Assembly: GCA_903827245.1 (NCBI GenBank)
Contig: CAIKHO010000073.1
Coordinates: 1 to 52,181 of the forward strand
Direction of reading: 5' to 3'
From: an uncultured Opitutia bacterium
Lineage (GTDB): Bacteria > Verrucomicrobiota > Verrucomicrobiia > Opitutales > Opitutaceae
Length of the DNA stretch: 52,181 nt
A program made the position numbers and the translations under genes. Shown here piece after piece: positions 1 to 52,181 of this stretch (position 1 is its first letter; each line of letters begins with the position of its first letter). Below the pieces are notes generated by a model. The model was not told where the DNA came from. It saw nothing but the letters and a program-made list of their open reading frames with translations, and made no database searches.

Positions 1-1140
1 CGAGGCGCGGATCAGCAGCGACTTGCTGCCGCCGCTCATGATGAAGCCCACGGTGAGCGACTGCCCGTTGATGCCCGCGGGAGCTCGCACCGAGAGGTTG
101 GCGATTCTGCCGGGGTTGGGAATGTCCACTACGAGCTGTGCCAGACGGCTCGTGGTGGGACTGCCGGAGGTGGTCACCACCACCGTGTAGTAAGCGGCAT
201 CGCTGGGCTGCAGATTGGCCAGGGTCAGGGTGTTGGCGGTGGCGCCGGCGATCGCGGTGCCGTTCTTCAGCCACTGGTAGGTGAGGCTGGCACCAGTCGC
301 GGCGACACTGAAGGTGACCGAGCCGCCCGGGGCCACGGTCTGGCTGACCGGCTGGACGGTGATGACGGGTGCGGCCGCAAGGGGGGTGGTGACGGTGAGC
401 ACCGCGTTGCTGCTGGTCGTGGAGCTGACGCTGTTGGTCACGACGACCGCGTAGGTTCCGGCATTGCCGAGTTTGACCGGCGAAAAAGTGAGCGATGCGC
501 CGGTCGCACCGTTGATCGCGACGCCATCCTTCAGCCATTGGTAGGTGGGGGCGGGAGAGCCTGACGCCGTCACGCTGAGCGTGACGTTGGAACCGGCATC
601 CACGGTCTGGCTCGCGGGCTGCGAAACAATTGCGGGCGCGGTGCCGGAGTTGCCGACCACGGTGAGGGAGGTTGAACCGGGAGTGACGCTTCCGGTCCGG
701 TTGGTGTTTTGCCAGGCATCGACGGTGAAGCTGTAGGTGCCGGATTTCGTCGGGGTGCCGGAGATTGTCAGCACGCCCTGGGTGGAGGTCGCATCGTTGA
801 TGATCAGGAGATTTCCCACCAGGCTGGCGCCCTGGGCCGTTAGGCCGGGCGGCAGCGTGTTCGAGAGGTCCCACGATTTTGCAAAGGTCACCGCGGAACC
901 CGTGACAGTCACGTTCATCTTGAACGGTTGTCCCGCGTTGATGGTCGCGGGAAGGGTGATATCCGCCACGAGGATGGCCGTGGAGGAGGACGCCCCGGCG
1001 AGGGAATCAACCACCCCCAGGACCGCGAGCGAAGCAGCCGCCGGGCGGAGGGTCGCCGCCACGGGCGATTCGAGCACGTAGCCGGCCGCGGCTGCGGCGA
1101 TGCGCACGACCGGGGTCCTTTGGCAGATCACGGCGAGCAT
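1..1140 (-). CDS. Ig-like domain secreted/surface protein, C-terminus outside window
   Basis: An open frame of 380 codons runs from ATG at 1140 to the left edge with no stop, so only the N-terminal part is seen. Residues 1-50 are Ala/Val-rich and could hold an export signal, but no clean signal peptide is evident. Residues ~55-160 form a putative-Ig-type domain. Two Ig-like repeats follow, each with the pattern 'sQPasQTVdaGs..tlsVtAsGs..tYQWlKdGvaI.gAt...ltl....AG.Y.VvVtNs'. The last visible part (NPGRIANLSVRAPAG...GFIMSGGSKSLLIRAS) resembles a C-terminal module common in verrucomicrobial Ig proteins, from family memory. The frame stays open upstream (TTG at 1197), so the start is uncertain. 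The role is probably cell-surface adhesion or substrate binding; the ligand is unknown. Confidence 0.75.
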   Translation of the reverse strand, partial: MLAVICQRTPVVRIAAAAAGYVLESPVAATLRPAAASLAVLGVVDSLAGASSSTAILVADITLPATINAGQPFKMNVTVTGSAVTFAKSWDLSNTLPPGLTAQGASLVGNLLIINDATSTQGVLTISGTPTKSGTYSFTVDAWQNTNRTGSVTPGSTSLTVVGNSGTAPAIVSQPASQTVDAGSNVTLSVTASGSPAPTYQWLKDGVAINGATGASLTFSPVKLGNAGTYAVVVTNSVSSTTSSNAVLTVTTPLAAAPVITVQPVSQTVAPGGSVTFSVAATGASLTYQWLKNGTAIAGATANTLTLANLQPSDAAYYTVVVTTSGSPTTSRLAQLVVDIPNPGRIANLSVRAPAGINGQSLTVGFIMSGGSKSLLIRAS

Positions 1141-1217
1141 GGCGGCGGGAACCCGGAAGCGCTCGATGCGGGAGAACTGAAGTAATTTTGAGATCAAGGA
1201 ATGAAGCCGGTTGGCTG

Positions 1218-1252
1218 GCCGGGCATGGTGTCACGCCGATACCACGCCCGGC
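1218..1252. repeat. Hairpin in the divergent gap between the Ig protein and nifJ
   Basis: Arms GCCGGGCATGGT (1218-1229) and ACCACGCCCGGC (1241-1252) pair at 11 of 12 positions around an 11-nt loop. It lies in the 382-bp gap 1141-1522 between divergent genes. No T-run follows, so it is not a simple terminator. I see no convincing sigma-70 promoter in the rest of the gap, although promoters for both genes must lie here. Confidence 0.55.
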
Positions 1253-1522
1253 TTTGCCGAATTTCTGCCGACCCGGGGAAAATCCAGGCGATCGCGGTCG
1301 CACGGCGGCGGACAAGGTTTTTGGACACGTTGAAAGGTCGTTCCGGGACCAAAAGGACCCGCCAGTGTTCCGGAAAGTTGGGATCCTCCGGCGAATCGGC
1401 GCCAAGTACAGGCTTCACTGATCTGCGCGCAACAAAAGGCAAAAGATGCGCAGTCGATTGCCCCGGTTCATGGCAGCATGGGACGGCCCAGTTTGGATGC
1501 CCCTCATTACGAACCTCCGACC

Positions 1523-5100
<3,578 letters not shown>

Positions 5101-5104
<4 letters not shown>

Positions 5105-6093
5105 AACTAGAGACCAGCTATCTCGGGCTGCACCTGCGCAACCCCTTCGTCGTCGGTGCCTCGCCGTTCGGGGACAGCGGGCACGTCGCCCGCCAGCTGC
5201 AGGACGCCGGTGCCGGCGCCATCGTCATGCGGTCGCTCTTCGAGGAGCAGATCGACGCCGAACAACGCGGGCTGAACCACAACGTCGAGTTCGGCGCCGA
5301 GAGCCATGCCGAGGCGACATCGTATTTTCCCCACTTCGCGGAATACCAGCTCACGCCGGACCACTACCTGCGCCAGATCGCTGACCTCAAGGGCACGCTG
5401 ACCATCCCGGTGATTGCCTCGCTGAACGGCTGCCGCCCGGGCGGCTGGACGGATTATGCGGCACGGTTCGAGGCGGCGGGGGCGGACGCGATCGAGCTGA
5501 ACCTCTACCAGCTAGCGGCCGATGGGGAGCGCGACGCCAGCCAGGTGGAGGCGGACATGATCGAGACCGTGAGGCGCGTGACCGGCTCGGTGCGCATTCC
5601 GGTCGCGGTGAAACTCTCGCCCTTCCACACCTCGCCGGTGCAGTTCGCCCTGGCGCTGGAGCAGGCCGGTGCCGCCGGGGTGGTGCTGTTCAACCGCTTT
5701 TACCAGCCGGACTTCGATATCGATGAACTCGAGGTCGTGCCGCGCCTCAACCTATCCGATTCGAGCGAGCTGCTGCTCCGGCTGAGATGGTTGTCGATCA
5801 TCTCCCCGCGCCTGAAGGGCTCGCTCGCGGCCACCGGCGGCGTGCACAACCCGGCGGACATCGTGAAGGCAATCCTGGCCGGGGCCCACGCGGTCCAGCT
5901 GGTCTCGGTGCTGCTGAAGCACGGGCCGCGTTATCTTTCGACGCTGCTCGACGGCGTGCGCCAGTGGATGATCGACCACGACTACAAGAGCGTGGGCGAA
6001 TTCCGCGGGGCCATGAACCTTCGGCGTTGTCCCGACCCGGCGGCCTTCGAGCGCGCCAATTACCAGCGGATCCTGCAGAGCTGGCGCGTGTGA
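5101..6093 (+). CDS. Dihydroorotate dehydrogenase-like flavoprotein
   Basis: 330 residues with the TIM-barrel start typical of class 1 DHOD (MKLETSYLGLHLRNPFVVGASPFG), a central VAVKLSPF segment on beta-strands that bind FMN and substrate, and the FMN-phosphate region SLAATGGVHNPADIVKAILAGAHAVQLVSVLL. No Cys-rich ferredoxin domain follows, unlike PreA-type dihydropyrimidine dehydrogenase subunits. The start overlaps the PFOR stop by 4 bp, and a GltD/PreT-like gene follows 5 bp after the stop. That suggests an electron-transfer role rather than, or besides, pyrimidine synthesis. The DHOD-like fold is secure; the substrate is unknown. Confidence 0.85.
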
Positions 6094-6098
6094 CACGC

Positions 6099-7529
6099 AT
6101 GCATCCCATCAAAATGAAATCTCCAAACCCGCCGCCCGCGAACCCGAAGTACGCTTGGTCGGCCATCACCCGCGAGGTTCCGCCGAAACGCGCGGCGGCC
6201 GAGCGGGTGGGCGACTTCGACGAGATCTATACCCAGTACGACGAGGCGACGGTCCGGGCCCAGGCCAGCCGCTGCATCCAGTGCCCCAACCCGCTGTGCA
6301 TGCAGGGCTGCCCGCTGGCGAACCGCATCCCGGAATGGCTGGCGCTCGCAGCGCAGGGGCAGTTCATCGAGGCAGCCGCGGTGTCGCGCCTGACGAGCAA
6401 TCTGCCGGAAATCTGCTCCCGGGTGTGCCCGCAGGAGCGACTGTGCGAGGGCGCCTGCATTTTGAACACCCGCACCGAGCCGGTCGCCATCGGCGCGGTG
6501 GAGCGTTTCATCAACGATTATGCGCTGGCGCACCATGCGGCGGAGGTCGCACCGGCGCCGTCCAACGGGATCCGGGTCGCGGTGATCGGTTCCGGCCCCG
6601 GCGGTCTCGCATGCGCGGATGAACTCGCCCAGCTCGGCTACGGGGTGACCGTTTTCGAATCGCTGCTCATTCCCGGCGGGCTCCTGGTCAACGGCATCCC
6701 GGCCTTCAAGCTGGAGAAACATATTGTCGAGCGGCGCATCGAGCTCCTGAGCCGCCGCGGCGTGCAGTTCCGCCTCGGGGTGAAGGTGGGCTGGGACGTA
6801 ACCCTGGCCGACCTGCAGCGCGACTATGCCGCGATCTTCCTGGGCATCGGCGCGCAACGCCCGAAGCCGCTCGACCTGCCCGGCGCCGCGCTGACGGGCG
6901 TGGCGGATGCGCTGCCCTTCCTGATCCAGAAGAATGTGGCCTCGCCTTTGGTCGAGGCGGCGCCGATCGACGTGGCCGGTCGCAGCGTGGCAGTACTCGG
7001 TGGCGGCGACACGGCGATGGACTGCCTGCGCACCGCGCTGCGGAGCGGGGCGCGCGAGGCGGTCTGTGTCTATCGCCGCGACTTGGCGAACATGCCCGGC
7101 AGCCGCAAGGAGTACGCCAACGCGCTCGAGGAAGGCGCGCGGTTCGAATTCCTGTGCAATCCGGTCGAGATCATCGCCGGTCCGAATGGAGCCGTGGCCG
7201 GCGTGCGCTGTGTCCGCATGGAGTTGGGCGCGGCGGACAAGTCCGGCCGGCGCCAGCCACGCCCGGTCCCGGGCACGGAATTCGAGGTCCGGGCTGACGT
7301 CCTGCTCGTGGCCTACGGCTTCGATCCCGTGCCGTTCCCGCCGGACAGCGAATTCGCCGCAATCAAGACCGACAAATGGGGCGGTCTGGCCATCGACGAG
7401 AACCAGATGACCAGCCTGCCGGGTGTCTTTGCCGGCGGCGACTCGGTCCGCGGTCCGAGCCTGGTCGTGCACGCGGTGCGCGATGCCCGCAAGGCGGCGC
7501 GCGGCATCCATTGCTACCTGCAACGCTGA
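6099..7529 (+). CDS. GltD/PreT-like NAD(P)-dependent FAD/FeS oxidoreductase
   Basis: 476 residues, as in the glutamate synthase small subunit. The N-terminal cysteines C59xxC62xxxxC67xxxC71P and a second set (CSRVCPQERLCEGAC) should hold two 4Fe-4S clusters. An FAD-binding Rossmann motif, VIGSGPGGLACADELAQLGY, begins near 162. An NAD(P) site, VLGGGDTAMDC, lies near residue 300 and is followed by VYRRD. A C-terminal GVFAGGDSVRGPSLVVHAVRDARKAARGI completes the FAD site. No large GltB subunit is adjacent. The neighbours are a DHOD-like protein and PFOR, so a PreT-like partner passing electrons between NAD(P)H and the flavoprotein, or ferredoxin, is inferred. ATG 6114 is an alternative start. Confidence 0.88.
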   Translation: MHPIKMKSPNPPPANPKYAWSAITREVPPKRAAAERVGDFDEIYTQYDEATVRAQASRCIQCPNPLCMQGCPLANRIPEWLALAAQGQFIEAAAVSRLTSNLPEICSRVCPQERLCEGACILNTRTEPVAIGAVERFINDYALAHHAAEVAPAPSNGIRVAVIGSGPGGLACADELAQLGYGVTVFESLLIPGGLLVNGIPAFKLEKHIVERRIELLSRRGVQFRLGVKVGWDVTLADLQRDYAAIFLGIGAQRPKPLDLPGAALTGVADALPFLIQKNVASPLVEAAPIDVAGRSVAVLGGGDTAMDCLRTALRSGAREAVCVYRRDLANMPGSRKEYANALEEGARFEFLCNPVEIIAGPNGAVAGVRCVRMELGAADKSGRRQPRPVPGTEFEVRADVLLVAYGFDPVPFPPDSEFAAIKTDKWGGLAIDENQMTSLPGVFAGGDSVRGPSLVVHAVRDARKAARGIHCYLQR

Positions 7530-7587
7530 ACCGGGTGGCTCGTTGTCAGGGGTGATCTCAAGGCTCGTCTCCTTTCTGCATCGGATC

Positions 7588-7620
7588 GAGAACGAGAAAG
7601 AGAACGAGGAACGAGAACGA
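7588..7620. repeat. AG-rich GAGAACGAG repeat between convergent genes
   Basis: A 33-nt run of AACGAG/AAGAG units lies in the 151-bp gap between the convergent oxidoreductase and nuoN genes. The first 31 bases recur identically at 48722-48752, and a complementary run lies at 48671-48703, so this is a dispersed element. Both right ends are followed by an A/T-rich stretch and GATCG. Confidence 0.8.
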
Positions 7621-7680
7621 TTTTAGATCGGGCCAAACGCGTGGGCGCGTCTGTGAGTGGCTCTCCTGCATGAGACGCCT

Positions 7681-9144
7681 TCAAAACAGGCCCAGCAGCG
7701 CCGACGGATTCATTCCGAACCACACGATGAGGGCGGCGGCCGTCACCAGCGCGAGCGTGGCGGCGCGCGGGACCTTGATCGGCGGGGCTCCGTCCGCCGG
7801 GCCGGCGACCAGCGCCTGTTTCAGGACCATCAGGTAGTAATACAGTGCGACGGCGCTGAGCGCGATCGCCAGCACGGCGAGCCCGCCCGCGGGGCTCCGG
7901 ATTCCGCCCGCGTGCAGCGCGGCCGAGAAGACGGTGAGCTTCCCGAAGAAACCCGCGAGCGGGGGAATGCCCGCGAGCGACAGGATGAAAATGGCGAGGC
8001 AACCCGCCAGCAGCGGCGAGCGCCGGTGGAGGCCGGCGAGGTCGGTGATCCGCTCGCAGCGGCCCGCGGTCTCCATCACGGCGATCACGCCGAACGCCCC
8101 GACCGTGGCGAGGCCGTACGTTAGGGCATAATAGAACAGCGGCCCGGGCCCGGCGCTGCCCACGGCGAGCACGCCCAGCAGCAGGGCACCGGCGTGGGCG
8201 ATGGCCGAGTAGGCGAGCAGGCGGCGCAGGCTCGTCTGGGCCAGTGCGGCCACGTTGCCGAGCACCAGCGAGACGGCAGCGAGCGCGGCCACGGCCCGGA
8301 ACCAGCCCGCGCCGCTGTTGAGCCACGTTGCGCTCCCCGCCGCCGCACCGAACGCGGGCCACAACAGGCGGGTGAAGAGTGTGAAACCGGCAAGCTTCGA
8401 GGCGGACGCAATCAGCGCTGCGGATGGTGCCGGTGCGCCTTGGTAAACGTCCGGTGCCCAGAGGTGAAAAGGGGCCGCCGCCACCTTGAAGCCGAAGGCG
8501 ACGAGAACCATTACGAGGCCGACCACGAGCAGCGGGTTCGAGCCCTGCGCGGCGATCTGCCTCGCGATTTCCGTCAGCTCGACCGACCCGGTGGCGCCGT
8601 ACACGAGGCTGAAGCCGAAGAGCAGGAACGCCGCGGCCATGCCGCCGAAGAGGAAATATTTCAAACCGGCCTCGGCGGACTCCGGCCGCGTGCGGTCAAA
8701 GCCGGCCAGCACGTAGAGCGAAAGGCTGGCGAGCTCCAGCGCGAGGAAGGCGAGCAGCAGCTGCTGGGCGGCGGCCATGAGCAGGAGACCGCTCGCGGCC
8801 AGCAGCATGATCGCGACATATTCCGCCGGCTGCCGCCGGGCGGGCGAGCCCTGCGTGATCCCAAAGGTGAGCAGCGTCAACCCGAGCACACCGAGGCGCG
8901 ACGCCATCGCGAGCTGGTCGATTATCAGCACGCCACCGAAGACCGTCCCGGGCTCCGCCCGCCACACCTGGAACCCCGCCGTGAGCAGGGCGAGGCTGCC
9001 GACCCACAGCGCGAGTTGCAGGCGCCCACCCGGCGAGTGGCGGCGGTAGAGCGTCAGGTCGAGTCCGAGCACGAGCAGGGCGCCGAGCACCAGCGAAATC
9101 TCCGGTCGAAGCGCGGAAAAGAGTCCGGCGTAGTCCGGCGTCAC
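7681..9144 (-). CDS. nuoN: NADH-quinone oxidoreductase subunit N
   Basis: 487-residue antiporter-like membrane subunit, the last gene of the complex I operon. GTG at 9144 was chosen because it overlaps the nuoM stop (GTGA) and has GGGAGG a few bases upstream; the longer open frame upstream is nuoM sequence in another frame. The broken-helix Lys is present (FGFKVAAAPFHLWAPDVYQGAPAPSA), as is the second conserved Lys (ASASKLAGF). Thirteen or more hydrophobic segments fit the usual 14-helix fold. It takes part in proton translocation across the cytoplasmic membrane. Confidence 0.96.
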   Translation of the reverse strand: MTPDYAGLFSALRPEISLVLGALLVLGLDLTLYRRHSPGGRLQLALWVGSLALLTAGFQVWRAEPGTVFGGVLIIDQLAMASRLGVLGLTLLTFGITQGSPARRQPAEYVAIMLLAASGLLLMAAAQQLLLAFLALELASLSLYVLAGFDRTRPESAEAGLKYFLFGGMAAAFLLFGFSLVYGATGSVELTEIARQIAAQGSNPLLVVGLVMVLVAFGFKVAAAPFHLWAPDVYQGAPAPSAALIASASKLAGFTLFTRLLWPAFGAAAGSATWLNSGAGWFRAVAALAAVSLVLGNVAALAQTSLRRLLAYSAIAHAGALLLGVLAVGSAGPGPLFYYALTYGLATVGAFGVIAVMETAGRCERITDLAGLHRRSPLLAGCLAIFILSLAGIPPLAGFFGKLTVFSAALHAGGIRSPAGGLAVLAIALSAVALYYYLMVLKQALVAGPADGAPPIKVPRAATLALVTAAALIVWFGMNPSALLGLF

Positions 9145-10667
9145 GGTGCGCCTCCCTTCAGCACCGCTTGCAGCAGCGGCGACTGGAGCGCCGGGTTGAT
9201 CCAGTCGAGCAGAAGGTCCGGCTTCAATCCGACCACCACGGTGGCGCCGACCAGCAGCAATGCGCCGGCTTTTTCCGGCCACGTGATCGGCGAGAGATGC
9301 GGCGCGGAGCCGGCGTGCAGCCCGGGCCCGTCAGTCGCGGAGGCCGATGATGGGCCGGTGGACCCGAAAAACCCGAGCTGGATCGCGCGCAGGGTGAAGG
9401 CCGCGGCGATGAGCACCCCGACGGTGGCGACGGCCGCCCAGAGTGGAGCCGCGGTCCACGTGCCGATCAGGATCGTGAGCTCGGCGGGAAAACCGCTGAA
9501 GCCGGGCAGGCCCATCGAGGCCACGCCGGCAATCACAAACATCGTCGTGGCGAAGGGCACCAGCCGGTAAAGTTTCATCCTGCGCAGGTCGCCGAGCTGC
9601 CGCGTGTGCGTGCGGTCGTAAACCATCCGGCCGACCACGGCGAAGAGCAGCCCGGCGATCACGCCGTGCGAGAACATCTGCAGGACTGCCCCACTGACTG
9701 CGCGAGGGTTGGCCGCCGCCAGGCCGAGCATGACGAAGCCCATGTGGCTCACGCTGGAATAACCGATGACAAATTTCAGGTCCTGCTCCATCAGCGCCAC
9801 AAGCCCGGCGTACACGATGCCGGTCACCGCCAGCCACGCGATGGGCGTCTGCCAGTAAGCGAACGCCACCGGCGAAAGCGGCAGCGCCACGCGCAGGCAG
9901 CCGTAGGCGCCGAGTTTCATCACGACGCCCGCGAGCAGCATCGAGGCCCCGGTCGGGGCGGCGACGTGGCCGGTCGGCGCCCAAGTGTGCAGCGGGAAGA
10001 GGCCGGCAAGCGTGGCAAAGCCGAAGAAGACGAGCGCGAAGACGACGATCTGCCCGGGCCGGGACAGCGTCGCCGCCGCATGGGTGAGCTGGCCGAAGCT
10101 GAAGCCGTGCGCCCCGCCGCAGGCGTAGACCCAGAGTAGTCCGGCGAGCACCATCGCGCTGCCGGCGAAGGAATAGAGCGCGAGCTTCATCGCGCCATAC
10201 TCCCGGTTCGTCGAGCCCCAGGCGGCGATCAGGAAATACTTCGGGACGATTGCGATCTCGTAGAAGACAAAAAACAGCAGGGCATCGGCGCTGAGGAAAA
10301 CACCGTAGACCCCGGCGACGAGAGTGAGGAACAACGCGAAGAACTCGCCGGTGCGCTCCTCGATGTTCCACGAGAACAACACGCCCGCGGTGGACGCGAG
10401 GCCCGTCAGCACCAGCAGCGTGAGGCTGATGCCGTCGACGGCGAGATGGTAGCGCACGCCCATGGCGGGAATCCACGGGACATCGACGAGCGTCTGCAAT
10501 CCGGGTCCGGGAACAAAACGGGTCGCGGCGAGCAGGGTCAGGATCCAAGTGCCCGCGGCGGTCAGGAGTGCAATCCATCGCGCGGTGCCGGCCGAGCGCC
10601 GTCCGCCCGCCAGTGCGAGCAGCGCGCCGGCCATTGTCAGGTAGATGCTCCAGGGCAGCAGGTTCAT
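9141..10667 (-). CDS. nuoM: NADH-quinone oxidoreductase subunit M, divergent paralogue (first NuoM)
   Basis: 508 residues. ATG 10667 overlaps the upstream nuoM2 stop (ATGA). The TM5 Glu is present (FYE137IAIVPKYF), as are the second Lys (VVMK251LGAYG) and the late-helix Glu (GFSGFPAEL). The Lys expected before the PLHxW motif is replaced by Leu220 (GFATLAGLFPLHTW), and the usual LPDAH is APTGH. The neighbouring NuoM has the Lys. This is therefore a divergent antiporter-like subunit whose proton path may be altered. It is not a pseudogene: it is intact and coupled to both neighbours. Confidence 0.93.
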   Translation of the reverse strand: MNLLPWSIYLTMAGALLALAGGRRSAGTARWIALLTAAGTWILTLLAATRFVPGPGLQTLVDVPWIPAMGVRYHLAVDGISLTLLVLTGLASTAGVLFSWNIEERTGEFFALFLTLVAGVYGVFLSADALLFFVFYEIAIVPKYFLIAAWGSTNREYGAMKLALYSFAGSAMVLAGLLWVYACGGAHGFSFGQLTHAAATLSRPGQIVVFALVFFGFATLAGLFPLHTWAPTGHVAAPTGASMLLAGVVMKLGAYGCLRVALPLSPVAFAYWQTPIAWLAVTGIVYAGLVALMEQDLKFVIGYSSVSHMGFVMLGLAAANPRAVSGAVLQMFSHGVIAGLLFAVVGRMVYDRTHTRQLGDLRRMKLYRLVPFATTMFVIAGVASMGLPGFSGFPAELTILIGTWTAAPLWAAVATVGVLIAAAFTLRAIQLGFFGSTGPSSASATDGPGLHAGSAPHLSPITWPEKAGALLLVGATVVVGLKPDLLLDWINPALQSPLLQAVLKGGAP

Positions 10668-12205
10668 GGCAGCACCAGGTGGTTGGCCCACGACGTGATC
10701 AGCGGGTTGAACAGTCCGGTCAGCAGGTGCGGCAGCACGCCGAGGAGGAACATCAGGGCCACGAGCGGGACGAGTACGGCGAAATCGAGTCCGGAGAGGT
10801 CGGCGAACGGACCCGCCGCCGCGCCGGCGCGCGGACCATGGAAGACGCGCTGCCAGAACGTGAGCAGGAACCAGGCGGTGGCGAAGAGCCCGAGGCAGGC
10901 GACCGCCGCCGCCCATGGCGCCAGGCCCCATACGCCGCGGAAGATCAGGAATTCGCCCACGAAGCCATTGAGTCCGGGCAGGCCGAGCGACGCGAACAGT
11001 GCGATGCCGCACAGGCCGGCGAACACCGGCGCCGCCGAACGCACGCCACCGAAATCATTGAGCCCGCGGCGGCCACCCGCGCGCGATTCGAGCACGCCCG
11101 CACAGTAGAAGAGCGCCGCGGCGGAAATGCCGTGGTTGAAGACTTGCAGGAGGGTGCCGCTCAAAGCCGCGGCCGCGGCCTCGCTCGCGGGCCGCGAACT
11201 CCCGGTCGCCACGGACACCGCGAAGAGAGCAAGCAGGCAGTAACTGAGGTGGTTGACCGACGAGTAGGCGATCATGCGCTTCAGGTCGGTCTGCCGCATC
11301 GCCGCGAAAGCGCCCAGCACGACTCCGCCGAGGGCAAACCAGAGCAGCGGCCCGGCCGCGGCATGCAGGGGCCCGGGGAAGAGCGGCCAGAGCACGCGGA
11401 TGAAGCCATAGACGCCCATCTTCGACATCACGCCCGTGAGGAACATCGAGACACCGGTCGGCGCCTCGGCGTACGTGGCCGGCAGCCAGGTATGGAAGGG
11501 GAAAAGCGGTACTTTCACCGCGAACCCGAGGAACACCCCGAGGAAGACCGCCTGCGGCCAGATTCCGCCGAGGGAGGCCAGCTTGCCCCCGAGCGCGCCA
11601 GTCGCACCAAGCGAGCTGAGTTCGACGAAATCGAGCGAGCCGGTGGCCGCGAAGATCGCGGCGAAGCCGAGCAGCAGGAACGCGCTGCCGCCGATGGTGT
11701 AGATCACGAACTGGTAGCCCGCGCGAGCCGCGCCGGGGCCGCCCCAGAGCCGGATCAGGAAATAGGCGGGAATGAGGCTCAGCTCCCAGAAGATGAACCA
11801 GTGGAAGAAATCCAGCGCGAGGAAGACGCCGAGCGCGGCACCCTGCAGGAGGAGGAAGAGGAGGCCGAAGAAGCGGGCCTCGGCCACCGTCCGCCACGAC
11901 GCGAGCAGGCAGAGGGGCGACAGCAGCCCGGTCAGCAGCACCAGCAGCAGGCTCAGCCCGTCGAGCCCGAGGTGGTAATGGACATGCAACGCACGGATCC
12001 AGTCATGACGCTCGACGAACTGGTAGCCGGTCGTTGCCGGGTCGAACGAGCCCAGTGCCGCGAGCGTGAGGGCGAGGGTCGAGAGACTGAAGCCCAGCGC
12101 GAGCGCCCGGCTGGCGGGCGCGCCCAAGCGCGGGAGACAGGCGAGGAGGACCGCCCCGGCCCACGGGACAAAAATGATGAGTGACAGCAGGGGCAGCGCG
12201 TTCAT
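10664..12205 (-). CDS. nuoM: NADH-quinone oxidoreductase subunit M, canonical paralogue (second NuoM)
   Basis: 513 residues. ATG 12205 overlaps the nuoL stop (ATGA). Canonical antiporter residues are visible: Glu141 in FIFWELSLIPAYFLI, Lys231 in FAVKVPLFPFHTWLPATYAEAPTGVS, and the Glu in LPGLNGFVGEFLIFRG. It follows nuoL directly, as NuoM normally does, and is followed by the divergent NuoM and NuoN, giving one more antiporter-like subunit than a standard complex I. Its similarity to the next gene is only at the family level, so this is not a recent duplication. Confidence 0.95.
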   Translation of the reverse strand: MNALPLLSLIIFVPWAGAVLLACLPRLGAPASRALALGFSLSTLALTLAALGSFDPATTGYQFVERHDWIRALHVHYHLGLDGLSLLLVLLTGLLSPLCLLASWRTVAEARFFGLLFLLLQGAALGVFLALDFFHWFIFWELSLIPAYFLIRLWGGPGAARAGYQFVIYTIGGSAFLLLGFAAIFAATGSLDFVELSSLGATGALGGKLASLGGIWPQAVFLGVFLGFAVKVPLFPFHTWLPATYAEAPTGVSMFLTGVMSKMGVYGFIRVLWPLFPGPLHAAAGPLLWFALGGVVLGAFAAMRQTDLKRMIAYSSVNHLSYCLLALFAVSVATGSSRPASEAAAAALSGTLLQVFNHGISAAALFYCAGVLESRAGGRRGLNDFGGVRSAAPVFAGLCGIALFASLGLPGLNGFVGEFLIFRGVWGLAPWAAAVACLGLFATAWFLLTFWQRVFHGPRAGAAAGPFADLSGLDFAVLVPLVALMFLLGVLPHLLTGLFNPLITSWANHLVLP

Positions 12206-14223
12206 CGCACGCCTCCCAAAAGGACGAGGAGCGCCAGTGCGACGAAGGCAATGGCCAGTGTGCGCAAATACCCGTGGGTTTCGCCTGTCTGGGCCCGGGA
12301 ATAGGCGCGACCCGTGCGGCGAATGTCCTCGCTCGCGGCGTTGAAGCCGCCGTTGAGGGCGCCGTCGTCGAACTCGCTGTTCACGACGCCCGTGAACTCC
12401 GCGAAGCGCGCCAGAAAGCCCACCGCGCTGCCCCACACGCGGCGGTCGAGGAAGTCCGCCAGCGCGGCGACAAAGGCGTTGAGGCGCACTAGTGTGGCGG
12501 CATAGAGCGAATCAAATTTCATCCGGTCGCCAAGGAAGGCCCACGTCCGGGGTGCGGCCGCTGCGAGCGGGTCGGGCGCGGTGGCGGTGAGTCGCACGCG
12601 CCGTCCGTAGAGGGCCCAGCCGGCGCCGAGACCGAGGGCGACCAGCACGATCGAGAGGCCCATGAGGCCTCCGCCTTCGAGCAGCGGGCGGGCGGGAATC
12701 GGCGTGCCGGTGAGCCGGGACTGCAGCCACGGCCAAACGGGTGTGCCGAGAAAACCCAGCGCCACGGCGCCGATCGCCAGCACCGCGAGTGGGATGGTCA
12801 TCACCCGGGGACTCTCGTGGGCATGCGCGGCCGCGGGGGAACGCGGTGCGCCGCGGAAGACTTCGCACAGCAGGCGTGTCATGTAGAAGGCCGTGAGCAC
12901 CACGCCGATAAGGGTGGCATAGAATGGCAGGTGGGAAACGTCCCACTCTGACGCGGCGTGGAGGATGGCCTCCTTGCTCCAGAAGCCGGAGAACACGAAG
13001 GGCACGCCGGCGAGCGCCATCATGCCGACCGCAAAGGTGACAAACGTTGTCCGCATCGACCGGCTCAGTCCGCCGAGCCGGCGGATGTCCTGCTCGTGAT
13101 GCGCCGCGTGGATCACCGAGCCGGCGCCGAGGAAGAGCAGGGCCTTGAAGAAGGCGTGGGTGAGGAGATGGAAGATCGCCCCGACCCAGGAGCCGACCCC
13201 GAGCGCGAGCATCATGTAGCCGAGCTGGCTGACGGTGGAGAACGCGAGGACGCGTTTCAGGTCGTCCTGCGCCACGGCGATGACCGCGCCGAGGAGCGCG
13301 GTGATCGCGCCGATCGCCGCCACGACGGTGAGCGCGTGGAGCGGCCCGGCCGCCAGCACCTGGTCGGCCGCAAACAGGGGAAAGACGCGGGCGACGAGGA
13401 AGACACCGGCCGCGACCATGGTGGCGGCGTGGATGAGCGCACTGACGGGCGTCGGGCCCTCCATCGCGTCGGGCAGCCAGACATGCAAAGGAAACTGGCC
13501 CGATTTTCCGGCCGCGCCGCAAAAGATCAGCAGGCTGATCGCGGTCGGGACGGCGAGTCCGCTGGCGAGCACCTGGGTGGCGAGATCGCCGAGGACGCCG
13601 GACTCGAGCACGCCATGGCCGCCGTCGAAGAGCAGCAGCGAGCCGGTGGCATCGTAGAGCCAGACGAGCCCGAGCAGGAAACCAAGGTCGCCGATGCGGG
13701 TCGTGAGAAAAGCCTTCTTCGCGGCGGCGGCGGCCGCCGGCTTGTGAAACCAGAAGCCGATCAGCAGGTACGAGGCCACGCCGACGAGTTCCCAGCTGAT
13801 GAAGAGCAGCAGCAGGCTGTTGGCGACGATCACGCCGAGCATCGCCGCGGCGAAAAGGCTGAGGAAGCAGAAGAACTGCTTGAAGTTCGCATCCTCCTTC
13901 ATGTACCCGAGGCTGAAGATGAAGATCAGCAGGCTGACGAACGTGACCATCACGCACATGAACGCATTGAGCGGGTCGAGCAGCCACCCGAGCCGCACCG
14001 CGCCGTCGCCGAGCTCAAACCACGTGAAATTCGCGTAGAGGTGCGCGGCCGGATCCGCGAGGGCGCGTTGCAGGGCGAGGCACGACAGCAGGAATGCACC
14101 CGCCATAGCCGCGATCGCGGCGCCGGAGGCGAGACGCCGTCCGCTCCGGGGCGTGAGCGCCCCGATCCCGGCCGCGAGGAGCGGCAGGGCGGGGATGAGC
14201 CAGAGATGGGCGGCGTCGATCAT
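12202..14223 (-). CDS. nuoL: NADH-quinone oxidoreductase subunit L with enlarged lateral helix
   Basis: 673 residues, about 60 longer than E. coli NuoL. Proton-channel residues are present: Glu145 in FISWELVGVASYLLIGFW and Lys240 in CGAAGKSGQFPLHVWLPDAMEGPTPVSALIHAATMVAAG. The C-terminal lateral helix starts at FDSLY (residue 570). About 78 residues separate this from the QTG motif before the last membrane helix, against roughly 50-55 in ordinary NuoL by my recollection. Such an extension is expected when a further antiporter-like subunit must be spanned. The start ATG lies 7 bp after the nuoK stop. Confidence 0.96.
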   Translation of the reverse strand: MIDAAHLWLIPALPLLAAGIGALTPRSGRRLASGAAIAAMAGAFLLSCLALQRALADPAAHLYANFTWFELGDGAVRLGWLLDPLNAFMCVMVTFVSLLIFIFSLGYMKEDANFKQFFCFLSLFAAAMLGVIVANSLLLLFISWELVGVASYLLIGFWFHKPAAAAAAKKAFLTTRIGDLGFLLGLVWLYDATGSLLLFDGGHGVLESGVLGDLATQVLASGLAVPTAISLLIFCGAAGKSGQFPLHVWLPDAMEGPTPVSALIHAATMVAAGVFLVARVFPLFAADQVLAAGPLHALTVVAAIGAITALLGAVIAVAQDDLKRVLAFSTVSQLGYMMLALGVGSWVGAIFHLLTHAFFKALLFLGAGSVIHAAHHEQDIRRLGGLSRSMRTTFVTFAVGMMALAGVPFVFSGFWSKEAILHAASEWDVSHLPFYATLIGVVLTAFYMTRLLCEVFRGAPRSPAAAHAHESPRVMTIPLAVLAIGAVALGFLGTPVWPWLQSRLTGTPIPARPLLEGGGLMGLSIVLVALGLGAGWALYGRRVRLTATAPDPLAAAAPRTWAFLGDRMKFDSLYAATLVRLNAFVAALADFLDRRVWGSAVGFLARFAEFTGVVNSEFDDGALNGGFNAASEDIRRTGRAYSRAQTGETHGYLRTLAIAFVALALLVLLGGVR

Positions 14224-14230
14224 GGTGGAT

Positions 14231-14542
14231 TCACCCTTTCAGGCGCGTCGCCTCCTGGAGCCGGATGCTGCGCTGGTGCCGGTGGATCGCGATGACCAGC
14301 GCGAGTCCCACCGCCGTTTCGGCGGCCGTGACGGCGATCGAGAAGATGACAAAGATGACCCCGGTGGCGGGCGCGCTGGCGGGACCGTAGCGCCAGAAGG
14401 CGATGAAGTTCAGGTTGGCGGCGTTCAGCATCAGCTCGATGCCGAGCAGCACGAGGATGGCGTTGCTGCGGGCGAGCGCACCCGCCAGGCCGACGGAAAA
14501 CAGGACCCCCGAAAAAATGAGGCAGAACTGGAGCGGACTCAC
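14231..14542 (-). CDS. nuoK: NADH-quinone oxidoreductase subunit K
   Basis: 103 residues with three membrane segments, the normal size. GTG 14542 overlaps the nuoJ stop (GTGA). The conserved membrane acidic residues are present in LVLLGIELMLNAANLNFIAF and IFSIAVTAAETAVGLALVIAI, the two Glu that link the hydrophilic arm to the antiporter-like subunits. The longer upstream frame belongs to nuoJ. Confidence 0.95.
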   Translation of the reverse strand: MSPLQFCLIFSGVLFSVGLAGALARSNAILVLLGIELMLNAANLNFIAFWRYGPASAPATGVIFVIFSIAVTAAETAVGLALVIAIHRHQRSIRLQEATRLKG

Positions 14543-15054
14543 GGATTGTCCTCCGGTTGGCCGGTCCGGTCGCCGGCGGCGAGCACCACGGCGCCGATGA
14601 GGGCGACGGTGAGCAGCACGCCCACCGCAAGCAGGGCCGCAGCGTAGGGCCCCATGAGCTCGGCGCCGAGCTGGCGCACGGTGACGGCCGGCGCGGGACC
14701 CGGGGAGGCCGCAAGGGGCGAGCGGAGGATGGCCCCGACCAGCACGCCGGCCACGGCCGCGGCGGCCATGACGGCCGAGAGGGCGCGGCTTTGCCCTGCC
14801 GGGCCGGGTGCGGCCTCGTCCCGCGAGCGGCGGGTGAGCAGCACGGCGAAGAGCACGACCATCGAGATGGCGCCGACATAGACCAGCACCTGGGCAAACG
14901 CGGCGAACTCCGCGCCCGCCCAGAGGTAGAACGCAGCCACGCCCGTCCACGCGAGGGCGAGCAGGAGCACGCTGTGCAGCAGGTTGCGCCCGGCCATGGC
15001 CGCGATCGCGGTGCCGACCGTCACGAGCGCGATGAGGATGAGGACGGCGTTCAT
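14539..15054 (-). CDS. nuoJ: NADH-quinone oxidoreductase subunit J
   Basis: 171 residues and five predicted membrane segments. ATG 15054 overlaps the nuoH stop (ATGA). The signature FAQVLVYVGAISMVVLFAVLL is present; it contains the TM3 segment whose pi-bulge rearrangement is part of coupling in known structures. The C-terminus is hydrophobic and ends just inside nuoK. Confidence 0.94.
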   Translation of the reverse strand: MNAVLILIALVTVGTAIAAMAGRNLLHSVLLLALAWTGVAAFYLWAGAEFAAFAQVLVYVGAISMVVLFAVLLTRRSRDEAAPGPAGQSRALSAVMAAAAVAGVLVGAILRSPLAASPGPAPAVTVRQLGAELMGPYAAALLAVGVLLTVALIGAVVLAAGDRTGQPEDNP

Positions 15055-16256
15055 GCGTAGCGGTAGGTTCGGGGCCCGAGTCCGGCCGTCAGGCCGCGGC
15101 CGAGCAGAAGGAACGGCCCGGCCACGAGGACGAGCGCGACGGCCCACCGCAGCAACTGGAGCGGACCCGACCAGGCGGAGGTGAGCGACCAGAAGGCGGC
15201 GGTGCCGAGATTGACGAGCGCGAGCGGCACGAGGAATTTCCAGGCGAGGCGGGTGAGCTGGTCGATGCGGAGGCGCGGCAGCGTTGCGCGGATCCAGATG
15301 AAGCCGAGGAGGAGCGTGAGGAGCTTGCCCGCAAACCAGACGTACGAAGGGATGAACTCGAGCACGGGCAGCGGCGCCTGCCAGCCGCCGAGAAAAAGGG
15401 TGACGGCCATCCCACTCAGCGCGCACATCCCGAAATACTCGGCCATGAAGAAGAGAGCGTACTTGAAGCCGGAGTATTCCGTGAGGTGCCCGGCGATCAG
15501 TTCGCTCTCGGCCTCGGGCAGGTCAAAGGGCGAGCGGTTGGACTCGGCGAGGGCGGAGACCATGAAGATGGCGAAGCCGGCCGCGCCCCACGGGGTGAAG
15601 ACGATCCAATGGGGGATGAGGTGCCACTTCCAGCCGCCCTGCGCCGCGACAATGCCGGTGGTCGAGAGGGTCCCGGTGGCCAGGACGACGGGCACAAAGG
15701 AGAGCAGCAGGGGCAGCTCATAGCTGATCAGCTGGGCGAGCGCGCGCATGGCGGCGAGGAGGGCGTACTTGTTGTGACTGGCCCAGCCGGCCATGAAGAT
15801 GGCGAGCTCGGTCGCCGCGCCGGCCGCAAAGAAGTACAGGACGGCGGAGTCGAGTTCGACCGGCACGAGGTGGCGGCCATAGGGGATCACGGCGAACGTG
15901 AGGATCGAAAGCGCCAGCAGGGTGACGGGCGCGAGAAAGTGCAGCAGCTGGTCGGCGGCGCGCGGGACGATGTCCTCCTTGGTGAGCATCTTGATGCCGT
16001 CGGCAAACGGCTGGAGCAGGCCGAACCAGCCGGTGCGGTTCGGGCCGGGGCGGTTCTGGACCCGGCCGAGGATCTTCCGCTCTGCGAGGGTGAGGAACGC
16101 GAAGAGCAGGCCGAACACCGCGAGCACTGCGACGATGGAAAGGAGGCTGTTCGCCAGCCAGCGGGCCGGTTCCGGCAGGAAGCCCGTGACCGCGTCGCGC
16201 AGCAGCAGCGGGGCGCGTTCGAGGAAGGATTCGCTGGTCGTGGCGGCGGCGCTCAT
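15051..16256 (-). CDS. nuoH: NADH-quinone oxidoreductase subunit H
   Basis: 401-residue membrane subunit forming the quinone-binding chamber with NuoB and NuoD. Signatures are AERKILGRVQNRPGPNRTGWFGLLQPFADGIK near the N-terminus and AESNRSPFDLPEAESELIAGHLTEYSGFKYALFFMAEY in the centre. These carry the acidic residues of the E-channel. It is somewhat longer than E. coli NuoH (325) because of N- and C-terminal extensions. The start overlaps the nuoI stop (ATGA). Confidence 0.96.
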   Translation of the reverse strand: MSAAATTSESFLERAPLLLRDAVTGFLPEPARWLANSLLSIVAVLAVFGLLFAFLTLAERKILGRVQNRPGPNRTGWFGLLQPFADGIKMLTKEDIVPRAADQLLHFLAPVTLLALSILTFAVIPYGRHLVPVELDSAVLYFFAAGAATELAIFMAGWASHNKYALLAAMRALAQLISYELPLLLSFVPVVLATGTLSTTGIVAAQGGWKWHLIPHWIVFTPWGAAGFAIFMVSALAESNRSPFDLPEAESELIAGHLTEYSGFKYALFFMAEYFGMCALSGMAVTLFLGGWQAPLPVLEFIPSYVWFAGKLLTLLLGFIWIRATLPRLRIDQLTRLAWKFLVPLALVNLGTAAFWSLTSAWSGPLQLLRWAVALVLVAGPFLLLGRGLTAGLGPRTYRYA

Positions 16257-16900
16257 GCAGCGGGAGGGACGGGGGGAGGAAGCGGCACTACCGCCGGAGG
16301 CGGTGGCGGGACGGCCGGCGGCTTGGCTGCGGCTGCGGCCTTGGCGGCAGCCGCGGCCCTGGCCTTTTCCTCGGCGGCTTTTCTCTCGGTCGCCAGGCGG
16401 TCATCGACTTCGGCGGCCTCGGTGGGATGAAGCTGGTGAAAATAACTGTTGGGCTTGGCCAGCGCGTGCCGATCGAGCATGAGGCCGGTGAAGCGGTCGG
16501 TCGCCGCGAGCTCGAACACCTGGTCCATCTTGATCGCGTCGAACGGGCAGACCTCGACGCAGATCTGGCAGCTCATGCAGACCGCCGTGTCGATGTCGAA
16601 GACCGCCGGGTAGATCTGCTGCTTGCCGCTGGCGTCGGGCTTCTTGTCCTTGCTCTTCTCGATGTAAATGCACTGCGGCGGGCATTCCTTCTCGCAGATC
16701 TGGCAGGCGACGCAGCGCAGCGTGCCCATGGGGTCCTCGGCGTTTTCGCTGACGAGGAAGGGAAAGTTGCGGTAGGCCTCGGGCAGCCTCGTCTTTTCCT
16801 CCGGGTACTGTGTGGTCACGAACCGCTTCGGATCGTGGAAGCTGCCCACGAAATTTTTGGCGGTGACCGCGAGACCTTGGAGTAAGCCGGAGCCGAGCAT
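16253..16900 (-). CDS. nuoI: NADH-quinone oxidoreductase subunit I (two 4Fe-4S) with Ala/Pro tail
   Basis: 215 residues. Two ferredoxin-type motifs, C63xxC66xxC69xxxC73P and C108xxC111xxC114xxxC118P, hold clusters N6a and N6b, which relay electrons towards NuoB. From about residue 172 a low-complexity tail rich in Ala, Lys and then Pro (PPAVPPPPPAVVPLPPPVPPAA) extends past the normal C-terminus. It follows nuoD after a 151-bp gap; in a complete operon nuoE, nuoF and nuoG would lie between them. Confidence 0.95.
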   Translation of the reverse strand: MLGSGLLQGLAVTAKNFVGSFHDPKRFVTTQYPEEKTRLPEAYRNFPFLVSENAEDPMGTLRCVACQICEKECPPQCIYIEKSKDKKPDASGKQQIYPAVFDIDTAVCMSCQICVEVCPFDAIKMDQVFELAATDRFTGLMLDRHALAKPNSYFHQLHPTEAAEVDDRLATERKAAEEKARAAAAAKAAAAAKPPAVPPPPPAVVPLPPPVPPAA

Positions 16901-17051
16901 AAATCAGGAGACGGGAAACGGGGGACAGGAGACAGGGGACAAGGGACGGGAGTCGGGAGAGGGGGAACGGCGATGGAGGCGGTCGGGAAACGGTGCGGCG
17001 GGGATGGTGTCGTCTGTCTCCTGTCGACTGTCTCCCGGGTTTTTCATGGTG
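16901..17051. repeat. GGAGACAGG-type low-complexity repeat with inverted arms at the nuoD/nuoI junction
   Basis: The only sizeable gap inside the nuo operon. The plus strand begins with purine-rich words (GGAGACGGGAAACGGGGGACAGGAGACAGGGGACA). A complementary TGTCTCCTGTCGACTGTCTCCC lies near the other end. GACAGGAGACAG (16924-16935) and CTGTCTCCTGTC (17014-17025) are perfect 12-bp inverted arms. No reading frame of interest is present. It sits exactly where nuoEFG are usually found. Confidence 0.75.
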
Positions 17052-18224
17052 CTAGCGGTCGACCTCGCCGAGGACGATGTCGATGCTGCCGAGGATGACG
17101 ACAGCGTCGGCGATCGAGTGGCCGAGGCAGAGGTCCTCGAGGATGGTGAGGTTGATGAGGGAAGGCGGCCGGACGCGGTAGCGGTAGGGATTCGGGCCGC
17201 CCTCGCTGATGAGGTGGAAACCGATCTCGCCCTTCGGGCCCTCGATGCGGCTGTAGACCTCGCCGGGTTTCGGGCGGAAGCCGCGGAGCTTGGCCTTCGG
17301 GTCCATGATGGGACCGGCCGGAATATCGCGCAGCGCCTGCTGGAGGATCCTGATCGACTCGCGCATCTCGAGTACGCGGACCATATAGCGGTCGTAGGTG
17401 TCGCCATGCGCGCCGAGCGGCACGCGGAAGTCGAAGCGCGGGTAAAAACCGTAGCCGTCCACCTTGCGGAGGTCGTAGGCCACGCCGGCGGCGCGGAGCA
17501 GGGGGCCGGTGACACCCGCGCTGACCGCCAGCTTGGCGGAGAGGCAGCCGATGCCCTGGGTGCGGGCCATGAGAATTTCATTGCCGGTGAGCAGCGCCTC
17601 GTACTCGTCGAGGAACGAGCCGTAGCCGTCGGTGAGCGCGCGCGCCGCGTCGAGCCAGCCCGCGGGAGCGTCGACGCGGCAGCCGCCGAAACGCTGGTAG
17701 TTGCACATCATGCGGGAGCCGCTGAGCGACTCGAAGAGGTCGAGGATCTTCTCGCGCTCGCGGAACGCATACATGAGCGGGGTGCCGCTGGCGCCGCAGT
17801 CCTGCAGGAGAAAACCGGCGAGGCAGGTGTGGTTCAGGAGACGGGTGAGCTCGGCGAGGATGACGCGGAGATACTCGGCTCGCTCCGGCACGGCCTGGCC
17901 GGCGAGCTTTTCCACGGCGAGCGCGTAGGCCCAGTTGTTCGTCATCGAGCAGAGGTAGTCGAGCCGGTCGGTATAGGGCATCGAGCCGAGGTAGGACGTG
18001 TTCTCCCCAATCTTCTCGTGGTTGCGATGCAGGTAGCCGAAGACGGGCTTGAGCTTCACGACAGTCTCGCCATCGAGCGTGACCATCATGCGGAAGACGC
18101 CGTGGGTCGACGGATGGTGCGGGCCCATCGAGACCTCGAGCAGGTCGCCGTGGAATTCATCGTGCACGGCACGGACGCTTGCCCCGGGGGCGGCCGAAAG
18201 CGGCGAGGGGTCGGAGAAACTCAT
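17052..18224 (-). CDS. nuoD: NADH-quinone oxidoreductase subunit D
   Basis: 390 residues, homologous to the hydrogenase large subunit. The quinone-site loop [22 protein letters not shown] contains the conserved His pair, and [26 protein letters not shown] and the C-terminal [13 protein letters not shown] are typical. ATG 18224 overlaps the nuoC stop (ATGA); the longer upstream frame lies in nuoC. It forms the Q-module with NuoB and NuoC. Confidence 0.97.
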
Positions 18225-18886
18225 GGCTTCGGCTCCTCCTTGACGACAGCGGGAGCGGGCGTCGGGTAGTGCCTTTTCGCCTTGGCCAGCACGTCGCCAT
18301 GGGGCGTGGGCTCCCACTCGTAGTCGTCGGGCTCGACGTAGTCCTTGCGCATCGGGTGGTCCTTGAATCCGTCCCACATCAGGATGCGCCGGAGGTCGGG
18401 ATGCCCCTCGAACACGACGCCGAAGAGGTCGAACACCTCGCGCTCCTGGAATTCGCAGGCGCGCCAGACCGGCGTGAGCGAGGGCAGGCTGACCTGGTCG
18501 GAGCGGTTGCCCGTGCGGAGGCGGAGGACGACCGGACCGTGCAGCAGGGCGACGGAGTAGAGATGGTAGACCACCTCAAGGCAACCGGGTTGGAGACGCT
18601 TGGTCTTTTGCTCGACCACCTTGGCGGGACCGCCCGCGGGATCGGGCGTGGAAGTCCGGGTGGTCTCGACGATCTCGCGGTCGGGCCAGTCGACGCCGGT
18701 GACATTGGAGCAGAAATCGAGCTGCAGCCCGGGGTCGTCGCGGAGGAACGTCGCGATCGCCCGGGCGTCGGCGGCATCGAGCAGGAGGGAATGCTGCGCG
18801 GCGGGGCCGGGATTGGAGATGAGACTGACGGCGGCCCCGGGAAAACGGCTGAGGAGGCGGTCGCGGATCTGGTCGGGGGTTTCCAT
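18221..18886 (-). CDS. nuoC: NADH-quinone oxidoreductase subunit C
   Basis: 221 residues and not fused to NuoD. The 30-kDa-subunit signature is [44 protein letters not shown], and [12 protein letters not shown] is a typical earlier element. A Pro/Lys-rich C-terminus ends within the nuoD start. The gene begins 12 bp after the nuoB stop. Confidence 0.95.
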
Positions 18887-18898
18887 GGCGGCCGCGTT

Positions 18899-19552
18899 TC
18901 AGGCGCCCTCCTTGCGCACGATCACGGGCGGCTGCCAGACCGCGGGATTCTGCGGTGGCACGAGGTCGTGCTCGCCGAAGTCGGGCACCGGATACTCGCA
19001 GGTCGTGTCCGCCTGCAGATGGCGCGGGGCGCCGGGCCCGGAGATTTTCTGCCCGCGGATTTTTTCCTGCAGCTGCATCAGGCCGTGCAGCAGCGCCTCG
19101 GGCCGCGGGGGGCAGCCGGGGATGTAGATGTCGACGGGGATGAAACGGTCGATCCCCTTGAGTACATTATAGCCCTGCTTGAAGGGCCCGCCGGAGATGG
19201 CGCAGGCGCCCATCGCGATGCAGTATTTCGGCTCGGGCATCTGGTTCCAGAGGCGCACGACCTGGGGGGTCATCTTCTTGGTGACCGTGCCCGACACGAT
19301 GAGCAGGTCCGCCTGACGCGGGGACGGCCGGAACACCTCCGAGCCGAAACGGGCGATGTCGAAGCGCGCCATCGACGCCGCGATCATCTCGATCGCGCAG
19401 CAGGCGAGCCCGAACTGCAGCGGCCACACCGAGTGGCTGCGGCCCCAGTTGTAGAGCTCTTCCATGCTGGTCAGCAGGATGCCCTGTCGGCGCAGTTCGG
19501 CCCGCTCGGCATCCGTCAGGGTCGGGGGGGAGGAAGGCGCGGGCTCGCTCAT
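18899..19552 (-). CDS. nuoB: NADH-quinone oxidoreductase subunit B
   Basis: 217 residues carrying the terminal 4Fe-4S cluster N2. Ligands are the tandem C51-C52 ([10 protein letters not shown]), C117 (MGACAISGG) and C147 ([11 protein letters not shown]). It passes electrons to quinone at the NuoB/NuoD interface. A C-terminal extension of about 45 residues follows the family core ([31 protein letters not shown]), as in many non-proteobacterial NuoB proteins. One base separates it from nuoA. Confidence 0.96.
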
Positions 19553-19553
19553 G

Positions 19554-19925
19554 TCATTTCCACTCGAGGTGCCCGCGGTGCCACGCCCAGACGAGACCCT
19601 CGGCGAGCAGCAGGATGAACGCGAGCATCGCGAGGAGCGCGCCCGCCGGCAGGGAGGTGAAGTTGACGGCGAAAGGCAGGAGGAACAGCACTTCGACGTC
19701 GAAGATCAGGAAGAGGATGGCATAGAGATAATAGTGGGCCTTGAACTGGATCCACGAATCGCCCGTCGGCGCGACGCCGCACTCGTAGACGGCGTTCTTG
19801 TCCAGCCCGGGCTTCGCCGGCTGGAAGAACCGGAACCACATCCGCGCGACAGTGAGCATGACCAAGGGGAACGCCACGGCCACGACGGCGAACAGGGTGA
19901 GAAACGCATAGGGGTGCGGGTGCAT
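19554..19925 (-). CDS. nuoA: NADH-quinone oxidoreductase subunit A
   Basis: 123 residues and three membrane segments. The signature [44 protein letters not shown] contains the conserved Cys and the acidic FDVE motif. ATG 19925 ([12 protein letters not shown]) fits the family start better than the longer frame from 19994. It is the first gene of the operon. Confidence 0.95.
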
Positions 19926-19940
19926 GGGACCGACGATGAG

Positions 19941-19970
19941 ACTACAGCAAAGGGGGTGGACTTGGCTCAA
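19941..19970 (-). promoter_or_regulatory. Possible nuo operon promoter
   Basis: On the minus strand TTGAGC (19970-19965) and TGTAGT (19946-19941) are separated by 18 bp and end 16 bp before the nuoA ATG. The match to sigma-70 is moderate. The 341-bp divergent gap 19926-20266 must hold promoters for both nuoA and the SDR gene. It also contains a 7-bp inverted repeat CAGTTTG/CAAACTG near 20134-20166 and A/T-richer stretches, but no gene I can support. Confidence 0.3.
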
Positions 19971-20266
19971 TGCTTCTTGGCAGAAGCTGCGCATTAATTG
20001 CGCCTGGGGATCAGCGGCAATTAAGATGGAACAGCCCGCCGGACGAAGGCGACAGCGAATCGCTGAGAAGATTAATTATTACCGCTTCCTCTCGCCCGAA
20101 GCCAAGGCTCTCAATCGGTGCGGGGTAGTTGGGTCAGTTTGCTGACGCTCCTACATTTTCAAACTGATACACCAAGGCACACGATTACTGCAGATAGGGA
20201 TGGAACCGGCCGACGATTTTGACCTATTGCTATCACCTTTCTTCTGCGGGCGCGTCCCTTACTCCT

Positions 20267-21025
20267 ATGATCAATCTCAAGGGTCGGAATATCTTCATCG
20301 CGGGCGGCAGCCGCGGCATCGGGCGGGCCTCCGCCCTGATGGCGGCCGGGGCGGGGGCCAACGTGGCGGTGGGTTATGCCAGCGACGACGCGGCGGCGCA
20401 GGAGACCGTGAAGCGCATCGAGGCGCTGGGCTGCAAGGCGCTGGCGTTGCGGGCGGATGTCTCCGATGAGGCCCAGATCACGGGCGCGATCGACCGGGCG
20501 GCGGCGGCCTGGGGCGGGCTGGACGGGCTGGTGGTGTCCGCAGGGATCTTCGAGGGCGCCGCGATCGAGGAAATGACGCTGGAGTTCTGGAACCGCAGCC
20601 TGCGGATCAACCTCACCGGGACGTTCCTCGCCGTGAAGGCCGCCGTGCCGCACCTCCGCCGGCAGGGCAAGGGCGGCAGCATCGTGATCTACACCTCGAC
20701 CGCCGGCCAGCGGGGCAGCGACATCTACTCGGCTTACGCGACGAGCAAGGGCGGGCAGATCATGTTCATGCGCTCGATGGCGAAGGAGCTGGCGGCGGAC
20801 CAGATCCGGGTGAACTGCGTGGCCCCGGCGTGGACGGAGACGGACATGGCGCGCGGCCCGATCGACCGGATCGGCCGGGACAAGGTGGTGGCGGGATTCC
20901 CCCTCGGCCGGATCGGCCAGCCCGACGACGTCGCGGGCGCGACGGTTTACCTGCTCTCCGACCTGGCGAAATTCGTGACCGGGATGACCCTGACGGTGGA
21001 CGGCGGCAAGGATATGAGGGGGTAG
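20267..21025 (+). CDS. SDR-family oxidoreductase (3-oxoacyl-ACP-reductase-like)
   Basis: 252-residue classical short-chain dehydrogenase. The cofactor motif G13GSRGIG19, the VVSAGIF element, catalytic Ser144 (TSTAG) and Y157ATSK161 are all present. The C-terminus ends with LTVDGGKDMRG, as in FabG-like reductases. The substrate is not predictable; no fatty-acid synthesis genes are adjacent and it stands alone. ATG 20267 (MINLKGRNIF) was preferred to ATG 20219 because the Rossmann strand starts directly after it. Confidence 0.9.
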   Translation: MINLKGRNIFIAGGSRGIGRASALMAAGAGANVAVGYASDDAAAQETVKRIEALGCKALALRADVSDEAQITGAIDRAAAAWGGLDGLVVSAGIFEGAAIEEMTLEFWNRSLRINLTGTFLAVKAAVPHLRRQGKGGSIVIYTSTAGQRGSDIYSAYATSKGGQIMFMRSMAKELAADQIRVNCVAPAWTETDMARGPIDRIGRDKVVAGFPLGRIGQPDDVAGATVYLLSDLAKFVTGMTLTVDGGKDMRG

Positions 21026-21043
21026 AATTCAGCCGGGAGTCTA

Positions 21044-21148
21044 GAGCTGAGAGTCGAGAGTCCAGAGCCGGGCGGATGAACGGCAGGTGCGGGCCGCCGT
21101 GGAGCGATGCGGCCGATCCGCTGAATTCCGACTCTCGACTCTCAGCTC
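21044..21148. repeat. Palindromic element with 19-bp perfect arms
   Basis: GAGCTGAGAGTCGAGAGTC (21044-21062) is perfectly complementary to 21130-21148, with a 67-nt interior. Outside the arms GTCTAG and CTAGAC extend the symmetry with a small insertion. It begins 18 bp after the SDR stop and is a candidate dispersed REP/MITE-like element. Confidence 0.85.
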
Positions 21149-21184
21149 TTGTCCCTAGACTGGATCGTTCCGCCTAATTCCGAC

Positions 21185-21254
21185 GTAGGGGCGTCCCTTG
21201 CGGACGCCCGGCTTGGCGATCCATCCGGAGGGCGCCCGCAAGGAGCGCCCCTAC
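21185..21254. repeat. GTAGGGGCG palindrome
   Basis: The 24-nt arm at 21185-21208 (begins GTAGGGGCGTCCCTTGCGGA) is nearly complementary to 21231-21254 (ends GCGCCCCTAC), with a 22-nt interior. It belongs to the same family as the terminal arms at 48279-48308 and 48620-48649 and the half-site at 33440-33460. It lies 2 bp from the efflux-adaptor stop codon and could act as a bidirectional transcription end, though no T-run is present. Confidence 0.85.
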
Positions 21255-21256
21255 GC

Positions 21257-22402
21257 TCAACGCACCCGGACGCTGACGACTGCGGAAATGCCGAGGCGGA
21301 GATGATCGCCGAGCTGGGCGAGGCTTTCGGGATCGAGCGTGATCTTCACGGGTACGCGCTGCACGACCTTGTTGAAATTGCCGGTCGCGTTGTCGGGCGG
21401 CAGCAACGCGAACTGGGCGCCACTGGCGGGGGAAAGGCTTTCGACCCGGCCGTGCAGGGTGTGGCCGGGCAGGGCGTCGACGGTGATCCCGACCTCCTGC
21501 CCGGGGCTCATGAGGGCCAGCTGGGTCTCCTTGAAATTGGCGACGATCCAGACGTCGGATCCGGCCACGGAGAGGAGAATCTGCCCGGGCAGCACGTAGT
21601 TGCCGACCTCGACGGCCTTGTTGCCCACGCGGCCCGCGGCCGGGGCGGTGATGGTTGTGTAACTGAGCTTCCGCTCCGAGTCGTGCAAATCGGACTCGGC
21701 GACGGCGACGCTCGCGACGGCGGCCGCAATCTGGGCATAGGCCGATTTCTGCGCGGCCTCGGCGGAGCCCAGGCTGGATTCGGCGGCGGTGACGTTCGCC
21801 TCGCTGGCCGCGCGCGCGGCGTCGTCGGCCGCGAAGGTATTACGGGCGACGTCGAGGTCCGACTGCGAGATCACGCCGCCCTTGGCAAAAAGCTGTTCCG
21901 TGCGGTTGAGGGTGAGCCGGGCGAGCTCGAGCTGGGCCACGGTTTGGGTCAGCTGGGCCTGGGCCTGCTTGATCCGGGCCCGGGCCTCGGCGACCTGCGC
22001 GTCGGCCTGGGCGGTGGCGGACCGCGTCTGGTTCTCCAGCGCCCGGGCCTGATCGAGCGCGGCCCGGCTTTTCTGCACGGCGATCTGGGCCTCGAGCGAA
22101 TCGAGCTGCACGAGTATGTCGCCCGCCTTGACGGCCTGGTTTTCAGCCACGAGGACCTGCTTCACCTGGTTCTGGAGCTGCGGGCTGATCTGGTAGAGGT
22201 GCCCGACAATGTAGGCGTCGTCGGTCTCCACAAAATGGTAGGAGTGGATCATCAGCCGGCCCAGCCAGACGGCGACGGCGAGCACGGTCAGGATGAGCAG
22301 GGCCGGCTTCCCGTAGGCTTTAAGGGCGGAGCGGGAGGCAGGCGCGGCGGCGATCACGGCGGTATCGGGCGCGGATGCAATGGGTGTGGACGTGTCGTTC
22401 AT
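21257..22402 (-). CDS. HlyD/EmrA-family efflux adaptor
   Basis: 381 residues. A cytoplasmic N-terminus precedes one membrane helix (ALLILTVLAVAVWLGRLMI), then the barrel/lipoyl half VETDDAYIVGHLYQISPQLQNQVKQVLVAENQAVKAGDILVQLD. A long Ala/Gln-rich coiled-coil hairpin (about 105-225) and the second lipoyl half (ITAPAAGRVGNKAVEVGNYVLPGQ) follow. It should link the adjacent DHA2 transporter to an outer-membrane channel; none is encoded here. ATG 22402 lies 14 bp after the transporter stop. Confidence 0.92.
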   Translation of the reverse strand: MNDTSTPIASAPDTAVIAAAPASRSALKAYGKPALLILTVLAVAVWLGRLMIHSYHFVETDDAYIVGHLYQISPQLQNQVKQVLVAENQAVKAGDILVQLDSLEAQIAVQKSRAALDQARALENQTRSATAQADAQVAEARARIKQAQAQLTQTVAQLELARLTLNRTEQLFAKGGVISQSDLDVARNTFAADDAARAASEANVTAAESSLGSAEAAQKSAYAQIAAAVASVAVAESDLHDSERKLSYTTITAPAAGRVGNKAVEVGNYVLPGQILLSVAGSDVWIVANFKETQLALMSPGQEVGITVDALPGHTLHGRVESLSPASGAQFALLPPDNATGNFNKVVQRVPVKITLDPESLAQLGDHLRLGISAVVSVRVR

Positions 22403-22416
22403 AAGGTCGGGAAGGA

Positions 22417-24063
22417 TCAATGCGCGGCGGCCGCGGCTTCGCGGTTGCGACCCTGGCCGAGCAGGAAGAGCAGAGGCAGGGTGAGCACAAAGGCCAGGCC
22501 GACGTAACTGAACACATCGGCGAAGGAAAGCAGCGTGGCCTGGCCATTGATGGTGTGGTCGACCATCTGCAGCGCCTGGTGCTGGGCCCGGACCGGGTCG
22601 GCCGAATGCAGGATGAAGCTGAAGTCGAAAAGCTGCAGGCGGCTCGCGAGGGCCGGGCCGAACGTCTGCATCTGGGTGGCCGGGCCGCCGCCCATGGGTG
22701 AGATTTTCTCCACCAGGATCGCACGGTGCACCGCCTCGCGGTGGGCGAGCATCGTCGTGATGAGCGCGATGCCGATGCTGCTCCCCATCTGCCGGGTGAG
22801 ATTGTAGAATCCGGAGCCGGCTGAGATGTCGCTTTTCGGCAGCGATCCGAGCGTGGCGAGGCTGAGGGGCACGAACATGGTGACGCTGCCCAGGCCGCGC
22901 AGGATCAAAGGCCAGAAGAGCGAGCTGGTGCCGGTGGAGGGATTGATATCCGCGAGGAGAAAGGCGGTGCCGGCGGTCATGAGCGCGCCGCAGCCGATCA
23001 GGAACCGGGCATCGACGCGCCCGGCGAGCTTGCCCATCGCGAGCATGGTCACGGCGGAGGCGAAGGCACCGGGCATGAGGAGGAGGCCGCTCTGCGTGGC
23101 GGTGAAATGCAGGTAGTCCTGCACGAAGACGGGCACCGCAAACATGACGCCGTAGAGCCCCATGCCGAGCACCAGCGAATAGACGCTGCCGGCGGCGAGC
23201 GAACGGTGCCGGAGGACCCGCAGGTCGACCGCCGGGTGCTCGGTCGTGAGCTCGCGCCAGATGAACAGCGCGGTGCCGATCACGGCCCCGGCCGCCATGG
23301 CGATGATGAAGCGGGAGCCGAACCAATCCTCCTGCTGGCCTTCCTCGAGCATGGTCTGGAAGCAGCCCAGCCCGATGGTTAGGAGCGCGATGCCGGTCCA
23401 GTCGATACCCTCGTGCGTGAGTTGGGACTCCTCGTCCCGCGGCAGGAAGATGTACGCCGCGATCACCGCGATGATGCCCACCGGCAGGTTGATGAAAAAA
23501 ATCCAGCGCCAGCCGAGCGAGTCGGTGAGGTAGCCGCCGAGCACGGGGCCGAGGGCCGGGCCGGCGATCACGCCGATGCCGAAGAGCGCCTGGGCGGCCG
23601 GCTGCTCCTTCTTGGGGAAGGTCTCGAACAGCAGCGACTGCGCCTTGGCCAGCAGGCCGCCGCCGCAGAGGCCCTGCAGCACGCGCGCGGCGATCAGCAT
23701 GCCGAGGCTGCCCGCCAGCCCGCAGAGCACGGAGGAGGCGGTGAAGCCGATCAGCGAGAACAGCAGGTACTGCTTGCGCCCGAAGCGGTCGCTCAGCCAC
23801 GCCGTGAGCGGGATCATCACCACGTTGGCGCAGGCGTAGCCGGTGGAAATCCAGCCGACCTCGGACAGCGTCGAGCCGAGATTGCCCTGGATGTCGGGCA
23901 TCGCGACATTGACGATGCTGGTGTCGATCACCTCGAGGATGGCGCCGAGCGCGGCGGTGATGGCGATGACCCACTTGAGGGTCCCCTTGCGGGCCAACGA
24001 CGCGGCCAGCGGCGAGAGCAGGCGGAGGTCGGACCCGTAGAGTCCGGATTGGGCGGCGGGCAT
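22417..24063 (-). CDS. DHA2-family MFS drug transporter (EmrB-like)
   Basis: 548 residues with about 14 membrane helices. Motif A-like sequences (LSDRFGRKQYLL), motif C GPALGPVLGGYLTDSLGWRWIFFINLPVGI and DTSIVNVAMPDIQGNLGSTLSEVGWISTGY in helix 1 place it in the DHA2 group. It exports hydrophobic compounds in exchange for protons across the inner membrane. It lies between a TetR regulator (7 bp upstream) and an HlyD adaptor, forming a three-gene operon. Confidence 0.93.
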   Translation of the reverse strand: MPAAQSGLYGSDLRLLSPLAASLARKGTLKWVIAITAALGAILEVIDTSIVNVAMPDIQGNLGSTLSEVGWISTGYACANVVMIPLTAWLSDRFGRKQYLLFSLIGFTASSVLCGLAGSLGMLIAARVLQGLCGGGLLAKAQSLLFETFPKKEQPAAQALFGIGVIAGPALGPVLGGYLTDSLGWRWIFFINLPVGIIAVIAAYIFLPRDEESQLTHEGIDWTGIALLTIGLGCFQTMLEEGQQEDWFGSRFIIAMAAGAVIGTALFIWRELTTEHPAVDLRVLRHRSLAAGSVYSLVLGMGLYGVMFAVPVFVQDYLHFTATQSGLLLMPGAFASAVTMLAMGKLAGRVDARFLIGCGALMTAGTAFLLADINPSTGTSSLFWPLILRGLGSVTMFVPLSLATLGSLPKSDISAGSGFYNLTRQMGSSIGIALITTMLAHREAVHRAILVEKISPMGGGPATQMQTFGPALASRLQLFDFSFILHSADPVRAQHQALQMVDHTINGQATLLSFADVFSYVGLAFVLTLPLLFLLGQGRNREAAAAAH

Positions 24064-24070
24064 GGCGTTA

Positions 24071-24676
24071 TCAGAGCCGGCGGGAGGCGCCGAGCAGCAG
24101 CAGGTCGACGGCGGCGGACAGATAACCCGCCGCCGGGTACTCCTTCTTCACGTGGGGCGAGGCCCGGCGGATGACGCCGGTGAAAACCATGCCATTGAAA
24201 AGGTCGGCGAGGATGACGGGGTCCGCGCCCGGTCGCAGCGCGCCCTGCGCGGCGGCGGCCTCGAGCCGGGCGATGAGGGCCTCGCGCAGGGGCCGGAAGA
24301 TGGCCTTGAACACCTGGCGCTCATGGTCGCCGTGGTGGTGGATCTCGCCGATCATGGCGCGGATCAATGGCAGGTTGTTCTCCAGCAACTCCTCGTAGCG
24401 GCGGGCATGGCCCTGGAGGTCGGCCCGCAGGTTGCCCGTGGGGGCGGGGACGGGCGGGCGGTCCTGCGAGGCCTCAGGCCCAAAATTCTGGCCGACGACC
24501 GCGTCGAGCAGGCGCTCCTTGGTGCGGAAGAGGCGGAAGAGGGTGACCTCGTTCACGCCGGCCTCGCGGGCGATCGCACGGGTCGTGGCCCCGCTCAGGC
24601 CATCGCGCGCGAACACGCGGGCGGCGGCGTCAAGCAGGCGCTGGCGGGCGGGCGGGCGGGCGGCGGACGGCTTCAT
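24071..24676 (-). CDS. TetR-family transcriptional regulator
   Basis: 201 residues. The N-terminal helix-turn-helix is RLLDAAARVFARDGLSGATTRAIAREAGVNEVTLFRLFRTKERLLDAVV (about 12-60). The C-terminal half is a ligand-binding helical domain containing EIHHHGDHERQVF. It is the first gene of an operon with the MFS pump and adaptor, so it probably represses them until the exported compound binds. ATG 24676 lies 1 bp from a palindromic operator, supporting both the start and autoregulation. Confidence 0.93.
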   Translation of the reverse strand: MKPSAARPPARQRLLDAAARVFARDGLSGATTRAIAREAGVNEVTLFRLFRTKERLLDAVVGQNFGPEASQDRPPVPAPTGNLRADLQGHARRYEELLENNLPLIRAMIGEIHHHGDHERQVFKAIFRPLREALIARLEAAAAQGALRPGADPVILADLFNGMVFTGVIRRASPHVKKEYPAAGYLSAAVDLLLLGASRRL

Positions 24677-24677
24677 G

Positions 24678-24699
24678 TATGCAAGTGGTTGCTTGCATA
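24678..24699. promoter_or_regulatory. Candidate TetR operator
   Basis: TATGCAAG, a 6-bp spacer and CTTGCATA form a perfect 8-bp inverted repeat directly upstream of the regulator's ATG. The size and position fit a TetR dimer site controlling the tetR-emrB-emrA operon. Binding by this regulator is inferred from position. Confidence 0.6.
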
Positions 24700-24792
24700 G
24701 AAACCGACAGCGGGTAAAAAAACAAGCCGGTTTGCGTAAAATTTCGCTGCGGCAAAATTTCACGTGGAGACGCAAGCCGCGGGGTTAAGGCA

Positions 24793-24874
24793 AATTTCAC
24801 ACGGAGGCACGGAAGGACACCGAGATCAATTATCGTCTAACTAATCGGTGTCCTCCGTGCCTCCGTGTGAAATT
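24793..24874. repeat. Long palindrome, CACGGAGGCACGGA family
   Basis: The arm 24793-24823 (begins AATTTCACACGGAGGCACGG) is complementary to 24845-24874 apart from a one-base bulge, with a 21-nt loop. It lies in the 379-bp divergent gap 24677-25055 between tetR and recN. The gap also contains a GC hairpin CCGGCCG/CGGCCGG near 24965-24985. No other gene is supported there. Confidence 0.85.
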
Positions 24875-25055
24875 CCGGGTTCCGGGACCAACATCCTGCC
24901 TTGCTCCGCGGCTTGGCGCCTCTTCGCGAAACCGGTGGGGAATGATTAATCTCCGACGCAGCCCCGGCCGAAATGCCGGCCGGTCCGGGCTTCGCTCCCG
25001 AACCCGCTCAATCTGCCGCTTGAAAGCCGGCGGCTTTTCATGCCCTTATGGCGGG

Positions 25056-26717
25056 ATGCTCCAGTCGCTTCGCATCCGGAACCTCGCCCTGCTCGAGGAA
25101 GTGGCCCTCGATTTCGAGGCCGGCTTCACGGCGGTCACGGGCGAGACGGGCGCGGGCAAGAGCATCCTGCTCGGGGCGCTGGCCCTGCTGGCGGGCGAGC
25201 GGGCGGACAAGACCGTGATCCGCCAAGGTGCGGCGGTGTGCGAGGTGGAGGCGTCGCTGTATTTCACGGATCCGTCCAAGGTCGACGCCCTGCTGGCCGA
25301 GCTCGATCTCCCGCCCTGCGAGGACGGCCTCCTGATCCTGAAGCGCAGCGTCCCGCGGGAGAAGGCGCCGAAAATCACGGTCAACGGCAGCCTCGCGACG
25401 CTGGCCGCGCTGCAGCGGCTCGGGGAGCACTGGGTCGACTTCCACGGCCCGGGCGAACCGCGCCGGCTGTTGAAGGAGAACTGCCAGCTCGAGCTGCTCG
25501 ACCTCTTCGGGCGGTCGGCCGGCGCGCTGGCGGCGTATCAGGAAAAATACCGGGACTGGCGTGGTCTGCTCGCCGAGCGTGAGCGGCTCACCCAAGAGAC
25601 GAAGCTCACGCCCGACCAGGTGGAATTTTTGCAGAACCAGCTCGCAAAGCTCGACGCGCTGGAGCTGACCGAGGAGGCGATCGGGGTGCTCGAACGCGAT
25701 TTCCAGCGCATGAACCGCGCGCAGGAACTGATCGAGCTGTCCGGGATCCTCGCCGCCGGGCTCACGGGGGAGGAAGGCGTGCAAGGCCGCCTTGCCGCGC
25801 TGCTGCGCGAGGCGCGCCAGCTGGAAAACATCGACGCAGCGAGCAAGCCGCTGAGCGACCGGCTGTCATCGGTGGCGGTGGAAGTGAACGACCTCGGGGC
25901 CGAGTTCGAGTCGCTCGGCCAGCAGCTGCAGTTCGATCCCGAGCAGGCCGAGCAGCTCACGGCGCGGATGAACACCTGGCTGGAGATGAAGCGGAAGCAC
26001 GGTGGCGAACTGCCGGCGGTGCTCGCGGCGCGCGACGAGCTGCGCCGCCGGCTCGAGGTGCAGGGCGACCTGGCGGGTGCGCTGGAGCGGCTCGACCGGC
26101 AGATTGCCGAGGCCGCCCGGGCGGTGAAGAAAGATGCCCAGGCGCTGCGGATGGTGCGCGAGAAGGCAGCGAAGGAGCTGGCGAAGGCCGCGGCGAAGAG
26201 CATCGCGCAGCTCGGGTTCAAGAAGGCGGATTTCCTGATCCGGGTCGTGCCGCTGCCGGAGCCAGGCCCGACGGGCGACTGCGGCTGCGAATTCCTATTC
26301 TCTCCGAACGTCGGCGAGCCACCGCTGCCGTTGAACCGCATCGCGTCGAGCGGCGAGCTCGCGCGCGTGATGCTGGCACTGAAGACGGTGCTGGCGGACC
26401 TCGACGGCGTACCGCTTTTGGTCTTCGACGAAGTCGACGCGAACGTCGGCGGCGAGATCGGCCGCGTGGTCGGCGAGAAGATGGCTGCGATCGCGAAGAA
26501 CCACCAGGTGCTCTGCGTGACGCACCTCCCGCAGGTGGCCGCGCAGGCGACGTGTCATCTGGTGGTGACAAAGGACCAGACGAAAGACCGCGCCATCGTG
26601 GCGATCGCGCCGATCCAGGCGAACCGCAAGGCTCGGGTGAGCGAGCTCGCCCGCATGCTCGGCGACCGCAACGCAAAGAGCGCGCTGGCCCACGCCGAGG
26701 AACTGCTGGGACGGTAG
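25056..26717 (+). CDS. recN: DNA repair protein RecN
   Basis: 553-residue SMC-like ATPase of double-strand-break repair. Walker A is G29ETGAGKS36, a central coiled coil runs over about 150-370, the ABC signature is ASSGELARVMLALK, and Walker B is LLVFDEVDANVGGEIG, followed by VLCVTHLPQVAAQA. ATG 25056 (MLQSLRIRNLALLEEV) matches the family start; the frame upstream to 24867 runs into the palindrome and is noncoding. It stands alone, with no SOS box recognisable to me. Confidence 0.95.
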   Translation: MLQSLRIRNLALLEEVALDFEAGFTAVTGETGAGKSILLGALALLAGERADKTVIRQGAAVCEVEASLYFTDPSKVDALLAELDLPPCEDGLLILKRSVPREKAPKITVNGSLATLAALQRLGEHWVDFHGPGEPRRLLKENCQLELLDLFGRSAGALAAYQEKYRDWRGLLAERERLTQETKLTPDQVEFLQNQLAKLDALELTEEAIGVLERDFQRMNRAQELIELSGILAAGLTGEEGVQGRLAALLREARQLENIDAASKPLSDRLSSVAVEVNDLGAEFESLGQQLQFDPEQAEQLTARMNTWLEMKRKHGGELPAVLAARDELRRRLEVQGDLAGALERLDRQIAEAARAVKKDAQALRMVREKAAKELAKAAAKSIAQLGFKKADFLIRVVPLPEPGPTGDCGCEFLFSPNVGEPPLPLNRIASSGELARVMLALKTVLADLDGVPLLVFDEVDANVGGEIGRVVGEKMAAIAKNHQVLCVTHLPQVAAQATCHLVVTKDQTKDRAIVAIAPIQANRKARVSELARMLGDRNAKSALAHAEELLGR

Positions 26718-26771
26718 CGCGGAGTCTTTAGCCCGCGCTCTTGGTCTCAGCCTGAATCAGGAACCCGGATT

Positions 26772-26888
26772 TTTTGCCACGAAGAGGCACGAAATGGCAC
26801 GAAAAAGATCCCGGCAGTTTGGTTTCCGAACCTTCAATCAATTCCGAGTGGTTCCTCTCGTGTCATTTCGTGTCTCTTCGTGGCAAAA
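26772..26888. repeat. Long palindrome, GCCACGAAGAGGCACGAA family
   Basis: The arm 26772-26802 (begins TTTTGCCACGAAGAGGCACG) is complementary to 26858-26888 at 29 of 31 positions, with a 55-nt interior. It fills most of the 268-bp gap between recN and the DUF2164 gene. Its architecture, though not its sequence, matches the palindrome at 24793. Confidence 0.85.
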
Positions 26889-26985
26889 CGGCCTGAAGAT
26901 TCGGATTTCCTCTTGCCTCATTGTTCCCGGTTTTTGGAAATCATAGTCGTTTCAACCCGGTCCTTTTCGGCCCGACCAATCTATC

Positions 26986-27243
26986 ATGGCAATCGAACTG
27001 CTGCCCCAGGAGACCGAGGAGGTCATCCACTCGTTGAAGAAATATTTCTCGTCCGAGCTCGACCAGGAGATCGGCGACCTGAAGGCGAAGCTGCTGCTCG
27101 ACTATATCCTGAAGGAGATCGCGCCGCTGGCTTACAACCAGGGCATCAAGCACGCGGAGGAGTTCCTCCGGCTCAAGCTTGAGGACCTGCCGGCGACCTG
27201 CTTCGAGCCCGGGCTCACGTACTGGCAGAAAAAGCGGAAGTGA
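26986..27243 (+). CDS. DUF2164 family protein
   Basis: 85 residues. The pattern Q.TEEVIHSLKKYFSSELDQEIGDLKAKLLLDYILKEIAPLAYNQGIKHAEEFL matches the small DUF2164 family of unknown function: a short acidic helical protein with a conserved YNQ motif. The C-terminus (TYWQKKRK) is basic. The HAD-like gene starts 37 bp downstream, so co-transcription is possible. Confidence 0.82.
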   Translation: MAIELLPQETEEVIHSLKKYFSSELDQEIGDLKAKLLLDYILKEIAPLAYNQGIKHAEEFLRLKLEDLPATCFEPGLTYWQKKRK

Positions 27244-27280
27244 GAAGGTGCCCGACTAACTTGGCTGAACTTCAGACGTT

Positions 27281-27967
27281 GTGCTGATTATTTTCGATGT
27301 GGATGGTACGCTGGTGGGCGGGGAGTCCCATGACTGGACGTCCTTCGACCAGGCGATCGCTGCCGTGCTGGGCTCGGCGCCGGGCGCCGGTTTTTTCGAC
27401 TCGCTGACCGAGATCACGGCGCAGGCGATTGTCGAGGCCGCCATTCGGGCCTCGCATCGGGAAACGGGTCTGGGCCTGGAGGAACGCATCCGGGACGAGT
27501 ATCTGCGCCGGCTGGGCCAAGTCCACGCGGCCAATCCGCTCGCGTTTCCGGCCCGCAGCGGAGTCACGGCCCTGCTCCGCCATCTCGGCGGAATTCCGGG
27601 CGTCACCGTAGCGATCGCCACGGGAGACTGGCATTCGACCATCGCCCTCAAGCTTGCCGCTGCATGCATTGATGTCGGCGCCTATCCGATGGCGACCTCC
27701 TCCGACGCCCGTCGTAGGTCGGAGATCATCAGGCTGGCGGCGCAGCGGGCGAACCGGTCCCTGGCTGATGCGGTCTACGTCGGGGACGGCCTTTGGGATC
27801 TGCGGGCGTGCCGCGAATTGGGCGTGCCTTTCATCGGGACGGGATCTCGGACGGACCGCCTCATGGCGGCGGGGGCCGAGCATATTGTCGACGTTCTCGA
27901 AATCGCGCCGTTTCTCGCCGCGCTTCGAGCTGCGAGCCGGCCGGTGCGCTCGGTCGGGCCTTATTGA
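27281..27967 (+). CDS. HAD-superfamily hydrolase (phosphatase-like)
   Basis: 228 residues starting at GTG. HAD motif I is D6VDGT10, motif II is IATGDWHS, a basic motif III region is DARRRSEII and motif IV is YVGDGLWDLRACRELG. The helical cap lies between motifs I and II, as in phosphoglycolate-phosphatase-like proteins. The substrate is unknown. No conserved partner is adjacent apart from the DUF2164 gene. Confidence 0.85.
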   Translation: MLIIFDVDGTLVGGESHDWTSFDQAIAAVLGSAPGAGFFDSLTEITAQAIVEAAIRASHRETGLGLEERIRDEYLRRLGQVHAANPLAFPARSGVTALLRHLGGIPGVTVAIATGDWHSTIALKLAAACIDVGAYPMATSSDARRRSEIIRLAAQRANRSLADAVYVGDGLWDLRACRELGVPFIGTGSRTDRLMAAGAEHIVDVLEIAPFLAALRAASRPVRSVGPY

Positions 27968-28002
27968 ACATTAATCCATAGAAGGGACAGCGAGGGCGTG
28001 GA

Positions 28003-28066
28003 GTAATGCGGTGCTTTAGCTCGCATTTCTGAGGGAGCACACAAGCGGGCTGCAGTACCGCGTTAC
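28003..28066. repeat. Imperfect palindrome, GCGGTACTGCAGC family
   Basis: GTAATGCGGTGCTTTAGCTC... (28003-28024) pairs imperfectly, about 16 of 22, with 28045-28066 (ends ACCGCGTTAC). It lies in the 476-bp gap 27968-28443. An open frame at 28095-28433 there shows no protein-like composition, so I see repeats but no gene in the gap. Confidence 0.55.
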
Positions 28067-28171
28067 CCGTTGGCGTTCATCACAGCTTCAAGTCATGCCC
28101 GGTCATAAAACCTGCGTAATCAATCTGCGGCTGGTCTCAGCCGACAATCGCTCGGATCGCCCTTGGTCTGT

Positions 28172-28210
28172 CTCCTGTGAAAAGGTTCGGATCGGAAGGT
28201 TTTACAGGAG
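28172..28210. repeat. Hairpin CTCCTGT...ACAGGAG
   Basis: CTCCTGTGAAAA and TTTTACAGGAG pair with a single bulge around GGTTCGGATCGGAAGG. It is in the same gap as the previous palindrome, upstream of pxpB. It could be a further short repeat family or an RNA structure; there is no evidence of function. Confidence 0.5.
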
Positions 28211-28443
28211 CCAATCCGAGGGAAACCGAGGACAGCCTGACCGACGATCTCCCTCCCAGAAAGCAGCTTTACTGAGCTTTGCCAAAAGAAGAGGCGCAAG
28301 GGATCGGGTTTGGGTGGTGGTCGTAATCGATAGGCGGAAAATTCCGGCTGAAGCCGAGACTACAAACGAGGAGAATGCAGGCGGGTTTCTCGTCCCGGTC
28401 CTCCGTCCTTGCTTCCGGGGCGGGGGCGGGTGACAACGGACGC

Positions 28444-29118
28444 ATGACGCTTTTCCCGTTGGGCGATGCGGCCCTGGTGTTGGAATTCGGTCATGCGATT
28501 GACGACGCCGCGCTGGTCCGGGTGCAGGCCCTGGCGGCCTCGCTCGGGCGCGATCCGCCGGCTGGAGTGACGGATGTCGTGCCGGCGTTTGCATCGGTCA
28601 CGGTCTTCTATGACCTCGCCCGCGCCGGCAGCTACGACCAGCTCTGCGCCGAGCTCCGGACCCGGGCCGGCCGGGCGGCCAGCCGGCCGCCGTTCGCGAC
28701 GACGCGAGTGATCGAGATCCCGGTGTGCTACGGGGGCGAGTTCGGACCCGACCTTCAGCAGGTCGCGACGCAGGCGGGCCTGTCCGCCGAGGAAGCCGTG
28801 GCCTTGCACAGCGGCGCGGAATACCGCGTGCATGCGATCGGGTTTGTCCCGGGCTTCCCGTATCTCGGCGGATTGCCGGCCCGGCTGCACACGCCGCGCC
28901 GTGCCACGCCGCGGACGCAGGTGCCGGCGGGCGCGGTCGGGATCGGTGGGGCACAGACCGGGGTCTATCCCCTGGCGACACCCGGCGGCTGGAATCTCAT
29001 TGGCCGCACGCCGCTCGCGCTGTTCCGTCCGGCGGAGGATCCACCGGCGCTGTTGCGCGCGGGTGACACCGTGAAGTTCCGCTCGATCTCACCGGAAGAA
29101 TTCGCCTCATGGAAATGA
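28444..29118 (+). CDS. pxpB: 5-oxoprolinase subunit PxpB (KipI/allophanate hydrolase subunit 1 family)
   Basis: 224 residues. Family features are LFPLGDAALVLEFG at the start, PVCYGGEFGPDLQQVATQAGLSAEEAVALH, the hallmark YRVHAIGFVPGFPYLGGLP, and TPRTQVPAGAVGIGGAQTGVYPLATPGGWNLIGRTP. With PxpA and PxpC it forms an ATP-dependent 5-oxoprolinase that recycles pyroglutamate to glutamate. The stop overlaps the next gene by 10 bp. ATG 28444 was chosen because homology begins there. Confidence 0.93.
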   Translation: MTLFPLGDAALVLEFGHAIDDAALVRVQALAASLGRDPPAGVTDVVPAFASVTVFYDLARAGSYDQLCAELRTRAGRAASRPPFATTRVIEIPVCYGGEFGPDLQQVATQAGLSAEEAVALHSGAEYRVHAIGFVPGFPYLGGLPARLHTPRRATPRTQVPAGAVGIGGAQTGVYPLATPGGWNLIGRTPLALFRPAEDPPALLRAGDTVKFRSISPEEFASWK

Positions 29119-30035
29119 ACGTTGTCCGCGCCGGCAGGCTCACGACCGTCCAGGATCTCGGACGGCCGGGTCATCGCGCGACCGGCGTGCCGTTGGGCGG
29201 GGCGGCCGATGCATTCGCGCTCCGCGTGGCGAACCTGCTGGTGGGAAACACGGAGAACGCGGCGGGACTGGAGTGCACGCTGACGGGACCGGAGCTGGTG
29301 TTTTCGGCCGACACGCTCATCGCGGTCGGTGGAGCCTCGTTCGAAGGGCTGCCGGCATGGCAGCCCGTGCGCGTGCGGGCGGGGGAGCCGGTGGTGCTCG
29401 GGGCGTGTCGCGGCGGCTGTCGCGGCTACGTGGCGGTGGCGGGCGGCATCGAGGTGGCGCCCATGCTGGACAGCCGGAGCACGTACCTGCGGGCCAAGAT
29501 TGGCGGCTACGAAGGCCGGGCCTTGCGCGACGGGGACAAACTCACGGTGGGCGACGTGGTGCGTCCGGGATCGATCGAGCACTGGCGCATCGATCCGCGC
29601 ATCTTGCCGCCGTATTCGGCCTCGCCGGTGCTCCGCGTGGTGCGCGGGGCGCAGGCGGACGAGTTCGACGCCGGATGGTTGCAGGCGGAATTCCGCGTGA
29701 CGCCGCAGTTCGACCGGATGGGCCTGCGGTTGTCGGGACCGAAACTGGAGCGCCAGAGCCGCCGCGACCTGACCTCGGCGGCGGTGACGCCCGGCACGGT
29801 GCAGGTGCCGCCGGACGGGCAGCCGATCATCCTGCTGGCGGACGCGCAGACGATCGGCGGTTACCCGCGCCTCGCACACGTGATCGGCGTGGACCAGTCG
29901 CTGGCGGCGCAGCTGGAGGCGGGCGGCACGGTGCGGTTTCGTGAAGTGACGCTGGCCGAGGCGCACCGGTTGTGGCTGATCCGCGAGCACACGCTGGCGA
30001 TCCTGCGCGAGGGGTTGGCCGAGAAATTCAAATGA
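29109..30035 (+). CDS. pxpC: 5-oxoprolinase subunit PxpC (biotin-dependent carboxyltransferase-like family)
   Basis: 308 residues. Family motifs are VVRAGRLTTVQDLGRPGHRATGVPLGGAADAFALRVANLLVGN, GYVAVAGGIEVAPMLDSRSTYLRAKIGG and PPDGQPIILLADAQTIGGYPRLAHVI. It is the partner of PxpB in the 5-oxoprolinase complex (KipA in Bacillus nomenclature). It is translationally coupled to pxpB; ATG 29115 is an alternative start. Confidence 0.93.
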   Translation: MEMNVVRAGRLTTVQDLGRPGHRATGVPLGGAADAFALRVANLLVGNTENAAGLECTLTGPELVFSADTLIAVGGASFEGLPAWQPVRVRAGEPVVLGACRGGCRGYVAVAGGIEVAPMLDSRSTYLRAKIGGYEGRALRDGDKLTVGDVVRPGSIEHWRIDPRILPPYSASPVLRVVRGAQADEFDAGWLQAEFRVTPQFDRMGLRLSGPKLERQSRRDLTSAAVTPGTVQVPPDGQPIILLADAQTIGGYPRLAHVIGVDQSLAAQLEAGGTVRFREVTLAEAHRLWLIREHTLAILREGLAEKFK

Positions 30036-30072
30036 AGATGCGTCGGCAATCGGTCAGCCAACCCAAGGCGAA

Positions 30073-30164
30073 GTTTCGCGCAGAGGCGCGGAGCCTCAAT
30101 GTAACCAAAAATGATGGGTGGCCTTCCCGATTGTCCTCCGCACCCCTGTGCCTCTGCGCGAAAC
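30073..30164. repeat. Palindrome, GTTTCGCGCAGAGGC family, inside the pxp operon
   Basis: GTTTCGCGCAGAGGC... (30073-30093) is complementary to 30136-30164 (CTCCGC...GCCTCTGCGCGAAAC) with an 8-nt insertion in the right arm. It occupies the 181-bp gap between pxpC and pxpA, separating genes usually packed together. Confidence 0.8.
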
Positions 30165-30216
30165 CCTACTGGAGTTACCGGGCGCAAACTCCAATCGCAG
30201 CTCCTTCCGAACTCGG

Positions 30217-30948
30217 GTGAACTCCATCGACCTCAACTGCGATCTTGGCGAAGGTGCGGGGCATGACGCCGAGCTGATGCCGCTGATCACCTCGGCGAAC
30301 ATCGCGTGCGGCGCGCACGCCGGGGACGAGGCGACGATGCGGGTGACAGTGGCGCTGGCCCAGCGGTACGGCGTTGCGATCGGGGCGCATCCGGGGTTCG
30401 CGGACCGCGAGCATTTCGGGCGGCGTGAGTTGCCGCTGTCACCGGCCGAGGTAAAGATTCTCGTGGCCGGGCAGATCAACGCGTTACGGGCACTTGCTCC
30501 CGTCCGGCACGTGAAGCCGCACGGTGCGCTCTATAATATGGCGGCGCGTGACGCGGCGCTGGCCGCGGCCGTGGCGGGCGCGGTGCAGGCGGTGGACCCG
30601 GCGCTCGTGCTGGTCGGGCTGGCGGGGAGCGAACTCCTGCGCGCCGGACGCGTGCTTGGGCTGCGCGTGGTGAGCGAGGTGTTTGTCGATCGAACCTATC
30701 AGGTCGACGGCACGCTGACGCCGCGAAGCCGGCCGGATGCGCTCATTCTCGACGAGGCTGCGGCGGTCGCGCAGGTGTTGCGCATGGTGTGCGAAGGCGT
30801 GGTGCGCGCGAGGGACGGCACGGACGTGCCCGTGGAGGCTGACACGATTTGCCTCCACGGGGATGGGCCGCACGCGGTCGCGTTTGCGCGGCGGTTGAAC
30901 GAGGAACTGCGGCGGGCGGGGATTGCGATCAAGGCGTTTGGATCGTGA
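30217..30948 (+). CDS. pxpA: 5-oxoprolinase subunit PxpA (LamB/YcsF family)
   Basis: 243 residues from GTG 30217. Signatures are SIDLNCDLGEGAGHDAELMPLITSANIACGAHAGDEATM at the N-terminus, GAHPGFADREHFGRRE, VRHVKPHGALYNMAARD, EVFVDRTYQVDGTLTPRS and ICLHGDGPHAVAFARRL. This is the metal-dependent-like hydrolase subunit. GTG 30217 fits the family start; ATG 30118 would place the palindrome arm in the protein. Confidence 0.93.
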   Translation: MNSIDLNCDLGEGAGHDAELMPLITSANIACGAHAGDEATMRVTVALAQRYGVAIGAHPGFADREHFGRRELPLSPAEVKILVAGQINALRALAPVRHVKPHGALYNMAARDAALAAAVAGAVQAVDPALVLVGLAGSELLRAGRVLGLRVVSEVFVDRTYQVDGTLTPRSRPDALILDEAAAVAQVLRMVCEGVVRARDGTDVPVEADTICLHGDGPHAVAFARRLNEELRRAGIAIKAFGS

Positions 30949-31070
30949 TCGAAACGGGATTCGTGCCGTTGGAATGAGGTGGACCGCGACGTGCCAGAGG
31001 CGCGCAAGGCCTTGGGCGCCTTTGGCGCATCCGGGCGCGATTGGTGTGCGTGTGGTTTTATCCGCCGCCC

Positions 31071-31093
31071 GGAGGTCGGCGGCCACCTTTCGG
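31071..31093. repeat. Dispersed 23-bp repeat, copy A
   Basis: A 23-bp sequence beginning GGAGGTCGGCGGCCACC is identical to the reverse complement of 48361-48383. Its core GGTCGGCGGCCACC is nearly self-complementary. It lies in the 255-bp gap between pxpA and the convergent PEP-CTERM gene. That gap also holds a 7-bp hairpin GAGACGC/GCGTCTC near 31122-31147. Confidence 0.8.
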
Positions 31094-31203
31094 ACCAAGA
31101 AGTGCAAAGGATGCAACCGTGAGACGCGAAGGGGACGGTGCGTCTCCATCGTGATACTCTCTGTCCGGACTTGATCGCGGACCGCAGCGAACAGCGCGTT
31201 GGG

Positions 31204-33240
31204 TCAACGCGCTCCACCCTTGCGGCGGCGCCAGCAGGCGAGGGCGGCGACGAGGCCGGTGAAGATCGCGCCATAGGTGGCGGGCTCGGGGGCGGGCGTA
31301 ACCTGGTTGCTGTAGGACTGCCACTGGGTCGAGCTGCTGCTGTAGCCGGAAAAAGCGACCTGGTTCACGGGGGCGACGCCCGTGGTATTCTGGACCGCGC
31401 CGGACCAGGTCTGCGCATAGAAATAATCCACGGAGTTGGTCCAGCCGGTGACGGAGAGGACCACACCGGAATCGATGATGAAGTTGGAGGCATTGAGGAC
31501 GGAAGCGCTGGAGCTGCCGAAATCGATGACGGAATTGCCGGTGATGTGGAGCGTGCCGACGTTCAGCGTGTTGCCATTGAGGGCGAGGGTGCCACCGCTG
31601 AGCAGGAGCGTGCCGGAGAAGGTGAACGAGCTGTTGAAAGTGAGGGTGCCGGAGCCGGATTTCTCCAGCATGCCGGTGCCCGCGACAGTGCCCCCGAAGA
31701 CGGAGGAGCCGGAGCTGATGCCGACGTTGAGGTAGCCGGAAGTGCCGAGGTCGATCTTGCCGGTGCCAGCGATGGTATTGACGGACTCGGAGAAATTATT
31801 GAGCGCGAGGCGGCCGTCGGCGTTGACCGTGAGAAGCGAGACGTAGTCGGGAATCTGATTGGAGGCGCCGAGGCTGAGGACCGCGGAGCCTGCCGCGCCC
31901 ACGCCGTCGCCGACATTGATCGCGCCGCCGCCGGTGGCGTTGGTGCCGGCGGACTTGGCGAGGACCACGGTGCCATCGTTGACGTTGAAGCCGCCGCTGA
32001 AGGAATTGGCGGAGGAGCCGGACAAGGTGAGCGTGCCGCTGCCGGTCTCGGTGAGGGAGCCGCTGTTGTTGATCGCCCCGCTAAACTCCGTGTTGCCGCT
32101 GCCGCCGACGGTGAGGGTGTAGGTCGAGCCCAGGTCAACTGCGCCCGAGACCACGAGGTTGCCCGTGGCGGAGGAAATGGTGGTGTTGCCCGTGAGGTTG
32201 ACGGCCGCGGCGAGGGTGTTGCTGCCGCTGAGGTTGCTGATGGCGCCGGAACCGCCGCTCCCGGTGCCCACGGCCGAAAAGCTGCCCTCCGTGAGGGTGA
32301 TGCCGCCCTGCAGCTGCAAAGACGCGCCACTGGCGATGGTGTTGCCGTAGGTCGAACCGCCGAGGGCGGTGCTGCTGGCGGCGACGACGGTGCCGGCGTT
32401 GATGGTCGTGAGGCCGCTGTAGGCATTGCTGCCGGAGAGGGTCAGCGTGCCGGTGCCCTGCTTCACGAGTGTGCCGTACGCGCCGCCGTCGGTGATCGTG
32501 CCGGAAAACGTGGTCGAGGTGTTGTCGCCGCCGAGGGTGAGGGTGTTGCTGCGGATGTTGATCGTGCCGGCACCGGCGATGGAGCCGACCGTCTCGTTGT
32601 TGCCCCAGTTGAGGTCGAAGGTCGCGCCGCTCGCCACGCTGAGCGCAGAGCCGTCGGGAATGACATTGCCCGTGCTGAGTTGGAGGGTGCCGGCGCTGAC
32701 GACGGTGGCGCCCGTGTAGGCGTTGGCGGTGTTGCCGACGATGAGCGTGCCGGTGCCGGTCTTGGTGAGCCCGTTGCTGCCGGCGATCTGGCTGTTGATC
32801 GTGGCGGTGCTGCCGGAAGCGACCTGCACGCCCGCGCCGGCGCCGGAAAAGGTGAGGGTGCCCCCGGTGAACGTGGGCGTGCCTTCCTCCACGATGATGC
32901 CGGCGGTGGAGGGTGAGCCCGAAACGGTGACGGTGTAGGTGCCGGTGGCGTCGCTGCCGGCGCTGAAATCCGCGATGGCGCCAGCGGTCCAGGCGGCCGT
33001 CGTGACAGTGCCGCCGGAATTCGTGCTCCAGTTCTTGTCGGAGGAACTGGTCGACCAGGTGGCGCTGGGCGAACTGCCGGCGCCGGCGGTGGTGCCGTTA
33101 GTGTCCCAGTAGAGCGTGGTCTGGGCGTGCAGCGCTCCCGTGGCGAGAAGGCCGAACGAAAAAACCAAGGCACGGCCCAGCCAACGGCGGAAGAATCCGC
33201 GGCATCGGCCTTGGCACGAACGTTGGCAGTCGGGCGTCAT
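31204..33240 (-). CDS. PEP-CTERM protein of autotransporter-associated beta-strand repeats
   Basis: 678 residues. A signal peptide (WLGRALVFSFGLLATGALHAQ, about 20-40) follows a basic N-terminus. The body is Ser/Thr/Gly-rich with many copies of the beta-helix unit 'sGsNtLt..GtGtLtLsGsNaYSGgttin.GtvvlassaalG', the autotransporter-associated beta-strand repeat. There is no autotransporter barrel. The end is P651EPATYGAIFTGLVAALACWRRRKGG: the PEP motif, a hydrophobic helix and a basic cluster, the signal for exosortase processing. It is probably exported to the outer surface or exopolysaccharide matrix. ATG 33240 was preferred to TTG 33252. Codon use matches its neighbours. Confidence 0.9.
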   Translation of the reverse strand: MTPDCQRSCQGRCRGFFRRWLGRALVFSFGLLATGALHAQTTLYWDTNGTTAGAGSSPSATWSTSSSDKNWSTNSGGTVTTAAWTAGAIADFSAGSDATGTYTVTVSGSPSTAGIIVEEGTPTFTGGTLTFSGAGAGVQVASGSTATINSQIAGSNGLTKTGTGTLIVGNTANAYTGATVVSAGTLQLSTGNVIPDGSALSVASGATFDLNWGNNETVGSIAGAGTINIRSNTLTLGGDNTSTTFSGTITDGGAYGTLVKQGTGTLTLSGSNAYSGLTTINAGTVVAASSTALGGSTYGNTIASGASLQLQGGITLTEGSFSAVGTGSGGSGAISNLSGSNTLAAAVNLTGNTTISSATGNLVVSGAVDLGSTYTLTVGGSGNTEFSGAINNSGSLTETGSGTLTLSGSSANSFSGGFNVNDGTVVLAKSAGTNATGGGAINVGDGVGAAGSAVLSLGASNQIPDYVSLLTVNADGRLALNNFSESVNTIAGTGKIDLGTSGYLNVGISSGSSVFGGTVAGTGMLEKSGSGTLTFNSSFTFSGTLLLSGGTLALNGNTLNVGTLHITGNSVIDFGSSSASVLNASNFIIDSGVVLSVTGWTNSVDYFYAQTWSGAVQNTTGVAPVNQVAFSGYSSSSTQWQSYSNQVTPAPEPATYGAIFTGLVAALACWRRRKGGAR

Positions 33241-33439
33241 GTCTTGGCTCAAACCCTATATCGGCCCGAAGGACTCGCAATTGAAGCGGCCGGAAATGAC
33301 TACGCAGCCGCGCTACGCAGGATTACGGAGGGTTCGGTGTCACGCGGGCCGACTGCTGGCAGGCGCTCCGGAAGCGCGAGGGAGCTCGCGGCCTGCACTT
33401 CGCGCAGAACGAGCCGGCTTGCGGGGGGCATCGTCAAGC

Positions 33440-33621
33440 AACGCCCCTACCGGGTGGAATCGCTCAGACTAATTTCTGCCGTTCAATTTAGCCACAGATG
33501 ACACGGATTGCATGGTAGGGAAAATTAACAGGAAATACCTATCCGGCTCCATACAGCTGCCGGGTGAATATCCATGATTCACGAGGGATCGATCATTTGT
33601 GCCATCGGTGGAATCCGTGGC
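33440..33621. repeat. Repeat-rich gap: GTAGGGGCG half-site and decayed ACAGATGACACGGATT palindrome
   Basis: In the 401-bp gap 33241-33641, CAACGCCCCTACCGGGTGGAAT (near 33440-33460) resembles 48639-48659. GCCACAGATGACACGGATT (33491-33509) is answered by AATCCGTGGC at about 33612-33621 around a diverged interior. I see no gene in this gap. It lies between the minus-strand PEP-CTERM and ychF genes. Confidence 0.6.
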
Positions 33622-33641
33622 TGCAACTGCGTTTTCCGGCT

Positions 33642-34745
<1,104 letters not shown>

Positions 34746-34778
34746 AAGAGGGTCAGAGAGAGCGCCGGGAGTAGGGGC

Positions 34779-34784
34779 TTGACA
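34779..34784 (+). promoter_or_regulatory. Consensus -35 (TTGACA) upstream of rpsP
   Basis: A perfect TTGACA lies 67 bp before the rpsP ATG in the divergent ychF/rpsP gap. No good -10 is found at 16-18 bp spacing, so the promoter is tentative. rpsP has no evident Shine-Dalgarno sequence. Confidence 0.3.
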
Positions 34785-34851
34785 AGCTGATTGTGGAACG
34801 GTCATGTCCTCGGCTTTTCCAAGCAAGAACAGCTCCGTAAAAATCTCCGTT

Positions 34852-35121
34852 ATGGCTCTCAAAATCCGTCTCACCCGCGTTGGCGCCGTGCACCAGCCGC
34901 ACTACCGCGTCGTCGTGGCCGAAGCCCGTTCGCGTCGCGATGGCGATCCCGTTGAAGTGATCGGCACCTATGACCCCCGTACCAAGGGCCAGCAGGTCAA
35001 TCTCAAGCTCGACCGCGTCGACTACTGGCTGAGCAAGGGCGCGAAGCCCTCCGACACGCTGCACGCGATCATCAAGCGCGCCCGCCGCGCCCCGGCCGCA
35101 CCGGTGGCCGCGACCGCCTGA
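34852..35121 (+). CDS. rpsP: 30S ribosomal protein S16
   Basis: 89 residues. MALKIRLTRVGAVHQPHYRVVVAEARSRRDGDPVEVIGTYDPRTKG is the classic S16 start, followed by LDRVDYWLSKGAKPSDTLHAIIKRA. It ends in an Ala/Pro-rich tail. It is the first gene of an rpsP-trmD-rplS set; rimM, usually between rpsP and trmD, is absent. ATG 34852 was preferred to the upstream ATG 34804 because S16 starts at MALKIRL. Confidence 0.96.
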   Translation: MALKIRLTRVGAVHQPHYRVVVAEARSRRDGDPVEVIGTYDPRTKGQQVNLKLDRVDYWLSKGAKPSDTLHAIIKRARRAPAAPVAATA

Positions 35122-35173
35122 GTTTTACCTCGAAGACGCGGAGAGCACGAAGGCTCTGCCAATTTGGATTTTC

Positions 35174-35199
35174 AGCCTCGGTGCAAACCGGGGCTTTTT
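35174..35199 (+). terminator. Rho-independent terminator after rpsP
   Basis: AGCCTCGGT and ACCGGGGCT form a 9-bp stem with one G-T wobble and a GCAA tetraloop, followed by five T. It lies 52 bp after the rpsP stop and 71 bp before trmD, so rpsP may be partly uncoupled from trmD-rplS. Confidence 0.85.
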
Positions 35200-35270
35200 A
35201 GTTCACGTTTTTCCGCTGCCAGACAGAAACTTTGAGTTCCCCGAGCCTCCGTGGCAAACCCGCCCCCGTC

Positions 35271-35945
35271 ATGCCACTGCAGATCGACATCCTCACGCTG
35301 TTCCCGCGGATGCTCGACGGTTTCCTGACCGAGAGCATCCTTGGAAAGGGCCTGGAGCACGGCCTGCTCGGGGTGAAGGTCCACGATTTGCGCAGCTGGA
35401 CCACCGACAAGCACCGCACGGCCGATGACCGGCCCTTTGGCGGCGGCGCGGGCATGGTCCTGAAACCCGAGCCGGTGTTTGCCGCGATCGAGCAGCTGCA
35501 GACGCCGGGCTGCCGCCGGATCTACCTCACGCCGGACGGCGTGCCGCTTTCGCCGGCCCTCGCGCTGGAGCTCTCGCAGCAACAACACCTTGTCCTGCTC
35601 AGCGGCCACTACGAGGGCATCGACCAGCGGATTCGCGACGGTGTCATCGACCAGGAAATCAGCATCGGCGACTACGTGCTGACCAACGGGACCCTGGCGG
35701 CCGCCGTTTTGATCGATGCGTTGAGCCGTTTTATCCCCGGCGTGCTGGGAGAGGAAAAGTCATTGACGCACGAATCTTTCACCAGCAAGTTGCTCGACTT
35801 TCCTCAATACACGCGTCCCGCCGAATTTCGGGGCATGTCCGTTCCAGAGATCCTCCTCTCCGGCAACCATGCTGAAATCGAAAAGTGGCGGCAGGCGCGG
35901 CAGAGGGAAAAAACCCGTCAAGTCCGGCCCGATTTACTCAAATAA
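35271..35945 (+). CDS. trmD: tRNA (guanine-N1-)-methyltransferase
   Basis: 224-residue SPOUT methyltransferase making m1G37 in tRNAs. The N-terminal LQIDILTLFPRMLDGFLTESILGKG and DDRPFGGGAGMVLKPEPV are present, and the knot contains LLSGHYEGIDQRI and SIGDYVLTNGTLAAAVLIDALSRFIPGVLG. In place of the usual TGGELPA it reads TNGTLAA. Where many homologues have EDSF it has HESF, followed by the conserved LLDFPQYTRPAEFRG. ATG 35271 matches the family start. The rplS ATG follows 10 bp after the stop. Confidence 0.95.
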   Translation: MPLQIDILTLFPRMLDGFLTESILGKGLEHGLLGVKVHDLRSWTTDKHRTADDRPFGGGAGMVLKPEPVFAAIEQLQTPGCRRIYLTPDGVPLSPALALELSQQQHLVLLSGHYEGIDQRIRDGVIDQEISIGDYVLTNGTLAAAVLIDALSRFIPGVLGEEKSLTHESFTSKLLDFPQYTRPAEFRGMSVPEILLSGNHAEIEKWRQARQREKTRQVRPDLLK

Positions 35946-35955
35946 TCCGCTGCAT

Positions 35956-36333
35956 ATGAACCAGATCATCAACGACATCACCGCCGCCCAGGTTAAGAAG
36001 GACATCACGCCGTTTAAAGTCGGCGACGGTGTGCGCGTCCACACCAAGGTGCGCGAAGGCGACAAAGAGCGCGTCCAGATTTATTCCGGCATTGTCATCG
36101 CCCGCAAGGGTCATGGCATCCAGGAGTCCTTCACCGTCCGCCGCATCAGCTACGGCGAGGGTGTGGAGCGCGTTTTCCCGGTCAATTCGCCCAACATCGA
36201 GAAGATCGAGGTCGAGCGCGAGTCCGAGAACATGAAGGCCCGCCTTTACTACCTCCGCGACCGCACGGGCAAGGCCGCCGTGGCCGTCAAGGAGCGCGAG
36301 AACCGCACCCAGGAAACGGCCGCCGCCAGCTAA
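35956..36333 (+). CDS. rplS: 50S ribosomal protein L19
   Basis: 125 residues. Signatures are FKVGDGVRVHTKVREGDKERVQIYSGIVIARKGHGIQESFTVRRISYGEGVERVFPVNSPNIEKIEVER and KARLYYLRDRTGKAA, found throughout L19. A short Ala/Thr tail follows. ATG 35956 is chosen because the longer frame from 35869 overlaps trmD. Confidence 0.96.
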   Translation: MNQIINDITAAQVKKDITPFKVGDGVRVHTKVREGDKERVQIYSGIVIARKGHGIQESFTVRRISYGEGVERVFPVNSPNIEKIEVERESENMKARLYYLRDRTGKAAVAVKERENRTQETAAAS

Positions 36334-36365
36334 GGCGCGGCCCGCCATGGGAGCCATTCCACCCA

Positions 36366-36392
36366 AGCGGGCCTTTCTGGGCTCGCTTTTTT
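36366..36392 (+). terminator. Rho-independent terminator after rplS
   Basis: AGCGGGCC (36366-36373) pairs with GGCTCGCT (36380-36387), with one G-T wobble and a 6-nt loop, and a run of six T begins at the base of the stem. It ends the trmD-rplS unit 33 bp after the rplS stop. The transketolase gene begins about 70 bp downstream and must have its own promoter. Confidence 0.8.
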
Positions 36393-36464
36393 CATGTCCG
36401 AAACTCTGCTCGTGAGCAGCCGTGCCCGCGTGCGGCGCGACCTTCAGGTTAATCTTTCCGCTCC

Positions 36465-38459
36465 ATGAAACTCCAGACTGACATCCTCGCCCAAGCCGCC
36501 AACCAAGCCCGTGGTCTCGCCATTGACGCCGTGCACAAGGCGGGCATTGGCCACCTCGGCCTGCCGCTCGGGTGCGCCGAGATCGGTGCCGTGCTCTACG
36601 GTCACGCGCTGGCGCACAATCCGGCCGATCCGCGCTGGCTCAACCGCGACCGTTTTGTCCTTTCCGCCGGCCACGGCTCGATGTTCCTCTATGCTTGGCT
36701 GCATATGTCGGGTTACGACCTGTCGATCGAGGACATCAAGGGCTTCCGCCAGCTTCACTCCAAGACACCCGGCCATCCCGAATTTCGCGATACGCCCGGC
36801 GTCGAGGCCACCACCGGCCCGCTCGGCCAGGGCGTCGGCAACGCCGTCGGCATGGCCATCTCCGGCAAGATGGCCGCGGCCCGCTTCAACACCCCCGAGC
36901 ACACCATCTTCGACCAGCACATCGTCTGCCTCGCGGGCGACGGCTGCATGCAGGAAGGCGTCGCGATGGAAGCGGTGGCGTTCGCCGGTCACCAAGGCCT
37001 CGACAACCTGATCCTGATTTACGACTCCAACTACGTCACCCTCGACGCGATGGCGGACAAGACGCAGAGCGAGAACGCCGCGCAGCGCTTCAAGGCCATC
37101 GAGTGGGATGTGCAGACCGTGCAGGACGGGCACGACATGGCCGCGCTTCTGAAGGCGTTCAACAAGGCGAAGAAGGCCAAGAGCGGAAAACCGCAGCTCA
37201 TCCTCGTCCACACCGTCATAGCCCGGGGCATTCCGGAAGTGCAGGGCACCTCGAAGGGCCATGGCGAGGGTGGGGCGAAGTTTGGCGACGCTGCTCGCAT
37301 CGGACTCGGCCTGCCGGGCGACAAGCATTTTTATGTGAGCGACGACGTTTACGCCTATTTCGCCGGGCACAAGAAGCGCCTCGCCCGCGCCTACGGCAAA
37401 TGGAAGAAAACCTACGCCGCCTGGCGGACCGCGAATCCCGACAAGGCCGCGCTGCTCGATTCCGCGCCGGTGCGGCCCAGCGCCGCCGCGCTGATGGAAA
37501 AAGTCCCGGTCTTCCCCGCCGATGCCAAGCATCCCGGCACCCGTGGTTCCGCGCGCGAGGTGTTGCAGCCCGTCGCGGCGGCGCTGCCGCTGTTCATGAG
37601 CGGCTCGGCGGATCTGCACGGCTCGACCTACAACTATATCAACGCGGACAAGGATTTCGACAAAACCAACCGCGCCGGCCGCAACATTCGCTTCGGCATC
37701 CGTGAGCACGCGATGGCGGCGATGTGCAACGGGCTGGCCTACGACGGGATTTTCCGTCCCTCCTGCGCGACCTTCCTCGTCTTCGCCGACTACTCGCGCG
37801 GGGCGATGCGCATCGCGGCGCTCTCGAAGCTGCCGGTGATCTATATCTACACGCACGACTCCGTCGGCGTGGGCGAGGACGGTCCGACCCACCAGCCGGT
37901 CGAGACCATCTCAGCCCTGCGGCTCATTCCGGGCTTCGAGGTCATCCGCCCGGCCGACCAGGAGGAGACGGTGGGCGCCTTCGCCGCGGCGCTCGAGCGC
38001 ACGGACGGCCCGACGCTGCTCGCGCTCACGCGCCAGGCCGTGCCGCCGTTGAATGACATTCCCCCGCACATCCGCCGCGCAGGCGTGCTGAAGGGTGGTT
38101 ACGTGGTGGTGCAGGAGACCGCCCCGCTCACCCTCATCCTTCTCGCGACCGGCAGCGAACTGCAGCATGCCATCGCCGCGGCCGCGACCCTCGGCGCCGG
38201 CGTGCGCGTTGTCTCGATGCCCTCGATGGAAATTTTCGACCGCCAGCCCGCCGAGTATCGCGACAGCATCCTCCCGCCCGACTGCCGGAAGCGCGTGTCG
38301 ATCGAGGCGGGTGTGACCGGACTCTGGCACAAGTACGTCGGTCCCGAGGGCAAAACGATCGGCATCGACCGCTTCGGGCTCAGCGCCCCGTTCCAGCTGG
38401 TGATGAAGGAACTCGGCATCACGGCGGACGCGGTGGTGGCGGCGGCACGCGCGTTGTAA
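36465..38459 (+). CDS. tkt: Transketolase
   Basis: 664 residues, standard length. It transfers two-carbon units in the non-oxidative pentose phosphate pathway. The N-terminal TPP-binding half contains [38 protein letters not shown] and [18 protein letters not shown]...[10 protein letters not shown]. The pyrimidine-binding half contains [19 protein letters not shown] with the catalytic Glu and [21 protein letters not shown]. The C-terminal domain is intact ([13 protein letters not shown]). It is a single gene following the rplS terminator. Confidence 0.96.
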
Positions 38460-38523
38460 CGTAAAGCCCGCCTGTCGCCGCGGTCGGGTTGGAGATGGGG
38501 ATGTGACGTCGTCGTCGCGCAGA

Positions 38524-38543
38524 CGGCGACCGGGACGTCGCCG
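38524..38543. repeat. GC hairpin downstream of tkt
   Basis: CGGCGAC and GTCGCCG form a perfect 7-bp stem with a 6-nt loop, inside a longer imperfectly symmetrical GC-rich stretch (about 38470-38555). No T-run follows. It may be another dispersed repeat, and possibly the end of tkt transcription. Confidence 0.5.
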
Positions 38544-38661
38544 CCCCACCACAGGCATTCGTCGTCCATGACGGGTGTCGGGATTCCTCAATAAGAATCG
38601 ATTAGCCCGGACACGGGCAGCATTAGATGCGCGGCAATCTTCAGGAAAATAGGTGGCATAC

Positions 38662-38692
38662 TTGCTATTCTAGTTAGCTTCCTAACTATAAG
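38662..38692 (+). promoter_or_regulatory. Candidate marR promoter with embedded operator
   Basis: TAGTTAG-CTTC-CTAACTA (38671-38688) is a perfect 7-bp inverted repeat, about 18 bp overall as for many MarR sites. It lies between TTGCTA (38662-38667) and TATAAG (38687-38692), so a bound regulator would block RNA polymerase. It is 36 bp before the marR ATG. Binding is inferred from position. Confidence 0.6.
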
Positions 38693-38724
38693 CCTCCTGA
38701 TCGTCTGGTCACCTCCTGAAAATC

Positions 38725-39282
38725 ATGCCGCGCCTGTTACCCAAGCACCTCCCGCGCTACGAATGCCTCCTCGAGGCAGCGAAGGCGTTTCCCGACCTCG
38801 ATCCGTCGGCCTGCGAGGCGTTTTTGCACCTGCTCCGGGCCGGCGATGTGGCTTTCCAGCTGGGGGAAGACTACTTTGCCGGGCATAACATCACCCCTGG
38901 CCGCTTTGCGGTCCTGATGCTTCTGCTGCAGAAGACCAAGGACTGCCCCCAGCCCAGTACCCCGGCTGGACTGGCGGAAATGTGCGGGGTTACGCGTGCC
39001 ACCATGACCGGGCTGATCGATACCTTGGAACGCGACAGCCTGGTCCGGCGCGAGGCCGACACTCATGACCGGCGCATGATGTCGGTGCATCTCACCCCAA
39101 AGGGCCATGCCCAGATGTCCGCCATCCTCCCGGGGCATTTCAAGCGCATCGCGGCGCTCATGCAGCCCCTCTCGACGGTGGAGCGCCGTACCCTGGCCCA
39201 GCTGCTGGGCAAGATCCTCCAGCAGAGCACCAACCTGACCGATTTTGCGGGGCCCAAGCCGGCGGCTCTTTCCTCTGCCTAG
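38725..39282 (+). CDS. MarR-family transcriptional regulator
   Basis: 185 residues. The winged helix-turn-helix spans about 55-125: TPGRFAVLMLLLQ, PAGLAEMCGVTRATMTGLIDTLERDSLVRREADTHDRRMMSVHLTPKGHAQM. The DxRx3VxLTxxG wing is characteristic. It lies just upstream of and co-directional with a three-gene RND efflux system, which it probably represses together with itself. Confidence 0.94.
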   Translation: MPRLLPKHLPRYECLLEAAKAFPDLDPSACEAFLHLLRAGDVAFQLGEDYFAGHNITPGRFAVLMLLLQKTKDCPQPSTPAGLAEMCGVTRATMTGLIDTLERDSLVRREADTHDRRMMSVHLTPKGHAQMSAILPGHFKRIAALMQPLSTVERRTLAQLLGKILQQSTNLTDFAGPKPAALSSA

Positions 39283-39381
39283 ATGGCACGCCCCGGGCTG
39301 TTTACCTCATACGCCTTTTCTTCCTTCATTTTTCCCAAGTGAACCTGTTTTGTTTCATTCCAGCTATCTCCTGACACTATT

Positions 39382-40500
39382 ATGCTCAAAAAAATATCAC
39401 TCACCTTGCTTGTGATCCTAGTGGTCATCGGCGTGCCCGGTGGCGTTAAATTCCTCCAGATCTCCCATTTGATCGCCCAGGGCGCGCCGCCGGTTCCCGC
39501 CGAGTCGATCACCACGGCCGCCGTCGTGGCGGAACAGTGGCAGCCGGCCATTCATGTCGTGGGTTCACTGGCCGCGGTGCAGGGCGTGACGATCAGCGCC
39601 CAACTCGATGGCAATATAGCCAAGATTGCCTTTGAAGCAGGCGCCGCGGTGAAGGTCGGCGATCTCCTCGTCAGCCAGGATACCACCGTCGAGCAGGCCC
39701 AGCTGCGTTCGGCCGAATCGGCCGCGGCGCTGGCCAAGGTCAACCTCGACCGCGCCAAGGAATTGGTCGGAAAGAACTCCATCGCCCAGTCCGACCTCGA
39801 TGCGGCGGCCGCACAGTTCGAGCAGGCCGCGGCGCAGTCGGATAACATCCGCTCGGTCATCGCCAAGAAGACCATCCGCGCTCCATTCTCCGGCCGGCTC
39901 GGCATCCGGCTCGTCAATCTCGGCCAGACGCTCAAGGCCGGTGACGCGATTGTCTCGCTGCAGGCCCTCCAGCCGATCTACGCGAACTTCCAGCTCCCCC
40001 AGCAGGAGCTCAGCCGGATCTCGGCGGGGTTTGCCGTGCAGATCACCGGCGACGCGGTTCCCGGCAAGGCCGTGGAAGGCAAGGTCACCGCGATCAATCC
40101 CGACGTGGACACTGCCACGCGTAACGTGCGCGTGCAGGCAACGCTGGAGAACGGCGACGAGCAGCTGCGCCCCGGCATGTTCGTCAACGTCGCGGTGCTC
40201 CTGCCGCGGAAGGACGATATTCTCGCCATTCCCGCCAGCTCGGTGCTTTACGCCCCGTACGGCGATTCCGTCTTCGTGGTCGAGGCCGGCAAGGACGCCA
40301 AGGCCCCCAAGGTGGTGCGCCAGCAGTTCGTGCGCCTCGGCGAGCGGCGCGGTGACTTTATCGCCGTGATTTCGGGCCTCAAGGCCGGCGACACGATCGC
40401 CTCGGCCGGGGTCTTCAAGCTGCGCAACGGCGCCACCGTGGTGGTGGACAACTCCCTCGCGCCCGACGCCCAACTCGCGCCCAAGCCCAAGGATTCCTGA
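39382..40500 (+). CDS. RND efflux periplasmic adaptor (MexA/AcrA family)
   Basis: 372 residues. An N-terminal membrane helix/signal (LLVILVVIGVPGGVKFL) is followed by the lipoyl half GVTISAQLDGNIAKIAFEAGAAVKVGDLLVSQD, a short alpha hairpin (75-130), and the second lipoyl half IRAPFSGRLGIRLVNLGQTLKAGDAIVSL. The beta-barrel (VEGKVTAINPDVDTATRNVRVQATLEN...LRPGMFVNVAVLLP) and membrane-proximal domains follow. It lies 99 bp after marR and connects the RND pump to the TolC-like channel encoded downstream. Confidence 0.95.
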   Translation: MLKKISLTLLVILVVIGVPGGVKFLQISHLIAQGAPPVPAESITTAAVVAEQWQPAIHVVGSLAAVQGVTISAQLDGNIAKIAFEAGAAVKVGDLLVSQDTTVEQAQLRSAESAAALAKVNLDRAKELVGKNSIAQSDLDAAAAQFEQAAAQSDNIRSVIAKKTIRAPFSGRLGIRLVNLGQTLKAGDAIVSLQALQPIYANFQLPQQELSRISAGFAVQITGDAVPGKAVEGKVTAINPDVDTATRNVRVQATLENGDEQLRPGMFVNVAVLLPRKDDILAIPASSVLYAPYGDSVFVVEAGKDAKAPKVVRQQFVRLGERRGDFIAVISGLKAGDTIASAGVFKLRNGATVVVDNSLAPDAQLAPKPKDS

Positions 40501-40580
40501 TCATCCCGGCGGGGCAGGGCGCTTGCCGCCCATTGCCGGCGCAGCAGCGCCCGGCGGCCACGCTGCACACGCCCATCCTC

Positions 40581-43500
40581 ATGAAATTTACCGACCTCTT
40601 CATCCGGCGCCCGGTCCTCGCGATCGTCGTCAACCTGGTGATCATCATCGCCGGCCTGCAGGCTTATCGCACGCTCAACGTGCGCCAGTACCCGCGCAGC
40701 GACAACGCCAGCATCTCCGTCACCACCGTCTACGTCGGCGCCCCCGCCGAGCTCGTCCGCGGCTTCATCACCACGCCGCTGGAGCGCTCCATCGCCGCCG
40801 CCGACGGTATCGATTACATCGAGTCGTCGAGCTCCCTTGGCATCTCGACGATCAACGTCCGCCTCAAGCTCAACTACGACCCGCTCAAGGCGCTCGCGGA
40901 AATCACCACCCGCGTGAACCAGGTGCGCAACGATCTCCCGCCCGAGGCCGAGCTGCCCACCATCACCGTCCAGTCGGCCGACAGCCAGTTCGCCGCGGCC
41001 TACCTTAGCTTCACCTCCGATGTGCTCCAGCAGAACGAGATCACCGACTATCTCGTGCGCGTCGTGCAGCCGCGCCTGACCGCCCTCGCCGGCGTGCAGC
41101 GCGCCGACATCCTCGGCGCCCGCACCTTCGCGATGCGCATCTGGCTCAAGCCCGACCGCATGGCCGCCCTCAACATCAGCCCGTCCCAGGTACGGGCCGC
41201 GCTCGCCGCCAACAACTACCTGTCGGCGCTCGGCACCACCAAGGGTTCCCTCGTCCAGGTCAACGTCACGGCCAACACCGACCTGCGCTCCGTCGAGGAG
41301 TTCAAGCAGCTGGTGATCCGCCAGCAGAACGACGCCATCGTGCGGCTCTCCGACATCGCCGACATCGTCCTTGGCTCCGAGGATTACAACACCGAGGTTC
41401 GCTTCTCGGGCCAGACCGCCGTCTTCATCGGCATCTGGCCGCTGCCCAACGCCAACTCGATCGACGTGATCAAGGGCGTCAACGTCGAGATGGCCCAGAT
41501 CCAGAAGGAGCTGCCCACCGGGATGAAGGCGATCATCGCGTACGACGCCACCGCCTACATCAACAATGCCATCCACGAGGTGAAGCACACGCTGATGGAC
41601 ACGCTGATCATCGTCGTGATCGTGATCTTCCTTTTCCTCGGCACCTTCCGTTCCGTGCTGGTGCCGGTCATCGCCATCCCTCTCTCGCTGATCGGCGCGC
41701 TGTTCCTGATGCAGCTGTTCGGCTTCACCATCAACCTGCTCACGCTGCTGGCGATCGTGCTCTCGGTCGGCCTCGTGGTCGACGACGCCATCGTCGTCGT
41801 CGAGAACGTCGAGCGGCATCTGCGCGAGGGGCGCACGCCCTTCGACGCCGCGATCCTCGGCGCCCGCGAGCTGGCGAGCCCGATCATCGCGATGACGATC
41901 ACCCTGATGGCGGTCTACGCCCCCATCGGCCTGCAGGGCGGGCTGACCGGCTCGCTCTTCCGGGAGTTCGCCTTCACCCTGGCCGGGGCCGTGGCGATTT
42001 CCGGCGTGGTGGCGCTGACGCTTTCGCCGATGATGGCGTCGCGCCTGCTCAAGGCCGGCCACGATGACCATGGCTTTGCCCGGGTCGTCAACGGCACATT
42101 CGACCGCATCAAGCGCGGCTACGGCCGCCTCCTCGACGGCGCCCTGGCGAACCGGCCTTACATTTACACGATCTGGGTGGTCGTGGGCCTGCTGGGTTTC
42201 TTCATGATCGGCGGACCGCTGACCCCCGCCGAACTCGCCCCCGCGGAGGACCAGGGCGTGATCTTCGGCATTGTCGAGGGCTCGGCCAACGCGACGATCG
42301 ACGAGGCCAGCCGGTTCGCCGTGGCGAGCTACAAGGCGTTCCAGAGCGTGCCCGAGACGGACTTCGTGTTCCAGCTCACCCAGCCGAACTCCGGCTTTGG
42401 CGGCATGGTGGCGAAACCGTGGAGCGAGCGGAAGCGAAACATTTTCCAGATCCTGCCGGAGGTGCAGCAGAAGGTATCGGCGATCCCCGGCATCCGGCTG
42501 CAGGCGGTCACACCGCCGTCGCTGCCGGGTGGCGGCACGTTCCCGGTCGAATTCGTCATCGCCTCCACTGCCGACGCCGACCAGCTGCTCGGTTTCGCCG
42601 AGCAGCTGCAGAAGACGGCGATGGACCAGCACAAGTTCTACTTCTCGCAGATCGACCTGAAGATCGACCAGCCGCAGGCGGAGTTCCAGATCGACCGCGA
42701 CAAGGTCGCCGCCTTGGGGCTTAACCTCACGCAGATCGGCGCCGACATCGGGGCCGATCTCGGCGGGAACTATGTCAACCGCTTCAACATCGAGGGCCGC
42801 AGCTACAAGGTCATCCCGCAGATCAAGCGCGTCGAGCGGCTCAATCCCGACCAGTTGAAAGACATCTACGTGACCGGTCCGAACGGCCAGCTGGTACCGC
42901 TCGGCTCCGTGGCCACCGTGATCAACAAGACGGTCCCGCGCTCGCTCAACCGCTTCCAGCAGCTGAACTCGGTGAAGATCTCCGGCGTCCCGTCCGGCAC
43001 GCTCGACTCCACCCTCCGCTTCATGGAGGACGAGGCCGCGAAGATCCTGCCGAAGGGCTACGTCATCGACTACACCGGCGAGGCCCGCCAGCTCCGCAAG
43101 GAAGGCGGTAACGCCAAGTTCTGGGGCACCATGGGGCTCGCTGTCATCCTGATCTTCCTCGTGCTCGCGGCGCAGTTCAACAGCTTCCGCGATCCGCTCG
43201 TCATCCTTGCCGGCTCCGTGCCGCTCGCGCTGTTCGGCGCCGGTTTGTTCATGTTCATGAAATTCCCGGTCCTGCAGCAGCATTTCTGGACCGACGGTTT
43301 CACCACGACCTTCAATATCTACTCGCAGGTCGGACTCGTGACACTGGTCGGGCTGATCGCGAAGAACGGCATCCTGATCGTGGAATTCGCCAACCATCTC
43401 CAGCTGCAGGGCAAGTCGAAGCTCGAGGCCGCGCATGAGGCCGCGCTGACCCGCCTGCGCCCCGTGCTGATGACCACGGTCGCCACCGTGGCCGGCCACT

Positions 43501-43715
43501 TCCCGCTCACACTCGTCACCGGCGCCGGCGCCGCGGCGCGAAACTCGATCGGTCTCGTGCTGGTCGGCGGCATGACGATCGGCACGACCTTCACGCTCTT
43601 TGTGCTGCCGGCGCTCTATGTGCTGATGGCCAAGGACCACAGCAAGGAACGCGCGGCCGCGGCCAGCCCGTCGGACTCCTCCCTGCTTGAGCCGGAACCT
43701 AGGTTCGCAAAATGA
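40581..43715 (+). CDS. RND multidrug efflux permease (MexB/AcrB family)
   Basis: 1044 residues, full length. FIRRPVLAIVVNLVIIIAGLQAYRTLNVRQYP forms TM1 and is typical of the MexF/MexB side of the HAE1 family. The proton-relay pair is D401-D402 in VGLVVDDAIVVVENVERHLREG. Two large periplasmic loops lie between TM1-2 and TM7-8, and the C-terminal half has GLVTLVGLIAKNGILIVEFANHLQ. It exports amphiphilic compounds by proton antiport. The 80-bp gap after the adaptor contains an earlier in-frame ATG (40533); ATG 40581 (MKFTDLFIRRP) matches the family. Confidence 0.96.
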   Translation: MKFTDLFIRRPVLAIVVNLVIIIAGLQAYRTLNVRQYPRSDNASISVTTVYVGAPAELVRGFITTPLERSIAAADGIDYIESSSSLGISTINVRLKLNYDPLKALAEITTRVNQVRNDLPPEAELPTITVQSADSQFAAAYLSFTSDVLQQNEITDYLVRVVQPRLTALAGVQRADILGARTFAMRIWLKPDRMAALNISPSQVRAALAANNYLSALGTTKGSLVQVNVTANTDLRSVEEFKQLVIRQQNDAIVRLSDIADIVLGSEDYNTEVRFSGQTAVFIGIWPLPNANSIDVIKGVNVEMAQIQKELPTGMKAIIAYDATAYINNAIHEVKHTLMDTLIIVVIVIFLFLGTFRSVLVPVIAIPLSLIGALFLMQLFGFTINLLTLLAIVLSVGLVVDDAIVVVENVERHLREGRTPFDAAILGARELASPIIAMTITLMAVYAPIGLQGGLTGSLFREFAFTLAGAVAISGVVALTLSPMMASRLLKAGHDDHGFARVVNGTFDRIKRGYGRLLDGALANRPYIYTIWVVVGLLGFFMIGGPLTPAELAPAEDQGVIFGIVEGSANATIDEASRFAVASYKAFQSVPETDFVFQLTQPNSGFGGMVAKPWSERKRNIFQILPEVQQKVSAIPGIRLQAVTPPSLPGGGTFPVEFVIASTADADQLLGFAEQLQKTAMDQHKFYFSQIDLKIDQPQAEFQIDRDKVAALGLNLTQIGADIGADLGGNYVNRFNIEGRSYKVIPQIKRVERLNPDQLKDIYVTGPNGQLVPLGSVATVINKTVPRSLNRFQQLNSVKISGVPSGTLDSTLRFMEDEAAKILPKGYVIDYTGEARQLRKEGGNAKFWGTMGLAVILIFLVLAAQFNSFRDPLVILAGSVPLALFGAGLFMFMKFPVLQQHFWTDGFTTTFNIYSQVGLVTLVGLIAKNGILIVEFANHLQLQGKSKLEAAHEAALTRLRPVLMTTVATVAGHFPLTLVTGAGAAARNSIGLVLVGGMTIGTTFTLFVLPALYVLMAKDHSKERAAAASPSDSSLLEPEPRFAK

Positions 43716-43722
43716 TCCATTC

Positions 43723-45069
43723 ATGAAAATCCGTTCCCAATCCCTACGCCCGCTGGTTGCCGCCCTGGTGGTGGCGGTTTTTTCCGGGCCGGCCCTGCGC
43801 GCCGCCGCCGCCCCGCCGCCGGTGCCCGACCAGCTCGATCTCAAGACGGCGATCGGCTTCGCCCTTGAGAACAATTTTGCCATCCGCCAGGCCCGGGAAC
43901 GCATCCGGCAGCAGGAGGGCGTCGTCGTCCAGGTCAGTTCCCGCGAGATTCCCAATGTCGCCGCCACCGGCTCGTACCAGCGGAATTCCAACGACATCTC
44001 CCAGTCGTTTCCCGCCAGCGACCGTAGCTGGTCGATCAACCTCAGCGCGAGCCAGACCCTGTATGCGGGCGGGGGCGTGCGTTCGTCGATCAAGAGCTCC
44101 AAGCTCGCCCGCGAGGCGGCCATGCTCGATCTGCAATCCGTGATCAATGACGCGCTGCTCTCGGTGCGCGTGGATTTCTACAACGTCCTGCTCGCCCGCG
44201 AGAAGATCAAGGTGCAGGAGCAGAATCTCGCGCTGCTGAAGCAGCAGCTTAAGAACGTGACCGACCGCTACGACGCCGGCACCGTCTCCGCCTTCGAGAA
44301 ACTGCGGGCCGACGTCGCCGTGGCCAACGCCCAGGTGCCGCTGATCACCGCCCGCAACGATTACCGCCTCGCCATCGAGCAGCTGCGCCAGGCCCTCGGT
44401 TTCACGACCAACACGCCGGAAAATCTCCGCAAGATTCCCGATTTTATCGGCTCGCTCGATTATGTCCCGGCGACCTTCGACCTGCAGGCCGCGTTCAATG
44501 CGGCCCACGCCAACCGGCCGGACCTCCAGCGCCTCGCCAAGCTCCAGTCCGCCAGCGAGGAGTCGGTCACCACCGCCCGTTCCAACTATTATCCCAAGGT
44601 CTCGCTCGTGGGCGGATGGGAGCTGTTCAAGGGTCCGACCAACAGCTTTGGCGACTCCATTGACGGGGTGTACATCGGCCTGCAGTCGCAATGGAACATC
44701 TTCGATGGCCGCTCCACCGCCGGCCAGGTGATCCAGGCGCGTTCCCAGCTCGAGCAGGCCCGCCTGTCCCTGACCGATGCGCAGCTGGCCGCGGAGGTAG
44801 ATGTCCGGAGCGCCTACTCGTCGTTCCAGGAAGCCACCGAGCTCGCCGATGCCTCGCAAAAGGTCGTCGCCGAGGCCGAGGAATCCGTCCGTCTCGCCAC
44901 CGCGCGCTATGACGCGGGCACCGCCACCCAGCTCGATGTGCTGCAGGCCCAGGTCGACCTGACCACGGCCCGCACCAACCAGCTGCAGGCGTTTTACACC
45001 TACAACGTCGCGGTCGCCAGTCTGCGCAAGGCCATGGGGCGGGCCGACGACTTTGTGATCACGAACTGA
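43723..45069 (+). CDS. TolC-family outer-membrane efflux protein
   Basis: 448 residues. A signal peptide (PLVAALVVAVFSGPALRAAAA) is followed by two OEP repeats of long helices: DLKTAIGFALENNFAIRQARERI...YQRNS and a second half with LFKGPTNSFGDSIDGVYIGLQSQWNIFDGRSTAGQV and TARYDAGTATQLDVLQAQVDLTTAR. It is the outer-membrane exit duct for the RND pump encoded just upstream (7-bp gap), and perhaps also for the orphan EmrAB-like system at 21257-24063, which has no channel of its own here. Confidence 0.94.
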   Translation: MKIRSQSLRPLVAALVVAVFSGPALRAAAAPPPVPDQLDLKTAIGFALENNFAIRQARERIRQQEGVVVQVSSREIPNVAATGSYQRNSNDISQSFPASDRSWSINLSASQTLYAGGGVRSSIKSSKLAREAAMLDLQSVINDALLSVRVDFYNVLLAREKIKVQEQNLALLKQQLKNVTDRYDAGTVSAFEKLRADVAVANAQVPLITARNDYRLAIEQLRQALGFTTNTPENLRKIPDFIGSLDYVPATFDLQAAFNAAHANRPDLQRLAKLQSASEESVTTARSNYYPKVSLVGGWELFKGPTNSFGDSIDGVYIGLQSQWNIFDGRSTAGQVIQARSQLEQARLSLTDAQLAAEVDVRSAYSSFQEATELADASQKVVAEAEESVRLATARYDAGTATQLDVLQAQVDLTTARTNQLQAFYTYNVAVASLRKAMGRADDFVITN

Positions 45070-45076
45070 CGTTCTT

Positions 45077-45126
45077 CCCGTCAGGTTTGATGACGGGCCC
45101 CCCGGTCAATTCCGGGAACGGGGGGC
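45077..45126. other. Two adjacent hairpins after tolC-like gene
   Basis: CCCGTCA (45077-45083) pairs with TGACGGG (45091-45097), and GCCCCCCG (45097-45104) pairs with CGGGGGGC (45119-45126). The two stems share base 45097 and so are alternatives or nearly abutting. They lack a T-run but may attenuate transcription between the efflux operon and the AsmA-like gene. Confidence 0.45.
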
Positions 45127-45206
45127 GATTCCCGCAGTTTTATCCCGCAAGTCATTTTACCTCAGGCTCGCAACCCGGAGCGAGCCGTGGTGTCTTTTTG
45201 AAGTTC

Positions 45207-48200
45207 ATGAAAGTCGTCCGCTTTCTCGTTTTTGGCGTTGCTGCGTTTCTGGCCCTGCTGGTGGTCGTCGTGGGGGTGGCGTTCACCTCCGCTTTTCAGA
45301 CTTGGCTGGCCCGCCGGGAACTGGCCGCGCAGCCGGGCCTCACCGCCACCTTGGGCCGGGTCAGCGCGGGGCTCGACCATGTGCGCCTCGAGCAATTGCA
45401 CGTCACCCAGTCGGGGGCGACGCTGGTGATTCCGTCCCTCGACGCTGATTTGTCCCTTGTCTCCGCCGCCGGGCGGAGTGTTCAAATCAAGAAACTCGTG
45501 GCCAAGGGCTGGACGGTCGACCTCACCAGTCCCGCGGCAGGTGAGGCGTCCGGCGGTCCAGGATCCGGCCATGATTTGCCGCCGGCCAGCTCGGGAATTC
45601 CGGGTGCCTCCGGTCCGGCAGCCGCCCCCGCGCAAGCCGCCGCGGCCGTGTTTCAGGGCGTCTTCAATCAGCTCAGGCTTCCCGTCGACCTCGCGGTTGA
45701 TTCCGTCGAACTCGAGGGTGAGATCATTTTCCCTGTCACCGCCGGGCAACCGCCCGGTCGGGCGCGGGTGACCCTCACCGGCGGCCAGCTGGGCGCGGGC
45801 CACGAGGGCCGGTTCAATTTCACCGCCACCACGGCCCTGGCCCCGACCGCCCAGGTCAACGCCCTCAACGCGACCGGCAGCCTGCTCATGGCCATGGACA
45901 CGCCGCGCACGTTTTCGCGCCTCGGGGTGAATCTCGAGGCCGAGGCCCGCGGCCCGCAGTTTCCGCAGGGGACCAAGCTTTCCGCTGCGCTCACCGCCGG
46001 ACATTCCAATGCCGGGGAAAGCTACACCGTCGTGGTCGAGGCGGCCGGCCGGAAACTGCTGACGATCCAGGCGGACTATCCCGCCGATTCCGGCCGCGCG
46101 ACCGGCGGCCGTTCGATCAAGGGCGCGTGGATGGTCGACACGAACGACGGCGACGTCATGCCGTTTGCGCTCGGCCGCCCGCTGCCGGCCTTTGCGGCCA
46201 AGGGGGAGGGTGTCTTTGAGACCGATGCGGCTTTGGCCGGGTATTCCGCCAGCGGCCGATTCACGCTGACCGCGGACAAGCTCGGCGTGGTGCGTCCGGA
46301 GCTGGAACCGGTTGGCGCCATCAAGGGCGCGCTGGCCTTCGACCTGATGCACGAGGGCGACACGGTACGCGTGACGAGCCTCAGCCTGGATCTCGCGGGT
46401 GCGCGGCCGGTGCTGACGGCGCGGTCGCTGCAGCCGTTTGTCTACAATGTGAAGACGCGCCTGAGTGAGGCCGCCGATCCCGCGAAGGATTTGCTCAGCC
46501 TCGAACTGCAGGGCTTGCCCCTCGCATGGGTGCAGCCGTTTGCGGCCGGCGTGGTTTTGACTGGCAACGATCTGCGCGGTTCGTTCGTGGTCGGGGTGCG
46601 CAATGACGGGGTGGCCGGTCTCCGTCCGACCGCACCCCTGACGCTGGGAAATCTCAGTGTCGCGCGGGCGGGCAAGCCGCTCATCCGGGCAGTCGATCTT
46701 TCCCTCAAACTTTCGGCGGACTACACTTCGCAGGGCTGGCAGGCCGAGCTGTCCGAGGTCACCGCCCGCAGCGGCGGGGTCACGTTGCTCACCCTCGAGG
46801 CCAAGGCCGGCCAGCTCGCGGGCAAGGACCAGGCCATCAAGACGACCGGCCAGTGGACGGCCAGCCTGCCGGGGCTGCTCACGCAGCCGGTGGCCGGTGG
46901 CATCTTCGCGCTCACCGGCGGCCGCGCCGCGGGGGATTTTTCCGCCAGCCTCGGCGTGACGAAGGAAATCTCGGCGAAACTTGCGTTCACCGGGTTGACG
47001 GTTGATCCTAAAATCTCCGCCGCCTCCTTGCCGGCCATCAGCGCCGATGTGCGGGCAGATATTGCTAAGGACGGGAAAATCGTCCTAAAGGCGCCCGTGC
47101 TGCTGCAGCGGGACGGCCGCAAGTCGGACCTCACGCTGGATGGCACGCTCACGACGGCCACCGCCGGGGTCGCGGTGAGCGGCCGCATCACGAGCACGTA
47201 TCTCGCCGTGGATGACGCGCAAGTCCTGGCGTCCGCGCTCGCCGCGCCGCCCGCCGCCGCGGTTCCGGCGACTCCGGTATCGCCGGCGGGACCCGACAGC
47301 CTGCCTTTCTGGACCGGCGTCACCGGCGACGTTTCCCTGGCGCTGAAGAAAGTTTCCTACCAGCAGTCGCTGGAGATCACGGATGTGGTCGGGACGCTTC
47401 ACCTGGAGGCGGGCGCCCTCAAGCTTGACGGCGTCCGGGCCGGGCTGGGCGAGGGGAGCGATTTCAAACTGGCCGGGGGTGTGACCTTTGACGGCAAGGT
47501 GAAGGAGCCCTACGCGCTGAAGGCCGATTTCGCCGTGAACAACTTTGATTCCGCGGCGCTCTTCAAGGCGCTCAATCCCGGCAAGCCCCCGACCATCGAG
47601 GGCCGGTTCAATGTAACGAGCAAGCTGACCGGCGGCGGCGCGAACGCCGACCAGCTGTTCGCTCGCACGCGCGGCGATTTCCAGCTCTCGAGCAAGGGCG
47701 GCACCTGCCGCCTGCTGCAGGCCGATCTGTCGGACAAGATCCAGAAGACCCAGTCGACCGTCGCGACCCTCGGCGGCCTGCTGGCGGCGGCCACGGGCCG
47801 GGACAAGATCGCCGACTACGCGAACCGCACCCAGATCGTGGTCGAGGTGGCCAACGACTGGAAGGAGATCCCGTTCGACCAGTTGAACGTGACGGTCTCG
47901 CGCGACAACGACCTGAACGTCATGTTGCAGAATTTCACGCTGATCTCCCCGACCAAGCGCATCGCCGGCACGGGGGAAATCCGCCATGTCGAGGGCACGC
48001 CGCTGCTGTCCCAGGCGCTCGACCTCCGCCTGCAGCTTTGGGCGCAGGGCAAGACCGCCGACCTGATGAAGCGGGCCAGCCTGCTGACCGGCCAGCAGGA
48101 CAATCTCGGTTACACGGCATTCCTGACGCCCATCCGCATCATCGGAACCCTGGAAAATCCCGACACCAGCGAATTCCGGAACGCCCTGCTCAAGGCCGCC

Positions 48201-48236
48201 GGCAGCTCGCTGCTGAACAACTTGCTGGGTCGCTAG
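45207..48236 (+). CDS. Large AsmA-like envelope protein
   Basis: 1009 residues. An N-terminal membrane anchor (VRFLVFGVAAFLALLVVVVGVAFTSAF) is followed by a long, beta-strand-rich periplasmic body with repeated 'lsG.l...gkl.l.g..' units and a low-complexity Gly/Pro/Ala stretch near 115-150. The C-terminal region resembles the AsmA C-terminal domain (FNVTSKLTGGGANADQLFARTRGDFQLSSKGGTCRLL...RIAGTGEIRHVEGTPLLSQALDLRLQLWAQGK). AsmA-like proteins are implicated in phospholipid transport between membranes. Function is inferred from architecture only. ATG 45207 was chosen for the basic-hydrophobic start. Confidence 0.75.
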   Translation: MKVVRFLVFGVAAFLALLVVVVGVAFTSAFQTWLARRELAAQPGLTATLGRVSAGLDHVRLEQLHVTQSGATLVIPSLDADLSLVSAAGRSVQIKKLVAKGWTVDLTSPAAGEASGGPGSGHDLPPASSGIPGASGPAAAPAQAAAAVFQGVFNQLRLPVDLAVDSVELEGEIIFPVTAGQPPGRARVTLTGGQLGAGHEGRFNFTATTALAPTAQVNALNATGSLLMAMDTPRTFSRLGVNLEAEARGPQFPQGTKLSAALTAGHSNAGESYTVVVEAAGRKLLTIQADYPADSGRATGGRSIKGAWMVDTNDGDVMPFALGRPLPAFAAKGEGVFETDAALAGYSASGRFTLTADKLGVVRPELEPVGAIKGALAFDLMHEGDTVRVTSLSLDLAGARPVLTARSLQPFVYNVKTRLSEAADPAKDLLSLELQGLPLAWVQPFAAGVVLTGNDLRGSFVVGVRNDGVAGLRPTAPLTLGNLSVARAGKPLIRAVDLSLKLSADYTSQGWQAELSEVTARSGGVTLLTLEAKAGQLAGKDQAIKTTGQWTASLPGLLTQPVAGGIFALTGGRAAGDFSASLGVTKEISAKLAFTGLTVDPKISAASLPAISADVRADIAKDGKIVLKAPVLLQRDGRKSDLTLDGTLTTATAGVAVSGRITSTYLAVDDAQVLASALAAPPAAAVPATPVSPAGPDSLPFWTGVTGDVSLALKKVSYQQSLEITDVVGTLHLEAGALKLDGVRAGLGEGSDFKLAGGVTFDGKVKEPYALKADFAVNNFDSAALFKALNPGKPPTIEGRFNVTSKLTGGGANADQLFARTRGDFQLSSKGGTCRLLQADLSDKIQKTQSTVATLGGLLAAATGRDKIADYANRTQIVVEVANDWKEIPFDQLNVTVSRDNDLNVMLQNFTLISPTKRIAGTGEIRHVEGTPLLSQALDLRLQLWAQGKTADLMKRASLLTGQQDNLGYTAFLTPIRIIGTLENPDTSEFRNALLKAAGSSLLNNLLGR

Positions 48237-48278
48237 GGCCGTGACAGGACTGAAGGCCGGAGCGCCCGAAAGCCAGCC

Positions 48279-48649
48279 GTAGGGGCGTCCCTTGTGGACG
48301 CCCGGTTTGACCTGACTCAAGCAGGAGTTGAAAGCCTGTTTCTCTGTGGAAACACGCCGACCGAAAGGTGGCCGCCGACCTCCCGCCGTCGCTCTCGCTA
48401 TGGCGGGCTGCAATGGCTTCGCGAGGGCACCGTAGCCTTGGCGAAGGTGGCCGGGCGGCGGATGGAACCGTCCGCAGTCTCACCGCGCCCGGAGGTCACG
48501 GCCCACCTCATTCCAACATCACGGCCTCGGCCGAGGCGTTGTTTGGCTCCATCGGCGAGCCAAAGGGCAAGCAACGTTTCAGCACGTTGCAGTGAACCCG
48601 CTCCGCCCCTTGCGAACCCAAACCGGGCGTCCGCAAGGAACGCCCCTAC
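48279..48649. repeat. MITE-like element with 30-bp terminal inverted repeats
   Basis: The arm 48279-48308 (begins GTAGGGGCGTCCCTTG) is complementary to 48620-48649 at 28 of 30 positions. The 311-bp interior carries the 23-bp repeat copy B (48361-48383) and, near 48488-48512, a decayed opposite-facing copy (GCCCGGAGGTCACGGCCC). It lies in the 613-bp gap 48237-48849. No transposase and no clear target duplication are seen. A continuous plus-strand frame across it (48294-48812) is repetitive and does not look like a protein. Confidence 0.75.
48361..48383. repeat. Dispersed 23-bp repeat, copy B
   Basis: The exact reverse complement of 31071-31093, located inside the MITE-like element. A perfect 23-bp match 17 kb away in noncoding DNA is far beyond chance. 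Confidence 0.85.
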
Positions 48650-48670
48650 AGGGTTGAATTTGATTAAAAA

Positions 48671-48752
48671 TCGTTCTCGTTCTCTTTCTCGTTCCTCGTT
48701 CTCGGGCTGGTGTTCTGAAGGGAGAACGAGAAAGAGAACGAGGAACGAGAAC
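48671..48752. repeat. Inverted pair of TC-rich/AG-rich GAGAACGAG repeats
   Basis: TCGTTCTCGTTCTCTTTC... (48671-48703) and GAGAACGAGAAAGAGAACGA... (48722-48752) are facing copies of the element at 7588-7620, separated by about 18 nt. Because of their short internal period they can pair in more than one register. It lies about 100 bp before the Aas-like gene. Confidence 0.85.
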
Positions 48753-48849
48753 AATAAGATCGGATCGGAGGTGAAAGTAGGGCACCGCCCTCCTACGGCG
48801 GAAAAGCTTTGAAAAAATCCCCCGGTGGCGCCGGCATGGTGCTTGAATC

Positions 48850-51087
48850 ATGGCAAACCCCAAGCCTTCCCTCTCCGGGCGGTCCTATGTCCCGTGGTTC
48901 TTCGAGGTCGTGGTGTCCTTGGTGGCCGGGGTGATGTACCGGGTGCGTTCCCGGGGTGCGGAAAATATCCCGGCATCCGGCGGCGCGCTGCTCATAGCCA
49001 ACCATCTCTCCTATGTCGACGTCGTGGTGCTGCAGCTCGCCTGCCCGCGGCCGATCCGCTACGTCGGCTACCAGGGCCTGCAGGCCCACTCGCTCTTCGA
49101 CCGCGTGTTCGAGCTGAGCGGCGTCATCCCCATCTCGGCGGTGCATCCGACCGAGGGCATGCGGACCGCGATCAAGGCCCTGCAGGCCGGCGAGGTGGTG
49201 TGCATTTTTCCCGAGGGTGGGATCTCGCGCACGGGCCAGTTGATGGAGATGCGCAAGGGTTTCGAGGTGATGGCGCGGCGCGCCCGCGTGCCGGTGGTGC
49301 CGGCGTTCATCGACGGACTCTGGGGCTCGGTCTTCTCCTTTGCCGGCAACAAATACCTCTGGAAGTCGCCCCGGCTCATGCCGACCCCGGTGTTTATCGC
49401 CTTTGGCCGGCCGCTGGCACCCGACCAGGCCGACGGCCCGGCGGCGCGGCGCGCCCTGATGGACTTGGGCGCCGAGGCATTTGAGGAGCGGCCCGTGCTG
49501 CGCCGGCATCTGGGCCGCGAGGCCGCGAGGGCGCTGGCCAAGCGCCCCGGCCACGTTGAAATCGTCGACCGCACTGCGGGCCGGCGAGAGGTGACGGCCG
49601 CGCAGCTGCTGGCCGCGGCCGCCGTTCTCTCCCTCCGGCTGCGCGCCACGGCGGCGGAAAAACGCATCGGCATTGTCCTGCCGCCCGGGGCCGGCGCGGC
49701 GATCGCCAATCTCGCGGTGGCGTGTGCGGACAAGGTGCCGGTCAACCTCAATTTCACCGCCGGCCGCGCCTCGCTCGAGTCCAGCCTGCGGCTCGCCGGC
49801 ATCACCACGGTCATCACGGCCGATGCGCTCCGGGCGAAGGTGCCGGATTTCCCCTGGCCCGAGGACACGCGCGACCTGCGGGCCGAGCTGGCCGCCGCCG
49901 GAGGCAAACGCGCCATCCTGCCGTGGCTGGTGGCGGCTTGGGTCCTGCCCAACCAGTGGATTCCCTCCCTGCTCGGCCTGCCGCGGGTGGGCGATCGCGA
50001 GGAGGCGGCGCTGCTCTTCACCAGCGGCAGTTCGGGCGAACCGAAGGGCGTCGTACTGACGCATCGCAACCTGCTCGCCAACTGCGCGCAAATCTCGTCG
50101 CTCTCGATCTTGCCCCGCAACGCCACGATGCTCGGCTGCCTGCCGATTTTTCACAGTTTCGGTTTCACCGTCACGCTCTGGTACCCGATCCTGCGCGGCT
50201 GCCGGGTGGTCACGGTGCCCAGCCCGCTCGAGACCCGCAAAATCGCCGAGGCGATCCGCGACGAACAGGCGACGGTCCTGGTGGGCGCGCCGACCTTTGT
50301 CCGCCCGTTCCTGAAGAAGGCCTCGTCGGCCGAGCTGCGCTCACTGGACCTCGTGGTCACCGGCGCGGAGAAATTGTCCGCGGACCTTTACGAAGGATTC
50401 CGGCAGCGGTTCCACATCGAGATCCTGCAGGGCTACGGCCTCACGGAAACCACCCCGGTGAGCAATATCAACCAGCCCGACCCGCCGACGGTCACCGACA
50501 CCGCGGAGTTCCAGGCCGGCAAGCGCACGGGCTCGGTCGGCCGCCTCCTGCCCGGCATGACGGCCCGGATCGTCGATCCCGACACCGGGGTGGAACTGCC
50601 GCTGACCGCCACCGGCATGCTGTGGCTGCGCGGCGCGAACATTTTCGGCGGCTATCTCAAGGACGCGGAAAAGACCGGGCAGGCCCTGCGCGACGGCTGG
50701 TTCGTCACCGGCGACCTCGGGCGCTTCGACGACGACGGCTTCCTGTATATCGAGGGCCGCCTCTCGCGCTTCTCCAAGATCGGCGGCGAAATGGTGCCGC
50801 ACGGCACGGTGGAGCAAAAAATCCTCGAGGTCCTTGGCTGGGAGCAGGTCGACAGCCCGCTGCTCGCGGTCGTCGGCATCCCCGACGCCGCCAAGGGCGA
50901 GGCGCTGGTGCTCCTGGCCAGCCGGGAAATCACCGCGGAGACGCTCCGCGAAAAACTCGCTGCCGCCGGACTGCCCAACCTGTGGATTCCAAAGATCGTG
51001 CGCCAGGTGGACCGCATCCCCCAACTCGGCAGCGGCAAGATCGACCTGAAAGGCTGCCGGCAGGTGGCGCTGGAAGTAATGCGTTGA
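48850..51087 (+). CDS. Bifunctional acyltransferase / acyl-ACP(CoA) synthetase (Aas-like)
   Basis: 745 residues in two domains. Residues about 15-210 are a PlsC-type 1-acylglycerophosphate acyltransferase with N51H52LSYVD57 (HX4D) and F120PEGG124. Residues about 230-745 are an AMP-forming adenylating enzyme: LLFTSGSSGEPKGVVLTHRN, LQGYGLTETTPV, GWFVTGDLGRFDDDGFLYIEGR and the C-terminal IPQLGSGKIDLKG. This is the arrangement of E. coli Aas, which re-acylates lysophospholipids with free fatty acids at the inner membrane. There is no MFS domain between them, unlike the Aas-LplT fusions. It is alone between two repeat-filled gaps. Confidence 0.92.
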   Translation: MANPKPSLSGRSYVPWFFEVVVSLVAGVMYRVRSRGAENIPASGGALLIANHLSYVDVVVLQLACPRPIRYVGYQGLQAHSLFDRVFELSGVIPISAVHPTEGMRTAIKALQAGEVVCIFPEGGISRTGQLMEMRKGFEVMARRARVPVVPAFIDGLWGSVFSFAGNKYLWKSPRLMPTPVFIAFGRPLAPDQADGPAARRALMDLGAEAFEERPVLRRHLGREAARALAKRPGHVEIVDRTAGRREVTAAQLLAAAAVLSLRLRATAAEKRIGIVLPPGAGAAIANLAVACADKVPVNLNFTAGRASLESSLRLAGITTVITADALRAKVPDFPWPEDTRDLRAELAAAGGKRAILPWLVAAWVLPNQWIPSLLGLPRVGDREEAALLFTSGSSGEPKGVVLTHRNLLANCAQISSLSILPRNATMLGCLPIFHSFGFTVTLWYPILRGCRVVTVPSPLETRKIAEAIRDEQATVLVGAPTFVRPFLKKASSAELRSLDLVVTGAEKLSADLYEGFRQRFHIEILQGYGLTETTPVSNINQPDPPTVTDTAEFQAGKRTGSVGRLLPGMTARIVDPDTGVELPLTATGMLWLRGANIFGGYLKDAEKTGQALRDGWFVTGDLGRFDDDGFLYIEGRLSRFSKIGGEMVPHGTVEQKILEVLGWEQVDSPLLAVVGIPDAAKGEALVLLASREITAETLREKLAAAGLPNLWIPKIVRQVDRIPQLGSGKIDLKGCRQVALEVMR

Positions 51088-51180
51088 CCGTATCTGGCCG
51101 CTGCCTGCCTTCATGAATCCAAGCCCCTATAGGAGCGGCTTTATGCGCGATGATTACGTTGTAATCGCCTGACACCTTTC

Positions 51181-51252
51181 GGCCCCCTTTGGACCATCCT
51201 TGCACCATCTTTGGGCCATCCTGGAACGATCCTTGGGCCATCTACCATCCAT
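51181..51252. repeat. Tandem CCATCCTTGG-type degenerate repeat
   Basis: Five or six degenerate copies of a roughly 13-nt word (GGACCATCCTT, GCACCATCTTT, GGGCCATCC, GGAACGATCCTT, GGGCCATCTACC) lie in the 435-bp gap 51088-51522. Upstream, 51127-51150 reads CCCCTATAGGAGCGGCTTTA and resembles the GGAGCGGCTT core of REP-type repeats. The GC content drops to the right. Confidence 0.6.
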
Positions 51253-51419
51253 AGACCCGGTGCCGGCCTCTGGCCACCCCAGACCGGAAAGCTGACAGGC
51301 GCATCAGGCTGCCATGAGTGTGGCTTTCGGCTGTGGCCTTTGTCGGGCAATGCAGGGTCGTTCATCTACCCTGTATAAACGGAACGATTCCCGCCGATCT
51401 TTGAGACAAATAGAGACCT

Positions 51420-51503
51420 ATGAAATCTCCAGCATTGCTGGCCAAGGCCGATTCACGTGCTATCAAATCCGTAAAAAGCCACACTCGTGGCGTGTCATAC
51501 TAA
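51420..51503 (+). CDS. Possible 27-residue small ORF left of the cassette
   Basis: ATG to TAA encodes MKSPALLAKADSRAIKSVKS plus seven residues, basic and soluble-looking. It ends 5 bp before the cassette's left boundary G51508. No convincing ribosome-binding site is present (GAGAC 4 bp before). It could be a peptide gene, the remnant of a disrupted gene, or chance. The protein was read directly from the bases. Confidence 0.25.
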   Translation: MKSPALLAKADSRAIKSVKSHTRGVSY

Positions 51504-51522
51504 TACTGTTAGCCGGAAAAAG

Positions 51523-51966
51523 ATGCCCTCCACCATAGACGCCTCGGTTTTCGAGCAGCTTGGCAGAACAATCTTCCATGCGCAGATACTGGAAAAAACC
51601 CTAGTTAGCGAGAATCTAGCTCTGGATCCGCACGCCGAAAAGCTAGACCCTGCAGCGGTCGCCGCTCTGGACGAAAAGTTGCAGAAGAAAAATCTTAGTC
51701 AGCTTCTAACCGAGTGGCAGAGTAAAGTTCCGTCGAACAAGAGCTTGTTTGAGTATCTGAGCGACGTGAGAGAAGACAGGAATCTTCTGGCTCATCGTCT
51801 ATTTCGAGATGCCAGGTTCAAGACCTCGGCGGACTACCTCAAAGAGATTGCTAGGATCAGTGGCCGATTGCGCACGGCCCAATACCTCATTTACGGCCAC
51901 AATCCCGCCATGACCGCTCAGTTGGATGAAGAATGGGGAATCACAGAAGAAGACCGGAAAGGCTAA
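51523..51966 (+). CDS. Cassette-borne protein of unknown function, possible HEPN-like
   Basis: 147 residues, predicted mostly helical, with no signal peptide and no membrane segment. I do not recognise the family. Near residue 86 it reads DRNLLAHRLF: R86-N-L-L-A-H91 fits the RX4-6H pattern of HEPN-domain ribonucleases, with hydrophobic residues around it as usual. Upstream lies a long helical region (FHAQILEKTLVSENLAL). The C-terminus is acidic. Codon use and base composition differ from the neighbours. ATG 51523 was chosen because it sits just inside the cassette boundary; ATG 51487 would cross it. Many cassettes carry toxins or defence genes, but function here is a guess. Confidence 0.65.
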   Translation: MPSTIDASVFEQLGRTIFHAQILEKTLVSENLALDPHAEKLDPAAVAALDEKLQKKNLSQLLTEWQSKVPSNKSLFEYLSDVREDRNLLAHRLFRDARFKTSADYLKEIARISGRLRTAQYLIYGHNPAMTAQLDEEWGITEEDRKG

Positions 51967-52051
51967 CCAGGCGCCCGAGCCAACGCGCGGGACCGGCCAG
52001 TTTTGTTGTTCAATCTCGCTGGCCGCGTGTGGCTCAGCTTAAACGTTGATC
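51961..52051 (+). other. attC-like recombination site
   Basis: 91 bp. The R'' box is GGCTAAC (51961-51967) and the R' box GTTGATC (52045-52051). Between them the arms fold back: GCCCGAGCC pairs with GGCTCAGC with one extra base and one mismatch, ACGCG pairs with CGCGTG, and GGCCAG (51995-52000) pairs with CTGGCC (52019-52024). The apical loop is 18 nt. Imperfect pairing with an unpaired base and a variable terminal loop are hallmarks of attC sites read by IntI as a single-stranded hairpin. Confidence 0.6.
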
Positions 52052-52086
52052 TAGCTGCGTGTGAGCAAGCGGAAAAATAAAGTGTT

Positions 52087-52142
52087 TGTCCGCGGCGGGA
52101 GTGCGGCGGATTGAGTTCCAGCCGCGGAGGCGGCAACGGACA
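52087..52142. repeat. GC-rich imperfect palindrome at the right edge
   Basis: TGTCCG (52087-52092) is answered by CGGACA (52137-52142), with an inner GCGGC/GCCGC stem. It lies right of the attC-like site. I see no open reading frame starting in 52052-52181, so what follows the cassette is not evidently a second cassette gene. Confidence 0.45.
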
Positions 52143-52181
52143 GGGACCGGGCCTGATTACGAGTAACGCGTGCGTGAGTGC

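Follow-up and report, generated by a model that had tools for sequence, protein, structure and literature searches.

What kind of complex I is encoded by an operon with two adjacent genes for NuoM, and what would drive it? The operon lies on the minus strand of the window (the whole stretch of 52,181 nucleotides that was analyzed, from an uncultured bacterium that is most likely a member of the Opitutaceae, Verrucomicrobiota). It is a single run in the order A-B-C-D-I-H-J-K-L-Ma-Mb-N, where Ma and Mb are the two copies of NuoM. We are fairly confident that it encodes a 2M-type complex I (the 11-subunit core plus a second NuoM, which gives four antiporter-like subunits) that lacks NuoE, NuoF, and NuoG, is probably driven by ferredoxin, and has a longer membrane arm. 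The 2M type was reportedly defined by Chadwick et al. in ISME J in 2018.

Gene content, distribution, and the lengthened NuoL

The operon begins with nuoA (19554..19925; PF00507, 1.5e-30 on the open reading frame at 19554-19994, with the start at 19925 set by alignment with relatives), nuoB, for the N2 cluster subunit (18899..19552; PF01058, 1.5e-30), nuoC (18221..18886; PF00329, 1.4e-35), and nuoD (17052..18224; best NuoD model 445.9 bits on the open reading frame at 17052-18377, start also by alignment). The product of nuoI (16253..16900), which precedes nuoH, has Fer4 domains, with two 4Fe-4S motifs and a tail rich in proline and alanine, and scores 91.3 bits with TIGR01971, below the cut-off of 113.05. 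It is followed by nuoH (15051..16256; best NuoH model 317.8 bits), nuoJ (14539..15054; best NuoJ model 90.7 bits, start by alignment), and nuoK (14231..14542; best NuoK model 97.6 bits). The last four genes are nuoL (12202..14223, 673 amino acids), Ma (10664..12205, 513 amino acids), Mb (9141..10667, 508 amino acids), and nuoN (7681..9144; TIGR01770, 369 bits, above the cut-off of 332.6). Ma and Mb, scanned as longer open reading frames, score 448.8 and 426.5 bits with TIGR01972 (NDH_I_M, cut-off 263.8 bits). The Ma/Mb junction is ATGA, and, by their coordinates, the genes at L/Ma and Mb/N also overlap by 4 bases. The preliminary description had placed an L-M-M-N order at 9141-12205; the order is confirmed, and this interval spans precisely the two M genes, with Ma adjoining NuoL and Mb adjoining NuoN.

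The gene set had also been described as reduced, and indeed we found no match to NuoE, NuoF, or NuoG within the operon. NuoF is matched only once in the genome, in a canonical complex I cluster on a different contig (G000:C84), which has a homologous core but also has E, F, and G, a single NuoM, and a NuoL lateral-helix segment of 56 residues. Thus, the window operon does not encode the canonical 14-subunit NADH complex I, in which NuoE, NuoF, and NuoG accompany the core.

Among the 17 relatives that were fetched first, 13 have the whole L-Ma-Mb-N order, three are truncated where the contig ends, and G013 is split over contigs. No match to NuoE, NuoF, or NuoG was found in the stretches from these 17 relatives (14 stretches cover D through H) or in 20 further stretches (L212-L231, of which 14 again span D to H). 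The relatives' contigs were collected with one peptide pattern that immediately precedes the NuoL insertion, and this favors close relatives; all matched contigs are named Verrucomicrobia except for L062 and L115, which are labeled Proteobacteria and look misnamed. As the L-Ma-Mb-N order recurs across many other genomes, chance is not a concern. In a genome sample restricted to the window's own phylum, orthologs of Mb (above 500 bits, with the next best match at 443 bits) are present in 25 of the 57 sampled genomes of the class, so the four-unit type of complex I that lacks the NADH module is widespread there. We found no report that combines Opitutaceae, NuoM, and complex I in the open-license literature; one paper there mentions Verrucomicrobia together with NuoM, ferredoxin, and complex I.

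NuoL (NF005141, 616.7 bits, above the cut-off of 556) has about 25 added residues in its lateral helix. Its C-terminal part with the insertion (12205..12537, minus strand) is the first row of a 17-row alignment (A1), and the insertion corresponds to the one of about 26 residues that is associated with 2M complexes. Measured from anchor to anchor, the segment has 80-82 residues (median 81) in all 102 non-redundant NuoL of the 2M type, 96 of which were scored as directly followed by Ma. In the phylum's canonical NuoL it has 56-57 residues (median 56; 11 of 11 sequences); the E. coli segment has 52 and that of Legionella adelaidensis 57. At 1.5 Å per helical residue, the extra residues would add roughly 37 Å, or about one antiporter-like unit. 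The insertion is an imperfect marker of 2M complexes: a mycobacterial plasmid cluster with a single M has an 81-residue segment (the anchors align poorly), and excerpts of one study report the insertion in complexes without extra subunits (PMC9040806). In a tree of NuoL, the 2M sequences form a single clade with weak support (65). We also considered an AlphaFold model of NuoL as proof of a long lateral helix, but its confidence was too low (mean pLDDT 69.7, and below 50 across most of residues 565-673). It has helices at 571-611 and 617-645, and the VIA-align rows extend to about residue 614-618.

That a complex I with an extra NuoM is of a kind already described in other phyla is supported by comparison with known systems. 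According to portions of PMC6606698 and PMC8115632, Nitrospira has 2M complexes in which NuoL is lengthened, NuoM is present twice, and NuoE and NuoF are absent; that of Nitrospira moscoviensis is assigned to clade 3 (PMC6606698). As far as these descriptions go, the window operon has in common with Nitrospira the second NuoM, which adjoins the first between NuoL and NuoN, the lengthened NuoL, the lack of NuoE and NuoF (a Nitrospira feature taken from citing papers), and the co-occurrence with a canonical complex I. The lineages differ, and NuoE, NuoF, and NuoH are listed as missing in Nitrospira, whereas the window operon has NuoH and lacks E, F, and G. Complex_I_3 of Candidatus Manganitrophaceae likewise combines two NuoM with a distal subunit whose lateral helix carries an insertion of 26 residues, but two MrpD-like subunits replace NuoL, for five pumps (PMC9040806, in part), while NuoL of the window is a true NuoL. 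The rhizobial green complex I differs in the same way, with two MrpD-like subunits in NuoL's place. Finally, the Anaerolinea-type 2M complex I of Chloroflexi has the L-M-M-N order, but its nuoBCDI genes are apart, with C and D fused (PMC7117926, in part), while the window has all genes in a single run, C and D being separate.

Lysines and glutamates of the two NuoM

This architecture is known from other bacteria, and the pattern of lysines is the part worth testing. Ma of the window keeps the glutamate of TM5, the lysines of TM7 and TM8, and the glutamate of TM12. In Mb of the window, Leu220 replaces the TM7 lysine, and an invariant lysine (Lys143) is present on TM5. More broadly, the TM7 lysine (K234 in E. 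coli) is missing from 94 of 94 Mb sequences, which have leucine at this position, and the TM5 glutamate, the TM8 lysine, and the TM12 glutamate are invariant in the same 94. Ma has the TM7 lysine in 106 of 107 sequences, and the sole exception (L227) is a broken reading frame. The pair of a TM5 glutamate and a TM7 lysine is thus not present in all four antiporter-like subunits, as Mb lacks the lysine; we know of no published definition of the 2M type that includes this pair. A search of the open-license literature found no report of 2M complexes that lack a TM7 lysine. The lysine is also absent from the phylum's canonical single-M NuoM in all 11 readable rows (the row for L115, which was counted as canonical, shows a gap at this position and is probably a broken Ma).

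We tentatively propose that Mb represents a class of NuoM that has lost the TM7 lysine, to which gating of all antiporter-like subunits is attributed, and that has gained a lysine on TM5, six residues past the catalytic glutamate. A 2M complex would then join a lysine-gated Ma to an Mb that is not gated by lysine. Either the TM7 lysine would be dispensable for proton transfer, or the fourth unit would act as a relay and the view that 2M means five protons would be wrong. If this proposal is correct, then the phylum's canonical complex I, with its lysine-less single NuoM, would offer a comparable natural experiment. These invariant changes are relevant to the debate over whether every antiporter-like subunit pumps a proton of its own. 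Because the TM7 lysine is missing in Mb, the pumping of additional protons that the preliminary description mentions, and with it a fourth pumping unit, cannot be assumed.

A rather unlikely reading is that Mb does not pump at all and is a structural spacer or a proton relay. Four antiporter-like units would then yield only about four protons per two electrons, and the TM5 lysine would maintain the charge balance or the polar axis and not be a pumping site. This would fit with the uniform replacement of the TM7 lysine by leucine and with the essential roles reported for K234, K265, and E144 in E. coli NuoM (PMC5061711, in part). However, the other three charged residues are kept in every Mb, and the canonical single-M complexes of the phylum, which also lack the lysine, are presumably functional pumps. 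Also, HycC of E. coli has leucine at the corresponding TM7 position, according to the same partial source (PMC5061711).

Electron donor and direction

As NuoE, NuoF, and NuoG are absent, NuoI is the likely entry point for electrons, and the complex alone would not take up NADH. The complex probably uses ferredoxin instead, and its gene neighborhood fits a ferredoxin:quinone oxidoreductase. The convergent neighbor of the operon is a pyruvate:ferredoxin oxidoreductase of the nifJ type (PFOR; 1478..5104, plus strand; TIGR02176, 1726 bits), a candidate electron source. PFOR or the 2-oxoacid:ferredoxin oxidoreductase KorAB is present in the fetched stretch at 16 of 102 2M loci, as compared to 0 of 10 canonical loci (the 16 loci are mutually related, and the canonical sample is only these 10). 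Among 2M stretches of at least 15 kb, the count is 15 of 71. At one locus (L049), nuoN is followed on the same strand by a short open reading frame with a match to the ferredoxin domain Fer4_13, KorA, and KorB. Across whole genomes, PFOR is not enriched (18 of 25 2M genomes and 20 of 32 others, counted by hand), so it is the gene neighborhood that ties this four-unit complex I without an NADH module to ferredoxin metabolism.

We propose that reduced ferredoxin from pyruvate or 2-oxoacid:ferredoxin oxidoreductases would pass electrons to NuoI, the most likely entry, and then via NuoB to quinone. This flow would drive a membrane arm that is one unit longer and is presumably arranged as N-Mb-Ma-L, following the gene order, under the lengthened helix of NuoL. 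The Opitutaceae are known as heterotrophs, and in a heterotroph the complex would likely run forward, from ferredoxin to quinone, and might pump more ions per electron pair than NADH permits, perhaps five protons per two electrons.

Alternatively, the complex could run in reverse, with the proton motive force driving the reduction of ferredoxin from quinol. PFOR and KorAB are enzymes of reductive carboxylation too, but a heterotrophic lifestyle argues against this direction, and we consider it improbable. It has been proposed for the 2M complexes of Nitrospira (PMC6606698, in part).

We also doubt strongly that the complex oxidizes NADH by borrowing NuoEFG as a module from the canonical complex I. 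A 2M genome that lacked NuoF would exclude such borrowing, but all 25 2M genomes from the sample of 57 have NuoF. Nevertheless, none of the 2M stretches examined contains a match to E, F, or G, the ferredoxin enzymes lie beside the operon at the loci noted above, and the two peripheral arms have diverged: with a model of the window's NuoD, the canonical locus (L008) scores 370 bits and the window's NuoD itself 937.

Between PFOR and the operon is a gene for an NAD(P)-linked flavoprotein of the glutamate-synthase small-subunit family (5787..7529, plus strand; TIGR01318, 498.3 bits, above the cut-off of 482.95), and L047 has an equivalent neighbor.

Identity and ancestry of Ma and Mb

Ma and Mb are 35% identical across about 500 aligned positions, and both branch among the NuoM sequences in the tree. 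Mb falls together with the canonical NuoM of the host lineage (support 93), and the AU test rejects Ma and Mb as sisters (p-AU 5.7e-05), so two NuoM lineages have been combined. The preliminary description had inferred an old duplication from the divergence of the two proteins, which holds but understates the case. A recent or simple tandem duplication is ruled out by the low identity and the AU test.

The same tree, together with the model scores, rules out an Mrp or hydrogenase origin for either NuoM, which had been raised at the outset as what would overturn the reading (the best MrpD/MrpA or HyfB/HycC-type matches are 145.9 bits for Ma and 154.8 for Mb). It is very improbable that one NuoM is a mere neighbor that belongs to another complex such as Mrp or formate hydrogenlyase: the L-Ma and Mb-N parts are separated in four genomes of the class (G210, G331, G340, and G341), and NuoL and Mb are on different contigs in G013, but Mb remains with NuoN in all four split genomes, for both proteins the best hydrogenase-4 or Mrp model scores at least 270 bits below NuoM, and NuoL is lengthened in every 2M-type sequence. 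A predicted model of Mb (mean pLDDT 68.4) matches NuoM chains, including that of E. coli (3rko; Z 32.1, rmsd 2.9, 406 aligned).

A complex I operon with two NuoM genes

The complex I operon in the window lies on the minus strand from 19925 to 7681, with the gene order nuoA-B-C-D-I-H-J-K-L-Ma-Mb-N as determined by model matches and by alignment with relatives. Ma is the nuoM copy that adjoins nuoL (10664-12205, minus strand) and Mb is the copy that adjoins nuoN (9141-10667, minus strand). By their coordinates, neighbors among nuoL, Ma, Mb, and nuoN overlap by four bases, and the Ma/Mb junction reads ATGA. The preliminary description of two adjacent, divergent NuoM in the order L-M-M-N, within a reduced gene set, was borne out: Ma and Mb score 448.8 and 426.5 bits against the NuoM model TIGR01972 (cut-off 263.8) and are 35% identical, and a model scan found no NuoE, NuoF, or NuoG (E/F/G) in the operon. 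The best Mrp or hydrogenase-4 scores were 145.9 bits (Ma) and 154.8 bits (Mb). The assembly (3.55 Mb in 91 contigs, completeness 97.4%; the window is contig C73) also encodes a second, canonical complex I on contig C84, with E, F, and G and one each of L, M, and N, which includes the genome's only NuoF match.

Complex I with a second NuoM (2M complex I) has already been described (Chadwick et al., 2018, ISME J, as cited in passages of PMC6606698, PMC8115632, PMC9040806, and PMC7117926), and the complex in the window appears to be a new Verrucomicrobiota member of this known type. Among open-licence papers, we found none that joins Opitutaceae, NuoM, and complex I.

Relatives were sought by scanning genome contigs with an alignment of the NuoL insertion region (the scan pattern sits just before the insertion), which gave 88 relatives, of which 80 were kept. 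Their names are from Opitutaceae, Opitutales, or the broader Verrucomicrobia, except that two loci (L062 and L115) bear Proteobacteria names; named carriers are Ereboglobus sp. PH5-10, Geminisphaera colitermitum TAV2, and Verrucomicrobia bacterium IMCC26134. Counting the window's own genome, a long NuoL is present in 17 of 37 genomes of the family, and the other 16 are 65-77% identical to the window's (the copy in genome G013 is in two pieces). Outside the family, 1 of 20 genomes of the order has one (G043, 48% identity). The distribution is patchy, as a genome of the same genus (G002, 98% complete) has NuoL and NuoM matches at the canonical level only. Across 288 genomes of the phylum, strong matches to the insertion-region profile were confined to the same family and to a second family in the class (f25; genomes G067 and G210). 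With a profile of Mb, which is the more sensitive test, an orthologue scoring more than 500 bits was found in 25 of 57 genomes sampled from the class, and the next match is at 443 bits.

Of the 17 stretches from the family and order that were fetched first, 13 have L-Ma-Mb-N whole, and 3 end early at a contig boundary. In G013, no NuoM was found in the 5.7 kb after NuoL, and Mb is on another contig. In f25, A-B-C-D-I is divergent from H-J-K-L-Ma, and in one further genome (G363) neither A-D nor I was seen in the 6.5 kb that precede H. Four genomes from the class (G210, G331, G340, and G341) have L-Ma and Mb-N at separate places. This split (locus pairs L168/L235, L236/L230, L238/L228, and L237/L229) gives the impression that each M gene is part of its own module. 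In G043 (locus L056), a canonical complex I adjoins the 2M operon on the same strand.

The lengthened NuoL

We counted residues between two anchors that bracket the NuoL lateral helix. A NuoL row was classed as 2M if Ma followed it or on the basis of its score. All 102 non-redundant 2M sequences have 80-82 residues in this segment (81 in 88 of them) versus 56 or 57 in 11 of 11 canonical NuoL of the phylum, a lengthening of about 25 residues. (The reference segments are 52 residues in E. coli and 57 in Legionella adelaidensis.) Ma directly follows NuoL in 96 of the 102 rows, and all 96 NuoL are long. The lengthening is close to the 26-residue insertion reported in passages of PMC9040806 for the distal subunit of Candidatus Manganitrophaceae; the insertion in Nitrospira NuoL is said there to be similar. 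Two observations make the insertion a weaker marker of 2M: that paper also describes such insertions in complexes that have no extra subunits, and a Mycobacterium paragordonae plasmid has a cluster with a single M whose NuoL-like protein has a segment of 81 residues (with poorly matched anchors). The nuo cluster on this plasmid (L181) encodes membrane-arm subunits (H, J, K, L-like, M, and N), its NuoL-like protein has a long C-terminal segment, and the annotation of the two stretches read shows no additional antiporter gene. The predicted structure of the window's NuoL has helices at 571-611 and 617-645, with pLDDT mostly below 50.

Electron donor and direction

Judging from its genes, the complex is most likely a ferredoxin:quinone oxidoreductase with four antiporter-like units. 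We infer that ferredoxin would be the natural electron donor because NuoI and NuoB are present and E/F/G are absent. Cyanobacterial and plant NDH are precedents for ferredoxin as the donor. The plant complex is described as ferredoxin-fed (in the abstract of PMC12170339). Also, E/F/G matches were absent from the examined 2M stretches (L040-L056, 14 of 17 spanning D to H, and L212-L231, 14 of 20 spanning D to H). That the 2M complex instead borrows the NADH module of the canonical complex I seems improbable to us, even with NuoF present in every 2M genome (25 of 25) of the 57-genome class sample.

A candidate source of reduced ferredoxin is sometimes encoded nearby. In the window, pyruvate:ferredoxin oxidoreductase (PFOR; TIGR02176, 1726 bits) and a flavoprotein like the glutamate synthase small subunit lie beyond nuoN on the opposite strand. 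PFOR or the 2-oxoacid:ferredoxin oxidoreductase KorAB is in the fetched stretch for 16 of 102 non-redundant 2M loci (which are related to each other and hence are not 16 independent events), or 15 of 71 stretches that are at least 15 kb long, and for none of a small sample of 10 canonical loci. In one 2M locus (L049), nuoN is followed on its own strand by a short ORF that matches ferredoxin and then by KorA and KorB. Across genomes, PFOR is not linked to the 2M operon (18 of 25 with the operon versus 20 of 32 without, by hand count). Genomes G022 and G008 have a further complex-I-like cluster beyond KorAB (L048 about 395-4229; L049 about 1-3620; L175), which shares its strand with the 2M operon and has A, B, C, D, and H type genes, I in G022, and L/M/N-like matches nearby.

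By textbook potentials, the ferredoxin-to-quinone redox span is the larger one, and it could pay for a fifth proton. Mb as the unit that would move this proton is left in doubt by its missing TM7 lysine. We assume the forward direction, as for a heterotroph; the reverse direction was proposed for the 2M complex of Nitrospira (in a passage of PMC6606698).

Ancestry and key residues of the two NuoM

The NuoM tree included 20 sequences each of Ma and Mb, 11 canonical sequences from Verrucomicrobiota, and 5 references, and NuoN served as the outgroup. Ma, Mb, and canonical NuoM came out as one group each (support 100 in every case), and the Mb group pairs with the canonical one (support 93, not starred). 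(The method was a quick one with a long-branch warning, and the sampling is of one phylum plus five outside references.) Holding Ma and Mb together was rejected (p-AU 5.7e-05), so Ma is not a recent copy of Mb. Holding Ma and canonical NuoM together was also rejected (p-AU 1.4e-05). In a NuoL tree, the 2M NuoL form one group with weak support (65).

The TM7 lysine of E. coli NuoM (3rko) is aligned with a leucine of Mb (phmmer alignment). This position is Leu in 94 of 94 non-redundant Mb and Lys in 106 of 107 non-redundant Ma (the exception, L227, has a broken frame) and in 5 of 5 references. It is Leu in 11 of the 12 rows scored as canonical; the twelfth (L115) has a gap and is probably a broken Ma. 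In the column of E. coli Met150, Lys is found in 94 of 94 Mb and never in Ma, canonical NuoM, or the references. The TM5 Glu, TM8 Lys, and TM12 Glu are conserved in all readable NuoM rows, except for one reference with Asp at TM5. (In the window's Mb, the residues are Glu137, Lys143, Leu220, Lys251, and Glu396.) NuoL key residues are conserved in 102 or 101 of 102 2M rows, and the remainder are gaps.

Current mechanisms, as presented in passages of PMC10212512 and PMC9271201, pair GluTM5 with LysTM7 in each antiporter-like subunit; Mb and the phylum's canonical NuoM depart from this rule because their TM7 residue is Leu. In E. coli NuoM, residues E144, K234, and K265 are reported to be essential, and E. 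coli HycC has Leu where NuoM has K234 (both in passages of PMC5061711). In the open-licence papers searched, we did not find the lysine pattern of 2M NuoM described. In Verrucomicrobiota, the NuoM of the canonical complex I, which has a single M, likewise lacks the TM7 lysine in 11 of 11 readable rows (L008, L056, L232-L234, and L239-L244), and it has a Lys-Lys pair in TM8.

Elsewhere in the window are a 5-oxoprolinase-type trio (CT_C_D, CT_A_B, and LamB_YcsF proteins; 28375-30948), two long ORFs of 592 and 408 amino acids without a Pfam match at E 0.001 (31138-32916 and 33564-34790), and an RND-type efflux pair (39382-43715) of an HlyD-family membrane fusion protein and an AcrB-like transporter.
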